A stretch of 64,000 bases of DNA from Bradyrhizobium arachidis (GTDB lineage Bacteria > Pseudomonadota > Alphaproteobacteria > Rhizobiales > Xanthobacteraceae). The stretch spans positions 4,526,001 to 4,590,000 of the forward strand of contig NZ_CP077970.1 of NCBI RefSeq assembly GCF_024758505.1, written 5' to 3'. Under the pieces are notes generated by a model that was given only the letters and a program-made list of their open reading frames with translations, was not told the origin of the DNA and searched no databases. Position numbers and translations under genes: made by a program. Positions within the stretch are counted from its first letter, which is position 1; each line of letters opens with the position of its first letter. Positions 1 to 64,000 of this stretch are shown piece by piece.

Positions 1-848
1 AGCGGCGCCATGATGCGGTCATGCAGCTCCGAGCGGAACTGGCCGGGCACCTGCTTGTAGACGGAATCGTTCTCGGCCGGAGAGAACAATTCCCAGAGGT
101 AGCGCTCGCGGATGCCGAGCGTGACGTCATGGCCCTGGTTGGAGAACTTTGACATGTCGAAGGCGTGGCGGCTGAACGTCACCAGCGCCGGGTCCCGCTT
201 GCCGGTCTCGAAGCGCTGGAGATTGCCGTCCTCAAGCACCAGGAACGATCCGTCGCCGCTCTTCACTACGGTGCCGCGCTCGGCGACGATCGAGTTGCGC
301 TCCTTGGGATCGCGGCGGTCGTCGATGAAGATGCCGGCGAGAATGCCGCCGGGCTGGCGCTCGCGGATCCGGATCGTGAGGTTCTGGTCGAGCTGGGCGA
401 AGCGGCCGGGCTGCAGGATGTTGGTCAGCACGTCGGCGGTGATCTCGGCGTCCCACTGCTTGATGCGGCGCATGCCGTCGGGGGCGAGGTAGGCCGCGAT
501 GAAGGCGACCAGCAGCGCCACCACGCAGGTGGCGTAGAAGAACGGATAGAACAGCCGGAACGGCGAGAAGCCGGCGGCATTCATCACGATGATCTCGGAA
601 TCGGTCGCAAGCTTGTTCAGGGTGTGCGAGATCGCGATCATCAGCGCGATCGGCGAGATGATCAGGATGAGCGCCGGGATCACGAGACCGGTGATGCCGA
701 GGAAGGTCAGGATGGTCTGACCCTGGCTCGTCATCAGATCGATGCCGCGCAACGCCTGCGTAATCCAGATCACGCCGGTGAGGCTGACCAGGACCAGCGC
801 AAACGACGCGAGCGTCGTACGAAAAATATACCTGTCGATCGACCCCAT
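1..848 (-). CDS. lptF: LPS export permease LptF, 3' part outside window
   Basis: Inner-membrane permease of the YjgP/YjgQ family. With LptG, LptB and LptC it extracts lipopolysaccharide from the inner membrane and passes it to the periplasmic bridge. The start is the ATG at 848, giving MGSIDRYIFRTTLASFALVL, the usual first-helix opening of the family. About 282 codons are visible; the C-terminal helices lie beyond the window edge. Hydrophobic segments fall near residues 8-30, 50-75 and 95-120, followed by the start of the soluble periplasmic domain. The gene is divergent from pepA, as is common in alphaproteobacteria. An overlapping frame starting at 888 is a shadow. Confidence 0.9.
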   Translation of the reverse strand, partial: MGSIDRYIFRTTLASFALVLVSLTGVIWITQALRGIDLMTSQGQTILTFLGITGLVIPALILIISPIALMIAISHTLNKLATDSEIIVMNAAGFSPFRLFYPFFYATCVVALLVAFIAAYLAPDGMRRIKQWDAEITADVLTNILQPGRFAQLDQNLTIRIRERQPGGILAGIFIDDRRDPKERNSIVAERGTVVKSGDGSFLVLEDGNLQRFETGKRDPALVTFSRHAFDMSKFSNQGHDVTLGIRERYLWELFSPAENDSVYKQVPGQFRSELHDRIMAP

Positions 849-1189
849 GCGCGACCGTTCGATCCCCAACCAAGCCCACCAACCACAAACGGATTTTAAG
901 GCTTTCCGACCCATCCCCGAATGGGGATCCCCAAGGGCCGATTCACCGCTCTTCCGCCGACTAATCTCTCACTACCATCCCTTTGATCCGTCAACAAAAT
1001 GGCTGCCCCATGGCACCGTTAGGATATGGTTAATATTTCCCTCGTTGTGGCCTTGGCGCCACGGGCGGCGCTTGGCACGGCCCGCCCGGTCGGGCCATAG
1101 TGCGGCAGGATCAGTGAATCGCGGTTCAGGAAGCCGCTGCGGCGTGGCCCGTGGCCGGCAAAAAGTCCCGTCTTTTGGAGGAGTTATCC
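849..1189. other. Divergent lptF/pepA intergenic region
   Basis: No gene is seen here. The region must hold the promoters of lptF (leftward) and pepA (rightward). A short inverted repeat, TCCCC-GAAT-GGGGA, lies at 914-927. A purine-rich GGAGGAG stretch at about 1177-1183 is the pepA ribosome binding site. No promoter hexamers could be assigned with confidence. Confidence 0.5.
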
Positions 1190-2686
1190 ATGTCCGACGC
1201 CGTCAAGGTCGGCTTCGTCCCGTTTTCGGCCGCCCCGCGGGGTATTCTGGTGGCGTTTTGTGACGATGGTCTGAAGTTCGGCCCTGCGACATCGAAGGCG
1301 CTGGGAGCGGCGACCGATCTCGTCAAACGGGCGGCCGCGGCGAGCCAGTTCAAGGGCAAAAGCGGCGCCGCCCTCGACATCCTGGCGCCGGAGGGATTGA
1401 AGGCCTCCCGCCTGATCGTGATCGGCACCGGCAAGGCTGCCGCGCTCAAGATCAACGATTTCCTCAAATTCGGCGGCGTCGCGGCCGGCAAGCTTGGGGC
1501 CGGCAATGGCGGCATGACCATCATGGCCGAACGGCCCGATGGCGCCATGACCGGCGAGCAACTGGTCGCGATCGGCTCCGGCCTGCGGCTGCGCGCCTAC
1601 AAGTTCGATCGCTACAAGACCAAGAAGAAGGACGGCGAGGAGGGCGCCTTGCGCGCCGACGTCTCGCTGGCGGTCGCCGACGTCGCCGCCGCGAAAAAGG
1701 CCTTTGCGCCCGCAGGTCACGTCGTCGACGGCGTGATTATCGCGCGCGACCTCGTCAACGAGCCGCCGAACGTGCTTTACCCCGAGGAGTTCGCGCGGCG
1801 CGCGAGCCAGTTGCGCAAGCTCGGCGTCGCGGTCGAGGTGCTCGACGTCAAGGCGATGCACAAGCTCGGCATGGGCGCGCTGCTCGGCGTCGGCCAGGGT
1901 TCTGCGCGGCCGAGCCGCACCGTGATCATGCGCTGGAACGGCGGCAAGAAGGGCACAGCCCCCGTTGCCTTCGTCGGCAAGGGCGTCTGCTTCGACACCG
2001 GCGGCATTTCGATCAAGCCGGCCGGCAGCATGGAGGACATGAAGGGCGACATGGGCGGGGCGGCCTGCGTCGTCGGCCTGATGCATGCGCTCGCAGCACG
2101 CAAAGCCAACGTCAACGCGGTCGGCGCCATCGGCCTCGTCGAGAACATGCCCGACGGCAACGCGCAGCGTCCCGGCGACATCGTCACCTCGATGTCGGGC
2201 CAGACCATCGAGATCATCAACACCGACGCGGAGGGCCGCCTCGTGCTCGCCGACGTGCTCTGGTACGTGGCCAAGAAGGTGAAGCCGAAATTCATGGTGG
2301 ATCTCGCCACGCTCACCGGCGCGATCATGGTCGCGCTCGGCACCGAGCACGCCGGCATGTTCTCCAACAATGATGAACTCGCCGAGCGGCTGTCGAAGGC
2401 CGGGCAGGAGAGCGGCGAAAAGGTCTGGCGCATGCCGCTCGGCCCCGAATACGACAAGCTGATCGATTCCCAGTTCGCCGACATGAAGAACACCGGCGGG
2501 CGTCACGGCGGCTCGATCACGGCCGCGCAGTTCCTGCAACGTTTCGTCGACGACACGCCCTGGGCGCATCTGGACATTGCAGGCACCGCGATGGGCGCGC
2601 CGAAAACCGATATCAACCAGAGCTGGGGATCGGGCTATGGTGTGCGCCTGCTCGATCGGCTGGTCGCCGACCATTACGAAGGCTAA
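1190..2686 (+). CDS. pepA: Leucyl aminopeptidase PepA (M17 family)
   Basis: Cytosolic two-metal aminopeptidase that removes N-terminal residues from peptides. The M17 signature NTDAEGR is at residues 344-350, and the upstream metal/substrate segment [15 protein letters not shown] sits near residue 262. The length of 498 residues is normal for the family. ATG 1190 is preferred over the in-frame GTG at 1151 because GGAGGAG lies just upstream of the ATG. It is divergent from lptF and followed by holC, an order typical of Rhizobiales. Confidence 0.96.
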
Positions 2687-2777
2687 AGCGCGATGAGATT
2701 TGGATGAATCGTCGTCGCGCTTTAGGTCTTTGTTTGAGCATGAAAAACCGCTGCACGCTTTTCCGGATCATGCTCTA
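2687..2777. repeat. Interspersed palindromic repeat between pepA and holC
   Basis: Two nested palindromes fill the gap. The first runs from AAAGCGCGATGAG to the complementary TCGCGCTTTA arm; the second has GAGCATGA and TCATGCTC arms. The sequence resembles an intergenic repeat I know from many Bradyrhizobium loci (recall, not a search). It ends directly at the holC start codon, so holC translation probably depends on it for a leader. A related sequence occurs at about 23082. Confidence 0.7.
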
Positions 2778-3230
2778 ATGACCGAAGTCCTGTTCTATCA
2801 TCTGCAAAACATGTCGGTGGAGAACGTGCTGCCGCCGCTGCTCGAGAAGTCGCTCGAGCGCGGCTGGCGCGTCGTCGTGCAGTCGACCTCGCCTGAACGC
2901 GCCGATGCGCTCGACGCGCATCTGTGGACCTATCGCGACGATTCCTTCCTGCCTCACGCGACATGGCGGGTCGGCGACGCGGCGGACCAGCCGATCCTGC
3001 TCGCGATCGAGGAGGATAATCCCAACGGCGCCAATGTGCGGTTCCTGATCGACAACGCTGCGCTGCCGCAGGATTCGCAGAGCTATGAGCGCATGGTGCT
3101 GCTGTTCAACGGCGACGACCCCGATGCCCTGGCCCTGGCGCGCACCGCCTGGACGGATTGCAAGACGCGGGGATTTGAGGTCACCTATTGGCAGGCCGAC
3201 GAGCGCGGCCGCTGGCAGCGCAAGGACTAG
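2778..3230 (+). CDS. holC: DNA polymerase III chi subunit
   Basis: Chi subunit of the clamp-loader complex, which links DNA polymerase III to single-strand binding protein. It is 150 residues, with the family opening MTEVLFYHL and the conserved core of regularly spaced acidic and aromatic residues ending near WQRKD. ATG 2778 is chosen because it matches the family N-terminus; the in-frame upstream extension to 2700 is encoded by the palindromic repeat. The neighbouring pepA is a common holC partner. Confidence 0.92.
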   Translation: MTEVLFYHLQNMSVENVLPPLLEKSLERGWRVVVQSTSPERADALDAHLWTYRDDSFLPHATWRVGDAADQPILLAIEEDNPNGANVRFLIDNAALPQDSQSYERMVLLFNGDDPDALALARTAWTDCKTRGFEVTYWQADERGRWQRKD

Positions 3231-3371
3231 TGCGAGGGAATTAGCAGCGCCAGCAATTAATGATAATTTGGACTTTTCGGGCGAACCTAGCCAAAGAGCC
3301 ACGGTCGTGCCGCAAAGGAATGTTGGGACAATTGGTTAGGGCTGGACCTTAAGCGGGGATCTGAGTTTATC

Positions 3372-3899
3372 GTGCGACATCAAAAGCTTCCCTCGACGCT
3401 GATCCTGGCGTTGGCTGCCGTTGCGCCGCTTCTTGCAGGCTGCGCCGGCGGCTCCGACCTGCTGTCGAAGGATGCCGAATGGTTCAACAAGCCGACCCGG
3501 CTGTTCATCAAGAACATCTCGATCGACGCCCCGCCGCTGACGCCGGAAAAGCCGGTGACGGCCGACGATCTCGTCAGCGCTGATGGTGCCTGTCCCGGCA
3601 TGGTGCCGCCGGGCGCACCGGCCGACGCCAATGCGTCGAGCGCGCCGGCGCCGTCAGGCGGCACGGTCGCGCTCGGTCACACCGAATGTGATGTGGTGCG
3701 CGGCATCGGTGCGCCCTCCAGCGTCAACCTCTCCAATGATGCAGGCGGCCGGCGCGTAGCCGTGGTCACCTGGATGACTGGCCCGCGTGCCGGCATCTAC
3801 ACCTTCACTTCGGGCCGCCTGTCCTCGATCGAGGGCACGCCGGAGCAGCCGGCCGCGCCGAGGGCCAAGCCCAAGCCGAAGAAGAAGCAGACGGGCTGA
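3372..3899 (+). CDS. Putative lipoprotein of unknown function
   Basis: 175 residues starting at GTG 3372. The N-terminus has basic residues, a hydrophobic stretch and a lipobox LLAGC ending at Cys23, so the mature protein is probably a lipid-anchored envelope protein. The middle is rich in Ala/Pro. The C-terminal half (GHTECDVVRGIG..., then VAVVTWMTGPRAGIYTF) resembles small outer-membrane assembly-like folds, but I cannot name the family. The tail is Lys/Pro-rich. It stands alone between holC and a glycosyltransferase gene. Confidence 0.75.
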   Translation: MRHQKLPSTLILALAAVAPLLAGCAGGSDLLSKDAEWFNKPTRLFIKNISIDAPPLTPEKPVTADDLVSADGACPGMVPPGAPADANASSAPAPSGGTVALGHTECDVVRGIGAPSSVNLSNDAGGRRVAVVTWMTGPRAGIYTFTSGRLSSIEGTPEQPAAPRAKPKPKKKQTG

Positions 3900-3984
3900 A
3901 GCGGGCGAGGGAGCTGGCGTATGCGCATGAGCGAGCCATCACCCCGCAAGCGATTCTGGTCCAGCATAGACGTTGACGTCATTC

Positions 3985-4926
3985 ATGGACACGGTTGACG
4001 GGCAATCTTCCGGACCCGAGTTGAAGCCTGTCGTCCGCACCTTTTGGCACGGGCCGTTTTCCCCATACGAAGCGCTCTGTCTGCTCACATTCGTGACCGC
4101 GGGAATTCGCGTTGAATTGTTTGCGGACCATCCGATCCCCGAGCTGCCGGACGGGGTCGTTCTGAGAGATGCCCGCGAGATCATCGACGACGATGTCTCG
4201 TTCTATCAGCATGAATTCGACGGGCCGAGTCCGTCGCTTCATTCCAACCATTTTCGCTACGCGCTTCTCGAAAAGGTCGGCGGCTGGTGGGTCGACGCGG
4301 ACGTGATGTTCGTCGGCACGGCGCTGCCCGTGACGGACAGTTTTGCCGCGCATCAGACGGAGGACGAAATCAACACCGCCGTGTTGCGTTTCCCGGCTGG
4401 CGATCCCCTCATGGGGGCGTGCCGGGAGCGCACCGAGGCCAGGCGCGCCGATGCACGGTGGGGCGAGGTTGGTCCGAAATTGCTGACCGAGCTGCAACCG
4501 CAATTCGCGCCGCATCTCCGGCCCACGGCGCGAGATGTCGCTTACGCGATAGGGCCGGAGGAATTCGAAAAAGTTTTGCTTCCCGACGCCTGCGAGGAGA
4601 TCGAGCGGCGCACGTCGGCATCGACGTTCGTCCATCTCTGGAACGAGATGTGGCGGCGAGCCGGAATACCCAAGACCATCGCGCCGCCGCGCGGAAGCTG
4701 GCTCGATCGCATGTTCGAGCGGCACCAGTTCCGGCCCGTGTGGTCAAACCGGCTCGAGCCGGATCATATTCAGCGCTGGGCGGCGTTGCGGCGCGATCGT
4801 GATCATGCCGGCCACTGGAATCACGTCCACTACCAGGAGCTCACACGCCTGCGGGCGGAACGCGGAGCAAGACGCGGGATGCTGTCGCGCCTGATGGCGC
4901 GATTGAAGTCGGAGCGGGACAAGTGA
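3985..4926 (+). CDS. DXD-type glycosyltransferase-like protein
   Basis: 313 residues. The segment GGWWVDADVMF carries a DXD motif at Asp104-Ala-Asp106, typical of sugar-nucleotide-binding transferases related to the capsular/alpha-1,4-glycosyltransferase families. It also has the usual upstream 'H-x-x-R-Y-x-L-L' helix (HSNHFRYALLEKVGG). No signal peptide or membrane segment is seen, so it is likely a cytoplasmic enzyme acting on a polysaccharide or lipid-linked sugar; donor and acceptor are unknown. ATG 3985 is used; ATG 3973 in the same frame is an alternative. Confidence 0.7.
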   Translation: MDTVDGQSSGPELKPVVRTFWHGPFSPYEALCLLTFVTAGIRVELFADHPIPELPDGVVLRDAREIIDDDVSFYQHEFDGPSPSLHSNHFRYALLEKVGGWWVDADVMFVGTALPVTDSFAAHQTEDEINTAVLRFPAGDPLMGACRERTEARRADARWGEVGPKLLTELQPQFAPHLRPTARDVAYAIGPEEFEKVLLPDACEEIERRTSASTFVHLWNEMWRRAGIPKTIAPPRGSWLDRMFERHQFRPVWSNRLEPDHIQRWAALRRDRDHAGHWNHVHYQELTRLRAERGARRGMLSRLMARLKSERDK

Positions 4927-4946
4927 TCGAGGGCTCTCGATAACGG

Positions 4947-6815
<1,869 letters not shown>

Positions 6816-6854
6816 GCGGCCTTGTCACCGCAAGGACGCGCAAACGCAACCGTT

Positions 6855-7037
6855 TTAGTTGTTGCGATCGCCGTCCCGGTCGCGCTTCCGGAGCTCGTTG
6901 AGGAGGTGCTCCAGATGCGAGGTCAGCCGCGGTTCGGGCCGCAGACTCTGCTGCAGCCGTTCGCCCACGGCATCGCAAATCGATCGGCTGGTCCGCCGGT
7001 CGATTTGTTCGCTGTTACTGGCGAAGCGTCCAGGCAT
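6855..7037 (-). CDS. Small conserved-looking hypothetical protein
   Basis: 60 residues starting MPGRFASNSEQIDRR and ending in a charged RKRDRDGDRNN tail. It is hydrophilic, with one predicted amphipathic helix (SICDAVGERLQQSLRPE) and no signal. An in-frame extension to 7208 exists, but it would run through the terminator of the upstream gene, so the short form is favoured. I have a weak recollection of similar proteins in Bradyrhizobium. Function unknown. Confidence 0.55.
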   Translation of the reverse strand: MPGRFASNSEQIDRRTSRSICDAVGERLQQSLRPEPRLTSHLEHLLNELRKRDRDGDRNN

Positions 7038-7167
7038 GACGGGGTTCCAAGGGTTCGGTTGTAATCTCCCTATCAAGTCCCTGAATACGAAATAGTTTCG
7101 CCCCCAACGGAGGGCTGCTCTGCATTCTCGCAAAGATTGTATGGATTCCCTGACGTGCCCAAAAACG

Positions 7168-7194
7168 AGGCCCCAGCGGGGCGTGCCGGGGCCT
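7168..7194 (-). terminator. Rho-independent terminator of the small secreted-protein gene
   Basis: Stem AGGCCCC/GGGGCCT with a 13-base GC-rich loop. Read on the minus strand it is followed by CGTTTTTGGG, a T-rich tail. It lies 36 bases past the stop codon of the gene at 7230-7475. Confidence 0.75.
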
Positions 7195-7229
7195 GTTCTG
7201 GTCGTCACTCTTGGAAGGTGCTGACGGGC

Positions 7230-7475
7230 TCAGTAGCAGCGGTTGATCATGCGCCAGCGCGGTCCCCAGGGGGTTGGAACCAGCCGGCGGACATAGCAGC
7301 CGCCATAACCGTAGGAGACGGGGCCGCCGACATAGAAGCGCGGTGCGCCCCAGCCGCCGCCATGCCCATGCCCGTACCAGCCACCGTGCCAATGGGCCGA
7401 AGCGGCCGTAGGCGCGAGCGCGGCGGCACCCAGCGACACCGCGGCGATCGCAGCAAGCGAAAGTTTCCTGAACAT
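7230..7475 (-). CDS. Small secreted Gly/His-rich protein
   Basis: 81 residues: a clear signal peptide (MFRKLSLAAIAAVSLGAAAL, cleavage after the ASA near residue 27), then a Gly/His/Tyr/Trp-rich mature part (HWHGGWYGHGHGGGWG) and a C-terminal segment with two cysteines and WGPRWRMINRCY. Such short periplasmic proteins are common in Bradyrhizobium but uncharacterised; the His cluster could bind metal, which is inference only. The gene has its own terminator and probably its own promoter. Confidence 0.75.
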   Translation of the reverse strand: MFRKLSLAAIAAVSLGAAALAPTAASAHWHGGWYGHGHGGGWGAPRFYVGGPVSYGYGGCYVRRLVPTPWGPRWRMINRCY

Positions 7476-7772
7476 GGTGTTCTCCTCAAAACTGCCGGCG
7501 CGGGGCTATCGCGTCGATGGAATGGCCGCCGAAACGCCTCCTTGAGGGGAGAATTGCGTTTCGATGGCCCAAACCTTAGGCCCGGGACACTGAACCGAAC
7601 CCTGACGGAGCCTGCAGATTTGGTTCATCTGCGTGAAATTATTGTAATTCCACGCCCCGTTGGCCCGCGGCGATACGTCTGTGGGACCCGTTTTGGGGTC
7701 GCTTGCCGTTCGCTGACGGCGCCGATATAAGCCCGGCAACTCCTCCCCAGCGCTATTCTCAAGGACAAGATC

Positions 7773-8195
7773 ATGGCGATTGAACGCACCTTCTCGATCA
7801 TCAAGCCCGACGCGACCGCACGCAACCTGACCGGCGCGGTCAACGCCGTGATCGAAAAGGCGGGTCTGCGCATCGTCGCCCAGAAGCGCATCCGCATGAC
7901 CAAGGAGCAGGCCGAAACCTTCTATGCCGTGCACAAGGCGCGCCCGTTCTTCGGTGAGCTCGTCGAGTTCATGACCTCGGGCCCGGTGGTCGTGCAGGTG
8001 TTGGAAGCCGAGGGCGCCATCGCCAAGTACCGCGACGCGATGGGAGCGACCGATCCGTCCAAGGCGGCCGACGGCACCATCCGCAAGCTCTACGCCAAGT
8101 CGATCGGCGAGAATTCGGCGCACGGTTCCGATGCGCCGGAGACTGCCGCGATCGAGATCGCGCAGTTCTTCTCCGGCAACGAGATCGTCGGCTGA
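7773..8195 (+). CDS. ndk: Nucleoside diphosphate kinase
   Basis: 140 residues, full length. It transfers the gamma phosphate of ATP to nucleoside diphosphates through a phospho-histidine. The family start [13 protein letters not shown] is intact, and the C-terminal active-site region reads [12 protein letters not shown], with the catalytic His in the HGSD motif. It starts at ATG 7773. The roughly 300-base region upstream has no gene and should carry its promoter. It is followed 38 bases later by a TerC-family gene. Confidence 0.97.
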
Positions 8196-8233
8196 TCCCG
8201 CAGCGCACGTTTTAGGGGACGAAAGGAAGCATT

Positions 8234-9094
8234 GTGAGCTGGCTTTGGCAGATCTTCGATCCCGCTACGATCGGGGCGTTCTTCACCCAGTTTCGCAATG
8301 AAATGGCCGAGCCGACGTTCTGGGTCGCGGTCGGCAAGATCATCTGGATCAACATCCTGTTGTCCGGCGACAACGCGCTGGTGATCGCACTGGCGTGCCG
8401 CGGTCTCAAGCCGCGGCACCGGCTGTGGGGCATGATCTTCGGCGCCGGCGCCGCAGTCCTGCTGCGCATCATCTTCACCGGCATCGTCGCGAGCCTGATG
8501 GCGCTGCCGTACCTCAAGCTGGTCGGCGGCCTCGCACTGATCGTGATCGCCGCAAAACTCCTGGTGCCGGAAAACGAGGACGAGGACGACGTCGAGTCGG
8601 CTTCGCATCTCTGGCAGGCGATACAGATCGTCGTCGTCGCCGACATCGTCATGAGCCTGGACAACGTGATCGCGGTGGCTGCCGCTGCGAACGGCAGCGT
8701 GCCGCTGCTGGTCCTCGGCCTTGCCATCAGCGTGCCGCTGATCGTGGCCGGTGCCGCGCTGATCATGGCGCTGCTGGCGAAACTGCCGGTGCTGGTCTGG
8801 GCGGGTGCTGCGCTGCTCGGCTGGATTGCGGGCGAGGTGATCGCGACCGATCCGGGCGTCGAGCCGACGCTGCATGCCCTGTTCGACGGTTCTCTCGGCG
8901 CTTCGCTGGATTCGGCTTTGGGTGTGCTGCGCATTCCGCCGCAGTTTGGCCATGGCGGGGCGGGTGCGGAGTACCTGTGCGCCTTGCTCGGCGTGATCGT
9001 GGTGCTGGTGGTCGGCTACATCTGGCGTCGGCGCAGCCTCAGTCTGGCGGCGCTGGAATCCTCCGAGCGTCACGCCAAAGCTTCTGCTGAGTAG
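8234..9094 (+). CDS. TerC/YjbE-family integral membrane protein
   Basis: 286 residues with about seven hydrophobic segments. Two repeated acidic membrane motifs, NILLSGDNALVIALA and ADIVMSLDNVIAVAA, are the family signature and probably bind cation. Members have been linked to tellurium resistance and to metal (notably manganese) export; the substrate here is unknown. The N-terminal extension before the first repeat and the acidic loop ENEDEDDVES near residue 117 are visible. GTG start at 8234 after GGGGACGAAAGGAAG. Confidence 0.88.
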   Translation: MSWLWQIFDPATIGAFFTQFRNEMAEPTFWVAVGKIIWINILLSGDNALVIALACRGLKPRHRLWGMIFGAGAAVLLRIIFTGIVASLMALPYLKLVGGLALIVIAAKLLVPENEDEDDVESASHLWQAIQIVVVADIVMSLDNVIAVAAAANGSVPLLVLGLAISVPLIVAGAALIMALLAKLPVLVWAGAALLGWIAGEVIATDPGVEPTLHALFDGSLGASLDSALGVLRIPPQFGHGGAGAEYLCALLGVIVVLVVGYIWRRRSLSLAALESSERHAKASAE

Positions 9095-9400
9095 GGGCTG
9101 GTGGCCCGAGCCCAACCGATCTGAACGACGAAAACAGCAGTCGTCATCGCGCTTCAGATAGTTGCCTGAACTCGTCGCGGCGGACTGCCGCTACGCAGCC
9201 TTCCGGATGACGCTCTGGAGGCGAGGGCGAACCCATATCGAAAAGCTTCAAAAACAGAGACTTGAGAGGGATACCTGGCCCTTCGGGAAGGCAGTTCAGA
9301 TTTGCGTTCCGCATCATTCCCAACAGACCCGTCATGCTCTCAAGCGCGAAAAGTTTCAACTTGCAAGTGTCAGCACCCTGCAACAGATTTGATCACCCCA
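9095..9400. other. Intergenic region before the broken GH13 gene
   Basis: No convincing gene. It contains short inverted stretches around 9130-9215 (for example CGTCATC near 9142 and GATGACG near 9206) that look like a degraded intergenic repeat. A minus-strand frame (9144-9383) has no recognisable product or ribosome binding site. Confidence 0.4.
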
Positions 9401-11399
9401 ATGGAGCGACGAAGGGTGACTCCACCTCCTGCGGATATCCCAATGGGTGCCACCGTGAGGAACGGTGGAACGCATTTCCGCGTTTGGGCGCCGACAGCCG
9501 AAGCAGTTCATGTGGCGCTGGTTGATCCAGCCGTCTCGCCGCCCGCCTCTTGGCAGGCAGATGGAACGAACATGCTTGCGCGAGATGCTTCCGGCTTCTG
9601 GTCGGGGTTCTTTGCGGGCGTAGGGCACGACTGGGAGTACAGGTACTGGATCAAGGGGCCGTCAGGCGAAGGATACAAGCGTGATCCCCGGGCAGCCGAA
9701 TTGGCGCTCGAACATTATCCGGACTGCAACTGCAGGATCGTCAAGCCACGGGATTATCCCTGGCATGACGAGGCGTTTGTCGCGCCCCGGTTCAACGACT
9801 TGATCATCTACCAATTCCACATCGGCGTGTTTTTTGCCGAGCGCGACGGCGTCGACATCCGTGCCAATCGCGTCAGCAAGTTCCTCGACGTCGTATCGAA
9901 TATCTCGCTTCGCTTGGCGTCAACGCAATACAGCCTCTGCCGGTCGCGGAGTGGCAAGGCGAGACCAGCCGCGGCTACAACAATACGGATTTCTTCTCGC
10001 CCGAGATGGACTATTGCGTTCCACCCGCAAATCTTGGTTCGTACCTGCCGCGGATCAACGCGATGCTGCATGCGAAGGGCAGGCCCCCGCTAAGCACCGA
10101 CGATCTGCGGGACCAGCGAGACCAACTAAAGGCTCTGGTCGATCTCTGCCACATCTACGGTCTCGCCGTGATCGGTGACGTCGTCTATAACCACGCTGGG
10201 GGTCCTTTCGACCCTCAAAGCATGCGGTTTTTCGATCGTCCCTGGAATCGCGAATGGTGGGATCGGGACAATTATTTCGTCGCGGGCGGTGGATGGGCCG
10301 GCGGAAGGATTTTCGATTGCGCGGTGGATGAGGTTCGAGCCTTTCTCATCGACAACGCAACCATGTATCTGGACGACTTCCACCTCGATGGTTTGCGTTA
10401 TGACGAGGTCACCGTCACGGCGCAAAACGGCGGCCAACAGTTCTGCCGCGATATCACATCGACGCTGCGATACCGCCGGCCGGACGCCGTGCAGATCGCC
10501 GAATACTGGAACTGGGACCGAGCGCTACCGGTTCAAGCGAATGGTCTGGGATTTGACGCGGCCTGGGGCGATGGTCTGCGTCGCGCCATTCGTTCGGTTC
10601 TCGCCAGCGCGGCGCAGGGGGCATCAGCCTCCCTGAACCTCGATCCGGTGCGGGATGCCGTTCGGCTTCAGCCCAACTTCCCGGCTAGGTGGAAGACCGT
10701 GGTGCATCTGGAAAACCATGACATCGTGGACGCGGATCGCGAAAACCCGGGCCAGACAGAGGCCCGGAACGTTGCGCTTGCCTGCGAGCCTGACCGGCGG
10801 TGCTGGTACGCCAGAAGCCGCTCACGCGCCGCTTCTACGTTGCTGCTGACAGCTCCCGGGATTCCCATGCTTTTCATGGGACAGGAGTTTTTGGAGGACA
10901 AACCCTGGCACAACAATCCCGCGCGAAGCGACCTTTTCATCTACTGGGACGGTGTCAAGACGGACGCCAACATGCGCGATTTTCTGCGCTTTATGCAGGA
11001 GCTCTGCTGGCTTCGAAGGTCTCATCCGGCATTGCGGGCGGAAGGATGCAATCCGTTTTATGTCCATAATCTGAATCGCGTCATCGCTATTCAGCGCTGG
11101 GTGAAGACATTGGGCGCGATGTGGTCGTGGTCGCATCGTTCAACGAAAGGACGCAACACGGCTACCAGCTGCCGTTTCCCGTGGGTGGGTACTGGTTTGA
11201 AGTATTTAACACCGAGGCTTATGACAGCATGCCGGCAGGAGGTGGCCTCAACACGAATGTCGCCGGCAATTCCGCGGGCATCGTTTCTGACGGGCCCCCG
11301 CTCGGAGATCAGCCGAATTCCGCGACGATGGATATTCCTGCGAACGGAGTGCTCGTCTTCGCGCGCGACCGGGGTGACCCCATCCTCAAGCCGATATGA
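9401..11399 (+). pseudogene. GH13 branching-enzyme/TreZ-like glycosidase, two frameshifts
   Basis: The original protein had an N-terminal CBM48-like domain (THFRVWAPTAEAVHVALVD), then a GH13 barrel. All four catalytic regions are present: DVVYNH, DGLRYDEV (nucleophile Asp), EYWNW (acid Glu) and LENHD. The reading frame breaks twice. Near 9890-9895 it passes from ...VSKFLD to ...EYLASLGVNAIQPLP. Near 11101-11103 it passes from ...AIQRWV to EDIGRDVVVVASFNE. Each break looks like a single-base-scale indel. The active-site residues are undamaged, so the decay is recent or the breaks are sequencing errors. Likely original role: glycogen or trehalose metabolism. Confidence 0.85.
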
Positions 11400-11507
11400 G
11401 TACTGCCATCGCCGAGCACCAAGCGGCCCGAAAACGAAGAGACGAACTTCTCGGATCCATCGGTACTGTCAACGCTATTTCAGCTGTTTCCGGCCAGAAG
11501 CGGGAGA

Positions 11508-13010
11508 CTAGCGCCGCACGATCGAGCCGGCGCGGCCGATCAGGCGCGCGAGCTGCTTGAAGCGGCCGCCGACGCGGTCGGCGACGAGATCGCCGAGCCG
11601 GTGCTCGAACACCAGCATCAGCTTGCGGCCCTGGCTGCGGAAATGTGTGGCGGGCAGCACGCCCGGCCGCGCCGCCGAGATCAGATGCGCGACGCGGAAC
11701 ATGGCTCCCAATAGCCGCGCGCGTTCCAGCTGGGCCGGCGTCAGCAGATCCTGCATCGTCTGCGGCGGCTGGTTTTCCTCGCTGAGGCCGGCATAGCGAT
11801 AGAACACCGACAAGCCGACGAAGGCGCGGCCCTCATGGCTGATCGCGCCAAAATTGCCGTTGACCACGAGGCTCAAGGTCTGCTCGCCGCGGTGGTCGGG
11901 ATGCACGCGCCAGCCGATATCGGAGAGCAGGCAGGCGGTGTGGCGCAGCCGGCGGTCCTCCTCGGTCTCGCGCAATTTCACGACGCGCGCGAAGCGGTCG
12001 GTCCATTCAATCAGCTCGCGGGCGTGGCGCGCCGAGCGCGACAGGAGCTGGTTCAACTCCTCCGCGGCGCAGATCAGGCCGTCCTTGGCGCGCTCGGCCT
12101 CCGACAGCCTCTCGTGCAACAGCCCCTCGCGCACGCCGAAGGTCGAGAACACGATCGTCTTCGGCTTCGCCACCCGGATGATGTGCTCGAGCACCAGCGC
12201 GGCATAGGTGAGGAGCGGGCGGCGAGCGTCGGCGACGACCTCGATATCGGCGAGCATGTTGCTCGCCGCCAGCCGCCGCAGGCGTCGCGCGAAGTCGAGC
12301 GCCTCGGCGGCCGCAATCGAATAGCCGTGCATGACCTGGAGCGGATAGCCGCTCTGGATGATGTGGATGCGGGCGAGCGCGCGCCAGGTGCCGCCGACCG
12401 CGTAGAAGGTGCGCCCGTGGCCTGCCTTGAGCTGCGCCACGTCAGCGAATTCCTCGCGAACGATCCGGTCGGCACGCTTGAGCGATTTGTGTGCGAGGTC
12501 CTGCAGGGCGAGGCCACCGAGCGGCAGCGTCACGCCGCTGCGGACGCTATTCCTGTGCACCTCGATCAGCTCCAGCGAGCCACCGCCGAGATCGCCGACG
12601 ATGCCGTCCGGGTGATGGATGCCCGAGATCACGCCGAGCGCCGACAGCCGCGCCTCGCGCGGACCGGACAGGATCTCGATCTTCACGCGGCAGATGCGCT
12701 CCGCCTTCGCGATGAAGTCCGGACCGTTCGACGCGTCGCGGCAGGCGGCGGTCGCGATCGCGTAGACGCGGCCGACCTGCATCACCCGAATCAGCGCGTT
12801 GAAACGCCTGAGCGAGGTCAGCGCCTTGTCCACGGCGTCGGGCGCGAGCAGGCCGGTGCTCTGCACCTCGCGGCCCAGACCGCACAGCGTCTTTTCGTTG
12901 AAGATCGGAATCAGGCTGCGCGCGAGCGCCTCGTAGACCACGAGACGCACCGAGTTGGAACCGATGTCGACGACCGCGACGCTCGCGCCGCGTTTGCGCG
13001 GCCGTGTCAC
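11508..13010 (-). CDS. ppx: Exopolyphosphatase, Ppx/GppA family
   Basis: 500 residues, GTG start. The ASKHA-fold opening VAVVDIGSNSVRLVVYEAL and the second phosphate loop GDLGGGSLELIE identify the family, which removes terminal phosphate from polyphosphate or hydrolyses pppGpp. It follows ppk with a 12-base gap on the same strand, so synthesis and degradation of polyphosphate appear co-transcribed. The C-terminal half is the HD-like regulatory part. Confidence 0.92.
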   Translation of the reverse strand: MTRPRKRGASVAVVDIGSNSVRLVVYEALARSLIPIFNEKTLCGLGREVQSTGLLAPDAVDKALTSLRRFNALIRVMQVGRVYAIATAACRDASNGPDFIAKAERICRVKIEILSGPREARLSALGVISGIHHPDGIVGDLGGGSLELIEVHRNSVRSGVTLPLGGLALQDLAHKSLKRADRIVREEFADVAQLKAGHGRTFYAVGGTWRALARIHIIQSGYPLQVMHGYSIAAAEALDFARRLRRLAASNMLADIEVVADARRPLLTYAALVLEHIIRVAKPKTIVFSTFGVREGLLHERLSEAERAKDGLICAAEELNQLLSRSARHARELIEWTDRFARVVKLRETEEDRRLRHTACLLSDIGWRVHPDHRGEQTLSLVVNGNFGAISHEGRAFVGLSVFYRYAGLSEENQPPQTMQDLLTPAQLERARLLGAMFRVAHLISAARPGVLPATHFRSQGRKLMLVFEHRLGDLVADRVGGRFKQLARLIGRAGSIVRR

Positions 13011-13022
13011 AACAATCCCCGA

Positions 13023-15227
13023 TCAGGATTGATGACGTTCGGTCCGGCGCGTAAGGCGGCGCGGAGAGGATTCCTTGAGCGACTTTCCACGGCCAGACAG
13101 ACTCGGATTCGTCATGAAGTAATTGTGCACGTTGAACGGCTCTTCGCCCTTCGCGGCCTTCATACGCGTTGAGGACCCGTCCGGCAACAATTGCCAACTC
13201 TGCTCATTGTCCTTGAGATTCGCGACCATGATCTGTTCGAGAACCTGCTGATGCACCGTGGGATTTTGCAGCGGACACAGCACCTCGACGCGGCGGTCGA
13301 GGTTCCGCGGCATCATGTCGGCTGACGAGATATACACAGCCGCTTTCGCGCCCGGCAGGCCCTGGCCCATGCCGAAGCAATAGATGCGGCCGTGCTCGAG
13401 GAAGCGGCCGATGATCGATTTGACGCGGATGTTCTCCGACAGGCCGGGAATGCCCGGCCGCAGACAACAGATACCGCGGACCACGAGCTCGACCTGGACA
13501 CCGGCCTGCGAGGCCTCGTAGAGCGCATCGATGATGTCGGGATCGACGAGCGCATTCATCTTCATCCAGACCGCGCCGGGCCGGCCATGCTTCGCATGCG
13601 CGGTCTCGCCCTGGATGTGCTCGATGATGCGCTTGCGCAGCGTCAGCGGCGACACCGCCATCTTTTCGAGGTCGCTCGGCGCCGCATAGCCGGTGATGAA
13701 GTTGAAGACGCGGGCAGCGTCGCGGCCGATCGTCGGATCCGAGGTGAAGTAGGAGAGGTCGGTGTAGATGCGCGCGGTGACGGGGTGGTAATTGCCGGTG
13801 CCGGTATGGACATAGGTGGTGAGGCTGCCGCCCTCGCGGCGCACCACCATCGAGAGCTTTGCGTGCGTCTTCAATTCGAGGAAGCCGTAGACGACCTGAA
13901 CGCCGGCGCGTTCGAGGTCGCGGGCCCAGCGGATATTGGCCTCTTCGTCGAAGCGCGCCTTCAGTTCGATCAGCGCGGTGACCGACTTGCCGGCTTCCGC
14001 GGCCTCCACCAGGGCACGCACGACCGGCGAGTTGTTGGAGGTGCGATAGAGCGTCTGCTTGATGGCGACGACGTCGGGGTCGCGTGTCGCCTGCTGCAGG
14101 AACTGCACCACGACGTCGAAGGATTCGTAGGGATGGTGGACAACCAGGTCCTTCTGGCGGATCGCGGCAAAGATGTCGCCACCATGCTCGCGCACGCGCT
14201 CGGGGTGACGTGGCACGTAAGGGGTGAATTCGAGATCGGGGCGATCGAGCCGCGTGAGCTGCGACAGCTCGTTCATGGCAAGCACGCCGTCGACCTGGAA
14301 CACCTCGTCGTCGGCAGCGGATAGCGCGTGTTGCACGAAGTTACGCAGCTCCTCCGGCATCTTGGCGTCGATCTCGAGCCGGATCACCGAGCCGCGGCGG
14401 CGGCGCTTCAGCGCGGTCTCGAACAGCCGGACGAGGTCCTCGGCCTCTTCCTCGATTTCGAGCTCGGAGTCGCGGATGATGCGGAACGTGCCCTGGCCGC
14501 GGACGGTGTAGCCGGGGAACAGGCGATTGATGAACAGGCTGGTGGCCTGCTCCAGCGAGATCAGCCGGACCGTGCCTTCCGCCGGCATGCGGATGAAGCG
14601 GTCGATCTTGCCGGGCATTCGGATGAGCGCGTTCATCGCCTTGCCGTCGGCGGCGCGGGTGAGCTGGAGCGCGATGGTGAAGCCGAGACTCGGGATGAAC
14701 GGGAAGGGATGGGCGGGGTCGATCGCGAGCGGGGTCAGCAGCGGAAAGACGTTGCGGAGGAAGTATTCCTCGACCCAGGTGCGCTCCGCCTTGGTGATGT
14801 CCTTGCCGTCCACCAGCACGATGCCGACCTCAGCCAGCGTGCCGCGCAGATCGCCCCAGATCGCCTGCTGGTCGCTCGCAAGCTGGGAGACGGTGCGGTT
14901 GATCAGTGCGAGCTGCTCGGACGGGGTCAGGCCGTCGGGGCTGCGCTCGGCGATACCTTCGCGGACCTGAGCCTTGATGCCGGCCACGCGGACCATGAAG
15001 AACTCATCAAGGTTATTTGCCGAAATCGACAGGAATCGCACCCGCTCCAGCACGGGATGGCTGCCATTGACCGATTCCTCCAGCACGCGGCGATTGAAAT
15101 GCAGCCAGGAGAGCTCGCGATTGATGAACCGTTCGGGGCTCTTGGCGATTGCCGGGGCGCCCGGCTCGACGTGTTCTTTTTCTTTTAATTCAACGGCTTG
15201 CGCGGAGTCCATGAGAAGTCGATCCAT
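13023..15227 (-). CDS. ppk: Polyphosphate kinase 1
   Basis: 734 residues. It reversibly polymerises the gamma phosphate of ATP into polyphosphate at the membrane. The N-terminal domain reads [19 protein letters not shown]; the PLD-like catalytic core has the [12 protein letters not shown] segment carrying the phospho-histidine, and a second conserved histidine around [11 protein letters not shown] 15227 is selected because AGGTG lies 8 bases upstream; an in-frame codon at 15275 and an ATG at 15212 are alternatives. It sits between the hda-like gene and ppx. Confidence 0.94.
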
Positions 15228-15363
15228 CGTCTTGCACCTATTTTGCGTCTTATGCGCAAAACCGGCGAGGAGCATGTGTTAGCGCGATGACGTTTCGATG
15301 ACATTGAGGTTCCGCGCGCCCGCGGCGTCAAGCGCCTCGCGACGGGGACGACGGTCCGGCGGA

Positions 15364-16068
15364 TCAAACGTTCCGGAGCAGCTCGACGGCCAGCGCCCGG
15401 GTCACAGGACGGCCCTGCCGCAGGGCCTCGCTGTCCAGAAGCTCAACCGCTTGGCGAGCGGCGGCCTGGGAGCGCTCCAGGCGGGTGGCGAGGTAGCTCA
15501 CGACGCTCTCATCGACGCTCAACTGCCGGTCGGCGCAGAATTTGACGATCAGGGCGCGGAACAACTGGTCGTCGGGTGGCAACAGCGCGACCGCAGGCAC
15601 AGCGCGCAAGCGCGAGCGCAGGTCGCGCAATTCGATGTCGAGGGTGACCGGCACCTCGCGGCCCGTCAGCAGGACATAGGCGCCGTCCTCGCGCGCGAGG
15701 TTGAGAAGGTGGAACAGCGCGCGCTCGTCAAACTCCTTGGCCTTCAAATCCTCCACGACCAGCGCGCCGGTGGCGAGCGCGCCCGGCACGGTCGCGGGCG
15801 TCAGCGCATTGGCGGTGGTGGAGCGGGCGCCGGCCTCGTCGGCCCAGATGGCGGCGAGGTGGCTTTTGCCGGAGCCTTCCGGTCCCGCCAGCCACATGAT
15901 CCGGTTCGGCCATTCCGGCCAGCTATCGATGAGCGCGAGACCGGCGGCGTTGGCAGGGCCTTCCAGAAAATTGTCCCGGCTCAGGCTCTCCGCATGCGGG
16001 AGAGCGAAGGCCAATTGACGGGGATGAACGCGGCCTGCCACGCTTTGCTTGCTCCATGCCGGGTCCAA
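15364..16068 (-). CDS. hdaA: DnaA-related regulatory protein Hda/HdaA
   Basis: 234 residues, homologous to the AAA+ domain of DnaA but without the DNA-binding domain. It has Walker A GPEGSGKSHLA, a Walker B-like ALVVEDLKA, and a beta-clamp-binding type N-terminus (RQLAFALPHAES; the QLAF/QLxLP-like patch). Family members stimulate hydrolysis of DnaA-ATP after clamp loading to prevent re-initiation. The TTG start at 16068 is uncertain; GTG at 16041 is an alternative that fits family length. Downstream of a phosphatidyltransferase gene and upstream of ppk. Confidence 0.88.
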   Translation of the reverse strand: MDPAWSKQSVAGRVHPRQLAFALPHAESLSRDNFLEGPANAAGLALIDSWPEWPNRIMWLAGPEGSGKSHLAAIWADEAGARSTTANALTPATVPGALATGALVVEDLKAKEFDERALFHLLNLAREDGAYVLLTGREVPVTLDIELRDLRSRLRAVPAVALLPPDDQLFRALIVKFCADRQLSVDESVVSYLATRLERSQAAARQAVELLDSEALRQGRPVTRALAVELLRNV

Positions 16069-16086
16069 CCGGCCCTGTTCGATTGC

Positions 16087-16107
16087 CGTCAGGCGTTACG
16101 CCTGACG
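16087..16107 (-). promoter_or_regulatory. Perfect 9-bp stem-loop in the hda leader
   Basis: CGTCAGGCG, loop TTA, CGCCTGACG: a perfect inverted repeat between the stop codon of the phosphatidyltransferase gene (16151) and the hda start (16068 or 16041). It lacks a T-run on either strand, so it is not a canonical terminator. It could limit read-through, stabilise an mRNA end or shield the hda ribosome binding site. Confidence 0.5.
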
Positions 16108-16150
16108 AGTTGGCCTTTTGCGGGGCCGCTCCGTTCTCTTTGCCGGATGC

Positions 16151-16693
16151 CTATTTGGCCTCGATCGCGCTCATGTGCCGCAGCCACTCGACGAGGTAGA
16201 GCGACACCGAGGAGAGCGTGAAGACCGTCACGAAGCCCATCAGGATCATATCATAAGGTCCGGGCTTGAAGCCGAAGGCGAGCGCCGCAAGCACCAGTGC
16301 CGCGAAGGCGACCTGGGCAACCGTGTTGAGCTTCGACACCATCGACGGCTTCATCGCGACCGGCCGGTCGAACAGCCAGGACACGATCACGGCCGCGACG
16401 ATCATGATGTCGCGCGACACCACCAGGATCACGATCCAGCGCGGGATCGCGCCCCAGATTCCCAGCGCCATGTAGATCGACACCAGCAGCGCCTTGTCGG
16501 CCAGCGGGTCGAGCAGGGCGCCAAGCTCGCTCGTCATGTTGAAGCGCTTGGCCAGGAAGCCGTCGATAGCGTCGCTGACCCCGGCGATCAGGAATACCGC
16601 GAACGCAATCTCCATTTGGCTGGAAACGATGGCCCAGACGATGATCGGGACCAGCATGATGCGGCCCAGGGTAATGATGTTCGGAATACTCAC
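16151..16693 (-). CDS. CDP-alcohol phosphatidyltransferase family protein
   Basis: 180 residues with about five hydrophobic helices. The CDP-alcohol phosphotransferase motif is intact: SDAIDGFLAKR followed by ELGALLDPLADK, containing the metal-binding aspartates. The start SIPNIITLGR is the usual PgsA-like N-terminus, so GTG 16693 is used rather than the longer frame to 16834. It may make phosphatidylglycerophosphate or another phospholipid; PgsA or a cardiolipin synthase-like role cannot be told apart here. Divergent from purM. Confidence 0.85.
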   Translation of the reverse strand: MSIPNIITLGRIMLVPIIVWAIVSSQMEIAFAVFLIAGVSDAIDGFLAKRFNMTSELGALLDPLADKALLVSIYMALGIWGAIPRWIVILVVSRDIMIVAAVIVSWLFDRPVAMKPSMVSKLNTVAQVAFAALVLAALAFGFKPGPYDMILMGFVTVFTLSSVSLYLVEWLRHMSAIEAK

Positions 16694-16846
16694 GCGGCGC
16701 TTCCCGGCACCCGGTCTGACCTCGAATCCGGTGCTCTGGAGGCTGAACCGGCTGTTATCTACATAGTACAGCGCTCGGCGCCTTGCGAGCCATTGCGCAT
16801 CCCCTGAAATCGACGTAACCAGCCGCAACCCCACTGGAAATCGGGC

Positions 16847-17920
16847 ATGACCGACCGCAAAAACGGCCTCACCTACGCCGATTCAGGCGTCGATATCGAT
16901 GCGGGCAATCGCCTCGTCGACCTGATCAAGCCGATGGTGCGCGCCACCGCGCGGGCCGGCGCCGACGCCGAAATCGGCGGATTCGGGGGCCTGTTCGACC
17001 TCAAGGCGGCCGGATTCAGGGATCCCGTCCTGGTGGCTGCGACTGACGGCGTTGGAACCAAGGTCAAGATCGCCATCGAAACCGGCCTGCATGGCGGGAT
17101 CGGCATCGACCTCGTGGCCATGAGCGTCAACGACCTCGTGGTGCAGGGCGCCGAGCCGCTGTTCTTCCTGGATTATTTTGCCTGTGGGAAACTCGATCCC
17201 GAAGCGGCCGCGGCGATCGTCGCCGGCGTTGCCGAAGGCTGCCGCGAATCCGGCTGCGCCCTGATCGGCGGCGAGACCGCCGAGATGCCCGGCCTCTACC
17301 AGGACGGCGACTACGACCTTGCGGGCTTTGCGGTCGGGGCCGCCGAGCGCGGCACGCTGCTGCCGCGCAAGGATATCGCCGCGGGCGACGCCGTGATCGG
17401 GCTCGCCTCGTCGGGTGTCCATTCCAACGGCTTCTCGCTGGTGCGCAAGATCGTCGAACAGTCCGGCCTCGGCTTCGGGGCGCAGGCGCCGTTCTCGCCG
17501 GTCATGACGCTCGGCGGGGCGCTGCTGGCGCCGACAAAGCTCTACGTCAAATCCTGCCTGCGCGCGATCCGCGAGACCGGGGCGGTGAAGGGCCTCGCCC
17601 ACATCACCGGCGGCGGCTTTACCGACAACATTCCGCGCGTGCTGCCAAAACATCTTGGCGTCGGCATTGATCTGGCAAACCTGCCGGTGCTGCCGGTGTT
17701 CAAATGGCTGGCGGCGCAAGGCGGCATCGCCGAGCTCGAAATGCTGCGCACCTTCAACTGCGGCATCGGCATGATCGCGATCGTCGAACCCGACGCCGTC
17801 GAAAACGTCGTTAAGATCTTCGAGGATGCCGGCGAGGGCGTTGCCGTGCTCGGCAAGGTGATCCCGGCCGAGGGTGAGCATCGCGTCGTCTATCACGGCA
17901 ACCTCGACCTGGCGCTGTAG
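16847..17920 (+). CDS. purM: Phosphoribosylformylglycinamidine cyclo-ligase (AIR synthetase)
   Basis: 357 residues. It closes the imidazole ring of aminoimidazole ribonucleotide in purine synthesis, using ATP. The N-terminal [14 protein letters not shown] and the ATP-site ATDGVGTK are conserved, as are GGETAEMPG and [16 protein letters not shown] 16847. It is followed by purN after 5 bases, so the two are co-transcribed. Confidence 0.97.
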
Positions 17921-17925
17921 GACCC

Positions 17926-18588
17926 ATGAAGCGCCGCGTCGCCATTTTGATCTCCGGCCGAGGCTCCAACATGGCCGCGCTGATCAAGGCCGCGGCAGCG
18001 CCGGATTTTCCGGCCGAGATTTCGCTGGTCATCTCCAACAAGGCCGATGCGCCCGGTCTGGAGCGGGCGAGGGCCGGCGGCGTCAAGACGCTGGTGATCG
18101 AGAGCAAGCCGTTCGGCAAGGACCGCGCCGGTTTCGAGGCGGTGCTGCAAGGCGCGCTCGATCGGCACGGCATCGAGCTGATCTGCCTCGGCGGTTTCAT
18201 GCGGCTGTTCACGGCCGAGTTCGTGCAGGCCTGGTACGGAAGAATGCTCAACATCCATCCCTCGCTCCTGCCGTCCTTCCCCGGCCTCGACCCGCACGGC
18301 CAAGCCTTGCGCGCCGGCGTCAAACTGTCCGGCGCGACGGTGCATTTCGTGATTCCCGAGACCGATGCCGGCCCGATCGTGATGCAGGGCGCGGTGCCCG
18401 TCGGCGACAACGACACGCCGGACACGCTGTCGGAGCGCATCCTCGAGGTCGAGCATCGCATCTATCCCGAAGCGTTGCGGCTGCTCGCGCAAGGCAAGGT
18501 GCGAATCGAGGGCGACGTCTGCAAGACGGCGGGAAGCGGGGCCTCGGAGAATTTTCTGATCTCGCCGGTGGTGACCGACGCGCAGTGA
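17926..18588 (+). CDS. purN: Phosphoribosylglycinamide formyltransferase
   Basis: 220 residues. It uses 10-formyltetrahydrofolate to formylate glycinamide ribonucleotide. Conserved features: VAILISGRGSNMAALI at the N-terminus (phosphate binding), NIHPSLLPSFPGL with the catalytic Asn/His, and the downstream GATVHFVIPETDAGPI segment with the catalytic Asp. It follows purM directly. Confidence 0.96.
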   Translation: MKRRVAILISGRGSNMAALIKAAAAPDFPAEISLVISNKADAPGLERARAGGVKTLVIESKPFGKDRAGFEAVLQGALDRHGIELICLGGFMRLFTAEFVQAWYGRMLNIHPSLLPSFPGLDPHGQALRAGVKLSGATVHFVIPETDAGPIVMQGAVPVGDNDTPDTLSERILEVEHRIYPEALRLLAQGKVRIEGDVCKTAGSGASENFLISPVVTDAQ

Positions 18589-18791
18589 GCGCGGTTTCCG
18601 TTCGCCCCCTGTGGCAGCGGAAGCACAACCCATCGCAATCGCCGCGTCGGCGGGAGTTCAACCGATTGACCCCCTGTGCCAGTTGAGCGCAAATCGCCTC
18701 GCACGGCGCGGATCGTCATGGTTTTTCGCGCCGTCATGAGCGTCGGGATTGTGTCGTCATGCGCAGTGCGCAGCCGTTGGGAACAGGGCGG

Positions 18792-19922
18792 ATGATCAGG
18801 CTGGGCCGGCTCCGCCGGGTCGCGGCTGCGCTCGTGCTCGCCGTTGGGTTCGCCGTCGCACTCGGGGCCGGGCCCGCCCTCGCGCAGAGCCCTTCGCCGT
18901 CTCCGAGCCCGACGCCGACACCAACGCCGTCGCCGACCCCGATCCCAACCCCGTCACCGACGGCGACCAACTACGAGCGTTCGATCGGCAGCACCACGCT
19001 CGACCTTGGCTCCAACTTCCTGGAGCGGCTCGGCAACCAGGCCTCCAACGGGTTCAACCGCACGATGCGCAACAATCCCGGCGGCGGTGGCGCCTCGTCG
19101 GAGACGGAAGCACCACGCTATCGAACCTGGTTCGAAGGCTACGGGATCTCCGCCCGCACCGACGCGCAGGGCGACTTCGTCGGCGACAAGCGCAAGACTT
19201 TTGGAGGGGTGGCGGGCTTTGGCGCGCGGCTCGCGCCGGGTGTCAATATCGGCTTCTCCATCGATCAGAGCCGAACCGATGTCGACGTGCCGCTCGCGCT
19301 GCAATCGGCAACCCTCGATTTGACGCAGATCGGCTTCAACGGCTCGATCGACAAGGGGCCGTGGACCTGGGCCTTCGCGGCCGTGCACGGCTTTGGCAAT
19401 GTTCGCTCCAGCCGCGACACCGGCTTTGGTCTGGCGACCGCGCGCTATCACGCCGCGATCGACGGCGCGCTCACCGAGGTCAGCTACTACTGGACGCAGG
19501 ATCAGGCGCGCATCGTGCCGAAGGGCGCGCTCGAATATGTCCGCGCCACCAGTGCTGCTTTCAACGAGGTCGGCGGCCTCGACCCCATGGCTGTCGGCTC
19601 GACCGCGCTGGCACGCGCGCGCGTGATGATCGGCGCCGAGGTGGGGCGTTACTTCATCTTCGATCAGAAGATTTTGGACCTGTCGGCCTACGGCAAGTTC
19701 GTCGACAATTTCTACCAGGACTTGGGCTCGATCCAGGTCAGCCTGGGCGCGCAGAGCATCGTGGTGCCGGGGATCGGCGAGAGCCGCCACGGCGTGGATG
19801 CCGGCGCGTCGGCCTCGCTCAGCCTGACCAACACCGCGCGGCTCTATGTCAATTACGACACCAAGCTGCGCAGCGAATTCCGCTCGCATCAGGGCACGGT
19901 CGGCTTCGAATACAAATGGTAG
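18792..19922 (+). CDS. Outer-membrane beta-barrel protein with Pro/Ser/Thr linker
   Basis: 376 residues. The signal peptide ends after GAGPALAQ, and is followed by about 27 residues of alternating Pro, Ser and Thr (SPSPSPTPTPTPSPTP...). The rest alternates hydrophobic and polar residues as in autotransporter-type barrels and ends with an aromatic, FEYKW, the usual Bam-recognition ending. No passenger repeats are present. The linker may span peptidoglycan or expose the N-terminus, which is inference. ATG 18792 gives the cleaner signal peptide; an ATG at 18759 in frame is an alternative. Confidence 0.75.
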   Translation: MIRLGRLRRVAAALVLAVGFAVALGAGPALAQSPSPSPSPTPTPTPSPTPIPTPSPTATNYERSIGSTTLDLGSNFLERLGNQASNGFNRTMRNNPGGGGASSETEAPRYRTWFEGYGISARTDAQGDFVGDKRKTFGGVAGFGARLAPGVNIGFSIDQSRTDVDVPLALQSATLDLTQIGFNGSIDKGPWTWAFAAVHGFGNVRSSRDTGFGLATARYHAAIDGALTEVSYYWTQDQARIVPKGALEYVRATSAAFNEVGGLDPMAVGSTALARARVMIGAEVGRYFIFDQKILDLSAYGKFVDNFYQDLGSIQVSLGAQSIVVPGIGESRHGVDAGASASLSLTNTARLYVNYDTKLRSEFRSHQGTVGFEYKW

Positions 19923-19942
19923 GGCGGCTGCGTCCCGGCCCC

Positions 19943-20986
19943 TCAGGTCGGCGCTGCCGCGACATAGCCGGTCAGGCCGACGCTTTCTTTCGCCGCTGCC
20001 ATCATCGGCACCAGCGCGTTCGGATGGATGAACTCGTCGCGGAAGCAGGGATAGGTCTTGGGATCAAAGATCTTCTTCAGCCACTCGACAACGATCTTGT
20101 GCCGCTCGGATGAGCGGAACTCCTTGTGGTAGGTGAGCCAGAGATCGGCATGATGGCTGACGCCGAGATCGACGGCGACGAGCGGCGCGCCGAGCGCGAT
20201 CGACACCGTCGGCAGGAAGCCGATGCCGGCGCCGCGCTCCACCGCATAGAGCACGCCGATCGAGGAGTTGGTCTTGATCCCGACGATGCCTTCCAGCGAC
20301 TTCAGTCCGAGAATGCGGGCATAGGCGGTGTCGTCGACCTGCGGCGCGCTCTGCTTGACGATGCGATGGTTCCTCAACTCGGCAAGCGTTGCCGGTACGC
20401 CGTGGAGGTTTTCGTAGTCCTTCGAGACGAAGGGATAGATGTGGAGCCTGCCGAGCTTGGCCACGATCAAATCCGGATTGGTCGGCGGCTCGAGCTGGAT
20501 CGCGATGTCGGACTCCAGCCGCGCGACGTCGGCCTGCTCCATCGCACAGCGCAAATCGACGGTGATCTTGCGGTAGGTCTTCTGAAAGTCGATCAGGCGC
20601 GGCAGGATCCAGAAATTGCCCGGGCCCTCGGTCACCGCGACGCGGACCGTGCCCGCGGTATCGTTCGAGGAACGCGAGGCGCGTCGAAACACGTTGAAGG
20701 CGTGACGCTCCATCAGCGACACGTCGGAAATCATCGCCATGCCTTCGTCGCTCAGCGTCAGCCCGCTTTGGTCACGCAGGAAAAGCTTGCAACCGATGCT
20801 CTCCTCGAGCCGGTCGATCCTGCGCATCAGCGTCGTCGAGGTGAGGCCGAGCTCTTCTGCGGCATTGCGGAAACTTTTATATTTTGCGCAGGCTAAAAAC
20901 AGCTTCAAATCATCCCAGGAAGCATCCAAGGACTCTTCACTTCGGTGCTGCATCATCGCAGCACCCCGTTGCAATAGTTGCTGCAT
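19943..20986 (-). CDS. LysR-family transcriptional regulator
   Basis: 347 residues. The N-terminal winged helix-turn-helix reads KSFRNAAEELGLTSTTLMRRIDRLEESIG followed by a LysR effector domain. It has a long N-terminus before the DNA-binding domain and a C-terminal tail after the effector domain. It is divergent from the GNAT/isochorismatase-like operon across only 56 bases, so it very likely controls that operon and its own expression from shared sites. Effector unknown. Confidence 0.88.
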   Translation of the reverse strand: MQQLLQRGAAMMQHRSEESLDASWDDLKLFLACAKYKSFRNAAEELGLTSTTLMRRIDRLEESIGCKLFLRDQSGLTLSDEGMAMISDVSLMERHAFNVFRRASRSSNDTAGTVRVAVTEGPGNFWILPRLIDFQKTYRKITVDLRCAMEQADVARLESDIAIQLEPPTNPDLIVAKLGRLHIYPFVSKDYENLHGVPATLAELRNHRIVKQSAPQVDDTAYARILGLKSLEGIVGIKTNSSIGVLYAVERGAGIGFLPTVSIALGAPLVAVDLGVSHHADLWLTYHKEFRSSERHKIVVEWLKKIFDPKTYPCFRDEFIHPNALVPMMAAAKESVGLTGYVAAAPT

Positions 20987-21042
20987 ACTCCTGATCCTTA
21001 CCCGCTAAGCTCTCCACCGTAACGGGATGGGGGAAACGATAG

Positions 21043-21669
21043 ATGCGCAATATGGGTATGGAAAGGGGCCCGTTTGCCGCAAGGCATGAATTTGACGCCC
21101 TGCCGCTCAGCCCCGACATCGATGTCCATTGTGCGCAATATTCCGAGCTTGCGGCAATGGCGGATATGGCCCACCGGCTCGTGCCGGGCGTGCGGATCGG
21201 GGAACCGGAGCTCGCGCGCTATTTCACCTTCGATCCTCAATGCCTGCTGAGCTTCAGCCGCAATGGTTCGTTGGTCGGCGGCATGGCATTTCTGTACCTC
21301 AACAGCCTCGGCCACGACGCGCTGCTGCTCGACGAGATCTGTCTGACCGAACCCGATACGCGCCATCTCGCCTCCGGCGATGAGGAGGTTTCGGCGATCT
21401 ACATCTGGGCGATCGCAGCCACCGGCCGCGGCATCGCGGGACTCGGGAAGGCCGCCGCGCATTTGCGGCAATCGCGATTTCGCAGCGCTGACTGCTTCGC
21501 GCAGCCGTCGACGGCGGCGGGACGCGACATCATGAAAGCGACGGGATTTACGCCTATCCCGAGCTTCCAGCCCGACCTGTGGTGTTACGAGCGGCCCTGG
21601 AATCGACAGCCAGTGCGCATGCCGGGTTCAAGTTTTGCAGCAAGGAGTTTTGCAGATGCACGGCACTAG
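21043..21669 (+). CDS. GNAT-fold-like protein, first gene of LysR-linked operon
   Basis: 208 residues. The pattern of strands and a loop with GRGIAGLGKAAAHL resembles the acyl-CoA-binding region of GNAT acyltransferases, and the C-terminal region (GRDIMKATGFTPIP) matches the usual final GNAT segment, but the match is weak. No signal or membrane helix. The last 14 bases overlap the start of the next gene, indicating translational coupling. The C-terminus past residue 185 is low-complexity and may be non-essential. Substrate unknown. Confidence 0.65.
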   Translation: MRNMGMERGPFAARHEFDALPLSPDIDVHCAQYSELAAMADMAHRLVPGVRIGEPELARYFTFDPQCLLSFSRNGSLVGGMAFLYLNSLGHDALLLDEICLTEPDTRHLASGDEEVSAIYIWAIAATGRGIAGLGKAAAHLRQSRFRSADCFAQPSTAAGRDIMKATGFTPIPSFQPDLWCYERPWNRQPVRMPGSSFAARSFADARH

Positions 21670-22276
21670 AATTCCGCATGCCAAACCGGACTCCCGCGCT
21701 ATCACCATCCGTATTGCGCGAGATCCCAGCGATCTCATGCTGGTCACCGCCATTCGCTCTGCGGTCTATCTCGCCGAGCAGGATTGTCCCTTCGACGAGG
21801 AGTTCGACGGCAACGACCTTGTGGCCGCGCATTTCATCGGCTTCGTCGGCAACGAGCCGGCGGGCTGCCTGCGGGTGCGCTTCTTCGGCGAGTTCGCCAA
21901 AGTCGAACGCCTTGCGGTGCGCCATCAGTACCGGCGCTCGCGCGTGTCGTTCAAGCTCGTGCAGGCGAGCGTCGAGTATGTGAAGCGCAAGGGCTTTCGC
22001 AAGATCTACGGCCAGGCGCAGGACCGGCTGGTCGATTTCTGGGCCCATTTCGGCGCAAAGCCGCTCGGCCATAATCGCAAGATCACCTTTTCCGATTTCT
22101 CCTACACGGAGATGGTCCTCGAGATCGAGCCTGGGCCCGACGCCATCACGCTGGACAGTGATCCTTACGTGATTATCCGGCCCGAAGGCGACTGGGACCG
22201 GCCGGGCGTGCTCGACGCCTCGGCGGGCAGGGCGGTGACATCGCCATTGCGTACTATGGCCGTCGCCGATCGCTAG
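21656..22276 (+). CDS. GNAT-family acyltransferase
   Basis: 206 residues starting at ATG 21656, 9 bases after AAGGAG. GNAT elements: a central strand FIGFVGNEPAGCLRVRFFG, then the acyl-CoA loop region VERLAVRHQYRRSRVSFKLV. The usual Q/R-x-x-G-x-G/A pattern is degenerate here (HQYRRSRV), so acyl-CoA binding may differ. C-terminal extension of about 50 residues. It overlaps the upstream gene and is followed 25 bases later by an isochorismatase-fold gene. Confidence 0.75.
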   Translation: MHGTRIPHAKPDSRAITIRIARDPSDLMLVTAIRSAVYLAEQDCPFDEEFDGNDLVAAHFIGFVGNEPAGCLRVRFFGEFAKVERLAVRHQYRRSRVSFKLVQASVEYVKRKGFRKIYGQAQDRLVDFWAHFGAKPLGHNRKITFSDFSYTEMVLEIEPGPDAITLDSDPYVIIRPEGDWDRPGVLDASAGRAVTSPLRTMAVADR

Positions 22277-22301
22277 AATTGGTGCAACCACAAGCAAGCA
22301 G

Positions 22302-22865
22302 ATGCTGGTTTCCCTCCACGACGATCCGCCGATCCTGGTTTGCGCCGACCTGCAGGTCGAATATCTGACCCCCGGGCGTCGCCACGTCATCCTCGACGGC
22401 GACGCCGCCACCTCGCGCTGCCTCGAGTTGTTGACGCTGTGGCGCGACAACCTCTGGCCGGTGATCCACCTCAAGCGCATCGCGCAGGCGGCCTGGTTCA
22501 ATCCGGCATCCAAGCTGACCGACTGGATCGGCGACCTGAAGCCGCGGCCGGGGGAGATGACGTTCGAGCATCCGCTGCCCTCGGCCTATAGCTCGGCGCG
22601 CTTCGTCGATTACACCTCGAACATCAAGAACTTCCGTTGCGTGCTGCTGGGTTTTTCCCTCGACGAGACCGTACTGGCGACCGTCGTTGACGGCTTTCAC
22701 CGCAGCCATCGTTATCAGGTGGTCGGCGATGCCGTCGCGTGCCGGCATCCGGGGAGCGGAGATGCGGCCGCCTACAAGCAGGCGGTGATGAATGTGATCG
22801 GCAATTTTGCTAGTGTGCAGGCAAGCGCCGAACTCCTCAGGACCAGCGGCGCCATCGCGGTCTAG
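22302..22865 (+). CDS. Isochorismatase-fold protein with altered catalytic triad
   Basis: 187 residues of the cysteine hydrolase/isochorismatase fold. The first-strand Asp is present (LVCADLQVEY, Asp16). At the usual Lys position of K-x-x-x-S-A-F the sequence is HPLPSAY (His90), and at the usual Cys position of G-x-x-T-D-x-C it is GFSLDET (Thr123). Two of three triad residues are therefore replaced. Some true isochorismatases also lack the Cys, but they keep the Lys. It may bind rather than hydrolyse a substrate, or use different chemistry. Confidence 0.75.
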   Translation: MLVSLHDDPPILVCADLQVEYLTPGRRHVILDGDAATSRCLELLTLWRDNLWPVIHLKRIAQAAWFNPASKLTDWIGDLKPRPGEMTFEHPLPSAYSSARFVDYTSNIKNFRCVLLGFSLDETVLATVVDGFHRSHRYQVVGDAVACRHPGSGDAAAYKQAVMNVIGNFASVQASAELLRTSGAIAV

Positions 22866-22901
22866 CAACCGCCGCCGGCAATCGACCGGCGACAGGGATG
22901 G

Positions 22902-23081
22902 ATGGGAAACTTGTCTCGGGGACAACGTCTCGCGGAACTGGCGAGCGACTTGTCGCTCGCCGTCGAGAGGGCGCGCCGGCTCGGCCTGGCGACGACCGTC
23001 TATCTTCTGTCCATGGCGCTGGTCGAGGTGAAGGAAGCTGTCGAGGCCGATAGCGGCGACGACGATGACGGGGCGGCCTAA
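22902..23081 (+). CDS. 59-residue helical protein, last gene of the LysR-linked operon
   Basis: Starts at ATG 22902 after GACAGGGATGG, stops at TAA 23079-23081. The N-terminal two thirds is a predicted helix (RGQRLAELASDLSLAVERAR, then a short hydrophobic stretch TTVYLLSMALVEV) and the tail is very acidic (EADSGDDDDGAA). No signal peptide. It is 36 bases after the isochorismatase-fold gene, on the same strand, with codon use like its neighbours. Function unknown. Confidence 0.6.
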   Translation: MGNLSRGQRLAELASDLSLAVERARRLGLATTVYLLSMALVEVKEAVEADSGDDDDGAA

Positions 23082-23170
23082 AGCGCGATGAGTTCATCGC
23101 GCTCGGGCTCGTTGTTTGCGCATGATCTCCGCGCAACCGCGGCCCTTCGGGTCCGGATCATACAGCTTCG
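23082..23170. repeat. Interspersed palindromic repeat
   Basis: Begins AAGCGCGATGAGTTCATCGC, a short palindrome related to the one at 2687, and continues with TTTGCGCATGATCTCCGCGC and GGTCCGGATCAT. This resembles a Bradyrhizobium intergenic repeat family (recall). It starts at the stop codon of the small gene. Confidence 0.6.
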
Positions 23171-23313
23171 GCTTCATGCAACGCTGCCCGGCGTTTGCGC
23201 ACCGTGAAATGGCGTTGCAAGTTGCGTCCCGTGGCAATAGCCAAGATGTCGACGCTTTCTCCAGACAGGGCTTTCGTCGGCGCGACCGATTGCCAAGCTT
23301 TAGGGATACCGCA

Positions 23314-24696
23314 ATGACCATGCAGCCGAACTCGCAAGAAGCCCGCGACGTCGCCTATCAGCTCCACGCTTACACCAATGCGCGGTCCCACCAGCAGGCG
23401 GGTCCCCTGGTGATCGAGCGCGGCGAGGGGCCTTACGTGTTCGACGCGGCCGGCAAGCGCTATCTCGAGGCGATGGCGGGGCTGTGGAGCGTCGGGCTCG
23501 GCTTCAGCGAGAAGCGGCTGGTCGATGCGGCGCACCGCCAGATGCAGGCGCTGCCGTTCTACCACACCTTCGCCTCGCGCTCGCACGGCCCCTCGATCGA
23601 TCTCGCCGAGAAGCTCGTGAAGATGGCGCCGGTGCCGATGAGCAAGGTGTTCTTCACCAACTCCGGCTCGGAGGCCAACGACACCGTGCTGAAGCTGATC
23701 GCCTATCGCTCGAACGCGCTGGGCCAGCCGCAGCGCAAGAAGGTGATCAGCCGCCTGCGCGGCTATCACGGCGTCACCATTGCGTCGGCGAGCCTCACCG
23801 GCCTGCCGAACAACCACCGCTCCTTCGATCTGCCGCTGCCGAACATCCTGCACACCGGCTCGCCGCATCACTACAAGGATGCGGCGGCGGGCGAGAGCGA
23901 GGAGGCCTTTGCGACGCGGCGCGCCGAGGAGCTCGACGCGCTGATCCAGAAGGAAGGGCCTGACACGATCGCCGCCTTCTTCGGCGAGCCCGTGATGGGC
24001 GCCGGCGGCGTCATCGTGCCGCCCGCAACCTATTGGGAGAAGATCCAGGCGGTCCTGAACAAGTACGACATCCTGCTGGTCGCCGACGAGGTCATCTGCG
24101 GTTTTGGCCGCACCGGAAAGATGTTCGGCTGCGAGACCTTCAACATCAGGCCCGACGTGCTCGTGGTCTCCAAGCAGATCACCTCGAGCTATTTCCCGTT
24201 CTCGGCGATCATCATGAACGACCGCATGTTCGAGCCGATCGCGGACGAGAGCAACAAGATCGGCGTGCTCGGCCACGGCTTTACGGCTGGCGGTCATCCG
24301 GTGGGATCGGCGGTCGCGCTCGAGAATCTTAGGATCATCGAGGAGCGCAATCTGGTCGCGCACGCCGCCGAGATCGGCGCCTATATGCAGGACCGGTTGC
24401 GCACGCTCGCCGACCATCCGCTGGTGGGCGAGGTCCGCGGTATCGGCCTGATTGCCGCCGTCGAGCTCGTGCTGGACAAGACGCGCAAGGTCGCGGCCGG
24501 AACGCCAGGCGCCCTTGGCGGTGTCGCAAGTCGGCTGCTGCTGGAGCGCGGCATCATCTCGCGCAACATGCTTGACGCGCTCGCGATCTGCCCGCCGCTG
24601 ATCGTCACCAAGGTGCAGATCGACGAGCTCGTCGATGGGCTCGCCGGCATGCTGGAGGATCTCAAGGCGGAGGCGGCGAAGCTCACGCCGGCGTAA
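23314..24696 (+). CDS. Class III (omega) aminotransferase
   Basis: 460 residues, PLP-dependent. It has TNSGSEANDTVLKLI (PLP phosphate binding), RLRGYHGVTIASASLTG, LLVADEVICGFGRTG (Asp contacting the PLP ring nitrogen) and VVSKQITSSYFPFSA with the Schiff-base Lys. These place it in the omega-amino acid/amine:pyruvate aminotransferase group; a specific substrate is not evident. ATG 23314 is used; the frame extends upstream to 23116 through repeat sequence and is not believed. Confidence 0.92.
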   Translation: MTMQPNSQEARDVAYQLHAYTNARSHQQAGPLVIERGEGPYVFDAAGKRYLEAMAGLWSVGLGFSEKRLVDAAHRQMQALPFYHTFASRSHGPSIDLAEKLVKMAPVPMSKVFFTNSGSEANDTVLKLIAYRSNALGQPQRKKVISRLRGYHGVTIASASLTGLPNNHRSFDLPLPNILHTGSPHHYKDAAAGESEEAFATRRAEELDALIQKEGPDTIAAFFGEPVMGAGGVIVPPATYWEKIQAVLNKYDILLVADEVICGFGRTGKMFGCETFNIRPDVLVVSKQITSSYFPFSAIIMNDRMFEPIADESNKIGVLGHGFTAGGHPVGSAVALENLRIIEERNLVAHAAEIGAYMQDRLRTLADHPLVGEVRGIGLIAAVELVLDKTRKVAAGTPGALGGVASRLLLERGIISRNMLDALAICPPLIVTKVQIDELVDGLAGMLEDLKAEAAKLTPA

Positions 24697-24742
24697 GGCA
24701 AGCTCTCCGCAACCGCGGTAATTCCGGGCGAAGCTCTTGCGC

Positions 24743-24916
24743 CGTCATCCCCGCGCAACGGCGCAGCCGTTGTCGCTGGAGGTGCGAGCCGCGGTGCGCA
24801 GCACCGCGAGCGAGCCTCGAAGGGCGACGGCCCGACTGGCACAGCGGGGGCCGTTCATTCTTCGAGGCTCGCCATGCAGCGCTTGCGCGCCGCATGGTTC
24901 GCACCTCAGGATGACG
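24743..24916. repeat. Long imperfect inverted repeat element
   Basis: Terminal arms CGTCATCC and GGATGACG, with inner arms AGGTGCGAGCC.../GGTTCGCACCT and GAGCCTCGAA/TTCGAGGCTC. The element fills the gap between the aminotransferase and RNase D genes, which converge on it. It resembles a widespread Bradyrhizobium intergenic repeat (recall). It could form a large hairpin serving as a bidirectional transcription end. Confidence 0.7.
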
Positions 24917-24935
24917 GTGAGGGAGTTGTGACCAA

Positions 24936-26084
24936 CTACGCCCGCTGCACCCCGACCACGCGGCCTTTCTCGATCGCAAGCGCGAGTTCGCCGCGCTTGA
25001 GCTTGAGGGCGGCATCGCCGAACAGCTCGCGGCGCCAGCCACGCAGCGCGGCGACGTCGGCCTCGTCGTCGGCGGCGATGGCTTCGAGGTCGTCGACGGT
25101 TGCGATCACCTTGCTGGCGACCGCGTGGCGCTCGGCCGTCATCCGCAGCAGCACCTTCAACAGCTCGACGATCGCCTGACCGTTGGAGTTGTTGCGCGGC
25201 TTCTCCAGCTTCGGCAGCTTGGTGAGGTCGCGCGCCAGCCCGCGCTGCACGGCGGCGATGATGTCGGTGCCCCATTTGGACTTTTCAAAACCCTTCGGCA
25301 CCGAGCGCAGATGGGCGAGCTTCTCCACCGTATTGGGCGCGTGGGTGGCGATATCGCTGACAGCCTCGTCGCGCAGCACGCGGCCGCGCGGCACGTCGCG
25401 GCTCTGCGCCTCCTGTTCGCGCCAGGCCGCAACCTCCATCAGGACGGCGAGATCCTTCGGCTTGCGCACCCGCGTCTTCAGGCGTTCCCAAGCGCGCTCG
25501 GGGTGGAAGTCGTAGGTGCGGGGCGAGGTGAGGATCTCCATCTCCACGCTGACCCAGTCGCTGCGGCGACGCTTCTTCAGGTCGGCATCGAGCGCGGCGA
25601 AGACGTCGCGCAAATGGGTGACGTCGGAGACCGCGTAGTGCATCTGCTCCTTGGTCAGCGGCCGGCGCGACCAGTCGGTGAAGCGGTGGGTCTTGTCGGG
25701 GCGATGGCCCGTCACCTTCTCGACGAGCTGGTCGTAGGCGATGCTGTCGCCATAGCCGAGCACCATGGCCGCGACCTGGGTGTCGAACACCGGGTGCGGG
25801 ATGATGTTGGCCTGGTGCCAGATGATCTCGATGTCCTGGCGTGCGGCGTGGAACACCTTCAGCACGCTCTCATTGGCCATCAGCTCGAAGAACGGCTTGA
25901 GGTCGATGCCCTCGGCCAGGGTGTCGATGACCACGGCCTCCTCGGCGCTCGCCATCTGCACCACGCATAGCAGCGGGTAGTAGGTGGTCTCGCGCAGGAA
26001 CTCGGTATCGACTGTGATGACGGGGTGCTGGGCCAGCCGGCTGCAGGCAGCGGCGAGGTCAGCGGTGGTGGTAATCAGATCCAT
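24936..26084 (-). CDS. rnd: Ribonuclease D
   Basis: 382 residues. 3'-5' exoribonuclease of the DEDD superfamily, acting on tRNA precursors and other stable RNA. The catalytic residues are seen in [22 protein letters not shown] and the [13 protein letters not shown] segment; the C-terminal part carries an HRDC domain. Full length. Convergent with the aminotransferase gene. Confidence 0.94.
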
Positions 26085-26236
26085 GAACGGCCCATGACAC
26101 TTGGTATCAGCCGTTCTGCCGAAAGCGCTGATATGTCAAGGGCCTCGTAGCGAATTCGGGCCTTGCATTTCAAGTGGAATCGCAAGCAAAAGCCGGTCCC
26201 GGCGGCGGATTCCGGTGAAATTGCGCCCTCGAAATC

Positions 26237-26347
26237 CTATTCGTAACGGATCCGCCGCGACGGCTTGCGGGCGCAGGGCATCGCGACCACGACCACGCAC
26301 ATGGCGAGCATCGCCAGACCCAAGAACTCGAACACCAATATGTCCAC
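26237..26347 (-). CDS. 36-residue single-span membrane protein
   Basis: GTG start at 26347 after GGGGGAA, stop TAG at 26237-26239. The N-terminal 24 residues are strongly hydrophobic (DILVFEFLGLAMLAMCVVVV) and the tail is basic (CARKPSRRIRYE), which by the positive-inside rule suggests an N-out/C-in single helix. Starting GTG and good ribosome binding site support a real gene. It is too short for confident family assignment. Confidence 0.5.
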   Translation of the reverse strand: MDILVFEFLGLAMLAMCVVVVAMPCARKPSRRIRYE

Positions 26348-26597
26348 GGCAAATTCCCCCAAGAAACGTTGCTAAACTTGTCTGGGGCGAATTGAGGGTC
26401 TGTTAATTGTCGTGGTTACCGGCGGCGGGGCGGGCCGGATGGTGGACGGGGGGTTAACGAGGCGGGATGGATTTCCGGGGGTGCGCTGGTGGTCGATGGA
26501 AGAGAATTGACGAGGGGCGGTTTCGGTATTGCGCCACCAAAGTTTCTCGCCGGAACGGTAGTTCAGGTCGAGCGCACAGCGCTGACTCCCAAACGAA

Positions 26598-26623
26598 AAA
26601 GCCCCGGACGATGCCGGGGCTTT
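26598..26623 (-). terminator. Rho-independent terminator of the double-barrel porin gene
   Basis: Perfect stem AAAGCCCCGG/CCGGGGCTTT around a short loop. On the minus strand it is followed by TTCG after a run of T (GGGGCTTTTTCG). It lies 24 bases past the stop codon of the gene at 26647-28245. Confidence 0.85.
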
Positions 26624-26646
26624 GGATGTTCGAGGCTCAGATCGGA

Positions 26647-28245
26647 TCAGTACTTCGCGACAACCGCGCCATCCGAGTTGAAGCGGTAGACGATCGACGT
26701 GCTGATGGTCTGCACCCACGGCTTGAAGGTGACTGCGGTGCCAGTTGATGTGCCTGCACCCGTTCCGCACCCGAAGATCGACGCAGCACCCTCGGCCGTA
26801 CACGTTTGAGGCAGAGTGATACGATCATAGTAGGCCGCGCGATATTCGGTCTTCATGAACCAGCCAGGCGTCGCAAGGCCGAAGAGGCTCAGGCTGTTCT
26901 CGACGCCGCCACCGACGAACCAGCCGTCGCGACGGAATGAAGGATTTGTCGAGTACGATGTGTTTCCGACAACAACGCCGAGGATCGACAGATTGGCTCC
27001 AGACCACTCGGAGCCGGAATAGCCCGCATTGACGTAGGACAGAACGTTGGGCGCAACGAGGTAACCCAGCCGTGCGCCGGCAGCGTAGCTGGTGCGAAGC
27101 TTCTCGGTGCCTTCGGTGCCCCAGAAGGTATCGATCAGCGAGCCGCGGATGTCGCCGAATTGTCCGTCGCCAAACAGACCTGCGACCCATTTGCCGGCGA
27201 CTTGCCAGTCATAACCGGCGCCAACGGTGGCGAACCAGCCGCTTCCGCCAAAGCGCGAATTGCCCTCAATCAAGGAGCCGGCCGGGCCTGCGCCGAAGAA
27301 ACCCGGCACCGTGCTGAGGACGGTGCTGTCAGCAGCCCAGAGCCCCCCGCCGCCGCCGCCAAAGGCATAGAAGCCCGTCCAGTTCGGGCCACCAACAGCG
27401 GAAGGAGCTTTGCTGTAGATGCGCGGGGCAACATCGACAGCCGCCACGCCTTTGTCGTTGAAGCGGTAGACCAGCGATGTGCTGACTGTCTGCACCCAGG
27501 GCTTGAAGGTCATGCCGATGCCGGTCAAGCCAGTCCCGAACGCTGGCGTGAGGGTCTCTGGCAGCGCGACGCGATCATAATATGCCGATCGATATTCGGA
27601 CTTCATGAACCAGCCAGGTGCCGTGATGCCGAAGATGCTCAGGTTGTTCTCGACACCGCCGCCGACGAACCAGCCGTCACGATGAAATGAGGGCGTGGTG
27701 TCGAACGCCGCGCTTCCCGGCTGCAGCCCGATCTGGGTCGTCCCTGACCACTCGGAGCCTGTGTAGCCCGCGTTGACGTAGGACAGAACGTTCGGCGCAA
27801 CCAGATAACCCAGCCGCGCACCGGCCGCGTAGCTCGTGCGAAGCTTCTCGCTACCGTTATTGCCCCAGAAGGTATCGTTCAATGATCCGCGGATGTCTCC
27901 AAACTGTCCGTCAGCGAAGACACCGGCCACCCAGTTGCTGAACTGCCAGTCGTAGCCGGCGCCAACGGTGCCGAACCATCCGCTGCCGCCGAGGCGGCGA
28001 TCGCGGTCTCTTGGCGTGCCGGCAGGACCGGCGATCGGGCCAAAGAATCCGGAGCCGGTGCTGTAGAGTTCGCTGTCGGCGTTCCATAGGCCACCACCGC
28101 CACCGCCGAACACGTAGAAGCCAGTCCAGCTCGGCGCGGCGATTGGCGCCGGCGCTTTCACATAGGGCCGGGCGGTGAGGTCGGCCGCCGAGACTGCTCC
28201 GGTCATTGCCGTGACCGCGCCCAGAGCGAACACAAGCTTTTTCAT
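26647..28245 (-). CDS. Porin-like outer-membrane protein with two tandem barrel domains
   Basis: 532 residues, signal peptide MKKLVFALGAVTAMTGAVSA. Two copies of an Omp25/OmpW-like eight-strand barrel follow, roughly residues 30-275 and 290-532. They share the same blocks in order: NWTGFY/SWTGFY, FGGGGGGLW, GSGWF-TVGAGYDWQ, LRTSYAAGARLGYLVAPNVL, RDGWFVGGGVEN, PGWFMK-EYR, FKPWVQT-STS-VYRFN. The arrangement is an internal duplication in frame, not two genes. Single-domain relatives are abundant in Rhizobiales (recall). ATG 28245 is set by the signal peptide and the GGGGA upstream. Confidence 0.88.
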   Translation of the reverse strand: MKKLVFALGAVTAMTGAVSAADLTARPYVKAPAPIAAPSWTGFYVFGGGGGGLWNADSELYSTGSGFFGPIAGPAGTPRDRDRRLGGSGWFGTVGAGYDWQFSNWVAGVFADGQFGDIRGSLNDTFWGNNGSEKLRTSYAAGARLGYLVAPNVLSYVNAGYTGSEWSGTTQIGLQPGSAAFDTTPSFHRDGWFVGGGVENNLSIFGITAPGWFMKSEYRSAYYDRVALPETLTPAFGTGLTGIGMTFKPWVQTVSTSLVYRFNDKGVAAVDVAPRIYSKAPSAVGGPNWTGFYAFGGGGGGLWAADSTVLSTVPGFFGAGPAGSLIEGNSRFGGSGWFATVGAGYDWQVAGKWVAGLFGDGQFGDIRGSLIDTFWGTEGTEKLRTSYAAGARLGYLVAPNVLSYVNAGYSGSEWSGANLSILGVVVGNTSYSTNPSFRRDGWFVGGGVENSLSLFGLATPGWFMKTEYRAAYYDRITLPQTCTAEGAASIFGCGTGAGTSTGTAVTFKPWVQTISTSIVYRFNSDGAVVAKY

Positions 28246-28307
28246 TTCAAATCCCCAACCCCAATCTGTTTTGCAGGCTCCGCCGCGGTCGCGGCGGATC
28301 ATGCCGA

Positions 28308-28430
28308 TCCGATTCAGATGCCCCTCGTATGGTCTTGCCGAAGCGGCGCCGATGAACAGGCAAAACGACCAGCTGTCGCCCAATCGGAAAAATCAGGAAG
28401 CGAAACAGGAAAACGCGGGAAAAAGATTCC
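28308..28430 (-). promoter_or_regulatory. Recurrent leader element, copy a (porin gene)
   Basis: Contains AGCTGTCGC at 28371 and AATCGGAAAAATCAGGAAG at 28382-28400, followed by cgaaacagga and GCGGGAAAAA. It lies 63-185 bases upstream of the porin start codon. The same order of blocks is seen at 37015-37130 and, less completely, at 36485-36610 and 31485-31548. Likely 5' leader or promoter; function inferred from position only. Confidence 0.6.
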
Positions 28431-28514
28431 TGCCTCTCCACCGAGAATGGGGCCGGTGGTTACCGGCGCCGCGGTGGGCCTGATCCGTTGCGTCATGGGC
28501 TGGCCCCAGGTCCT

Positions 28515-31436
28515 TCACCAAGTGTACCGGGCGACCGCCTTGCCGACGACGGTGCGCCGGGTGGAGGAGATCTCGGAATCGACGCTGCCACCGAGCGCGA
28601 AGCCGTTGCGCCAGGCGACTTCGGCAGCACCCGTGAGCAGGGCGGCATCAGGTGCCTGGCTTGCACCGTTCACGACGAAGCCGGACTGCGGCAGCGTCTG
28701 GAAGGTCGCGAATGCGGTGCGCGCGACGTCGAAATTGTGCGCCCAGGCGCCGCGCCCGCGAAGGGTCACTACGGCATCGCCAGAGACGTAGGATCGATCC
28801 GCACGCAGGCCGAGCTCGCTGCGCGAGTCCGTGACGTCCTTGCCGCCATAGGCGAGCGCGAACGTATTCGCGCCGCTGATCGCCTGTTCGCTGAAGCCGG
28901 GCAGGAACAGTGTGGTCGCTTGTCCTGCGACATAGGGCGTCAGCGCGGCCCAGGACAGTTCGTAGCGATGGCCGGCTTCGATGCGGGCCGACAGTGCGTT
29001 GGCGGTGAAGCGGCCCTGGAGCCGGTCGACGCCGCCAATGGTCACCGTACGGTCGGTGGTGACGTCCTGCCAGCCATAGGCCAGCGCACCGGCGATATAG
29101 CTCTGGCCAAAGTTGTGGCGCGCGAAAGCGCCGGCCTGGAACAGTTCGGAGCGGCCGCCGCCGAGGCCGCTGTCGAGGTTGAAGCCGGTGCCCCCGCCGC
29201 CGAGCGCGAAGCCGACGACCGTGTCCGGCCCAATACGATAGTCCGCCCCTGCGGCGACCCCAACGGCATGGCTGTTCGTCGCGTGCGAGCCGACGACGGC
29301 GTTGCCGTCCGCATTCTGCGCACCGCCATAGCCGGCCGCCCACACATTCCACCGTGCAGCGGCACCCGCCGCGCCGAGCGGGGCCTTGCGCTCAATGGAG
29401 GCAAACGCATCGCGCGCTGTGCCTTGACGTCCCGTCATGCCTGCATCGGCATACGACAGGACGCCGCCGCCGGGTCCGGCATTGCCGAGATGGCCGAACG
29501 GATCGAGCAGCGTCGCCACGAAATTGTCCATCGCATCGAAGGAGACCTGCTGGATGCCGGTTGCATGCTCGCCGGACGCCTGCGTGAGCGCGTTGTTGAG
29601 ACTGGCGCCGCTTGCGCCGAGCAGGGCGTTGAAAGCCGCCGGCGGGTTCGCTCCGGCCGTCAGGGCATTGTCGATACCGGCTGCGACGTTGCGCTGGTTG
29701 ATGGTCGCGCCCGAGAGCGACGGCGACAACAGGCCGGGATCGAGCGTGAGCAGCACGCTGGTGCCGTTGTAGGTCAGGTGCGGATTGCGCGCGAGGCCGG
29801 TGCCGCTGAGCAGGACCGTGTCGAACGTGCCGGTCACGCCGCCTGCGCCGGTCATGATGGTATAGGTCGTCGTCGACGACACGCGGCTCAGCAGTTGCAC
29901 CGAAACGGTGCCGGCGATTTGCGCGGTGCCTGTCACTGCCGTGCTGGTCGCGCTCGACCCTGAAACTTGCACGAGATAGGTCGAGGCACTGCTCATGACG
30001 AGGCTGCCCTGGACGTTCAGCGTGCCGGTGCCATTGAAGCCGGGCGCAAGGATGCCGTCAAACATGTGGATGGTGCCGCCGACCGTGCCGTCGCCCGCCA
30101 GCGTGCCTCCGGTCTGCACCACGAAGCCCGTGGCGTTGGTGAGCGAACCGGTCACCGCCAGCGTGCCGCCATTGATGAAAACGTTGCCCGTGAAACCGCT
30201 GCTGTCCGCGGTCAACCGTGTAACGCCGGCGTCCTGGATGATCTCGCCGTTGCCCGCCAGCTGGGGGCCAAAGGCGTAGTTTGACGACGTGTGATTGAAC
30301 CGGATCGCGCCGCTTAGGGTCACCGACGGCGCGAACTGGACCAGGGAAGCATTCAGGATGCCCGGCGCCACCGCTGTCTGCCCTGAGCCAGCTCCGATGT
30401 CGATTTCTCCGAGGGTGGTGCCAGTCCCAACGTTGACGACATTGGAGGTCACCGTCACCGAACCGCCGTTTGCGATTGTTAGATAATTGAGGCCGCCGCT
30501 GCCACTAGCGCCGAGAGTAAGTGCGCCCGTCAGCAGGGACGATCCCGCGCCGCTGACGCTCAGCGAGCCGAAACCGCCGGAGTGAAAGCCGAGAATGGTG
30601 ACGCCGGCCGTCATGGTGGCGCCATTGGTGATCGAAACGCTGCCCTGCGCCTGTCCGCCGATGATCAAGGCGCCCGGCACGTTCCAACTTGAGCCGGTGC
30701 CATCGACGCTGGCCGTTCCGATTCCGATGCCACCGACAATTGCGCCGGCGTTGTTGGTGACCTGGCCGCCATTGGAAATGGTCAGGCTGCCCGTGCCTGA
30801 GGTTCCGACAAGCAGTCCGCCCGACGTCGTGAATGAGGAGCCGGAGCCACTGACCGTCAGGCTGCCGTTTGCGCTGCTCGTGAGATCGCCGAGATAGGCA
30901 TTGACGGCGCTGACGCTGCCGCCCGAGAGAACCTGAAGCGTGCCGCTGCCGGCGCGGCCGATCGAGAGATCGCCGGTGTTCGTCCATGTCGAGCCGGCGC
31001 CGGTGACCGTCACGCTGCCCGTGCTGCCGGCCTGAAAACCGAGCGCCGCAGTGGTGTCGGTCAAGGTGCCGCCATTGCTGATCATGAGCTGACCAGTGCC
31101 TGCGGCACCGATGAAGGTCGACAATGCGTGCGCTGCGCCTCCGCTGATGACAGCCGGGTTGGGCGAGGTCTGGTCGACGGTCACCGTGTCGGTGGCGTTT
31201 GGCACCGCTGCCGGATTCCAGTTGCCGGCGGTGAACCAGTCGGACGAGGCCGCACCCGTCCAGATCGGATTTGCACCCATCGCGGGTTGAATGGAGAGGA
31301 CGGCGGGCAGCGCCGTCGATGCCAGCAGCAGTCGAAGCAAACACGCGAGCGAGCCCCTCATCCGCAGCGGATCGTGCGATCTGGCAATGAAGGGAGAGGA
31401 AGGATGGGCCGGCTGTCGCGCGCATCTTGAGGTCAT
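28515..31436 (-). CDS. Autotransporter with T5SS/PEP-CTERM-type repeats (first)
   Basis: 973 residues. A long N-terminal signal region ends around residue 55 (…IQPAMGA). The passenger has about a dozen imperfect repeats of the GSGTLQVLSGGSVS / STGSVTVTGAGSTWTNTGDL type, the T5SS/PEP-CTERM-associated repeat; then one autotransporter beta-strand repeat (FINGGTLAVTGSLTN). The C-terminal 270 residues form the beta-barrel, ending AVARYTW. A secreted or surface-displayed beta-helix is expected. ATG 31436 has GGAAG upstream; GTG 31451 in frame is also possible. Confidence 0.9.
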   Translation of the reverse strand: MTSRCARQPAHPSSPFIARSHDPLRMRGSLACLLRLLLASTALPAVLSIQPAMGANPIWTGAASSDWFTAGNWNPAAVPNATDTVTVDQTSPNPAVISGGAAHALSTFIGAAGTGQLMISNGGTLTDTTAALGFQAGSTGSVTVTGAGSTWTNTGDLSIGRAGSGTLQVLSGGSVSAVNAYLGDLTSSANGSLTVSGSGSSFTTSGGLLVGTSGTGSLTISNGGQVTNNAGAIVGGIGIGTASVDGTGSSWNVPGALIIGGQAQGSVSITNGATMTAGVTILGFHSGGFGSLSVSGAGSSLLTGALTLGASGSGGLNYLTIANGGSVTVTSNVVNVGTGTTLGEIDIGAGSGQTAVAPGILNASLVQFAPSVTLSGAIRFNHTSSNYAFGPQLAGNGEIIQDAGVTRLTADSSGFTGNVFINGGTLAVTGSLTNATGFVVQTGGTLAGDGTVGGTIHMFDGILAPGFNGTGTLNVQGSLVMSSASTYLVQVSGSSATSTAVTGTAQIAGTVSVQLLSRVSSTTTYTIMTGAGGVTGTFDTVLLSGTGLARNPHLTYNGTSVLLTLDPGLLSPSLSGATINQRNVAAGIDNALTAGANPPAAFNALLGASGASLNNALTQASGEHATGIQQVSFDAMDNFVATLLDPFGHLGNAGPGGGVLSYADAGMTGRQGTARDAFASIERKAPLGAAGAAARWNVWAAGYGGAQNADGNAVVGSHATNSHAVGVAAGADYRIGPDTVVGFALGGGGTGFNLDSGLGGGRSELFQAGAFARHNFGQSYIAGALAYGWQDVTTDRTVTIGGVDRLQGRFTANALSARIEAGHRYELSWAALTPYVAGQATTLFLPGFSEQAISGANTFALAYGGKDVTDSRSELGLRADRSYVSGDAVVTLRGRGAWAHNFDVARTAFATFQTLPQSGFVVNGASQAPDAALLTGAAEVAWRNGFALGGSVDSEISSTRRTVVGKAVARYTW

Positions 31437-31484
31437 CTGCACTTCCGTCACTCAATTCCTGCAGGCGCGGTCGAAGCCTGCTTC

Positions 31485-31548
31485 ATGTCTGTTTGGCGGA
31501 AGGAGAAATGAGTTCTCACGAAATCGGAAATGACGACAAATGAAATCG
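31485..31548 (-). promoter_or_regulatory. Recurrent leader element, copy b (first autotransporter)
   Basis: Contains TTTGGCGGAAGGAG and then AAATCGGAAATGACGACAAA. It lies about 50-110 bases upstream of the autotransporter start. The match to the other copies is shorter: the GGAAGTGAAACAGGAAAT part is only partly kept. Confidence 0.5.
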
Positions 31549-31875
31549 GCGGCCACCGCTGGGACGCTGAAGAGTACGACCGCTGCTGCGGCGTCAAACC
31601 ATCCATGCCTCATATCGAGTCGATCTCCCAAAACCGTTTACCTGCCGCAAATTGATAGCGGCCCGCCTCAGCAAGCGCTTTGACTGGCCGGAACTGATGT
31701 TCCACGGCAAGCAAGCGGACGTCGTGTGCGTGGCAACTGTTGCAATAGGGTCACACGAAAATGCCCAGCGGAGATTTTCGTCCAGCGGAGATTTTCGTTT
31801 CGACGCCTTCTACGCTGACCCGGGCTGCCGGTTCGGCGCAGAAGCTGCGCCTTCCAACAAACTGAAGCCGTCGGA
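31549..31875. repeat. Gene-free stretch with a 17-bp direct repeat
   Basis: No convincing gene. Positions 31766-31782 and 31783-31799 are near-identical 17-base copies (CAGCGGAGATTTTCGTC then CAGCGGAGATTTTCGTT). Part of the flanking sequence resembles a mobile-element end, but I cannot identify one. An in-frame run on the plus strand through here has no recognisable product. Confidence 0.45.
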
Positions 31876-32916
31876 CTATTCGCCGCGCCGTCTTTTCGCG
31901 TCTTTGCGGATGTCCGACGGTGTCGCGGCGTAGCGCCGGCGGAAGCAGCGATTAAAGTAAGATTGGTCGCTGAAGCCGGCCTCGAACGCGATTTCGCCCA
32001 CCGGACGATCAAAATGGCGTCGATCTGTCAGCAATTGGTGTGCTAGTGCCAGCCGCTGTGCGAGCACGAATTCGGAAAAACTCGAGCCATCGGTTTCAAG
32101 CAGGCTGCGTACGTAGCGAGGCGAAATCCCTTGGCGCGCCGCGACAAGCTCCGCCGAAAGATCGCGTTGCACGAGATTGCGGGCGATGTCTGCTTTGATC
32201 GCGTGCAGCCTTGCGGCACGAACGCCGCGCTCGCGAGCAAGAGCAACAGCGTCGGGCGTCCCTCCCGCAGCGACGATGACAAGATCGGTCAAGTGCGTGG
32301 CGACGCTCTGCGCCAACTGTTCGGTCGACAAGGCCGACGCGTCCTGCAGCACGGCCAAATAGCCGGACAATAGTTGTATTGCGTCGGTGGGCTCTATCAA
32401 GGGTCGGGCAAGTGCAGCGTCGAGATCGGCAATATGGGGCCTTATACGCTCGCGCGACACTGCAAGCGTCAGGAATTGGCCGCCATTCCGGATCGTGCAA
32501 ACGCTCGGGTCAATGCCGGAGACCAGAACCGCGCTACCAGCAGCAATAGTGACCTCGCGTCCGAACTGCGCAATTGTGCCAACCCCTCCTGTCACGATGG
32601 AGAACAAGAAATTGTCGGGTGCTCCGGCGGCGATTTTGCGAGTCATCCGGTAACTCGCATCGGATCGTGAACCACAAGCGACGCCAAGACCCGGCAGTCG
32701 GCGAAGCGTCACGTCTGCATGAAACGGCGCGTCATTGAGCGGTTCGATCTCAAAACGGGCGACGGTATGGCCGTAAACCTCGCGCCACATTGCCAGCCGC
32801 TTTTCGACCGGGAATGCGTCCGTGGTCACATGCACGGGAGCGAATGGTGAGGCCGAAGCCTGAGAAGTCAGGTATGGAGCCGAGGAATTCGTTCGACGGG
32901 AAGGACTGTCGGGCAT
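31876..32916 (-). CDS. AraC-family regulator upstream of the first autotransporter
   Basis: 346 residues. C-terminal AraC/XylS domain with two helix-turn-helix units: RDLSAELVAARQGISPRYVRSL and VGEIAFEAGFSDQSYFNRCFRR. The N-terminal domain (about residues 35-230) resembles the AraC-binding-like sensor group (the 'cupin 2' type). It lies immediately upstream (on the minus strand) of the first autotransporter, with leader copy b between them. It may activate the autotransporter, by position. Protein sequence is unlike the two AraC proteins at 37-39 kb. Confidence 0.85.
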   Translation of the reverse strand: MPDSPSRRTNSSAPYLTSQASASPFAPVHVTTDAFPVEKRLAMWREVYGHTVARFEIEPLNDAPFHADVTLRRLPGLGVACGSRSDASYRMTRKIAAGAPDNFLFSIVTGGVGTIAQFGREVTIAAGSAVLVSGIDPSVCTIRNGGQFLTLAVSRERIRPHIADLDAALARPLIEPTDAIQLLSGYLAVLQDASALSTEQLAQSVATHLTDLVIVAAGGTPDAVALARERGVRAARLHAIKADIARNLVQRDLSAELVAARQGISPRYVRSLLETDGSSFSEFVLAQRLALAHQLLTDRRHFDRPVGEIAFEAGFSDQSYFNRCFRRRYAATPSDIRKDAKRRRGE

Positions 32917-33112
32917 CGATATGTTGTGCCGATCGGGCTAAAAGCGGTTCAAAACTGCCGGCGATTTCCGCTCTCTAACCCCCTTCCTGTCGTCTGGTCT
33001 AGACGTGATCCGGTGGCAGATCTCTCTTGGACCTCGATTTGGGCAGGAAATCCTCGCTGCCGTGTCTGTTCGAGCCTTGCATTCGGGCGGAATCGCCCGG
33101 GTGGCACGCGAG

Positions 33113-36100
33113 TCACCACTGGTACCGGACGACTCCCTTGCCGGCATAGGACCGGGTCACCTCGGAAAACTCGCCCTCGAAAGTTGCGGCGGCCGACCAA
33201 CCATTCAGCCACTTCTTCTCAGCCGATGCCGTGACCAGCGCCGCGTCTGCGGCCTGTGCCGCCCCGTTCACGACGAAGCTTGCACCGGGAAGGGCCTGGA
33301 ATGTTGCCGCCACAGAGCGGTCCGGATTGAAGTCGTGCGCCCAGGCGAAGCGGCCGCGCAATGTGAGGACACCGTCCTGGGCGACAAACGACTTGTCCGT
33401 GCGCACGCCAAGCTCGGCACGGGCATCCGTGACGCTCTTCGCCGAATAGGTGAGGGCGGAGGTGCCGGTTCCGGCCAGGACAGTTTCGGCATAGCCGGGC
33501 AGGTCGAACATCGTGACCTGAGCCGCTGCATAGGGCGTGATACCGATGCCATCCGTCCATGGGGCGATCACGCGATAGCCACCTTCAATGCGCCCCGAAT
33601 AGGCATTGGCTTTGAAGTTGGCGTGCAGGCGGTCCACGCCTGCGATGGTCACGGTGCGATCGGTGGTGACGTCCTGCCAGCCATAGGCGAGCGCTGCGGA
33701 GACGTAGGCCGGTCCGTTGTTGTGACGCAGATAGGCGCCGGCCTGGAATAGATCCGAGCGACCATTGCCCGAGCCGGTCACGGCAAAGTTCGTTCCGCCG
33801 CCGGCGAGCGCGAAGCCGGCGAGGGTATTCGGCGAGAACAGATAATCAGCGCCGACCGCGCCGCCGAAGATCCGGCTGGTGCTGTCGTTGGAGCCTATGC
33901 CGGCTCGGCCGTCCGTCGACTGCACACCGCCGAACGCCGAGGCCCAGGTGCTCCAGCGCTGCTCGAACAGGGCGCGCGAAGTCGGATTCAGGGCCATGGT
34001 AAAGGCATCGGTGGTCCGCCGCTTTGCCGCTTCGCCTGTCTCTTCGGCAAATCCGGTGGGTCCTGGCGTGACCGTGGTGCCGCCACCGCGCGTGACCGGA
34101 TCGGTCAGCAGGCCGAGGAACAAGCCCATCGCATTGAATGTGCTTTGCTGAGAGCCTGTGGCGACCTCGCCGGACAGTTGCGTCAGTCCGGCCGGCGTCA
34201 ACGCACCGAATGCGACCGGCACGCTGCCGCCCGCGTTGAAGAAGTTGGTGATTGCGCTCGCGACGTTCTGCTGGTTGACGTTCAGTCCCGACGAGGAGGG
34301 CAGCGCGAAGTTCAGGGTCAGATCGAGATAGGCGTTGGTCGCGTCATAGCCGAGGCTGCTGGAAAAGCCTGACGGCAGGTTCGTATTGACCAATGTCGCG
34401 AAGCTGCCGCTGACGCCGTTCGTGGCGTGGACGATGGTGTACTGCTTCGTGACGTAGGAGCCTTGCCCGAAAACCGCATTCACGGTGGCGCCACCGAGAG
34501 TCGCGGTGCCTGTGACATCGGTGCGACTTGCACTCGTGGGCGAGACCTGGACGAGATAAGTCGCGGCCGCCGTGAGCGTGAGATTGCCCTGCACGGTCAG
34601 CGTGCCGATCGAATTGCCCGGCGCCAGCGTGCCGCTGGTGACCGTCGTATCTCCGACGGTGCCGGCACCGCCCAGCGTACCGCCGTTGACCGTCATCGTG
34701 CCGCCCAGCGTTCCGTTCACCAGCAGCGTGCCGCCCGTCACGTTGGTCGTTCCGGTGAAGCCGGACGAATTGCCCGTCAGGTTGGTCACGCCGCCGGCTT
34801 GCTGGATGACACCGCTGCCGCTGATCGCGGGGCTGAAGACGTAGTTCGTGCTCGTGTGGTTGAGGTCGATCTCCGCGGTCCCAGCTCCCATGGTGATCGA
34901 CGCCGCATTGATCGTCCCGGGCGCCAGCCCGGGGAGACCCGCGGTGTTGCCGACGACGAACGTACCGGAAGAGCCGGAGTCCCGGGCCAGGGTGATGTTG
35001 CCCGAACCACCGTTGACTGTGACCGTGCTGCCCGACGAGACTGCAAGAAGGCCAGAGCCGCTCGCGCCGACGATCAAGCTTTGAGTGGCCAACGTGGACC
35101 CCGCGGCGAGGGCTACCGTCCCGGTGGAGCCGGCCAGGGAGCCGACGACCGTTCCGAAGGATGAGCCGACTGTAACGCTCGCGCCGCTGCCGTAGATGAC
35201 CATGATGCCATTGCCGCCATCGCCGACAATGAGACCATTATTGATCTGGGCGCTCGATCCGGATCCGCCGACAAGAAGGCTGTTGGGAGCTGAATTACCC
35301 GCCTGAACACCGATGGCAATCGAGTCGCTGGTCAAGGCGCCTCCGCTGAGCACCCTGACGGCGCCTTGACCGAAGTAGCCGATATTCAAGGTACCGGTGT
35401 TGACCCATGTCGAACCAGCGTCGCTGATCTGAATAACACCCGAAGAGCCGGAGCCATCTCCGACGTATCCCGTCAAGCTTTGAACGTGAGCGCCATTGAG
35501 AAGCGAAAGATTTCCTGCGCCCGCTACGCCAATCCTGACGACATTGCTCCCCAGAAACGATCCAGCGCCATCTACGCTAACGGCGCCGTTGCTGCCATTT
35601 TGGTCGCCGACGAGAATGGCGTTCGTCGCGGTGACAACGCCTCCGGATTGGATGACCAGCGACCCCTGGCCTGAATATCCGACGTAGAGACTCAAGCCGT
35701 TGGTCCAATGTCCGGTGGTGTCGACGGTCACTGTACCGCTAGCTCCGGCGCTAGAGCCAAGAATCCCGTTGGCGCTTGTGACGGTGGAGTGCCCACCAAT
35801 GATCAAGCTGCCGTTGCCGCCGTAACCGACCTCGAGATTGCCGCTATTGGCCCAGGTGCTGCCTGTATCGACGACGACGGTGCCAACGCTTCCAGCCTGT
35901 CGACCGATTGTGCCGCTTAGGGAACCGACTGCCCCCCCATTCGTGACAGACAGATAACCGGTCCCTTGGCCGCCGATACTGAGATTGTCCAGGGTCCAAA
36001 GCCCGGAAACGTTGACGGTTCCGGTGGAGCCGATCGTCGTGCCGATCCATCCATCGCCCGAAGAGCTCAATACAGCAGAGCTGCCGCTGATCTGCAACTG

Positions 36101-36406
36101 GCCTCCGGCACTTGTGGCGCCAATGTCGATGTCTGCCGAAAATGCGCCTACGCTGGTGATCTGTGCAGGCTTCGACGAACCGGCATCGATGATCACCGGA
36201 TCCGATGACGTTGGCACCGAACCCAAGCTCCAGTTGAAGAGGTTGAACCAACTGGCATTGACAGCTCCGGTCCAGTTGTCGTCGGCGCGTGCGCGCGAAG
36301 CATCCACCAATGTGGTTGTTCCCAGGAGGGCGGCTACAAAATATCGAGCCGCGGGAAGAGATGTGCGTCGACGTTGGTTGCGCCGGTCTGCGTCCGAAAA
36401 TTTCAT
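33113..36406 (-). CDS. Autotransporter with T5SS/PEP-CTERM-type repeats (second)
   Basis: 1097 residues. The signal peptide ends near residue 40 (…DASRARA). The passenger has many imperfect repeats (GSTGTVNVSG..., GYLSVTNGGAVGSLSGTIGR), then beta-strand repeats with TNVTGGTLLVNGTLGG. The C-terminal ~275 residues are a barrel ending VVRYQW. Its barrel and passenger resemble those of the first autotransporter, with matching blocks such as GGAVGADYLFSPNTLAGFAL. ATG 36406 follows GGAAGGGGCGTG. A stem-loop (CGGGCG-GAAT-CGCCCG) lies at 33084-33099, past the stop. Confidence 0.9.
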   Translation of the reverse strand: MKFSDADRRNQRRRTSLPAARYFVAALLGTTTLVDASRARADDNWTGAVNASWFNLFNWSLGSVPTSSDPVIIDAGSSKPAQITSVGAFSADIDIGATSAGGQLQISGSSAVLSSSGDGWIGTTIGSTGTVNVSGLWTLDNLSIGGQGTGYLSVTNGGAVGSLSGTIGRQAGSVGTVVVDTGSTWANSGNLEVGYGGNGSLIIGGHSTVTSANGILGSSAGASGTVTVDTTGHWTNGLSLYVGYSGQGSLVIQSGGVVTATNAILVGDQNGSNGAVSVDGAGSFLGSNVVRIGVAGAGNLSLLNGAHVQSLTGYVGDGSGSSGVIQISDAGSTWVNTGTLNIGYFGQGAVRVLSGGALTSDSIAIGVQAGNSAPNSLLVGGSGSSAQINNGLIVGDGGNGIMVIYGSGASVTVGSSFGTVVGSLAGSTGTVALAAGSTLATQSLIVGASGSGLLAVSSGSTVTVNGGSGNITLARDSGSSGTFVVGNTAGLPGLAPGTINAASITMGAGTAEIDLNHTSTNYVFSPAISGSGVIQQAGGVTNLTGNSSGFTGTTNVTGGTLLVNGTLGGTMTVNGGTLGGAGTVGDTTVTSGTLAPGNSIGTLTVQGNLTLTAAATYLVQVSPTSASRTDVTGTATLGGATVNAVFGQGSYVTKQYTIVHATNGVSGSFATLVNTNLPSGFSSSLGYDATNAYLDLTLNFALPSSSGLNVNQQNVASAITNFFNAGGSVPVAFGALTPAGLTQLSGEVATGSQQSTFNAMGLFLGLLTDPVTRGGGTTVTPGPTGFAEETGEAAKRRTTDAFTMALNPTSRALFEQRWSTWASAFGGVQSTDGRAGIGSNDSTSRIFGGAVGADYLFSPNTLAGFALAGGGTNFAVTGSGNGRSDLFQAGAYLRHNNGPAYVSAALAYGWQDVTTDRTVTIAGVDRLHANFKANAYSGRIEGGYRVIAPWTDGIGITPYAAAQVTMFDLPGYAETVLAGTGTSALTYSAKSVTDARAELGVRTDKSFVAQDGVLTLRGRFAWAHDFNPDRSVAATFQALPGASFVVNGAAQAADAALVTASAEKKWLNGWSAAATFEGEFSEVTRSYAGKGVVRYQW

Positions 36407-36484
36407 CACGCCCCTTCCAAAAGGCTCTCTCATCATTGGAGGCGGTGCGGATTGCGCTCGCGCGAGCCCGCAGCCTGTCTCATC

Positions 36485-36610
36485 CTTGTTTGGCGGAGAC
36501 TGCGCGGAAAGGACAGGTCGCGTAACGACTTGCCGCGAAATCGGAAATGACGGGAAGTGAAACAGGAAATTGGAGGAAGAAGAGAGCGCCTGATTTCTCA
36601 CCGAAGAGGA
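36485..36610 (-). promoter_or_regulatory. Recurrent leader element, copy c (second autotransporter)
   Basis: Contains TTTGGCGGAGAC, GCGAAATCGGAAATGACGGG and AAGTGAAACAGGAAATTGG, then gaagagagcg. It sits about 80-200 bases upstream of the second autotransporter start. It matches copy d block for block. Confidence 0.6.
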
Positions 36611-36733
36611 GAGAGAAGAATCACGTCCGCATTTCCTGCGAATATCGGCTCCTCCGCGCGTGGCGCTCCAGCACGACTTCGTGGCGCTTCAGGCATCACC
36701 CTTCGTCGGGCCGCGGCGAGGTTCCCCAGCCCG

Positions 36734-36783
36734 TCACGTCATGCGCCTGATCCAGTGCGCCCACTCCGCAAGGCTCTTGTCCG
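36734..36783 (-). pseudogene. AraC C-terminal fragment
   Basis: On the minus strand this reads KSLAEWAHWIRRMT then stop, the same ending as the intact AraC at 37270-38382 (NLAEWAHWIRRMT). Identity continues past the stop into the 3' flank (36690-36733 versus 37226-37269). Everything upstream of these residues has been replaced by an autotransporter fragment. Confidence 0.75.
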
Positions 36784-36945
36784 AGGTTGACGACCAGCAG
36801 CGTGCCGCCCGTGACGCTGGTCGTGCCGGAAAGGCCCGAGGAATTGATTGAAATCGATCTCTGCGGCACCGCACCCAGGGTGATGGAAGCCGCAGAGATC
36901 GTTCCAGGCGCCGACGCGGGGCTGGCTACGTCGTTGCCGATGAAA
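36784..36945 (-). pseudogene. Decayed autotransporter passenger fragment
   Basis: Translated on the minus strand, APGTISAASITLGA and then SSGLSGTTSVTGGTLLV match the second autotransporter's APGTINAASITMGA and NSSGFTGTTNVTGGTLLV. The part between them is mostly deleted and the frame shifts around the AEID segment. Both ends of the gene are gone. It is joined to the AraC tail and preceded by leader copy d. Confidence 0.75.
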
Positions 36946-37014
36946 GCTTCAGATCATAAAAAATGGCGAGATGGCCGGCTCGCCCCGATCCGATTCCAAT
37001 GCCGGTCTCATGGT

Positions 37015-37130
37015 TTTGGCGGAGGCAGCGCAGAAAGAACAGATCGAGCGACGAGCTGTCGCGAAAATCGGAAATGACAGGAAGTGAAACAGGAAATCGC
37101 GGGAAAAAGAGAGCGGGCCCATTCACCGAA
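37015..37130 (-). promoter_or_regulatory. Recurrent leader element, copy d (orphan)
   Basis: Contains GACGAGCTGTCGCG, AAATCGGAAATGACAGGAAG at 37066-37085, then TGAAACAGGAAATCGCGGG. Similarity to copy a continues to about 36990 (GATCCGATTC...). It has no intact gene; the downstream target is the autotransporter scar at 36784-36945. Confidence 0.6.
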
Positions 37131-37269
37131 CGTCGGCGGAGAATCATGCGCGGCATGACCGCCGCAGAAATCAGTTATTCAACGTATGGTGCTGCAAACA
37201 TGATCACGTCGGTTTATGTCGCCTCAAGCGTCATGCTTCGTTGCTCAGTTGCAAAGTTCGAGCGCCCGC

Positions 37270-38382
37270 TCACGTCATGCGCCTGATCCAGTGCGCCCAC
37301 TCTGCGAGGTTATCGTCGGATGCCGACGACAAGGCGTTGCCTTCCAGCCCGTGCGCGCGCAACTCGCGCGGTGTGAGACCAAACTGCCGCTGAAAGGCGA
37401 GCGCAAAGCTGCGATAATGGCCAAATCCATGCGCTTCAGCGATCGTCTCGATCGACTGCTCCCTGTGTGCCGGGTGGACCAAGGCTGAGCGGATCAGAGA
37501 CAGCCGCCTTCGTCGTATGTAGGCGGCAACACCGCCATGGGACTCGAAGAGATAAGCGAGATTGCGCCGTGTCATCCCAAAGCGACCGGCAATGGTTTCC
37601 GGATCCAGGTCCGGATCACGGATATTGGCATTGATGTACGAACAGATCCGCTCGGTCATGGCTATGCGCACGGGCCCAGCCTGTTCGTCCTGAACCTTGC
37701 CATTGAGCGCTGCTGTGGTCAGTTGCACGGTGGCGTGTATGATCGCTTGAGCCTGGTCGAGCGACATCTTGGGCAGACGCGCTTGAAGGCCAATGAGGTG
37801 ATCCCGGAGGAGCGCGGCAAGCGGATCGCTCGACGGCAGCAGATGCAGGTTGTGCTCGTCCGGTGCCGCGAGATGCGGGCCGAGCAGATTTCGCGGCAAG
37901 AACAGCGTGAGCGCCTGATTGTCGCCGCCACGTCTGTCCGTCGGTTGGGACATGTCATAAACCAGGATGTCGTTGGCATGAACCGCCGCGCCTCCGTCCC
38001 GCGGGCCGCTCCAGCCCTTGCGTAGGATCTGCACCATGAACAGATCCACTCCATCGCGTCCGATACATGCGCGGGAACGACTCCAATCCTGGGCGGGCAC
38101 CCGAAAATCGCCGATCAGAACATTGCCGACATGCCAAACGTCCGCTCGCACGTCGAAGGTCTGCGGATAGTCTTTCGGCGCGCGCACGTCGTAGAAGAGG
38201 CCTGCATGCTCCCGCCAGAGGGTGAACGCCTGTTTTCCGGGGAGACCGCGGGTGTCGAGGACTGAATGGGGTATGCCGCCGTCCAAGTGCTCTGTCATGC
38301 CTGAACTGATTTCCCACCTGCCGCGATCAGTTGGTATCTTTCCAATCGAGCGAGGTTCGGGCGGCAGCGGTTCGGTCGCCAA
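37270..38382 (-). CDS. AraC-family regulator, tandem copy 1
   Basis: 370 residues. C-terminal AraC domain: LDPETIAGRFGMTRRNLAYLFE and QSIETIAEAHGFGHYRSFALAF helices, ending NLAEWAHWIRRMT. The N-terminal domain (residues ~30-240) is of the AraC-binding-like type. It is a close paralogue of the next gene; together they form a tandem pair. TTG start at 38382, one base after the stop of copy 2; ATG at 38298 is an alternative. It directly precedes leader copy d and the autotransporter scar. Confidence 0.87.
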   Translation of the reverse strand: MATEPLPPEPRSIGKIPTDRGRWEISSGMTEHLDGGIPHSVLDTRGLPGKQAFTLWREHAGLFYDVRAPKDYPQTFDVRADVWHVGNVLIGDFRVPAQDWSRSRACIGRDGVDLFMVQILRKGWSGPRDGGAAVHANDILVYDMSQPTDRRGGDNQALTLFLPRNLLGPHLAAPDEHNLHLLPSSDPLAALLRDHLIGLQARLPKMSLDQAQAIIHATVQLTTAALNGKVQDEQAGPVRIAMTERICSYINANIRDPDLDPETIAGRFGMTRRNLAYLFESHGGVAAYIRRRRLSLIRSALVHPAHREQSIETIAEAHGFGHYRSFALAFQRQFGLTPRELRAHGLEGNALSSASDDNLAEWAHWIRRMT

Positions 38383-38383
38383 C

Positions 38384-39463
38384 TCACTTCAAGCCCCCGA
38401 TCCAGTGCGCCCAATCCGCCAGCCTGCCGTCGGACACCGAGGGCATGATGTGGCCCTCGTGCGCCAATGCACGCACCTCGCGTGGTGTGAGACCGAACTG
38501 CCGCAGAAAGGCGAGTGCAAAGCTGCGATAGTGACCAAATCCATGCGCTTCGGCGATCGTCTCGATCGACTGTCGGTTGCGTGCCGGATCGGTTAGAGCC
38601 GTGTGGATCAAGGACAGGCGTTTTCGTCGGACATAGGCGGCAACGCCGCCGTAGGATTCGAAGAGATATCCGAGATTGCGCCGGGTCATTCCAAATCGGC
38701 CGGCGATGGTTTCCGGATTGAGGTTCGGATCGAGGATGTGCGCGTTGATGTACGTGCGGATCCGATCGGTCATGGCCATGCGTACGCTGCCAGCCTGTTG
38801 TTCGCGAACGGTGCCGTTCAATGCAGCCGCGGTCAGTTGCACGGTGGCGGGCATGACGGCTTGAGCTTGATCCAGCGGCATTTCGGTCAGATGCGCGCGA
38901 AGGCTGAGGAGGTGATCCCGGAGCAGGCCGGCGAGCGGGTCGCTTGATGGCAGCAGGTGCAGACAATGCTCGTCTGGCGCCTTGAGGTGAGGCGCGAGCT
39001 GATTGCGCGGCAGGAACAGGGTGAGCGCCTCGTTGTCGCCCCCTCGGCTGGCTGAAGGCTGCGCCATGTCGTAAATCATGATGTCACCGGCGCGAGCCGT
39101 CGCCCCGCTGTCGCGCGAGCCGCTCGAACCTTTGCGAAGGATCTCCAGCATGTACACGTCCGTCCCATCGCGGCCGATACGCGCGCGCGAGCGGCTGTAA
39201 TCCTGGGCAGGCACCTGAAACTCGGCCATCAGAACGTTGCCAAGATGCCAACAATCCACACGTACTTCGAAGCTTTGCGCGTATTCTTTGTGCGCGCGCA
39301 GGTCGAAGTACACGCCCCCGTGCTCCTGCCAGAACTCGAATCCCTGCTTTCCCGGGAGACCGTGCGTGTCGAGGACCGAATGGGGGATGTCGTTCACTGG
39401 GTGCTCTGTTATGCCTGAACGAATTTCCAACCTTGCCGCGTGACCACTTAGTGACTTTGCCAT
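38384..39463 (-). CDS. AraC-family regulator, tandem copy 2
   Basis: 359 residues, closely similar to copy 1 along the whole length (shared blocks: IPHSVLDT-GLPGKQ, GNVL-F-VPAQD-SRSRA-IGRDG, RNLxYLFES-GGVAAY). The AraC helices are LNPETIAGRFGMTRRNLGYLFE and NRQSIETIAEAHGFGHYRSFAL. ATG 39463 is chosen; an in-frame extension to 39556 is also open. It is first in the tandem, probably co-transcribed with copy 1 (1-base gap). Confidence 0.87.
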   Translation of the reverse strand: MAKSLSGHAARLEIRSGITEHPVNDIPHSVLDTHGLPGKQGFEFWQEHGGVYFDLRAHKEYAQSFEVRVDCWHLGNVLMAEFQVPAQDYSRSRARIGRDGTDVYMLEILRKGSSGSRDSGATARAGDIMIYDMAQPSASRGGDNEALTLFLPRNQLAPHLKAPDEHCLHLLPSSDPLAGLLRDHLLSLRAHLTEMPLDQAQAVMPATVQLTAAALNGTVREQQAGSVRMAMTDRIRTYINAHILDPNLNPETIAGRFGMTRRNLGYLFESYGGVAAYVRRKRLSLIHTALTDPARNRQSIETIAEAHGFGHYRSFALAFLRQFGLTPREVRALAHEGHIMPSVSDGRLADWAHWIGGLK

Positions 39464-39702
39464 TGAAGCTGGTTCGAGCGCGGCAAGGCTGCGATTAACA
39501 CGATATCGGCCAATGTGAGCCGCAATAATAGGAAAGGAATCTACGAGAAGCGGCAATGGAAGTTTTGGGAAATAGCATCCGGTCAGGCCCGCAACTCGTG
39601 GTCAGTTCTTGGGCGTCAGCCCTTGGGCGGCAAGCGGGCGCTTGCCCGATCTGATACAAGGGCTTGCAGGGGATTCTTGAGGCAAATGCTGAAGGACAAT
39701 TG

Positions 39703-40554
39703 GTGAGCATTCTTCTCTGGGCATGGCAAGGCGTGGTCGGGCAGCTCAGCACGTCGCTGGCCTGGCAGAGCTTTGCCGCGCTGATGGTGCTGTTCCTGGT
39801 GCTCGTCGCTATCGAGTGGAAGTTGGAGGGCCACCTGTCGCGCTACCTTGAGGCGTCCTTCCTCACCGACATCGTCTACACCGTCCTGATCATCGGCGGC
39901 GTCTACGCCTGGATCCAGCAGCCGGTCGTCAGCTTTCTCGATCAGGCGCTGCGGCAGCACACGCCGTTCCTCTATATGGACCTGCTGCGCCGTCTGCCGG
40001 AGCCGATCCAGCTCGCGCTCTTCCTGCTGGCGGTCGATTTCTGCCGCTACTGGAAGCACCGCGCGCTGCATGTCGTGCCGGGCTTGCGCGAGGTCCACAG
40101 CATCCACCATTCCGCTGAAAACCTGAACTTCCTCACGGCATTCCGCGTCCATCTGCTCGAATATGTCATCGACGGCGTGATCACGCTGCTGCCGGCGGTG
40201 CTGCTGGGCCTGCCGCCCGAGATGTGGCTGCCGCTCTATCTGAGCTTCATCCTGCTCAACGCCATTCAGCACTCCGACCTCGATCTCAGCTTCGGCCGGC
40301 TCAACCGGATCTTTGTGTCGCCGCGCTTCCATGCCGTCCACCATTCGGACCGGCGCAGCCACTATGACAGCAATTTTGGCGCGCTGTTCAGCTTCTGGGA
40401 CGTGCTGTTCGGCACGGCGATCTTTGCCGCAGGACGGCCGGCCCGCTACGGGCTGCCAAAGCTCAACATCCCCGGCTCGTTCATCGGCCAGCTCATCTTT
40501 CCCGTGAGTTCGGTGCTGCGGCGGGCGCTGCGCGCACGATCCGGCAGTGCGTAG
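39703..40554 (+). CDS. Sterol desaturase/fatty acid hydroxylase family membrane protein
   Basis: 283 residues. The di-iron His clusters of the family are present: HRALH, HSIHHS and HAVHHS, in the order and spacing typical of the fatty acid hydroxylase superfamily. Four hydrophobic stretches cover the N-terminal two thirds. It uses oxygen to hydroxylate a lipid or similar substrate, which cannot be named. GTG 39703 follows AAGGACA; a TTG at 39664 in frame is the alternative. Divergent from the AraC pair, 239 bases apart. Confidence 0.85.
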   Translation: MSILLWAWQGVVGQLSTSLAWQSFAALMVLFLVLVAIEWKLEGHLSRYLEASFLTDIVYTVLIIGGVYAWIQQPVVSFLDQALRQHTPFLYMDLLRRLPEPIQLALFLLAVDFCRYWKHRALHVVPGLREVHSIHHSAENLNFLTAFRVHLLEYVIDGVITLLPAVLLGLPPEMWLPLYLSFILLNAIQHSDLDLSFGRLNRIFVSPRFHAVHHSDRRSHYDSNFGALFSFWDVLFGTAIFAAGRPARYGLPKLNIPGSFIGQLIFPVSSVLRRALRARSGSA

Positions 40555-40667
40555 GGTGAGTTTGCTCCGCGGCTGCGCGAAGCGCAGTCCGCTGGGCGTA
40601 ACCCACCAACGCTTGTGCAACACGAAGCCGAGGTGGTGGATTACGCCTTCGGCTAATCCACCCTACG
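40551..40667. repeat. REP-like palindromes between sterol-desaturase and ugpB genes
   Basis: Two units. The first, 40551-40613, runs from GTAGGGTGAG to GTAACCCACC. The second, 40635-40662, is the palindrome GGTGGATTACGCC / GGCTAATCCACC, which recurs near the transposase gene at 44997, 45604 and 46026. Confidence 0.75.
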
Positions 40668-40675
40668 AAGCTGCA

Positions 40676-41995
40676 TTACGGCAGCTTCAGCGCCGTCTCG
40701 GCGTTGTACGGCTTGAGTAGCTCGTCGGCGGCCTTCTGCGCGGCGACGAGGGCGTCCTTCGGCTGCTTCTTGCCGTTCAGGACCAGCATCACCTCGTCTT
40801 CGAGGGTCTTGCGCACCGGAACGGTCTTGTAGGTCGCAAACCACGGCTTTGCGACCTCGAGCTGGTCGACCGCGGTCTTGGCGTCCGGGTTCTTGCCGAG
40901 GAACTCGACCATCTCCGGTGTCTTGTAGGCGGCCATGTTCGGGGCGAAATAGCCGGTGGCGCGGCTCCACCAGCCGCTCTTCTCGGGCGAGGTCATCCAC
41001 TTGATCAGCGTCCACGCGGCCTTCTGCTTGCCGGCCTCGAGGCCCGCCGGGATGATCAGCGAGGCGCCGCCGATCGGTACGGCGTTGCGGACATTGCGCG
41101 GGATGAACGCGACCTTGTACGGGAATTTGGCGTTGTCGCGCACATAGGTGAGCGAGCCGGTGGAGAGCATCATCATCGAGGCGTTGCCCGAGATGAAGGA
41201 GGTGCTCACGGCCGGACCCGGCGTGGCGCCCGGCGCATGCACCTTGTGCTTGCTGACGAGATCGCTCCACCAGGTGAGCGCGCCGAGCATCGAGGGCGTG
41301 TCGTAATAGACCTCGCCGCCGAACTCCTCGTTGTAGTAGCGCCCGCCATTGGACATGGTGAGCGTTTCCATCATCCAGCCGCAATAATCATAGGCGCAGG
41401 GGATGGCGATGCCCCAGCGAGTGACCTTGTCGCCGTCGCGCTTGGTGAGCTTCTTGGCCCAGTCGGTCACTTCGGCAAAAGTCTGCGGCGGCTTGTCCGG
41501 ATCGAGCCCGGCTTCCTTGGCATGCTCGGCGTTGATGTAGAGCAGCGGCGTGGAGTTGTGGAACGGCACGCCGTAGACCGAGCGGTTGATCACGGCATTG
41601 CCGTGCAGCGCCGGAAAGAACTGGCCGAGGAACTGTGCCTTGGTGGTGCCGTCGGCCGCGATCAGCGGATCGAGGTTGGTGAGCTCGTTCTCGATCTGCA
41701 TGTCGAGCAAAAAGTTCGCCGACATGATCACGGCCGCGGGCGGCTTGCCGGCCTTGATCGCGGCGCGCGTCTTGATCAGCGTGTCGTCGTAGGAACCGGT
41801 GTAGACCGCGGTCGCCTTGACGTCGGGATGGGTCTCGTTGAACTCCTTGATCAGTGTGCCCATGTCGCGGGCGAGCTTGCCGTCGACGGGGACCGGGAAG
41901 AACAGATCGATCTCCGTCGGACCGTCCGCGCGAGCGGGAAGGGCGAGAGCCCCGGCCATGGCGAGGCCGAGCACGAGCCTGCGGGAAAACAGCAT
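40676..41995 (-). CDS. ugpB: ABC-importer substrate-binding protein (UgpB-like)
   Basis: 439 residues. Signal peptide MLFSRRLVLGLAMAGALALPARA. The mature protein resembles the extracellular solute-binding family 1 members that bind glycerol-3-phosphate or sugars. It is the last gene of a minus-strand operon with two permease genes and a phosphodiesterase gene; no ATPase gene is nearby. The substrate is inferred from context and could be a glycerophosphodiester or a sugar. Confidence 0.88.
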   Translation of the reverse strand: MLFSRRLVLGLAMAGALALPARADGPTEIDLFFPVPVDGKLARDMGTLIKEFNETHPDVKATAVYTGSYDDTLIKTRAAIKAGKPPAAVIMSANFLLDMQIENELTNLDPLIAADGTTKAQFLGQFFPALHGNAVINRSVYGVPFHNSTPLLYINAEHAKEAGLDPDKPPQTFAEVTDWAKKLTKRDGDKVTRWGIAIPCAYDYCGWMMETLTMSNGGRYYNEEFGGEVYYDTPSMLGALTWWSDLVSKHKVHAPGATPGPAVSTSFISGNASMMMLSTGSLTYVRDNAKFPYKVAFIPRNVRNAVPIGGASLIIPAGLEAGKQKAAWTLIKWMTSPEKSGWWSRATGYFAPNMAAYKTPEMVEFLGKNPDAKTAVDQLEVAKPWFATYKTVPVRKTLEDEVMLVLNGKKQPKDALVAAQKAADELLKPYNAETALKLP

Positions 41996-42007
41996 CTCAA
42001 AAATCTC

Positions 42008-42886
42008 CTATTTGATGCCTGACGTGACGAAGGAACTGATGAAGCGCTTCTGGAAGATCAGGAAGGTGACGAGCAGCGGCGCGATCACGATCAACGTGCC
42101 GGCGGCAATCGTGCCCCAGGCCTGGGTGCCTTCGGCCGTCTTGGTGAAGACGGACAGGCCGACGGTGAGCGGCCGCTTGTCGGGGGAGTTGATCACCATC
42201 AGCGGCCAGAGGAAGTCGTTCCAATGACTGGTCACCGAGACGATGGCGAAGGCGGAGAAGCTCGGCAGCGACAGCGGCACATAGATGTTGCGGATGCGCT
42301 GGAAGACGCTGGCGCCGTCGATCAGGGCGGCGTCCTCGAGCTCGGTCGGAATGGCCTCAAAAGCCTGGCGCATCAGGAACGTGCCGAAGGCCGAGGCGAA
42401 GAACGGCATCATCACGCCGGTGAGCGTGTCGTAGAGGCCGAGCGTTGCGACCAGCGTCAGGTTCGGCACGATGAGCAGCACCGGCACCAGCATGAGCTGC
42501 ATCAGGAACAGATAGAAGATCAGCGTCTTGCCGGCGAACGACAGCCGGGCAAAGGCAAAGCCCGCCAGCGTGACCGTGACGAACTGCACGAGCAGGATGC
42601 CGGTGCAGATGATCGTCGTGTTGAGGAAGTAGCGCGGGAAATCGCCGATCTCCCAGGCATCCCTGATGTTGTCGAGCGTAGGCTTGAAGCTCGGCATCAG
42701 CTCCGCCATGAGGTTGATGCCGTCAGATGGCGGTCGCAGCGTCGCGACGCCCATCCAGAGGAAGGGGATCAGCCAGATAGCCGCGATCAGCACCACGAGG
42801 GCGAAGCCGAGTTTTGGCGTGATCTCGCCGCGGGTGGCGAGCGGCGCGTCCGCGAACAGCCGCTTGAAGGGATTCGTGACCTTCAT
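42008..42886 (-). CDS. ugpE: ABC-importer permease (UgpE/MalG-like)
   Basis: 292 residues, six hydrophobic spans, with the EAA-type cytoplasmic loop LEDAALIDGASVFQRIRNIYVPL. ATG 42886 overlaps the 3' end of the upstream permease by 4 bases, as in translationally coupled pairs. A longer frame to 43171 is not used. Confidence 0.88.
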   Translation of the reverse strand: MKVTNPFKRLFADAPLATRGEITPKLGFALVVLIAAIWLIPFLWMGVATLRPPSDGINLMAELMPSFKPTLDNIRDAWEIGDFPRYFLNTTIICTGILLVQFVTVTLAGFAFARLSFAGKTLIFYLFLMQLMLVPVLLIVPNLTLVATLGLYDTLTGVMMPFFASAFGTFLMRQAFEAIPTELEDAALIDGASVFQRIRNIYVPLSLPSFSAFAIVSVTSHWNDFLWPLMVINSPDKRPLTVGLSVFTKTAEGTQAWGTIAAGTLIVIAPLLVTFLIFQKRFISSFVTSGIK

Positions 42887-43833
42887 GGCCCGCCCTCCCG
42901 CTTCGCGATGGAGCGGAAGGAGAGCGCGGTGAGTGCCATCAGTGCTGCGAGCGTCAGCAACGTTGCCGCCGAGGCCTTGCCGATGTCGTAATGCTCCACG
43001 GCCTGCTGGTAGACGTAGAACAGCACCAGATTGGTGGCGTTCGACGGCCCGCCCTGGGTCATGACGAAGACGTGGTCGACCTGCGTGACCGCATTGAGCG
43101 TGGCGATCACGGTGACGAACAGGAAGGTCGGGCGCAGCTCCGGCAGGATGATATGACGCAGCCGTTGCCACGGCGAGGCGCCGTCGAGATGAGCCGCCTC
43201 CATGACGTCCTCGGGCACCGCCTGAAGCCCGGCCAGGAAGAACAGCATGTAGTAGCCGGCGTTCTTCCAGATGGTGATGACCATGATCGCATAGAGTGCG
43301 ACGTCGGGGTCGCCGAGCCAGTTCGGCAGCACCGGAAGCAGGCGGCCGATATAGTAGTCGAGCAACCCGACATTGGGCAGGAAGATGAACAGGAACAGCG
43401 CGGAGGCCGCCACCATCGGGATCAGCACCGGCAAGAACAGCGCCGCGCGCAGTGCGCTGGTGATGACATTCGTGCGCGCCAGCGCCAGCGCGAACAGCAA
43501 CGCAAGTCCGATGCTCGGGATCGCGGTGCCGACGGCGTAGATGAGATTGTTGACGACCGCGCCGGCAAAGGCGGGATCGGCGAGCACGGCTGCGATGTTG
43601 TCGAGGCCGACGAAGCGGACCGGCGCCTTGGGCGTGGCGCGCGCGTAGAGCGCATCGACGAAGACGCGTCCCATCGCGCCATAGGTGAACAGCGCGAGGA
43701 AGACCAGCGAGGGCAGCAGCAGCAGATAGGCCGGCAGCGAAGCCTTGAAGCCGGCGGAGAACCGCTTGAGAATGTGCAGTCGCGGCGGCGCTGACGCCGC
43801 GACCGGGAGAGCCGCGGGTTCAGCGAGGCTCAT
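42883..43833 (-). CDS. ugpA: ABC-importer permease (UgpA/MalF-like)
   Basis: 316 residues with an N-terminal extension before the first span (residues ~25-45) and the EAA loop VMEAAHLDGASPWQRLRHI. ATG 43833 is used because it lies just after the stop of the phosphodiesterase gene; an in-frame codon at 43872 would overlap that gene. It pairs with the downstream permease. Confidence 0.87.
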   Translation of the reverse strand: MSLAEPAALPVAASAPPRLHILKRFSAGFKASLPAYLLLLPSLVFLALFTYGAMGRVFVDALYARATPKAPVRFVGLDNIAAVLADPAFAGAVVNNLIYAVGTAIPSIGLALLFALALARTNVITSALRAALFLPVLIPMVAASALFLFIFLPNVGLLDYYIGRLLPVLPNWLGDPDVALYAIMVITIWKNAGYYMLFFLAGLQAVPEDVMEAAHLDGASPWQRLRHIILPELRPTFLFVTVIATLNAVTQVDHVFVMTQGGPSNATNLVLFYVYQQAVEHYDIGKASAATLLTLAALMALTALSFRSIAKREGGP

Positions 43834-43834
43834 C

Positions 43835-44686
43835 TCACCGCGCCGCGAAGTTGAGCGCATAGTCGCGATCATCCATTCCCGCCGGTGCGGCGAAGGGGAA
43901 GCGCAGACTTTGGTCGAGGAAGTCGTGGCTGTGCACGACCAGGTTCTCCTGGTCGATCAGCACGACGCCATAGGCCGGCGGCTCGTGGCTCGCCAGATGA
44001 TCCGTGGCCTTCGGATCGAGCTCGAACCAGACCTGGTGGTTGGTTCCGCGCAGGGTGGAGAAGGGGATCTTGCCGTAGCTGCCGAAGATCGGCCGGTGCA
44101 CATGGCCGAAAAAGAGGTGGCGGATGCGCGAACGATAAGGCGCGATCACCTCGGCGAACTCCGCGCTCTGCTTCAGCGCGATCTCGTCCATCGCGTGAAC
44201 GCCGACCGGGAAGGGCGGATGATGCATGAAGACGACGAACGGCATCTCGGCGGGCGCCGCGGCAAGCGTGTCCGCAAGCCAGCCAAAACGCTTGGCGCAC
44301 ATCTCGCCGGCGTGGCTGGTCTCGTCCAGCGTGTCCAGGAAGACGAACAGGCCGTGCTCGGTGGTGCGCGTGCCCTGCACAAAACCGTTGGGATCGCGCG
44401 GCGCGGACCTGAGCCCGTCGAGGCAGGCCACTCGCTTGTCGTGATTACCGACCATCGCAATGTAGGGCATCTTCAGCGCGGCCATCGCGCCTGCGAAATT
44501 GGCGTAGGATTCAGGCTCGCCCCAATGAGTGAGGTCGCCGGTCACGACGGTGAAGGCAGCGTCGGCGTGATGCTGGTTGATGTCGGCGATCGCGGCATCC
44601 AGCCGGGCGCGCGGATCGAGGCCATAGAGCTTCTGTCCGGGACCTGCGAGATGCGTGTCGGTGAGGTGGATGAATTTGAAAGGCAT
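43835..44686 (-). CDS. Metallophosphoesterase (CpdA/GpdQ-like) in ugp operon
   Basis: 283 residues. The calcineurin-like metal motifs are present in order: HLTDTHL (D-x-H), TGDLTHWGE (GD), VGNHDKR (GNHD), HHPPF and GHVHRPIF (GHxH). This family includes cAMP phosphodiesterase CpdA and glycerophosphodiesterase GpdQ. With the Ugp-like importer genes in the same operon, glycerophosphodiester hydrolysis is the favoured inference. ATG 44686 matches the family N-terminus. Confidence 0.85.
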   Translation of the reverse strand: MPFKFIHLTDTHLAGPGQKLYGLDPRARLDAAIADINQHHADAAFTVVTGDLTHWGEPESYANFAGAMAALKMPYIAMVGNHDKRVACLDGLRSAPRDPNGFVQGTRTTEHGLFVFLDTLDETSHAGEMCAKRFGWLADTLAAAPAEMPFVVFMHHPPFPVGVHAMDEIALKQSAEFAEVIAPYRSRIRHLFFGHVHRPIFGSYGKIPFSTLRGTNHQVWFELDPKATDHLASHEPPAYGVVLIDQENLVVHSHDFLDQSLRFPFAAPAGMDDRDYALNFAAR

Positions 44687-44760
44687 GGCGCGCTTGTCAT
44701 GATTGGTGGAGGATGGACGCCTCCGGCAAGACGACCCCGACAGGCGGTTAGAGTGCGAAT

Positions 44761-44801
44761 GTATCAGTTTGATGACATCTGTTCCACAGGTGCGTTGACA
44801 G
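44761..44801 (-). promoter_or_regulatory. Possible PhoB box upstream of the phosphodiesterase-ugp operon
   Basis: On the minus strand, from 44801 to 44761: CTGTCAA, CTGTGGA, ATGTCAT and CTGATAC, at starts 12, 11 and 11 bases apart. The E. coli Pho consensus is a 7-base CTGTCAT repeated with 11-base spacing. Two repeats match 6 of 7 bases, two match 4. The region lies about 75 bases upstream of the operon's first start codon. Confidence 0.35.
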
Positions 44802-44991
44802 GTGTGGATGTCCTCGTCGACAGGCCGAGGCCTGGCATGGCCTCTCACGATTGCGGTGCGAGGCCCCGTCTACCTTGTCGCGAAGATGCGGTCATGATTT
44901 GCTCGGCTGCGCATCGAAGTTGCACCGCATCACGAGAGATCGAATGTTGACGTCACGTGCCTTCCGCAAGCTGGGATGAAGTAGGGAGGTG

Positions 44992-45026
44992 CGTAGGGTG
45001 GATTAGCCGAAGGCGTAATCCACCAC
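44992..45026 (-). repeat. REP-like palindrome, copy B
   Basis: Palindrome core at 44997-45024, GGTGGATTAGCC / GGCGTAATCCACC, in the opposite orientation to the copies at 40635, 45604 and 46026. It lies 37 bases before the transposase start. The sequence around 44687-44990 holds the Pho-box candidate and otherwise no clear feature. Confidence 0.75.
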
Positions 45027-45061
45027 TGTGAGCCAACCTGAAGTTGTGCTATCCACTGCGA

Positions 45062-45595
45062 ATGTCGGACTACCGCCGCGCGTTCATTCCCGGGGGATGC
45101 TGGTTCGTCACCGTGAACCTGCTCGATCGCCGCCAAGCTCTTCTGACGGACCAGATCGAAATCTTACGGAACGCAGTTGCCGCAACGCGCCGGAGCCATC
45201 CCTTCGGGATCGAAGCTTTTGTGGTTCTACCAGATCATCTGCATGCAATCTGGAGGCTTCCGCCGGGCGACGCCAATTTTTCGGTTCGCTGGCGGCTGAT
45301 CAAGACCCGTTTTGCAAAAGCTCTGCCAGCGAACGAACGATTGAGCGCCGTCCGCGCCTCGCGGAACGAGCGCGGCATTTGGCAGCGCCGCTACTGGGAG
45401 CATCTCATCCGCGACGAGGTCGACTACGCGCGCCATGTCGAATATTGCTACTACAATCCTGTCAAGCACGGGCACGTCTCGAAGGTGTGCGACTGGCCGT
45501 ACTCGTCATTTCATCGCGATGTACGCGCTGGATTGTTTCCGGAAGATTGGGGCGGTGACGCCCGGCTCATCGGCGAGTTCGGAGAGCGATTGTGA
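45062..45595 (+). CDS. REP-associated tyrosine transposase (RAYT, Y1 HUH-type)
   Basis: 177 residues. The HUH motif is HLHAIW and the C-terminal region carries the catalytic-Tyr segment YCYYNPVKHGHV of the Y1/IS200-like transposases of the RAYT group. RAYTs are single-copy chromosomal relatives of IS200 transposases that act on REP sequences. It is bracketed by inverted REP copies B and C. ATG 45062 is preferred because it fits the family start MSDYRR. Confidence 0.88.
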   Translation: MSDYRRAFIPGGCWFVTVNLLDRRQALLTDQIEILRNAVAATRRSHPFGIEAFVVLPDHLHAIWRLPPGDANFSVRWRLIKTRFAKALPANERLSAVRASRNERGIWQRRYWEHLIRDEVDYARHVEYCYYNPVKHGHVSKVCDWPYSSFHRDVRAGLFPEDWGGDARLIGEFGERL

Positions 45596-45601
45596 GAAAG
45601 G

Positions 45602-45632
45602 TTGGTGGATTACGCCTTCGGCTAAATCCACC
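45602..45632 (+). repeat. REP-like palindrome, copy C
   Basis: GGTGGATTACGCC / GGCTAAATCCACC at 45604-45632, with one extra A compared with the other copies. It starts a few bases after the transposase stop codon and is inverted with respect to copy B. Confidence 0.75.
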
Positions 45633-45668
45633 TTCAGGGCGGCCACTGCCAAGGAAAAGTAAAAGCCA

Positions 45669-45986
45669 ATGGAAGACGAGGAGTATTTCTCCAACATCGG
45701 TGGAGCTCGCATCAATATGATGAACGCGACCTTCCCCTATGCCGAACTCACGGTGTTTCGAGATGCGCTACGTCTTACGTGTGTTGCAGACTACGTGTTT
45801 CCCAAGGAGAATATCGTAAGTCTGACTAGATACCGGGGCCTGCTTTCGGTCGGCCTCCAGATTCAGCACAATGTGCCAACTTACCCCGAGTTTATAGTGT
45901 TTTGGGTCCAGCTCTTTCGATGGGGATCGGGCTTCTCGATGCTCAAGAGGCGACTGGAGGCATTTGGATACGAGGTCAAAGTGTGA
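45669..45986 (+). CDS. Hypothetical protein between REP copies
   Basis: 105 residues, ATG 45669. It has a central PENIVSLTRYRGLLSVGLQI strand-rich block and a final amphipathic helix (MLKRRLEAFGYEVKV), and reads like a small PH-like or uncharacterised domain; I have only a vague recollection of relatives. No signal peptide. It is richer in A+T than its neighbours, and lies between REP copies C and D, downstream of the transposase. Confidence 0.6.
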   Translation: MEDEEYFSNIGGARINMMNATFPYAELTVFRDALRLTCVADYVFPKENIVSLTRYRGLLSVGLQIQHNVPTYPEFIVFWVQLFRWGSGFSMLKRRLEAFGYEVKV

Positions 45987-46023
45987 GAGCAGCGGGCTAG
46001 CAGCTTAACTTGCCGCCAGAAAA

Positions 46024-46058
46024 GTGGTGGATTACGCCTTCGGCTAATCCACCCTACG
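46024..46058 (+). repeat. REP-like palindrome, copy D
   Basis: GGTGGATTACGCC / GGCTAATCCACC at 46026-46053, the same orientation as copy C. It lies between the hypothetical gene and the convergent selO gene. Confidence 0.75.
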
Positions 46059-46071
46059 TATCGAGTTTGCC

Positions 46072-47544
46072 TCACGTCCCGCAAAACGTCTGTAACACCC
46101 GCTGATCCGGCAGCGGCGGATCGGCGTAGGCTGCATAGTCCGGCTGATCCTCGAACGGCCTTGCCAGCACCTTCACCAGTTCCTCGAACGGCGCAAAATC
46201 GTTGTCGCGCATGGCGGCCTGGATCACGGCTTCGACGCGGTGGTTGCGCGGGATGAAGGCGGGATTGACTGCGTGCATGGCGGTGCGTCGTTCGGACGCC
46301 GATTGCGGCTCGGCGGCGAGGCGGGTGCGCCAGCGTCCGGCCCATTCGTCGAAGGCTGCGGGCTCCATGAACTGCGCGCGGACATCGGCGGCGTCATCAC
46401 CGGCGGCCTCGCCCAGCTTGCGGAAGGTGAGGGTGAAGTCGGCGCCGTTCTTTGCCATGGCATCTAACAGGTCCTGGATCAGCGCCTCGTCGCCGTCGCG
46501 CTCCGTGAACAGGCCGACCTTCTTGCGCAGGCCGGCCTGATAGGCGGCGCTGAACTGGTCCGAGAACGCGCCGAGGATGTCCTGCGCTTCGGCAATCGCC
46601 TTCTCCTGCTCGTCGGCGAACAGCGGCAGCAGGCATTCGGCGAGCCGGGTCAGATTCCACAGCGCGATGCGCGGCTGGTTGGCATAGGCATAGCGGCCCA
46701 TCTCGTCGATCGACGAGAACACCTGCGCGGGATCATAGGCATCCATGAAAGCGCAGGGGCCGTAATCGATGGTCTCGCCGGAGATGGAGCAGTTGTCGGT
46801 GTTCATCACGCCATGGATGAAGCCGACCAGTAGCCAGCGCGCGACGAGATCGGCCTGCCGCGCGGTGACACCCGCGAGCAGGGCGTGATAGGGACGCTCG
46901 ACGCCCGCGAGTTCCGGATAGTGGCGGGCGATGACGTGATCGGCGAGTTTTCGGATCGCGTCGGTGTCGCGGCGGACGGCAAAGAACTGGAAGGTGCCGA
47001 CACGGATGTGGCTGGACGCAATACGCGTCAGCACGGCGCCAGGCAGCGCGGTCTCGCGCAGCACGTGCTCGCCGGTGACGACGGCGGCAAGCGAGCGCGT
47101 GGTCGGAATGCCCAATGCGAACATGGCTTCGCTGACGATGTACTCCCGCAGCACAGGTCCGAGCGCCGCGCGCCCGTCGCCGCGGCGGGAGAACGGGGTG
47201 GGGCCGCTTCCCTTGAGCTGGATGTCGCGGCGAACGCCATCCCTGTCGATGACCTCGCCGAGCAGGATCGCCCGCCCGTCGCCGAGCTGGGGAACAAACT
47301 GCCCGAACTGGTGGCCGGCATAGGCCATGGCGATGGGGTCGGCACCCTCAGGCACCAGCTTGCCGGCGAGGATTTCCGCGCCCTCCGGCATCTCCAGGAG
47401 ATCCGGATCGAGCCCGAGCTGGAGCGCCAGCGGCCGATTCAGCTTGATCAGCCTGGGCGCGGCCACGGGGGTCGGCGCCACGCGGGCAAAGAAGCTGTCG
47501 GGCAGCGCCGAATAGGAGTTTTGGAAGGGGAAATGGACCGTCAT
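46072..47544 (-). CDS. selO: Protein adenylyltransferase SelO (YdiU)
   Basis: 490 residues. Pseudokinase-like fold that transfers AMP to protein Ser/Thr/Tyr residues; members act in oxidative stress. Family segments are clear: [14 protein letters not shown] at the start, [12 protein letters not shown], and [18 protein letters not shown]. The residues in the last segment correspond to the metal-binding/catalytic region. ATG 47544 has GAGG about 6 bases upstream. The C-terminal Sec residue seen in eukaryotic homologues is not expected; the protein ends VLQTFCGT, with a Cys three residues from the end. Confidence 0.92.
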
Positions 47545-47740
47545 GTCCCTCAAGATAGGCGTGGAACGCCTGATGGCAAAGGCTCAGGCCTCGGAGGCCC
47601 AAAAATGGGCGCATCTAGCCCAAAACAGGCCTTTCCCTTGGTTGCCGCACCCGTCCTCCCGAGGTAAACCCTGCCGCAACTTCGGACCGGCCACCTCAGC
47701 CGTCCGATTCGCTTCCTCCGACATTGATTTTGGGACGACC

Positions 47741-49513
47741 ATGCATCGCTACCGGTCACATACATGCGGCGCGCTCCGCGAGAGCAACATCGGCGAGAAG
47801 ATCCGCCTCTCGGGCTGGGTCCATCGCGTTCGCGACCATGGCGGCGTGCTGTTCATCGATTTGCGCGACCATTACGGCCTGACCCAGTGCGTGGTCGACC
47901 CGGACTCGCCGGCGTTCTCGCTCGCCGAGAAGCTGCGTTCCGAATTCGTGGTCAAGATGGACGGCAAGGTCCGCCGCCGCCCCGAGGGAACCGACAATGA
48001 CGACCTGCCGACCGGCAAGGTCGAGGTCTATGTCGCCGAGATCGAGGTGCTGGGCCCGGCCGGTGACCTGCCGCTGCCTGTCTTCGGCGACCAGGAATAC
48101 CCCGAGGATATCAGGCTGAAATACCGCTTCCTCGACCTGCGCCGCGAGAAGCTGCACCAGAACATCATGACGCGCGTTGCGATCATCGACTCCATGCGCC
48201 AGCGCATGAAGGGGCAGGGCTTCTTCGAGTTCAACACACCGATCCTGACCGCGTCCTCGCCGGAAGGCGCGCGCGACTTCCTCGTGCCGTCGCGCATCCA
48301 TCCCGGAAAATTCTATGCGCTTCCGCAGGCGCCGCAGCAGTACAAGCAACTGCTGATGATGTCGGGTTTTGACCGCTATTTCCAGATCGCGCCCTGCTTC
48401 CGCGACGAGGACCCGCGCGCCGACCGTCTGCCGGGCGAGTTTTACCAGCTCGACGTCGAGATGAGCTTTGTCACGCAGGATGACGTCTTTGCGGCGATGG
48501 AGCCCGTCATCACCGGCGTGTTCGAGGAATTTGCCAAGGGCAAGCCGGTGACGAAAGGCTGGCGCCGGATCCCGTTCGCCGAAGCGCTGCGCAAATACGG
48601 CAGCGACAAGCCGGACTTGCGCAACCCGATCGAGATGCAGGACGTCTCCGAGCATTTCCGCGGCTCCGGCTTCAAGGTCTTTGCGCGCATGCTCGAAGAC
48701 CCCAAGAACCAGGTCTGGGCGATCCCGGCTACGGGCGGCGGCTCACGCGCGTTCTGCGATCGCATGAACTCCTGGGCGCAGGGCGAGGGCCAGCCGGGTC
48801 TCGGCTACATCATGTGGCGCGAGGGCGGCGAGGGCGCTGGCCCGCTCGCGAACAACATCGGCGCTGAGCGCACGGCTGCGATCCGCGCGCAGCTCGGCGT
48901 CAAGGAGGGCGATGCCGCCTTCTTCGTCGCCGGCGATCCCGACAAGTTCTGGAAGTTTTCAGGCCTTGCCCGCAACAAGGTCGGCGAGGAGTTGAACCTC
49001 ACCGACAAGGAGCGGTTCGAGCTCGCCTGGATCGTCGACTTCCCGATGTACGAGTACAACGAGGACGACAAGAAGGTCGACTTCTCGCACAACCCGTTCT
49101 CGATGCCGCAGGGCGGTCTCGACGCGTTGAAGGGCCAGGACCCGCTGACCATCAAGGCGTTCCAGTACGACATCACCTGCAACGGCTACGAGATCGCCTC
49201 GGGCGGCATCCGCAACCACGTGCCGGAAGCCATGGTGAAGGCGTTCGAGATCGCCGGCTATGGCGAGCAGGAAGTGGTCGAGCGCTTTGGCGGCATGTAT
49301 CGCGCCTTCCAGTACGGCGCGCCGCCGCATGGCGGCATGGCAGCCGGCGTCGACCGCATCGTGATGCTGCTCTGCGGCACCACCAATCTGCGCGAGATCT
49401 CGCTGTTCCCGATGAACCAGCAGGCTATGGACCTCCTGATGGGCGCGCCGTCGGAAGCCACGACAAAGCAGCTCCGCGAGCTGCACGTGCGGGTGAACCT
49501 GCCGCAGAAGTGA
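47741..49513 (+). CDS. aspS: Aspartyl-tRNA synthetase
   Basis: 590 residues. Class II synthetase charging tRNA-Asp (possibly tRNA-Asn as well in alphaproteobacteria). N-terminal OB-fold ([20 protein letters not shown]), class II motif 2 region ([19 protein letters not shown]), the GAD insert domain, and motif 3 ([14 protein letters not shown]). ATG 47741 gives the family start [10 protein letters not shown]; an in-frame open region upstream to 47543 is not coding. Confidence 0.96.
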
Positions 49514-49558
49514 CGCGCTCTTCGCCTCTTCTGAGGCGTGAGCGAGCTATCCCAACGT

Positions 49559-49643
49559 CGTCATGCCCGGGCTTGTCCCGGGCATCCACGTTTTTGGCGC
49601 GGCACGAAGAACGTGGATGGCCGGGACAAGCCCGGCCATGACG
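49559..49643. repeat. Palindromic repeat after aspS
   Basis: Arms CGTCATGCCCGGGCTTGTCC and GGGACAAGCCCGGCCATGAC, with inner arms ATCCACG/CGTGGAT. It forms a strong hairpin and separates aspS from the convergent gene at 49660. It resembles a common Bradyrhizobium interspersed repeat (recall). Confidence 0.8.
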
Positions 49644-49659
49644 GGGACGGCGCCGTCCC

Positions 49660-51627
49660 CTAAAGCCCCGTCGAAGCCTCGATGTGGAATTGCGCCAGCG
49701 CGATCACCGGCTCGACGTTCAGCACGTCCAGCAACTGCATCACCGGCACCTTGCCGAGTGGCGTCAGCTTGATGACGAGCGTCTGGCCCGAAGTCTCGAC
49801 GAAGCGGGCGATGGCTTCGACGGCGGCAGCCACGTCGGCATTTGACCCCGCGATCTCTGCGCCGTTGGTCCTGATCATGTCGGCGATGGCGCGGCGGGCG
49901 GCGTCACGGCTGACGTTCTGAATGCGGGCAAATTGCGCGACCGCAAGGTCGACGCCGCCCGTGTCGCGCAAGCTCAGCTCGATCGCGCCGGCCTCGATCT
50001 GGGTGGCCTGCTGCATCGCCTGCGCCGGATCGGCCGAGAACATCTCGCGCGGGACATTGGCGAGCGCGATACTGGCTTGCGCCTTCAGGATGTTGCCGAG
50101 ATCGATGGTCGCGGGCGTCAGCACGAAGGCGCCTGAGGATTCGGTCCAGGCCGCGCCGAGATCAACGTTGAGCGCCAACTTGTCGATGCCCGCGGCAATC
50201 AGCGGCGCCAGCGCCGGGTTGCTAGGGTCGGTCGGCACGACCATTTTCGCGACAAAACTGGCCTTGGTGGGGATTGAACCTACGAGCTGGCCCCAGTTCA
50301 GGCTGAGTGTGTCGATGTTGACCGTCTTGTTGGTGGACTTGTGCGGCGAGACGACGCCCTTGATCTCCGCGCCTTCGAGCACGCGGAACACGCCGAGCAC
50401 CTGATCCGGTGTCGGTTTCTGCGCGAGATTGGCGAACTGCGCCGCCCAGCGCATCAGGTTCGCCGTGCTGAAGGCTTTGAGCGCAAAACGCTCCATCCTG
50501 ACCTGTCCCTGCGGTGAGGGCGCATCGAGGCCTTCCAGCGCGATCTCGCCCTCGCCGTATCTGACGGCTCTGAGCTTGCCGGTCCCTTGCGGCGTGCTGA
50601 TCGACATCGTGCCGATCTCGGCCTTGCCGACGCGCAGGCCCTCATAGAGCCCGGCGAGCTTTTCCATCATCTCCCGCGATTGTGTCGGCGTCGGCGGCTT
50701 CGATGGATCCTTCGGCAGCAAAGCCAAAATCTCGGCGGGCCGGAATTTGGCGGGTTGCAGCGCGATGTCGTCGATGCTGAAGCCGTCGACCTGCGCGCGC
50801 ACGCCTTGCGCCGACGTCACCACATAGGTGCCCGTCGAGACCTGCCGGTAGATGCGGTGGAAGCTGTCGTCATTGGCCTTCTGCGGATCCAGGATGGCGG
50901 CAACCGCGGTCCCATCGAAATCATTGACGATCACGTTGGTGATTTCGCCGGTCAACTTGTCGGGTCGGACCGGCTGCTGCACGTTGAAGGTGAAGGCAGC
51001 GCGGTCCAGTTTTGCCGCATCGAACTTGCCGCGGTCGATCTTCTCAATCGCGAGGCCCGAATAGGTGATGTCGCCGCTGCCGGGTCCGGTGGAGCCGGGG
51101 TTGACGGTGATGGCAATGGTCGGCGCCACGACCGAGGACGCGGTGATGCCCAGAAACTGATCGAGCGCAAACCGGTACAGGTCGATCAGGGAGTCCGAGG
51201 CGGGCGCACCCTGCGTGCGGATCGGGCCGGAGAAGTCGCGCACCGTGATCTGCGGCGCCTTGTAGGCGGCCTTCAGATTGGCCGCGCCGGCAGCGCCCTC
51301 GAACGCGAACTGCACATCCGATACCTCGATGCTGTCGGCCGAGACCTTGGTGTCGTCGATCTGGCGAACACCGGCCGCCTTGATGCCGGCGATCTTGACG
51401 CTGGTCTGCGCCCCACGCTCGACGGCGATGTCGTCGATGGTCAGCGTCCGGGTCGCCAGATCGAAGGCGACCTTGCCGTGGCTCGCCTTGCCGCCGCCGG
51501 CACGGAGCTGCTCGAATGCGGCATCGACCTCGGCCGTGGCGCGGTGCTGGACGTAGGCGTTGAAGCCGAACCATCCCCCCGCTGCGATAACGGCCAAGGC
51601 GATCAAGCCGATCAGGATACGCTTCAT
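49660..51627 (-). CDS. Large membrane-anchored protein of unknown function
   Basis: 655 residues. An N-terminal membrane anchor (RILIGLIALAVIAAGGWFGF) is followed by a long periplasmic-type domain of repeated beta strands, resembling AsmA-like or similar envelope proteins in general pattern, though no family signature is decisive. The C-terminal third has several NVDLGAAWTESSGAF-like strands. ATG 51627 fits the anchor; the longer frame to 51663 is disregarded. The gene is divergent from maeB, 248 bases apart. Confidence 0.75.
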   Translation of the reverse strand: MKRILIGLIALAVIAAGGWFGFNAYVQHRATAEVDAAFEQLRAGGGKASHGKVAFDLATRTLTIDDIAVERGAQTSVKIAGIKAAGVRQIDDTKVSADSIEVSDVQFAFEGAAGAANLKAAYKAPQITVRDFSGPIRTQGAPASDSLIDLYRFALDQFLGITASSVVAPTIAITVNPGSTGPGSGDITYSGLAIEKIDRGKFDAAKLDRAAFTFNVQQPVRPDKLTGEITNVIVNDFDGTAVAAILDPQKANDDSFHRIYRQVSTGTYVVTSAQGVRAQVDGFSIDDIALQPAKFRPAEILALLPKDPSKPPTPTQSREMMEKLAGLYEGLRVGKAEIGTMSISTPQGTGKLRAVRYGEGEIALEGLDAPSPQGQVRMERFALKAFSTANLMRWAAQFANLAQKPTPDQVLGVFRVLEGAEIKGVVSPHKSTNKTVNIDTLSLNWGQLVGSIPTKASFVAKMVVPTDPSNPALAPLIAAGIDKLALNVDLGAAWTESSGAFVLTPATIDLGNILKAQASIALANVPREMFSADPAQAMQQATQIEAGAIELSLRDTGGVDLAVAQFARIQNVSRDAARRAIADMIRTNGAEIAGSNADVAAAVEAIARFVETSGQTLVIKLTPLGKVPVMQLLDVLNVEPVIALAQFHIEASTGL

Positions 51628-51875
51628 TCGGTCAGCTCCGGTTGCCGCTCTTCCGCCGAGCAACCTGCCATATTCGCAATCGGCGGGCCGGTCCAGAGAA
51701 AGCTATGGTTTTCAAGCGTTTGACGCTGTGCTCTGTTGATGGGAGCGCAATCGGATGTTGCCACCATGCCGTCGGCCGTGCTTCATCCGGTTTCCATGAC
51801 CCGGAATACAGGTTGCCTGCCGGGCCGGGTCTGAGAAAAAGGTTTTGAGGCCGGAAACGCGAGGCGAGACTCCGC

Positions 51876-54185
51876 ATGTCGTCCTATTCTGAAGATCTGC
51901 ATTCGGCTGCACTGGCCTATCACCGCCTGCCGCGGCCCGGGAAGCTGGAGATCCAGGCCACCAAGCCGCTCGCCAACCAGCGCGACCTTGCGCTGGCCTA
52001 TTCGCCGGGCGTCGCCGCCGCCTGCACCGAGATCGCCAAGAACCCGGCTGAGGCCGCTTCGCTGACGACCCGCGCCAATCTGGTCGCCGTGGTCTCGAAC
52101 GGCACCGCCGTGCTTGGTCTCGGCAATATCGGCCCGCTGGCATCCAAGCCGGTCATGGAAGGCAAGGCGGTCCTGTTCAAGAAATTCGCCGGCATCGACG
52201 TCTTCGACATCGAGATCGCTGCCGACACGATCCAGCGGGTGGTCGAGACGGTGGCAGCGCTCGAGCCGACCTTTGGCGGCATCAATCTCGAGGACATCCG
52301 TGGCCCCGAGTGCTTCGAGATCGAGGCACAGCTCAAGGAGCGGATGAAGATCCCGGTCTTCCACGACGACCAGCATGGCACCGCGATCATCGTTGCTGCC
52401 GCCGTCACCAACGGCCTGCGGCTGAACGGCAAGAAGCTGTCGGATGTGAAGATCGTGGCGTCGGGGGCAGGGGCCGCGGCAATCGCCACGTTGAACCTAC
52501 TGGTCTCGATGGGCGCGCAGCGCAAGAACATCTGGGTCTGCGACATCGACGGTCTCGTCTATGACGGCCGCAACACGCAGATGGATCGCTGGAAGGCGGT
52601 CTACGCCCAGAAGACCGACAAGCGGACGCTCGCCGACGTGATCGGCGGTGCCGATATCTTCTTAGGTCTGTCGGCGCCGAACGTGCTGAAGCCCGAGATG
52701 GCCAAGGAGATGGCCGATCAACCCCTGATCATGGCGCTCGCCAACCCCAATCCGGAGATCATGCCGGAGGAGGCGCGGAAAGCGCGCCCCGACGCGATGA
52801 TCTGCACAGGCCGCTCCGACTATCCGAACCAGGTCAATAACGTCCTCTGCTTCCCCTTCATCTTCCGCGGCGCGCTCGACGTCGGCGCCACCGCCATCAA
52901 TGAGGAGATGAAGCACGCCGCCGTCGAGGCGATCGCGCAGCTCGCGCGCGAGGCGCCGTCGGACGCCGTCGCGCAAGGCTTTGACAGCGGCGAGACGCAA
53001 GGGTTCGGGCCGGGTTCGCTGATCCCGAGTCCCTTTGATCCGCGGCTCATCCTGCGCATCGCGCCGGCCGTCGCCAAGGCGGCGATGGAATCGGGCGTGG
53101 CGACACGGCCGATCGCCAATTTCGACGACTATGCCACGCAGCTCACCCGCTTTGCCTTCCGTTCCGGCCTCGTCATGAAGCCGATGTTCGCCAAGGCAAA
53201 GACCCAGCCGGTGCGGGTGATCTATGCCGAGGGCGAGGACGAGCGCGTGTTGCGCGCCACCCAGGTGGTGCTGGAGGAGAAGCTGGCGCGGCCCATTCTC
53301 GTCGGCCGTCCGTCGGTCGTGGAAGCCCGCATCAAGCGCTTCGGCTTGTCGATCAAGGCCGGCAAGGATTTTGACCTGGTCAATCCCGAGGACGATCCGC
53401 GCTACCGCTCCTATGTGCAGTCCTATGTCGAGGTCGCTGGCCGCCGCGGCGTCACGCCGGAAGGTGCCCGCACCGTGGTGCGCACCAACAACACGGTGAT
53501 CGCGGCGCTCGCGGTGATGCGCGGGGAGGCCGATGCCATGCTGTGCGGCGTCGAGGGCCGCTACATGAGCCATCTGCGCCATGTCCGCGAGATCATCGGC
53601 TTCTGCCCGGGGATCCACGAATATGCCGCGCTGGCGCTGATGATCACCGCCAAGGGCGCGCATTTCATCGCCGACACCCAGGTGCGGCCGAACCCGAGCG
53701 CCGAGGAGCTCGCGGAAGTCGCGGCACTGGCCGCGATCCATGTCCAGCGCTTCAACCTGAAGCCCAAGGTCGCCTTCGTGTCGCATTCCGATTTCGGCAG
53801 CTACGACACCGACTCCTCGCGCAAGATGCGCCGGGCGACCCAGCTTCTCCAGGAGAGGCACCCCGAGATCGAGGCCGACGGCGAGATGCAGGCCGACACA
53901 GCGCTGTCGGGCGTGGCCCGCAAGCTGGTGCTGCCGCATTCGCACCTGGAGGGCGAGGCCAACATCCTGATCATGCCGACGCTGGACGCGGCCAACATCG
54001 CCTATCAGACCATCAAGGTGCTGGCCGACGCGCTGCCCGTGGGCCCGATCCTGATCGGCCCGGCGCGCCCAGCGCACATCCTCACCCCCGGCGTCACCGC
54101 ACGCGGCATCCTCAACATGACCGCGGTCTCCGTCGTCGAAGCCCAGGAACGCGCCGCAAGGCAGCAGCCGACGCTGTTCACGTAG
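51876..54185 (+). CDS. maeB: NADP-dependent malic enzyme with C-terminal phosphotransacetylase-like domain
   Basis: 769 residues. Oxidative decarboxylation of malate to pyruvate. The malic domain is N-terminal (KPLANQRDLALAYSPGVAAAC), then a Rossmann segment VASGAGAAAIATLNLL, and the last ~330 residues are homologous to phosphate acetyltransferase (VIYAEGEDERVLRATQVV..., HFIADTQVRPNPSAEELAEV). This fused architecture is usual for MaeB in alphaproteobacteria. ATG 51876. Alone in its transcription unit. Confidence 0.94.
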   Translation: MSSYSEDLHSAALAYHRLPRPGKLEIQATKPLANQRDLALAYSPGVAAACTEIAKNPAEAASLTTRANLVAVVSNGTAVLGLGNIGPLASKPVMEGKAVLFKKFAGIDVFDIEIAADTIQRVVETVAALEPTFGGINLEDIRGPECFEIEAQLKERMKIPVFHDDQHGTAIIVAAAVTNGLRLNGKKLSDVKIVASGAGAAAIATLNLLVSMGAQRKNIWVCDIDGLVYDGRNTQMDRWKAVYAQKTDKRTLADVIGGADIFLGLSAPNVLKPEMAKEMADQPLIMALANPNPEIMPEEARKARPDAMICTGRSDYPNQVNNVLCFPFIFRGALDVGATAINEEMKHAAVEAIAQLAREAPSDAVAQGFDSGETQGFGPGSLIPSPFDPRLILRIAPAVAKAAMESGVATRPIANFDDYATQLTRFAFRSGLVMKPMFAKAKTQPVRVIYAEGEDERVLRATQVVLEEKLARPILVGRPSVVEARIKRFGLSIKAGKDFDLVNPEDDPRYRSYVQSYVEVAGRRGVTPEGARTVVRTNNTVIAALAVMRGEADAMLCGVEGRYMSHLRHVREIIGFCPGIHEYAALALMITAKGAHFIADTQVRPNPSAEELAEVAALAAIHVQRFNLKPKVAFVSHSDFGSYDTDSSRKMRRATQLLQERHPEIEADGEMQADTALSGVARKLVLPHSHLEGEANILIMPTLDAANIAYQTIKVLADALPVGPILIGPARPAHILTPGVTARGILNMTAVSVVEAQERAARQQPTLFT

Positions 54186-54385
54186 GCTTCGTGTCAGGAC
54201 TTTCCCTCGTCCCGCAAGTGGGGCGAGGGAACACGTTTTCCCAAGACGACAATTCAACGCGCTTTCAACAACGCTTCCAGATTTCCCTATTTGAGATTCC
54301 GGATTTCCCTGTTTGAAAAGGTCCGGGGAACCTTCATAATCGCTCCCGCGTCCCGCCGCCAAAGCCTGAGCCAAGAGGCCCGACC

Positions 54386-54838
54386 ATGCCAGCGTTCGTT
54401 ACCTTCGGGCGAATCCTGTTCGCCGTGCTGTTCATCTACACCGGCGCGACAAAACTGTTCGCGATTCAGGCCACGGCGGATTTCATCGCCACGAAGGTCA
54501 CCGTGCCTGAGATGGTCACGCCCTATACCCAGCAGGTGGAGCAGGCGACCGGGATGACGACGCCGCAACTTTTGGCGATTGCGGTCGGGGCGCTCGAGAT
54601 CATCGCGGGGTTGATGATCGCGCTGAATTTCGGCGCGCGCTTCTTCGCGATGCTCCTGATCATCTACGTCGCCGTTGCGACCGTGCTGTTCTACGATTTC
54701 TGGAATCAGGTACCACCCGAGAACGCCAAGATGCTCGTGGACGCGCTGAAGAACCTATCGATCATCGGCGCGCTGTTCATGATCATGGGCTATGGCCGGG
54801 CGACCCGCCCGGTAGAAGCGGCCTACGGGGACGTCTAA
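54386..54838 (+). CDS. DoxX-family membrane protein
   Basis: 150 residues, four hydrophobic segments with the first FGRILFAVLFIYTGATKL resembling the DoxX-family N-terminal helix and the typical small loop between helices 1 and 2. Biochemical role unknown; often linked with thiosulfate oxidation or redox functions. The roughly 200 bases before it contain two GATTTCCC-type short repeats (54275-54316), and no other gene. Confidence 0.8.
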   Translation: MPAFVTFGRILFAVLFIYTGATKLFAIQATADFIATKVTVPEMVTPYTQQVEQATGMTTPQLLAIAVGALEIIAGLMIALNFGARFFAMLLIIYVAVATVLFYDFWNQVPPENAKMLVDALKNLSIIGALFMIMGYGRATRPVEAAYGDV

Positions 54839-54912
54839 AGCGTTTTCGAGCGAAGTGGGGCCGGTTCGCGTCAAGAAAACGCGTCCAAACAAAAATCGAG
54901 AGCGCCTTCACG
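54838..54912. repeat. Interspersed repeat after the DoxX-like gene
   Basis: Starts AAAGCGTTTTCGAGCGAAGT at the stop codon and continues GGTTCGCGTCAAGAAAACGC. This is a type I know from many Rhizobiales intergenic regions (recall). The remaining gap up to 55137 holds the probable promoter of the next gene and no other feature I can see. Confidence 0.6.
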
Positions 54913-55137
54913 AATCGCAACCAGGATTGCGCGAGCGCCAATGTTGCTGGAGATGTCTGGCGTGAACGCGCGTGCACAGCTTGCGATATTTTTTGAACCT
55001 CCATTCACACGCAATTGCATAATAGCAACAGCCGCTTGTCAAAATCGGCTTCGTCGGTTGAGCGGCGAGACTCTCGTCTTGTCGCGACGAGTTCCATCCC
55101 ACTAGTTGTAACCACGTTGTCCTTGGGGCGAGTGGGG

Positions 55138-56556
55138 GTGGACTTGAGTGAATTGAGACTGTCATTTGCGCGTGTGGCCGCGCTTGCAGGCGTCACATGC
55201 GCGGCAATGTCCGTGAGCCCCCTCGCAGAGGCCGCCGATCTGCCCGTCAAGGCACCCCCGCAAGTCGTTCCGGTCGCAAGCTGGACGCAGTTCTATGTCG
55301 GCGCGGGTCTCGGCTTCGATTTTGCGACGGGACAATCGAATCTGGCACCGATCGGCGGTCCAGCCGCATTCAACATCACGGGCCTGCAGGGCGCCGACCT
55401 CGGACTGACGGCCTTTGCCGGCTTCGACGTTCAGCTCGGATCGCAATTCGTGGTCGGCGGCTTCGTCGACTATGACTGGTCGCGGCAGAAATCGTCGGCG
55501 TCGATCGGCGCGTTCGGAATCAATTTCACCGCGACGATGCCGTCGCTCGACCAGGCCTGGACGATCGGCGGCCGCGCCGGCGTCCTGGTGAGCCCGGACG
55601 TGCTGCTCTACGGTCTCGCCGGCTATACCGAGACGAAGCTCGACAATTGGGGCTTCAACTTTACCCAACCTGGCCGCCCGGACTTTGCGGTGCAGGAAGC
55701 CAAGCTGACGTCCCGCGGCTATACGGTCGGTGTCGGCGCCGAATATCGCCTCGCCAACAATCTGTCGCTGCGCGGCGAGTATCGCTATGTCGGCCTCGGC
55801 AGCATGACGACGGTCGATGCCGTCAACGGCGCGGTCTGGACCACCGATCTCTCCGAGCACATCGTGCGCATCAGCGCGGCCTACCGCTTTGGCCAGTTCG
55901 GCACGGCCACGCCGGCTGCCGCAGCGGCGCCGGTGCGCAATCCGGCCTGGACCGGCTTCTATGTCGGTGCAGGCATCGGTGGCGACGCCATCGCGCCGCA
56001 TGTCGCGGGCACGATCACCGGCGGGCTCGATATCAAGGGCGCGGGCCTCGGCGGCGCCGATATCGGCGGCACCTTCATGGCCGGCTACGACCGCCAGATC
56101 GCGCCAAGCTGGGTCGTCGGCGTCTTCGCCCTGGTCGACATTGCCACCAATGGCGGCGCCCGCTTCAGCGCGTCCGCGGTCGGCGGCGACGTGCTCGCGT
56201 CGGACCTGGCAGCCGTGCAATGGGGCTGGACCGTCGGCGGCCGCGTCGGCTACCTCGTGACATCAAGTACGCTCGTCTACCTGCTCGGCGGCTACAGCGG
56301 CACGACGCTGCATTCCGTCAGCTACGGCTTCGCCGGCCTGGACGGGACCGGGCCGACGCCGGAATATCGCGGCGCCACCTTCGGCGGCGGCTTCGAACGG
56401 TTCTTCACCGACACGGTCTCGGCGCGCGCCGAATATCGCGTGACGCATCTGAACACGCTGGACAATCTGGTCGCGCCGAACTTCGATACGCTGAGTGCGG
56501 GCGGCACGGTGCATACGCTGCGCGCCGTGCTGTCCTATCACCTGCCGACGCGGTAA
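55138..56556 (+). CDS. Outer-membrane protein with two tandem barrel domains (second)
   Basis: 472 residues. Signal-like N-terminus ends near SVSPLAEA. Two barrel modules follow, about residues 35-265 and 275-472, each starting with a W-T-x-F-Y-V-G-A-G motif (SWTQFYVGAGLG and AWTGFYVGAGIG) and joined by an Ala/Pro linker (TPAAAAAPVRNP). Modules are less alike than in the 26647 gene. The ending VLSYHLPTR lacks the usual aromatic last residue. The start is GTG 55138 (GAGTGGGG upstream); ATG 55015 is in frame but has no signal. Confidence 0.75.
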   Translation: MDLSELRLSFARVAALAGVTCAAMSVSPLAEAADLPVKAPPQVVPVASWTQFYVGAGLGFDFATGQSNLAPIGGPAAFNITGLQGADLGLTAFAGFDVQLGSQFVVGGFVDYDWSRQKSSASIGAFGINFTATMPSLDQAWTIGGRAGVLVSPDVLLYGLAGYTETKLDNWGFNFTQPGRPDFAVQEAKLTSRGYTVGVGAEYRLANNLSLRGEYRYVGLGSMTTVDAVNGAVWTTDLSEHIVRISAAYRFGQFGTATPAAAAAPVRNPAWTGFYVGAGIGGDAIAPHVAGTITGGLDIKGAGLGGADIGGTFMAGYDRQIAPSWVVGVFALVDIATNGGARFSASAVGGDVLASDLAAVQWGWTVGGRVGYLVTSSTLVYLLGGYSGTTLHSVSYGFAGLDGTGPTPEYRGATFGGGFERFFTDTVSARAEYRVTHLNTLDNLVAPNFDTLSAGGTVHTLRAVLSYHLPTR

Positions 56557-56758
56557 GCGGTAGTCGCGGGGCGCCACTAATACGGCTTCCTGCGACAAAT
56601 TTCGGCAGCCTCCTGAGGTTGTGCTGTGTTGCCTCGGCAACACCGGGCCGGAATTCGCATTGTTTCTGGATGTTGCTCTCCCGCACCTGTGGGAACTTCG
56701 GCATATTCGCAGCCGATAGGACCAAAATCACAGTTTGATTCGTTGCAGGTGGGGCCGG

Positions 56759-59173
56759 GTGGACAGGGCATTTTTTCGATTTTGCGGGTTGGCGATCTGT
56801 TTGACGGCCATCGTCGGGTCGAGCGGTCAGGCACGGGCGCAAGCCTGTACGCAGACCGGCACCAACCAGACCTGCACCAATTCCGTCTTCCTCAACAATG
56901 CCGCGGCGGCCGGCATCAGCGACACCAATACGGTGACGGTCACCAATACGTCGACCGGCGTCATCGGCGTCCTGGGTACGGGCCAGAACGGCATCCAGAC
57001 CCTTGCGGGGGCAGCCAACGTCACGAACGACGGCACCATCGCCGGCTCGACGGGTATTCTCGCGAATACCAACGCCGTCGTCACCAATTCAGGCACCATC
57101 TCGGCGAATGCCAACGCGATCACGGCCCTGACTGGAAAGGCCACCATCGACAATTCGGGGAGCATCTCCAGCGCGAGCACGGCCATCGTGGCGGTGACCG
57201 GAATCAACCTGACCAATTCCGGCACCGTCGTATCAACGGCGGGTGCCGGGTTGTTCGCGACAACGGGGGATGTCGGTGTCACGAACAGCGGCACGATCTC
57301 CTCCAACTCCTTCACCATCTTCAGTAATGGCAATACGACGGTCGCCAACACCGGCACGATTTCCGGTCGCAATGCAGGCATCTTCGCCAACAGCGGAACA
57401 TCGACGCTGAACGTCACCAATTCCGGCCTGATCTCCACCAACAACGGCATCACCATTGGCGGCAACGGCACCACGGTGAATGTCGTCAATTCCGGCACGA
57501 TCCGCGACACCGGGACCGGGACTGCGATCCTCACCTCGAAAAACCTGACACTATCGAATTCCGGCACGATTTCGGGCTTCAACGGGGTCACCGCGACCAA
57601 TCTGACGCTGAACAACACCGGCACGATATCAGGAACGAACGTTGCCGTTATTCAAAACGGCACCGGCAACATCTTCAACGCCGGCACGATCAGCTCGACC
57701 AACTTTGCGCTCTTCACCTCGAATGCGGCTGTTGTAACCAACACCGGCACGATTTCTGCCGGCGCCACTGCCGTGTTTGCGGGCGGGGCGGGCACCTTCG
57801 TCAATTCGGGAACCATCACCGGCGGTCAATTCGCCTTCCGCAGCAATGGCGCCGCGACCAGCCTGACCAACTCCGGAACGATATCGAGCCCGCAATTTGC
57901 GATTTTCCTCTCCGGCACCAACGACGTCCTGACGCTTCTGCCGGGTTCGCGGATCATCGGTGCCATCAATCTCGGGACGGCGGACACCATCAATTTCGCC
58001 GGCGGCAACCACAATCTGACTTTCAATTCGCTGGCCGGCGCGACCGTGACAGGCACGACGCCGTTTGCCGTCTCGGGTAACCAGGCGGCCGCGATCGATG
58101 TGACGCCGTTCGCAGCCCAGGGACGCACGCTCAACGATTTCAGCCGTGAGGCCGCGGGCGCAATTCCGCTGATTCCGGCCGGCACGTCACCTTCAAGTGG
58201 ACCGCTGGCGTTTGCCGCGCCCGATCCATCGTCGCGCGTCAACGACGCCTTCGCTGCAATTCCCGGCGTTGTTGCCGGCGCCAACGACGCCATGGTCTTC
58301 AAGAACCCGACGGTCGTCTATGAGGACGGCAGCGCGGTGTGGGCGCGGGGCTTTGTCGGCCAGCGGATCCAGCAGGCCGACGGTCCGCTGTTCCGGACCG
58401 CGAACCTGTTCTATGGCGGCATGATCGGCGGCGACATCAGGGTGCGGCCCGATCTCAGGCTCGGCGCCTTCGCCGGCGTCGGCCAGACCCGCACCAGCAT
58501 CGACTTCTCCGGTGGCCTCAACAGCGACGTGACCTTCGGCGGCCTCTACGCCCAGTACGACGCCGGCGCGACCTTTTTGCGCGCCGTGCTGCAGGCCGGC
58601 GGCTCGAACAATTTCACGACGCGTACCATCAACAACAACCTCGTCGCCGGCGGTCTGGAGACTGCGACCGCCTCGTTCAACGGCTGGTACATCAATCCGG
58701 AGCTGACCATCGGTCAGCGCGTGGGGCTCGGCAACCTCGCCGGCGCGAGCTACACGCTGACGCCGACCCTTCGCCTGCGTTATCTCTACGGCTCCTATGA
58801 CGGTTACACCGAGAACGGCTCGACCGCGAACCTGACCATGGGTACCCGCTCTGTGAGCACGGTCGAGGAGCGTGGCGAGTTGAAGCTGACGCGCACGGTG
58901 ACTTTCTCGCCGTCGAGCCAGCTGGCGAGCAGCATCTATGGCGGCTTCCTCGGCACCCAGCGCGCCGGCGACAGTGCAATCAATGCTGCGCTGCTCGGCC
59001 AGGCCATTCCGTTCGCGGCCCCCGGGCCGGCCAATGTCTGGGGCGGCTTTGGCGGCCTCGGCCTGGAATGGCGCACCCGCAACGTCACGTTGTTCTCGAC
59101 GGCCGAGTACCTCGCTCTGTCGGACAACAGCGCGCTCGTGAGCGGCCGCGCGGGCTTGCGCGTCGGGTTCTAA
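56759..59173 (+). CDS. Autotransporter with NSGTI-type passenger repeats
   Basis: 804 residues. Signal peptide MDRAFFRFCGLAICLTAIVG...QARA. The passenger is built of repeats of about 20-25 residues with a recurring NSGTIS/NTGTIS core (VTNSGTISANANAIT, VANTGTISGRNAGIF), giving a predicted beta-helix. The C-terminal ~280 residues form the barrel, ending GLRVGF. GTG 56759 fits the signal peptide and has AGGTGGGG upstream. The passenger is unlike those at 28-36 kb, though the barrel domain is of the same kind. Adjacent to the double-barrel gene. Confidence 0.87.
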   Translation: MDRAFFRFCGLAICLTAIVGSSGQARAQACTQTGTNQTCTNSVFLNNAAAAGISDTNTVTVTNTSTGVIGVLGTGQNGIQTLAGAANVTNDGTIAGSTGILANTNAVVTNSGTISANANAITALTGKATIDNSGSISSASTAIVAVTGINLTNSGTVVSTAGAGLFATTGDVGVTNSGTISSNSFTIFSNGNTTVANTGTISGRNAGIFANSGTSTLNVTNSGLISTNNGITIGGNGTTVNVVNSGTIRDTGTGTAILTSKNLTLSNSGTISGFNGVTATNLTLNNTGTISGTNVAVIQNGTGNIFNAGTISSTNFALFTSNAAVVTNTGTISAGATAVFAGGAGTFVNSGTITGGQFAFRSNGAATSLTNSGTISSPQFAIFLSGTNDVLTLLPGSRIIGAINLGTADTINFAGGNHNLTFNSLAGATVTGTTPFAVSGNQAAAIDVTPFAAQGRTLNDFSREAAGAIPLIPAGTSPSSGPLAFAAPDPSSRVNDAFAAIPGVVAGANDAMVFKNPTVVYEDGSAVWARGFVGQRIQQADGPLFRTANLFYGGMIGGDIRVRPDLRLGAFAGVGQTRTSIDFSGGLNSDVTFGGLYAQYDAGATFLRAVLQAGGSNNFTTRTINNNLVAGGLETATASFNGWYINPELTIGQRVGLGNLAGASYTLTPTLRLRYLYGSYDGYTENGSTANLTMGTRSVSTVEERGELKLTRTVTFSPSSQLASSIYGGFLGTQRAGDSAINAALLGQAIPFAAPGPANVWGGFGGLGLEWRTRNVTLFSTAEYLALSDNSALVSGRAGLRVGF

Positions 59174-59174
59174 T

Positions 59175-59858
59175 TCAGCTCAGCGAGCTGCCGCCGCAGA
59201 TCACGAGTTGCTGTCCGGTGATGGCCGCGGCTTCGCCCGAGAGCAGGAACGCCACCGTGGCGGCGACCTCGTCCGGGCGGATGAAGCGCCCGATCGGCGG
59301 CAGTTTTGGCGCGACGCCTGACCGCGTCGGGTCCTTCAGCATCGGCGTTTCGGTGGCGGCGGGCGCCACGACATTGACCGTGATGCCGCGCGGTGCGAGT
59401 TCTATCGCCCAGGACCGCGCCAGCGCCACCAGCGCCGCCTTTGTCGCTGCATATTGTCCGCGGCCGGCTGCGCCCGAGGCGGTGCGGCTGCCGATGAACA
59501 CGATGCGCCCGCCCTCCGGCAGGCGCGGTGCCAGCGCGTCGGCAAGCCGCCCGGCGACATCGACATGCAGCCGCCACATCGCCGCGCCGTCCTCATGGTC
59601 GAGCGCGCCGAGCTGACCGACCTTCAAAAGACCTGCGGCATGCACCAGCGCCGTCGGCGCGATGCCGGCGACGGCGCTCGCGAGCGCAGTGGTGTTGCCG
59701 AGATCGATCGAGAGATGATCGTATGCCGGATGATCGAACGGAGCGGGCCGCCGGCTGATGCCGGTGACGCGCCAGCCCTCGCGCAGCAGGCGTTCGACGA
59801 TCGCAGCGCCGATGCCGGAACTCGCGCCCGTCACCAATGCATGGGGCCGTCCGCCCAT
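59175..59858 (-). CDS. Short-chain dehydrogenase/reductase
   Basis: 227 residues. Rossmann motif TGASSGIG, N-x-x-G-like LVHAAGL, and the Ser-Tyr-Lys centre (SRTASGAAGRGQYAATK, with Tyr-x-x-x-Lys). NAD(P)-dependent oxidation or reduction of an alcohol/keto substrate; specificity unknown. It is the last gene of an operon with a sialidase-like gene 4 bases upstream, and ends 1 base from the convergent autotransporter gene. Confidence 0.88.
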   Translation of the reverse strand: MGGRPHALVTGASSGIGAAIVERLLREGWRVTGISRRPAPFDHPAYDHLSIDLGNTTALASAVAGIAPTALVHAAGLLKVGQLGALDHEDGAAMWRLHVDVAGRLADALAPRLPEGGRIVFIGSRTASGAAGRGQYAATKAALVALARSWAIELAPRGITVNVVAPAATETPMLKDPTRSGVAPKLPPIGRFIRPDEVAATVAFLLSGEAAAITGQQLVICGGSSLS

Positions 59859-59862
59859 CGCC

Positions 59863-61056
59863 TCAGGTCCCGGCGGCGCGCGTGACCCACGGCTCGGTCA
59901 CGCGAACATGCTTGATCGCCCGGCGATGGAAGGTGAAGGCCATATGAAGCGCGCCGTCGGCCGTCTGCTTGACCGAGGGATAGGACAGCTCGCGGTTGGT
60001 CTGGTCACGGGAGTTGTTGGTCATGCAATAGCCGTCGCCGGTCTCGACGTTGCGCCGGGTCCAGCTCTGTCCGCCGTCGGTCGAGACGGCCAGCGTCATC
60101 GGGGCTCGCGGCGCGCCCCAGAATGCGGTGCGCCCGTCCGTCTTGCCACTGTTGCCGGCGATGACGGGCGGCAGCTCGTCCTCGATCTCGTCGTAGAGCG
60201 AAAGGCGGCGGTCGGTCGCGGCTTTCGCGCTGCTGTCGTTGAAGACGAGCGCGAGATGGCCGTTGCCGAGTCGCGTGAACTGGATCGAGGAGTTGTTGTT
60301 CGGCAGGCTGGTTGCGACCGGCGCCGACCAGGTGCGGCCATGATCGCCCGATCGGCTCTGATAGATGTTGTCGGCCCAGCGGCTGCGAAACAGCGCGAGC
60401 AGCGCGCCGTCGTCGAGGCGGTCGATGCACATGTGCACGCAGCCGCGGCTGCCGGGCACCTCGACGTCGCGCCAGGTCTTGCCTTGATCGGAGGAAATCT
60501 TGACTGCGCTGGTGTCCTCATCGCCGTTCCATTTCCGTCCCGGCGTGGAGTGACAATAGAACACCGGCAGCAGCCAGTCGCCATTGTCGAGCACCACGAT
60601 GGGCTGCCGGATGAACGTGCCGCGGCCGTGCTGCTCGGCGAACATCGTCTCGATCGGGCCCCAGCTGCGGCCATTGTCGCGCGACAGGCGTCTGCGCACG
60701 AAGGCGGTGTCCTGGTTTCCCGCAAGCTGCGCCGTCCACATCAGCCACAGCGTGCCGTCGCGGGCAGGGAACAGCACCGGGTTCTGCTCGGAGCGGCGGG
60801 AATCGTCCGACAGTTTTTCGGCCGGCGACCACTCTGTCGAACCGCGGGACAGGCGGGAGAAATAGACCGAGATATCAGACATGCCTTCCTGCGTGCCGCC
60901 GAACCAGACGCAAGCGAGATCGCCATTGGCAAGCGGCATCAGATTGGCCGCGTGGTTCTGCACGCAGGGCGAGGGAATGAAGGCGTCGAACCTATCAGGG
61001 TCGCCAGCGGCCGGCCGCACGACGCCGTCGGCCACGATCTCGATGTCCGCGATCAT
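59863..61056 (-). CDS. Sialidase-like BNR-repeat protein
   Basis: 397 residues. A six-bladed propeller is suggested by four Asp boxes (S-x-D-x-G-x-x-W): SRDNGRSW, SSDQGKTW, SGDHGRTW and STDGGQSW. The N-terminal SPCVQNHAANLMPLANGDLA resembles sialidase-type non-secreted families. No signal peptide is visible, so it is probably cytoplasmic. It overlaps the symporter gene by 4 bases (ATGA-type), indicating co-translation. Substrate unknown; true sialidase activity is not established. Confidence 0.8.
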   Translation of the reverse strand: MIADIEIVADGVVRPAAGDPDRFDAFIPSPCVQNHAANLMPLANGDLACVWFGGTQEGMSDISVYFSRLSRGSTEWSPAEKLSDDSRRSEQNPVLFPARDGTLWLMWTAQLAGNQDTAFVRRRLSRDNGRSWGPIETMFAEQHGRGTFIRQPIVVLDNGDWLLPVFYCHSTPGRKWNGDEDTSAVKISSDQGKTWRDVEVPGSRGCVHMCIDRLDDGALLALFRSRWADNIYQSRSGDHGRTWSAPVATSLPNNNSSIQFTRLGNGHLALVFNDSSAKAATDRRLSLYDEIEDELPPVIAGNSGKTDGRTAFWGAPRAPMTLAVSTDGGQSWTRRNVETGDGYCMTNNSRDQTNRELSYPSVKQTADGALHMAFTFHRRAIKHVRVTEPWVTRAAGT

Positions 61057-62483
61057 GCCGAGGTCCTTTCCGCAAGCGCATTGGCATTTGCGGCCGGGGC
61101 CGTGCTGCCGGTGGGGGCACCGAGCACGAGGCGCTCGATCGCCATCACGACCAGCGGCGTCGCAGCCGCAACATACATGTTGTCGATGCCGAAGGGATTT
61201 CCGAGCAGGTACCAGACCGTCGTCGAGATGGCCGCGCCGATCAGGCCGGCGGTCGCGCCGCGGTTGCTGGCGAACAGCGGCAGGTAGAAGCCCATCATCG
61301 CGACGATGGTGATCGACAGCCGCAGCGCGCGCGTAAAGAACGACAGTTTCAGGATCTCGGGGATGAAGAACACGAACACCAGCGGCACGATGCCGATCAC
61401 GATCGAGAACACGCGGGTCATCTTCAACTCGCGCTCCGGCGTCGGCTTCCAGTAGGGGACATAGAAGTCGCGGACCACGAGCGAGGCGATCGCGAGCGCC
61501 ACGGTGCAGACGCTGACGAAGATCGAGGCGACCAGCGAGGTCGTCACGAAAGCGGAGGCCAGCGGCGGCATCTTCTCCAGAAACACCGGCAGTGCGTAGA
61601 GGCTGTTCATGTCGGGGTAGAGAAATTTCGCCGCGACCCCGATCATGGCGAGCAGGAAGCCGAGCGGCAGACAGAAGGCGGCGGCGTAGAAGGTTGCCTT
61701 GCGCGCGTCATCGGCTGATGGCGTCGAGGAGATCGCCTGCACGATGAACTGCGTCGAGAAGATCGCGCCGACCGTGCCGAACGTCCAGGCGAAGATGGTG
61801 GTGAAACCGATCTTGCCGTCCCAGGTGAAATAGTAGGCGGGCAGTTTTGCCTGGATCGGCGCGATCCCGCCGGTCATCGACATCGCGACCGCGAAGATGA
61901 CGAGAATGCCGACGACCTTGATGGCGCTGTGCAGGATGGTGACCCAGGCCACGCCCTTCAGCCCGCCGAACACGTAGTAGAACGTAGAGACCACGGCGAT
62001 GATGCACATCGCAACCGGCAGGCTGATATGCAGCGAGGTGGCAATCGCCGCCGCGCCGCTGACATAGTTGCCGACATTCACCAGCAGCAGCGCGTAGATC
62101 ATGATCACGGACACGGTGAGCATGGTCGACTTGCCGTATTTCTGTGCGATCGCGGCCGAGATCGTGTATTCGCCGGAATTGTAGAGTTTCTTGACCATCA
62201 ACAGGCCGAACAGCAAAAAGCCGATCGAGGCGCCGAGCACCGCCCAGCCGGCGGCCATGCCAGACTGAAACGCCTCCTGTGCCGTGCCGACGGTCGACTT
62301 GGCACCGACGAATTCGGACATCATCAGCACACCGACGACGACAGCGGGCATGGCGCGCGCGCCGGTCATGAACTGCTCGCTCGTCTTGCTGCGCAGCTTG
62401 AACGTGAGCCAAGACGTGAAGGCAATGTAGGCGGCGATCATCGTGACGATGAGCGTGCTCTCTCCATTGAGGATGGCTTGCAT
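61053..62483 (-). CDS. Sodium:solute symporter (SSS family)
   Basis: 476 residues with about 13 hydrophobic segments. N-terminal EYTISAAIAQKYGKS and the later YYVFGGLKGVAWVTILHSAIKVVGI segment match the SSS transporter core. Na+-coupled uptake of a sugar, amino acid or organic acid. ATG 62483 with AGAGGAAAC upstream. It is the first gene of an operon with the sialidase-like and dehydrogenase genes. Confidence 0.88.
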   Translation of the reverse strand: MQAILNGESTLIVTMIAAYIAFTSWLTFKLRSKTSEQFMTGARAMPAVVVGVLMMSEFVGAKSTVGTAQEAFQSGMAAGWAVLGASIGFLLFGLLMVKKLYNSGEYTISAAIAQKYGKSTMLTVSVIMIYALLLVNVGNYVSGAAAIATSLHISLPVAMCIIAVVSTFYYVFGGLKGVAWVTILHSAIKVVGILVIFAVAMSMTGGIAPIQAKLPAYYFTWDGKIGFTTIFAWTFGTVGAIFSTQFIVQAISSTPSADDARKATFYAAAFCLPLGFLLAMIGVAAKFLYPDMNSLYALPVFLEKMPPLASAFVTTSLVASIFVSVCTVALAIASLVVRDFYVPYWKPTPERELKMTRVFSIVIGIVPLVFVFFIPEILKLSFFTRALRLSITIVAMMGFYLPLFASNRGATAGLIGAAISTTVWYLLGNPFGIDNMYVAAATPLVVMAIERLVLGAPTGSTAPAANANALAERTSA

Positions 62484-63003
62484 CGATGGTGTTTCCTCTG
62501 GTGACGGGGCCGCGGTGTTATCAAGCCCGCTAGGCCCGCTGTTTCGTCCGATATCGTTTGATCGGAATGCGAACAAATGTTGTTAAAGTTATTTAACCTG
62601 TCCGGACGCCGCCCGTCAAGCGAGCGCCACTGGGGTGCGCGCCTCATCAGTCGCTCACTGCAGGGGCGCTCCCTCTGGTCAGGGGCGTGAATCACTGTTC
62701 GGCAGTTGTGCTCAAGATGCCCGGCTAAGGAGCGCTTTGGTCGCGATGCACCCGAATGCGGACTCGTTGTGCTTGACTTGAGAGCTTCGGCTCTTCACCC
62801 GTTGCGGACATTCGCCCGCGCCTGGTGGACCGTTCCCGTTGCTGTTTGGGCCCGATACGATAGTCATAGACTTGGAGAATTCGGTGAGACGAAGCAATTT
62901 CATGACGGGCCTGGGATTTGCAGAAGCGTTGCCTGCGATTTCTCGCGACCGGCAGGGGACGCCGGTCATTGGCTTCCTCAGTCCGCGCTCTTGGAGCCGT
63001 ACA
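62484..63003. other. Intergenic region with a possible gene remnant
   Basis: The left part should hold the promoter of the symporter operon (leftward). At 62884-62999 the plus strand reads a GTG start and RRSNFMTGLGFAEALPAISR then TPVIGFLSPRS, resembling the N-terminus of an ABC-type substrate-binding protein with its VIGFLS strand. It is in frame with the next gene but ends in its upstream region, so it looks like a truncated gene end. No other feature is seen. Confidence 0.4.
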
Positions 63004-63789
63004 ATGCCGCAGCGCGCACCGCGTCTTCTCACCTCGACCTGTCAGCTCGTCGCTCCTCTCGGCTTCCTGCTCCTCGCACTGACTTATACGGAGGCGCATG
63101 CACAGACACGCGGCGGATCGGACTCGTCACCGCCCCTTTTCGACCTGCTCTACCTCGTTGTCGTCGAGCCGCTCTTCCCGCTGTTGGCCGGCGCCGTCCT
63201 GTTCATGTGGACCCGTTCCCACTTGATCGCGGCAGGCCTTTCCGCCCTCGGCTTCGGCGCGTGGGGAGCCATGTACTACTCTCGCTTGTCAGTCGATGGC
63301 CCTTTGTCGGGCGCGCTCTACGGATTGGGTTTCGACGGCGTCACCAGCGGGTTATTGGCGTTGGCCGGCAGCGGCTACGTGCACCTGATCGGAGCGGAGG
63401 CGCGACGCCTAGGTAAGGAGCGAACGGCAATCGTGCACGCCGGCGGCATCGCCTTCGCGGCGACAGCCTTTGTTCTGCTCCTCGTGACGCATGGCTCGGA
63501 CAAGGTCGGGATCGGGCTCTATCTCGTCATGCTCGCGTGGTCGTTCGGGGCCGCGTTTGCGACCGGCAGCTTCGGCGGTGTCGTCGCCACGATGGCGTTC
63601 GCGCTGGTCGCCATGGTGCATGGCATCTGGGGCGCCGCAATCGCCAGCGGCGTCCGCGATGCCGGCCAGGCCTATATCGCGATCTTCTACGTGCCGCCGT
63701 TGCTGGTGCCTGTTCTCGCGACCGCCGCCTTTGGCAGGTGGCTCGGCGGCGCCCTCCGAGCGCGCAAAAGCAATGAGCGACCAGGATAG
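63004..63789 (+). CDS. Polytopic membrane protein of unknown function
   Basis: 261 residues. A signal-like first segment (LVAPLGFLLLALTYTEAHAQ) is followed by about six hydrophobic helices. ATG 63004 has TTGGAG about 9 bases upstream; the frame is open to 62839 but this includes the probable remnant of another gene. No family signature recognised. The 159 bases to the next gene show no clear feature. Confidence 0.6.
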   Translation: MPQRAPRLLTSTCQLVAPLGFLLLALTYTEAHAQTRGGSDSSPPLFDLLYLVVVEPLFPLLAGAVLFMWTRSHLIAAGLSALGFGAWGAMYYSRLSVDGPLSGALYGLGFDGVTSGLLALAGSGYVHLIGAEARRLGKERTAIVHAGGIAFAATAFVLLLVTHGSDKVGIGLYLVMLAWSFGAAFATGSFGGVVATMAFALVAMVHGIWGAAIASGVRDAGQAYIAIFYVPPLLVPVLATAAFGRWLGGALRARKSNERPG

Positions 63790-63948
63790 GCGGGCCGCGG
63801 ATCGGCTGTTGGCCGGAATGCGATGAGCGCGTTGTCCGCGTCCGGCGTTAACCATCGCTTAGGGTTCCGGTCTGAGCGAAAGTCACTTCGAAGTTTCTTA
63901 AATTTTGCTGCTTACCTCTTCCGGGCATGGCGATCCGGGGAAAGAGAT

Positions 63949-64000
63949 ATGGGTAAGCGAGCCAAACGCGGAAAGGCGGAAACGCTCGCGATACCAATGG
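63949..64000 (+). CDS. Start of a gene running off the window
   Basis: ATG 63949 after GGGGAAAGAG opens a frame reading MGKRAKRGKAETLAIPM to the window edge. The N-terminus is very basic. Too short to identify. Confidence 0.45.
   Translation, partial: MGKRAKRGKAETLAIPM

Follow-up and report, generated by a model that had tools for sequence, protein, structure and literature searches.

The window, a 64,000-nucleotide stretch of Bradyrhizobium arachidis DNA (contig NZ_CP077970.1), holds a locus in which genes for AraC-type regulators lie among genes for outer-surface proteins, and it raises the question of whether these proteins answer to one common switch and, if so, which regulator reads it. 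In our best reading, surface display would be governed by a regulator of the AraC type, which is often under its own control, acting on an operator that is local and portable; that the display is conditional is suggested by the regulator family. Phase switching, as a form of the variable display raised at first pass, gains no support from the analysis.

Gene content of the locus

Six genes are open, all on the minus strand: araC1 (38384..39463; 359 aa; ATG at 39463), araC2 (37270..38298; 342 aa; ATG checked), the autotransporter gene AT2 (33113..36406; 1097 aa), araC3 (31876..32916; 346 aa), a further autotransporter gene, AT1 (28515..31436; 973 aa), and a gene for a putative outer-membrane beta-barrel-like protein, OMP (26647..28245; 532 aa). 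Coordinates, open frames and Pfam agree with the first-pass annotation, which had listed three AraC regulators, two autotransporters and an OMP-like gene on this strand, OMP itself having no match in Pfam. Both autotransporters are of the classical type Va, as judged by their C-terminal PF03797 barrels (143.9 bits for AT1 and 157.0 bits for AT2; Pfam), and both carry T5SS repeats (TIGR04393; NCBIfam). OMP, described at first pass as double-barrel porin-like, consists of two tandem copies with 64% identity over 258 residues, and several of its homologues carry the source name "outer membrane protein"; its alignment (A2) comprised the window protein and 39 of 120 homologues among the matches listed.

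AraC1, AraC2 and AraC3 all score above the cut-off for HTH_18 and AraC_binding_2 (Pfam), which places them in the AraC/XylS family. AraC1 and AraC2 are 70% identical to each other, but AraC3 shares only 24-26% identity with them; it therefore belongs to a separate subfamily and does not represent a third copy of their type. The top NCBIfam match of AraC2 is FeaR (NF007243; E 4e-29; residues 72-316), a likeness at the level of the AraC family; as an identity it was rejected because it scored 102 bits where 199 are required, as was the YSIRK-adjacent TIGR04094 (19 of 200 bits), and none of 21 matches reached its own cut-off when an NCBIfam equivalog was sought. A search of literature titles and abstract openings found no description of an AraC1/2-type regulator or of the four-box operator presented below.

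A putative four-box operator in the leaders

A similar leader had been noted before each surface gene. The leaders of AT2, OMP and a decayed unit (the scar) are indeed alike beyond chance (scar and OMP, 74% over 154 bp, E 3e-22; AT2 and scar, 71% over 203 bp, E 8e-25; OMP and AT2, 69%, E 9e-7), whereas that of AT1 is broken and matches over 39 bp only (31507..31545, minus strand). Their core is a 36-bp element, TTCC-N6-TTCC-N8-TTCC-N6-TTCC, made of two 14-bp direct half-sites 22 bp apart, each a pair of boxes separated by one helical turn; this 10-12-10 spacing is the layout of an AraC/XylS-type operator, with tandem direct half-sites of two boxes each. Over 203 kb from 11 loci, 21 exact matches were found at 10-12-10 and one in 149 other spacings pooled.

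Exact copies, all on the minus strand, precede the scar (37070..37105), AT2 (36543..36578) and OMP (28386..28421), and these are the only three exact operators in the 9.43-Mb genome. Its sole one-mismatch copy, with 15 of 16 box bases, sits 72 bp before the ATG of araC1 (39536..39571, minus strand), beyond the range of the first-pass annotation, where it was overlooked. At AT1, 7 of the 16 box bases are wrong in the aligned register and the distal half-site and CTGT are gone, pointing to loss of the operator in this strain. A genome-wide repeat was considered and rejected: the leader DNA gives three strong matches in its own genome, all here, the other four being short and weak (E 0.24-0.84).

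Downstream of the boxes lies a fixed CTGT (36513-36516 for AT2; 28356-28359 for OMP), which begins exactly 26 bp after the last box in 19 of the 21 sites tested, the exceptions being the scar (27 bp; 37039-37042) and the araC1 site (no CTGT). Five of the 26 sites collected, all before an araC, were left out of this offset test and their sequence was read instead. When a promoter consensus was sought behind the operator sites, the CTGT element alone was seen, and it cannot be recognised as a -10 box. Across the 26-site list the boxes are highly conserved, a measure that is partly circular because the box pattern, or a close match to it, had served to collect 21 of them; the information-content count excluded the araC site of G128, which has two mismatches.

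Operator and regulator occur in the same genomes

The pattern was defined on G000, G017 and G007 (six sites). Among 265 Bradyrhizobium genomes the exact pattern occurs in seven, at 18 sites, of which four genomes and 12 sites are independent of the definition, and the reversed control gave none; an AraC1/2-type regulator (at least 66% identity) is found in the same seven, the best match elsewhere reaching 41%. Four of 146 Mesorhizobium genomes carry the exact pattern (control, 0), and the same four carry the regulator (at least 59%; next best 44%). Pattern and regulator (at least 59%) coincide in an identical set of 11 genomes, the exact pattern being absent from 400 of the 411, with counts that are not independent because the eleven share ancestry for the locus. 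The four Mesorhizobium genomes, chosen by protein alone, each have a single site, even allowing one mismatch, and it adjoins the regulator; three of these four loci hold a perfect 14-bp direct repeat (two distinct sequences). We consider it very likely that the AraC1/2-type clade pairs with the 36-bp operator, and an operator whose presence tracks a regulator lends support to the co-regulation proposed at first pass.

A draw across the family (391 genomes, 47 genera) returned the pattern in three genomes, all already-known members of Bradyrhizobium. At order level the regulator was sought in 397 genomes and the pattern within about 4 kb around regulator matches; none of 20 distant AraC loci has a four-box site at one mismatch or fewer, the distant loci L121 and L079 give one two-mismatch match each, and L119 has a 14-bp direct repeat.

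In relatives, the genes found behind the operator encode autotransporters of both the classical and the trimeric type, a duplicated outer-membrane protein, proteins with an OmpA domain, and the regulators; across species, four unrelated surface-protein families stand behind it. The trimeric (type Vc) assignment follows from YadA_head, which exceeds its cut-off in the G168 and G161 proteins; YadA_anchor is above cut-off in two Mesorhizobium proteins and below it in the two Bradyrhizobium ones, and the G169 protein was assigned through its 94% identity to that of G168.

Duplication, decay and rearrangement

Comparison of Bradyrhizobium genomes bears out the idea of a multiplied regulator-plus-surface-gene unit: the seven carriers hold one to four AraC1/2-type genes and one to six exact operators each, and wherever both flanks are visible the units lie at the same chromosomal site. 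The autotransporter scar recognised at first pass (36682..36943, minus strand; blastn and translation) is real, its operator being followed by two passenger fragments (~36793-36943; 73% and 85% identical to AT2 DNA) and a further copy of an AraC C-terminal tail (~36682-36797; 75% identity). One relative carries an AT1/AT2 hybrid autotransporter. AT1 and araC3 are 94% and 93% identical to their copies in G007, where an AraC2-type gene adjacent to AT1 is present that is absent in this strain. These comparisons show regulators, operators and surface genes undergoing joint duplication, loss and recombination at a single chromosomal location, in a small number of root-nodule bacteria.

AraC1 and AraC2 as predicted readers

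The recognition helices of AraC1 and AraC2 are nearly identical (alignment A1; 11 of 12 close Bradyrhizobium regulators, the one left out being one of four from G161), which suggests that each probably reads all operator copies. AraC3 falls in another subfamily, and a pairing of every AraC with a leader of its own, which the first pass put forward for testing, is not the preferred interpretation. These helices are conserved within the motif clade and differ in the relatives examined at 33-44% identity. In a tree of 12 close Bradyrhizobium regulators, four from Mesorhizobium (two close pairs) and six more distant ones, the operator carriers all fall on one side of a branch with support 100/100, at which long branches meet.

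The site upstream of araC1 is probably autoregulatory. In G007 (before araC3-araC), G161 and G168, the leading araC of each array has an exact operator before it, and in G169 it has one with a single mismatch. The predicted autoregulation would be frequent and not universal, because G128 shows two mismatches at its site and no araC-upstream operator within one mismatch occurs in G017.

We propose a small local regulon at this locus, in which AraC1 and AraC2, probably as dimers, would bind the 36-bp operator, each TTCC box being read by one helix-turn-helix of a monomer. AT2, OMP and the dead autotransporter each stand behind an operator copy and the fixed CTGT, possibly a core promoter, and araC1 stands behind a diverged copy. 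A ligand sensed by the AraC_binding_2 domain may then switch on, rather than repress, both the surface proteins and, by feedback, the regulators. Multiplication, recombination and decay of the unit take place at a single chromosomal location, and the surface proteins that stand behind the predicted switch differ between species.

Alternative explanations

The leaders might be alike merely because the DNA before the surface genes was co-duplicated, with boxes that have no function. Duplication with scars is evident, the surface-gene leaders align over ~110-200 bp, past the operator, and part of their similarity is descent because they are largely paralogous; moreover, two copies lacking a working gene, the scar and a stray copy in L098 (which retains CTGT at 26 bp), keep all their boxes. 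However, the sites before the first araC share boxes and spacing with the surface-gene sites but not the downstream leader, the Mesorhizobium loci (59-62% regulator identity) keep 16 of 16 box bases despite a diverged leader, a single spacing recurs, and the degenerate site is found at AT1, the gene whose AraC2-type neighbour is missing here, all of which leaves this passive account very unlikely. That AraC3 reads the operator instead of AraC1/2 is suggested by its position beside AT1 and by sites before araC3 in G007 and before an AraC3-like gene in G161. Yet G017, G168 and G169 have operators and an AraC3 query found no match within the locus stretches examined, two of the Mesorhizobium stretches gave no match and the other two matched just the AraC1/2-type gene at 23%; since the regulator type always present is AraC1/2, we consider a role for AraC3 as the reader highly improbable.

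A protein of another kind could also act at the element, for example a response regulator of the PhoB/OmpR type. OmpR/PhoB proteins also use direct repeats near one helical turn, the pho box consists of CTGTCAT repeats every 11 bp, and some copies contain CTGTTTC...CTGTCAT words. These words start 12 bp apart rather than 11 (26 sites read) and are missing from the OMP and Mesorhizobium copies, which retain TTCC, so that a pho box identity was rejected; the site of a global regulator would further be expected to be widespread, not lacking in nearly all genomes searched and following one AraC clade, and we give such a regulator very little probability. An RNA element of the 5' untranslated region, acting as a riboswitch or thermometer, would account for a conserved leader preceding start codons, and RNAalifold does return a stem of six pairs, three of which change on both sides. 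The consensus energy is only -2.14 kcal/mol, however, no Rfam family reaches its gathering threshold over 26000-40700, the best-conserved part is made of direct rather than inverted repeats, and the downstream part is missing from the araC copies. The RNA reading was rejected on the lack of Rfam matches and the weak consensus fold, and is scarcely credible.

Relation to known systems and significance

The nearest parallels to the operator proposed for AraC1/2 concern operator layout only. According to the excerpted text of PMC4514859, XylS reads TGCA-N6-GGNTA-N6-TGCA-N6-GGNTA (at Pm) and MekR reads CACC-N5-CTTCAA-N6-CACC-N5-CTTCAA, both with two tandem direct half-sites of two boxes about one turn apart. 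Unlike these, the sites here have four identical TTCC boxes, half-sites 22 bp apart and predicted outer-surface protein targets.

VirF, Rns and RegA are AraC-family regulators of surface structures, and AggR-type sites are A+T-rich. AggR-dependent promoters, some of them fimbrial, have been described with their binding sites (PMC6392122, in the portion excerpted), and AggR likewise represents an AraC-type regulator for adhesive surface structures; unlike AggR, the system here has paired TTCC half-sites, a multiplied regulator and four unrelated surface-protein families behind one operator.

To our knowledge, the rhizobial autotransporter that acts with APN1 on Lotus has no known link to an AraC1/2-type regulator. 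It shares with AT1 and AT2 its class, as an autotransporter of a root-nodule bacterium, and it reportedly decides nitrogen fixation on this host (Shimoda et al. 2020, as cited in PMC12237847), making control of rhizobial autotransporters a live question. Here, rhizobial autotransporters of types Va and Vc are tied, along with further outer-membrane proteins, to one predicted switch, and an AraC clade for which we found no description gains, from sequence alone, a precise and testable predicted operator and regulon.

A more speculative extension, which we hold to be rather unlikely, is that the locus is an array for adhesin diversification, in which the operator would act as a plug-in element and any outer-membrane gene landing behind it would join a signal-gated coat. 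Paralogous regulators, whose DNA-reading helices are almost identical but whose sensors diverge faster, might then compete for the same operators and bring several signals to one coat. Hybrid autotransporters would arise by recombination between tandem units; were plant signals the inducers, such an array would be a host-range module of rhizobia. For the regulon itself, related strains offer natural controls in their operator copies, some intact and others broken.

Organisation of the locus

The genes of the locus lie on the minus strand, listed here in transcription order: araC1 (39463-38384), araC2 (38298-37270), a scar (37269-36640), the classical autotransporter AT2 (36406-33113), araC3 (32916-31876), a second autotransporter, AT1 (31436-28515), and, last, an outer-membrane protein made of two copies, OMP (28245-26647). 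AraC1 and AraC2 share 70% identity, and AT1 and AT2 have 43% in common over approximately their last 900 residues. The scar, which contains an operator, two autotransporter passenger pieces and a second AraC C-terminal tail, is the remnant of one more AraC-leader-autotransporter unit. AraC3, which had been counted with them in the repeated module, is only 24-26% identical to AraC1 and AraC2 and belongs to a different AraC subfamily. A gene of the fatty-acid-hydroxylase family (39664-40554, plus strand) separates araC1 from the ABC-transporter gene; at the DNA level it matched nothing in the stretches from the six relatives compared.

A predicted four-box operator precedes regulator and surface genes

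BLAST comparison showed that the scar, AT2 and OMP leaders are strongly similar to one another, as had been proposed for all the surface genes, whereas similarity of the window AT1 leader is limited to 39 bp. The window leaders were aligned with three from the relatives G017 and G007 (seven in all), revealing four TTCC words in the conserved core of 6 of the 7, the exception being window AT1. These boxes are spaced by 10, 12 and 10 bases, defining a predicted 36-bp operator, TTCC-N6-TTCC-N8-TTCC-N6-TTCC, comprising two 14-bp half-sites in direct orientation, offset by 22 bp. Such a layout is expected if both helix-turn-helix motifs of each AraC/XylS monomer contact neighbouring major grooves. 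It follows the same plan as the published XylS site, TGCA-N6-GGNTA-N6-TGCA-N6-GGNTA (PMC4514859).

The 9.43-Mb genome contains three exact copies of the pattern, all at this locus, and no copy of the reversed pattern used as a control. A single-mismatch copy, which played no part in defining the pattern, lies 72 bp before the araC1 ATG. When eleven loci totalling 203 kb were scanned, 21 exact sites had the 10-12-10 spacing, and 149 alternative spacings summed to one. Two more autotransporter barrels are encoded in the window, at 19128-19859 (+) and 58337-59095 (+), and PF03797 matches number 21 in the whole genome at E <= 0.001; the exact pattern is confined to the locus described here.

In a collection of 26 sites (22 exact, three with one mismatch and one with two), information content was 1.76-2.0 bits at box positions, partly by construction as the boxes were the search key, and 0.3-1.4 bits in the linkers, with a single position at 1.76. 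CTGT was present exactly 26 bp past the last box in 19 of 21 sites tested, the exceptions being the scar site, where it lies at 27, and the araC1 site, which lacks it. The CTGT-bearing class consists of surface-gene sites together with one site upstream of an AraC3-like gene and one upstream of an araC copy. Sites preceding the first araC of arrays differ downstream from surface-gene sites, and boxes and spacing are therefore common to otherwise different promoters.

Operator pattern and regulator occur in the same genomes

Within Bradyrhizobium, the exact pattern was found at 18 sites in 7 of 265 genomes, and the reversed pattern at none in the same 265. Six of the 18 (in the window's own genome, G000, and in G017 and G007) had been used to define the pattern, while the other 12, and genomes G128, G161, G168 and G169, played no part in that definition. 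An AraC2-type regulator (66-75% identity; next best 41%) is encoded in the same 7 of 265. The array, for which comparison across the genus had been suggested, is flanked by an RNase D gene and a sugar ABC-transporter gene in G000, G007, G017, G161, G168 and G169; the G128 stretch stops about 100 bases short of the contig end, before any RNase D.

A peptide-pattern scan of a public collection (one genome per species) identified nine loci, five in Bradyrhizobium (B. iriomotense NBRC 102520, B. liaoningense SZCCT0420, Ec3.3, AS23.2 and NAS80.1) and four in Mesorhizobium (ORS 3428, ORS3324, CA14 and B4-1-3). Although picked by protein alone, all four Mesorhizobium loci have the exact pattern adjoining the regulator, as a single copy per genome even allowing one mismatch, and three of the four sites are perfect 14-bp direct repeats (two distinct sequences). 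Among 146 Mesorhizobium genomes, 4 carry the exact pattern and the same 4 the regulator at 59-64% identity; ten more have homologues at 34-44% without the exact pattern. Over 411 genomes, both elements occur in 11, neither in 400 and only one in 0, counts that are non-independent owing to shared ancestry. A family draw of 391 genomes over 47 genera yielded the pattern in 3, all Bradyrhizobium and already counted.

Diverse surface genes lie behind the predicted operator

Besides regulator genes, the operator precedes classical autotransporters (G000, G007, G017, G128 and G161), two-copy OMPs (G000, G017, G128 and G161), YadA-type trimeric autotransporters (G161, at a one-mismatch site, G168, G169 and two Mesorhizobium) and OmpA-domain proteins (two Mesorhizobium). 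In one locus, L104, the genes after the OmpA-domain gene encode a PAN domain and an SH3 match that falls below the cut-off. Of 7998 candidates scored against the window OMP, 339 are homologues at E <= 0.001; among the 120 listed, most span about two copies and some are named Bradyrhizobium or Afipia. Only its promoter seems special at this locus. After the trimeric autotransporter, both genera encode a protein of about 230 residues that looks secreted by eye (L075:10105-10797, L076:10606-11328, L106:3326-4015 and L107 about 12966-13388), with a partial-length match of 62-68% in Mesorhizobium and no Pfam match in the three copies scanned; it is possibly an accessory factor.

Multiplication, rearrangement and decay

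G161 carries four genes of the AraC1/2 type; of its six exact sites, one is a stray autotransporter leader on a separate contig, C76. There, an exact operator (L098:7857-7892) and the very start of an AT1-like gene lie outside the array beside other genes, apparently as a translocated promoter fragment. This copy is intact although it lacks an autotransporter, which counts against a simple decay story. G007 has the order araC3-araC-operator-AT1; by comparison, the window lacks the middle araC, and its AT1 operator has lost the distal half and CTGT, with AraC3 and AT1 themselves 93-94% identical between the two. Over its first ~475 positions the G161 autotransporter is 56-91% identical per block to AT1, and thereafter 69-94% to AT2, against 31-61% to the alternative; judged by its sequence, it is an AT1/AT2 hybrid. 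We infer that the locus is a rearranging local regulon of familiar type.

A regulator clade with conserved recognition-helix stretches

The recognition-helix stretches TRRNL..LFE and HYRSF(A/S)LA are retained in the four Mesorhizobium proteins and changed in the more distant relatives inspected. Among 20 distant loci, none has the pattern at one mismatch or fewer and two have a two-mismatch match. A 100/100 branch splits 16 motif-associated regulators from six others, at a point where the tool warns that long branches meet. Eight Mesorhizobium AraC homologues (L133-L140; 42-44% identity) have different recognition helices.

AraC1/2 probably act at the operator by binding it, activation with feedback on araC1 being the likeliest mode. 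Among 11 regulators, mean pairwise identity is 70% for sensor parts and 80% for DNA-binding parts, and this faster divergence of the sensors would let different cues feed one switch. The locus as first described is genuine, and the proposed regulator-leader-surface logic is better supported than sequence alone could show, AraC3 and AT1 being the exceptions. Among the open-licence papers listed by literature searches, none described this regulator or operator, and we infer a new regulator-operator pair.

At two distant loci (L081 and L082, from G141 and G264), an AraC2-type gene likewise adjoins an AraC3-type one, with an autotransporter near the pair in G264; the pairing of the two AraC types may be old.
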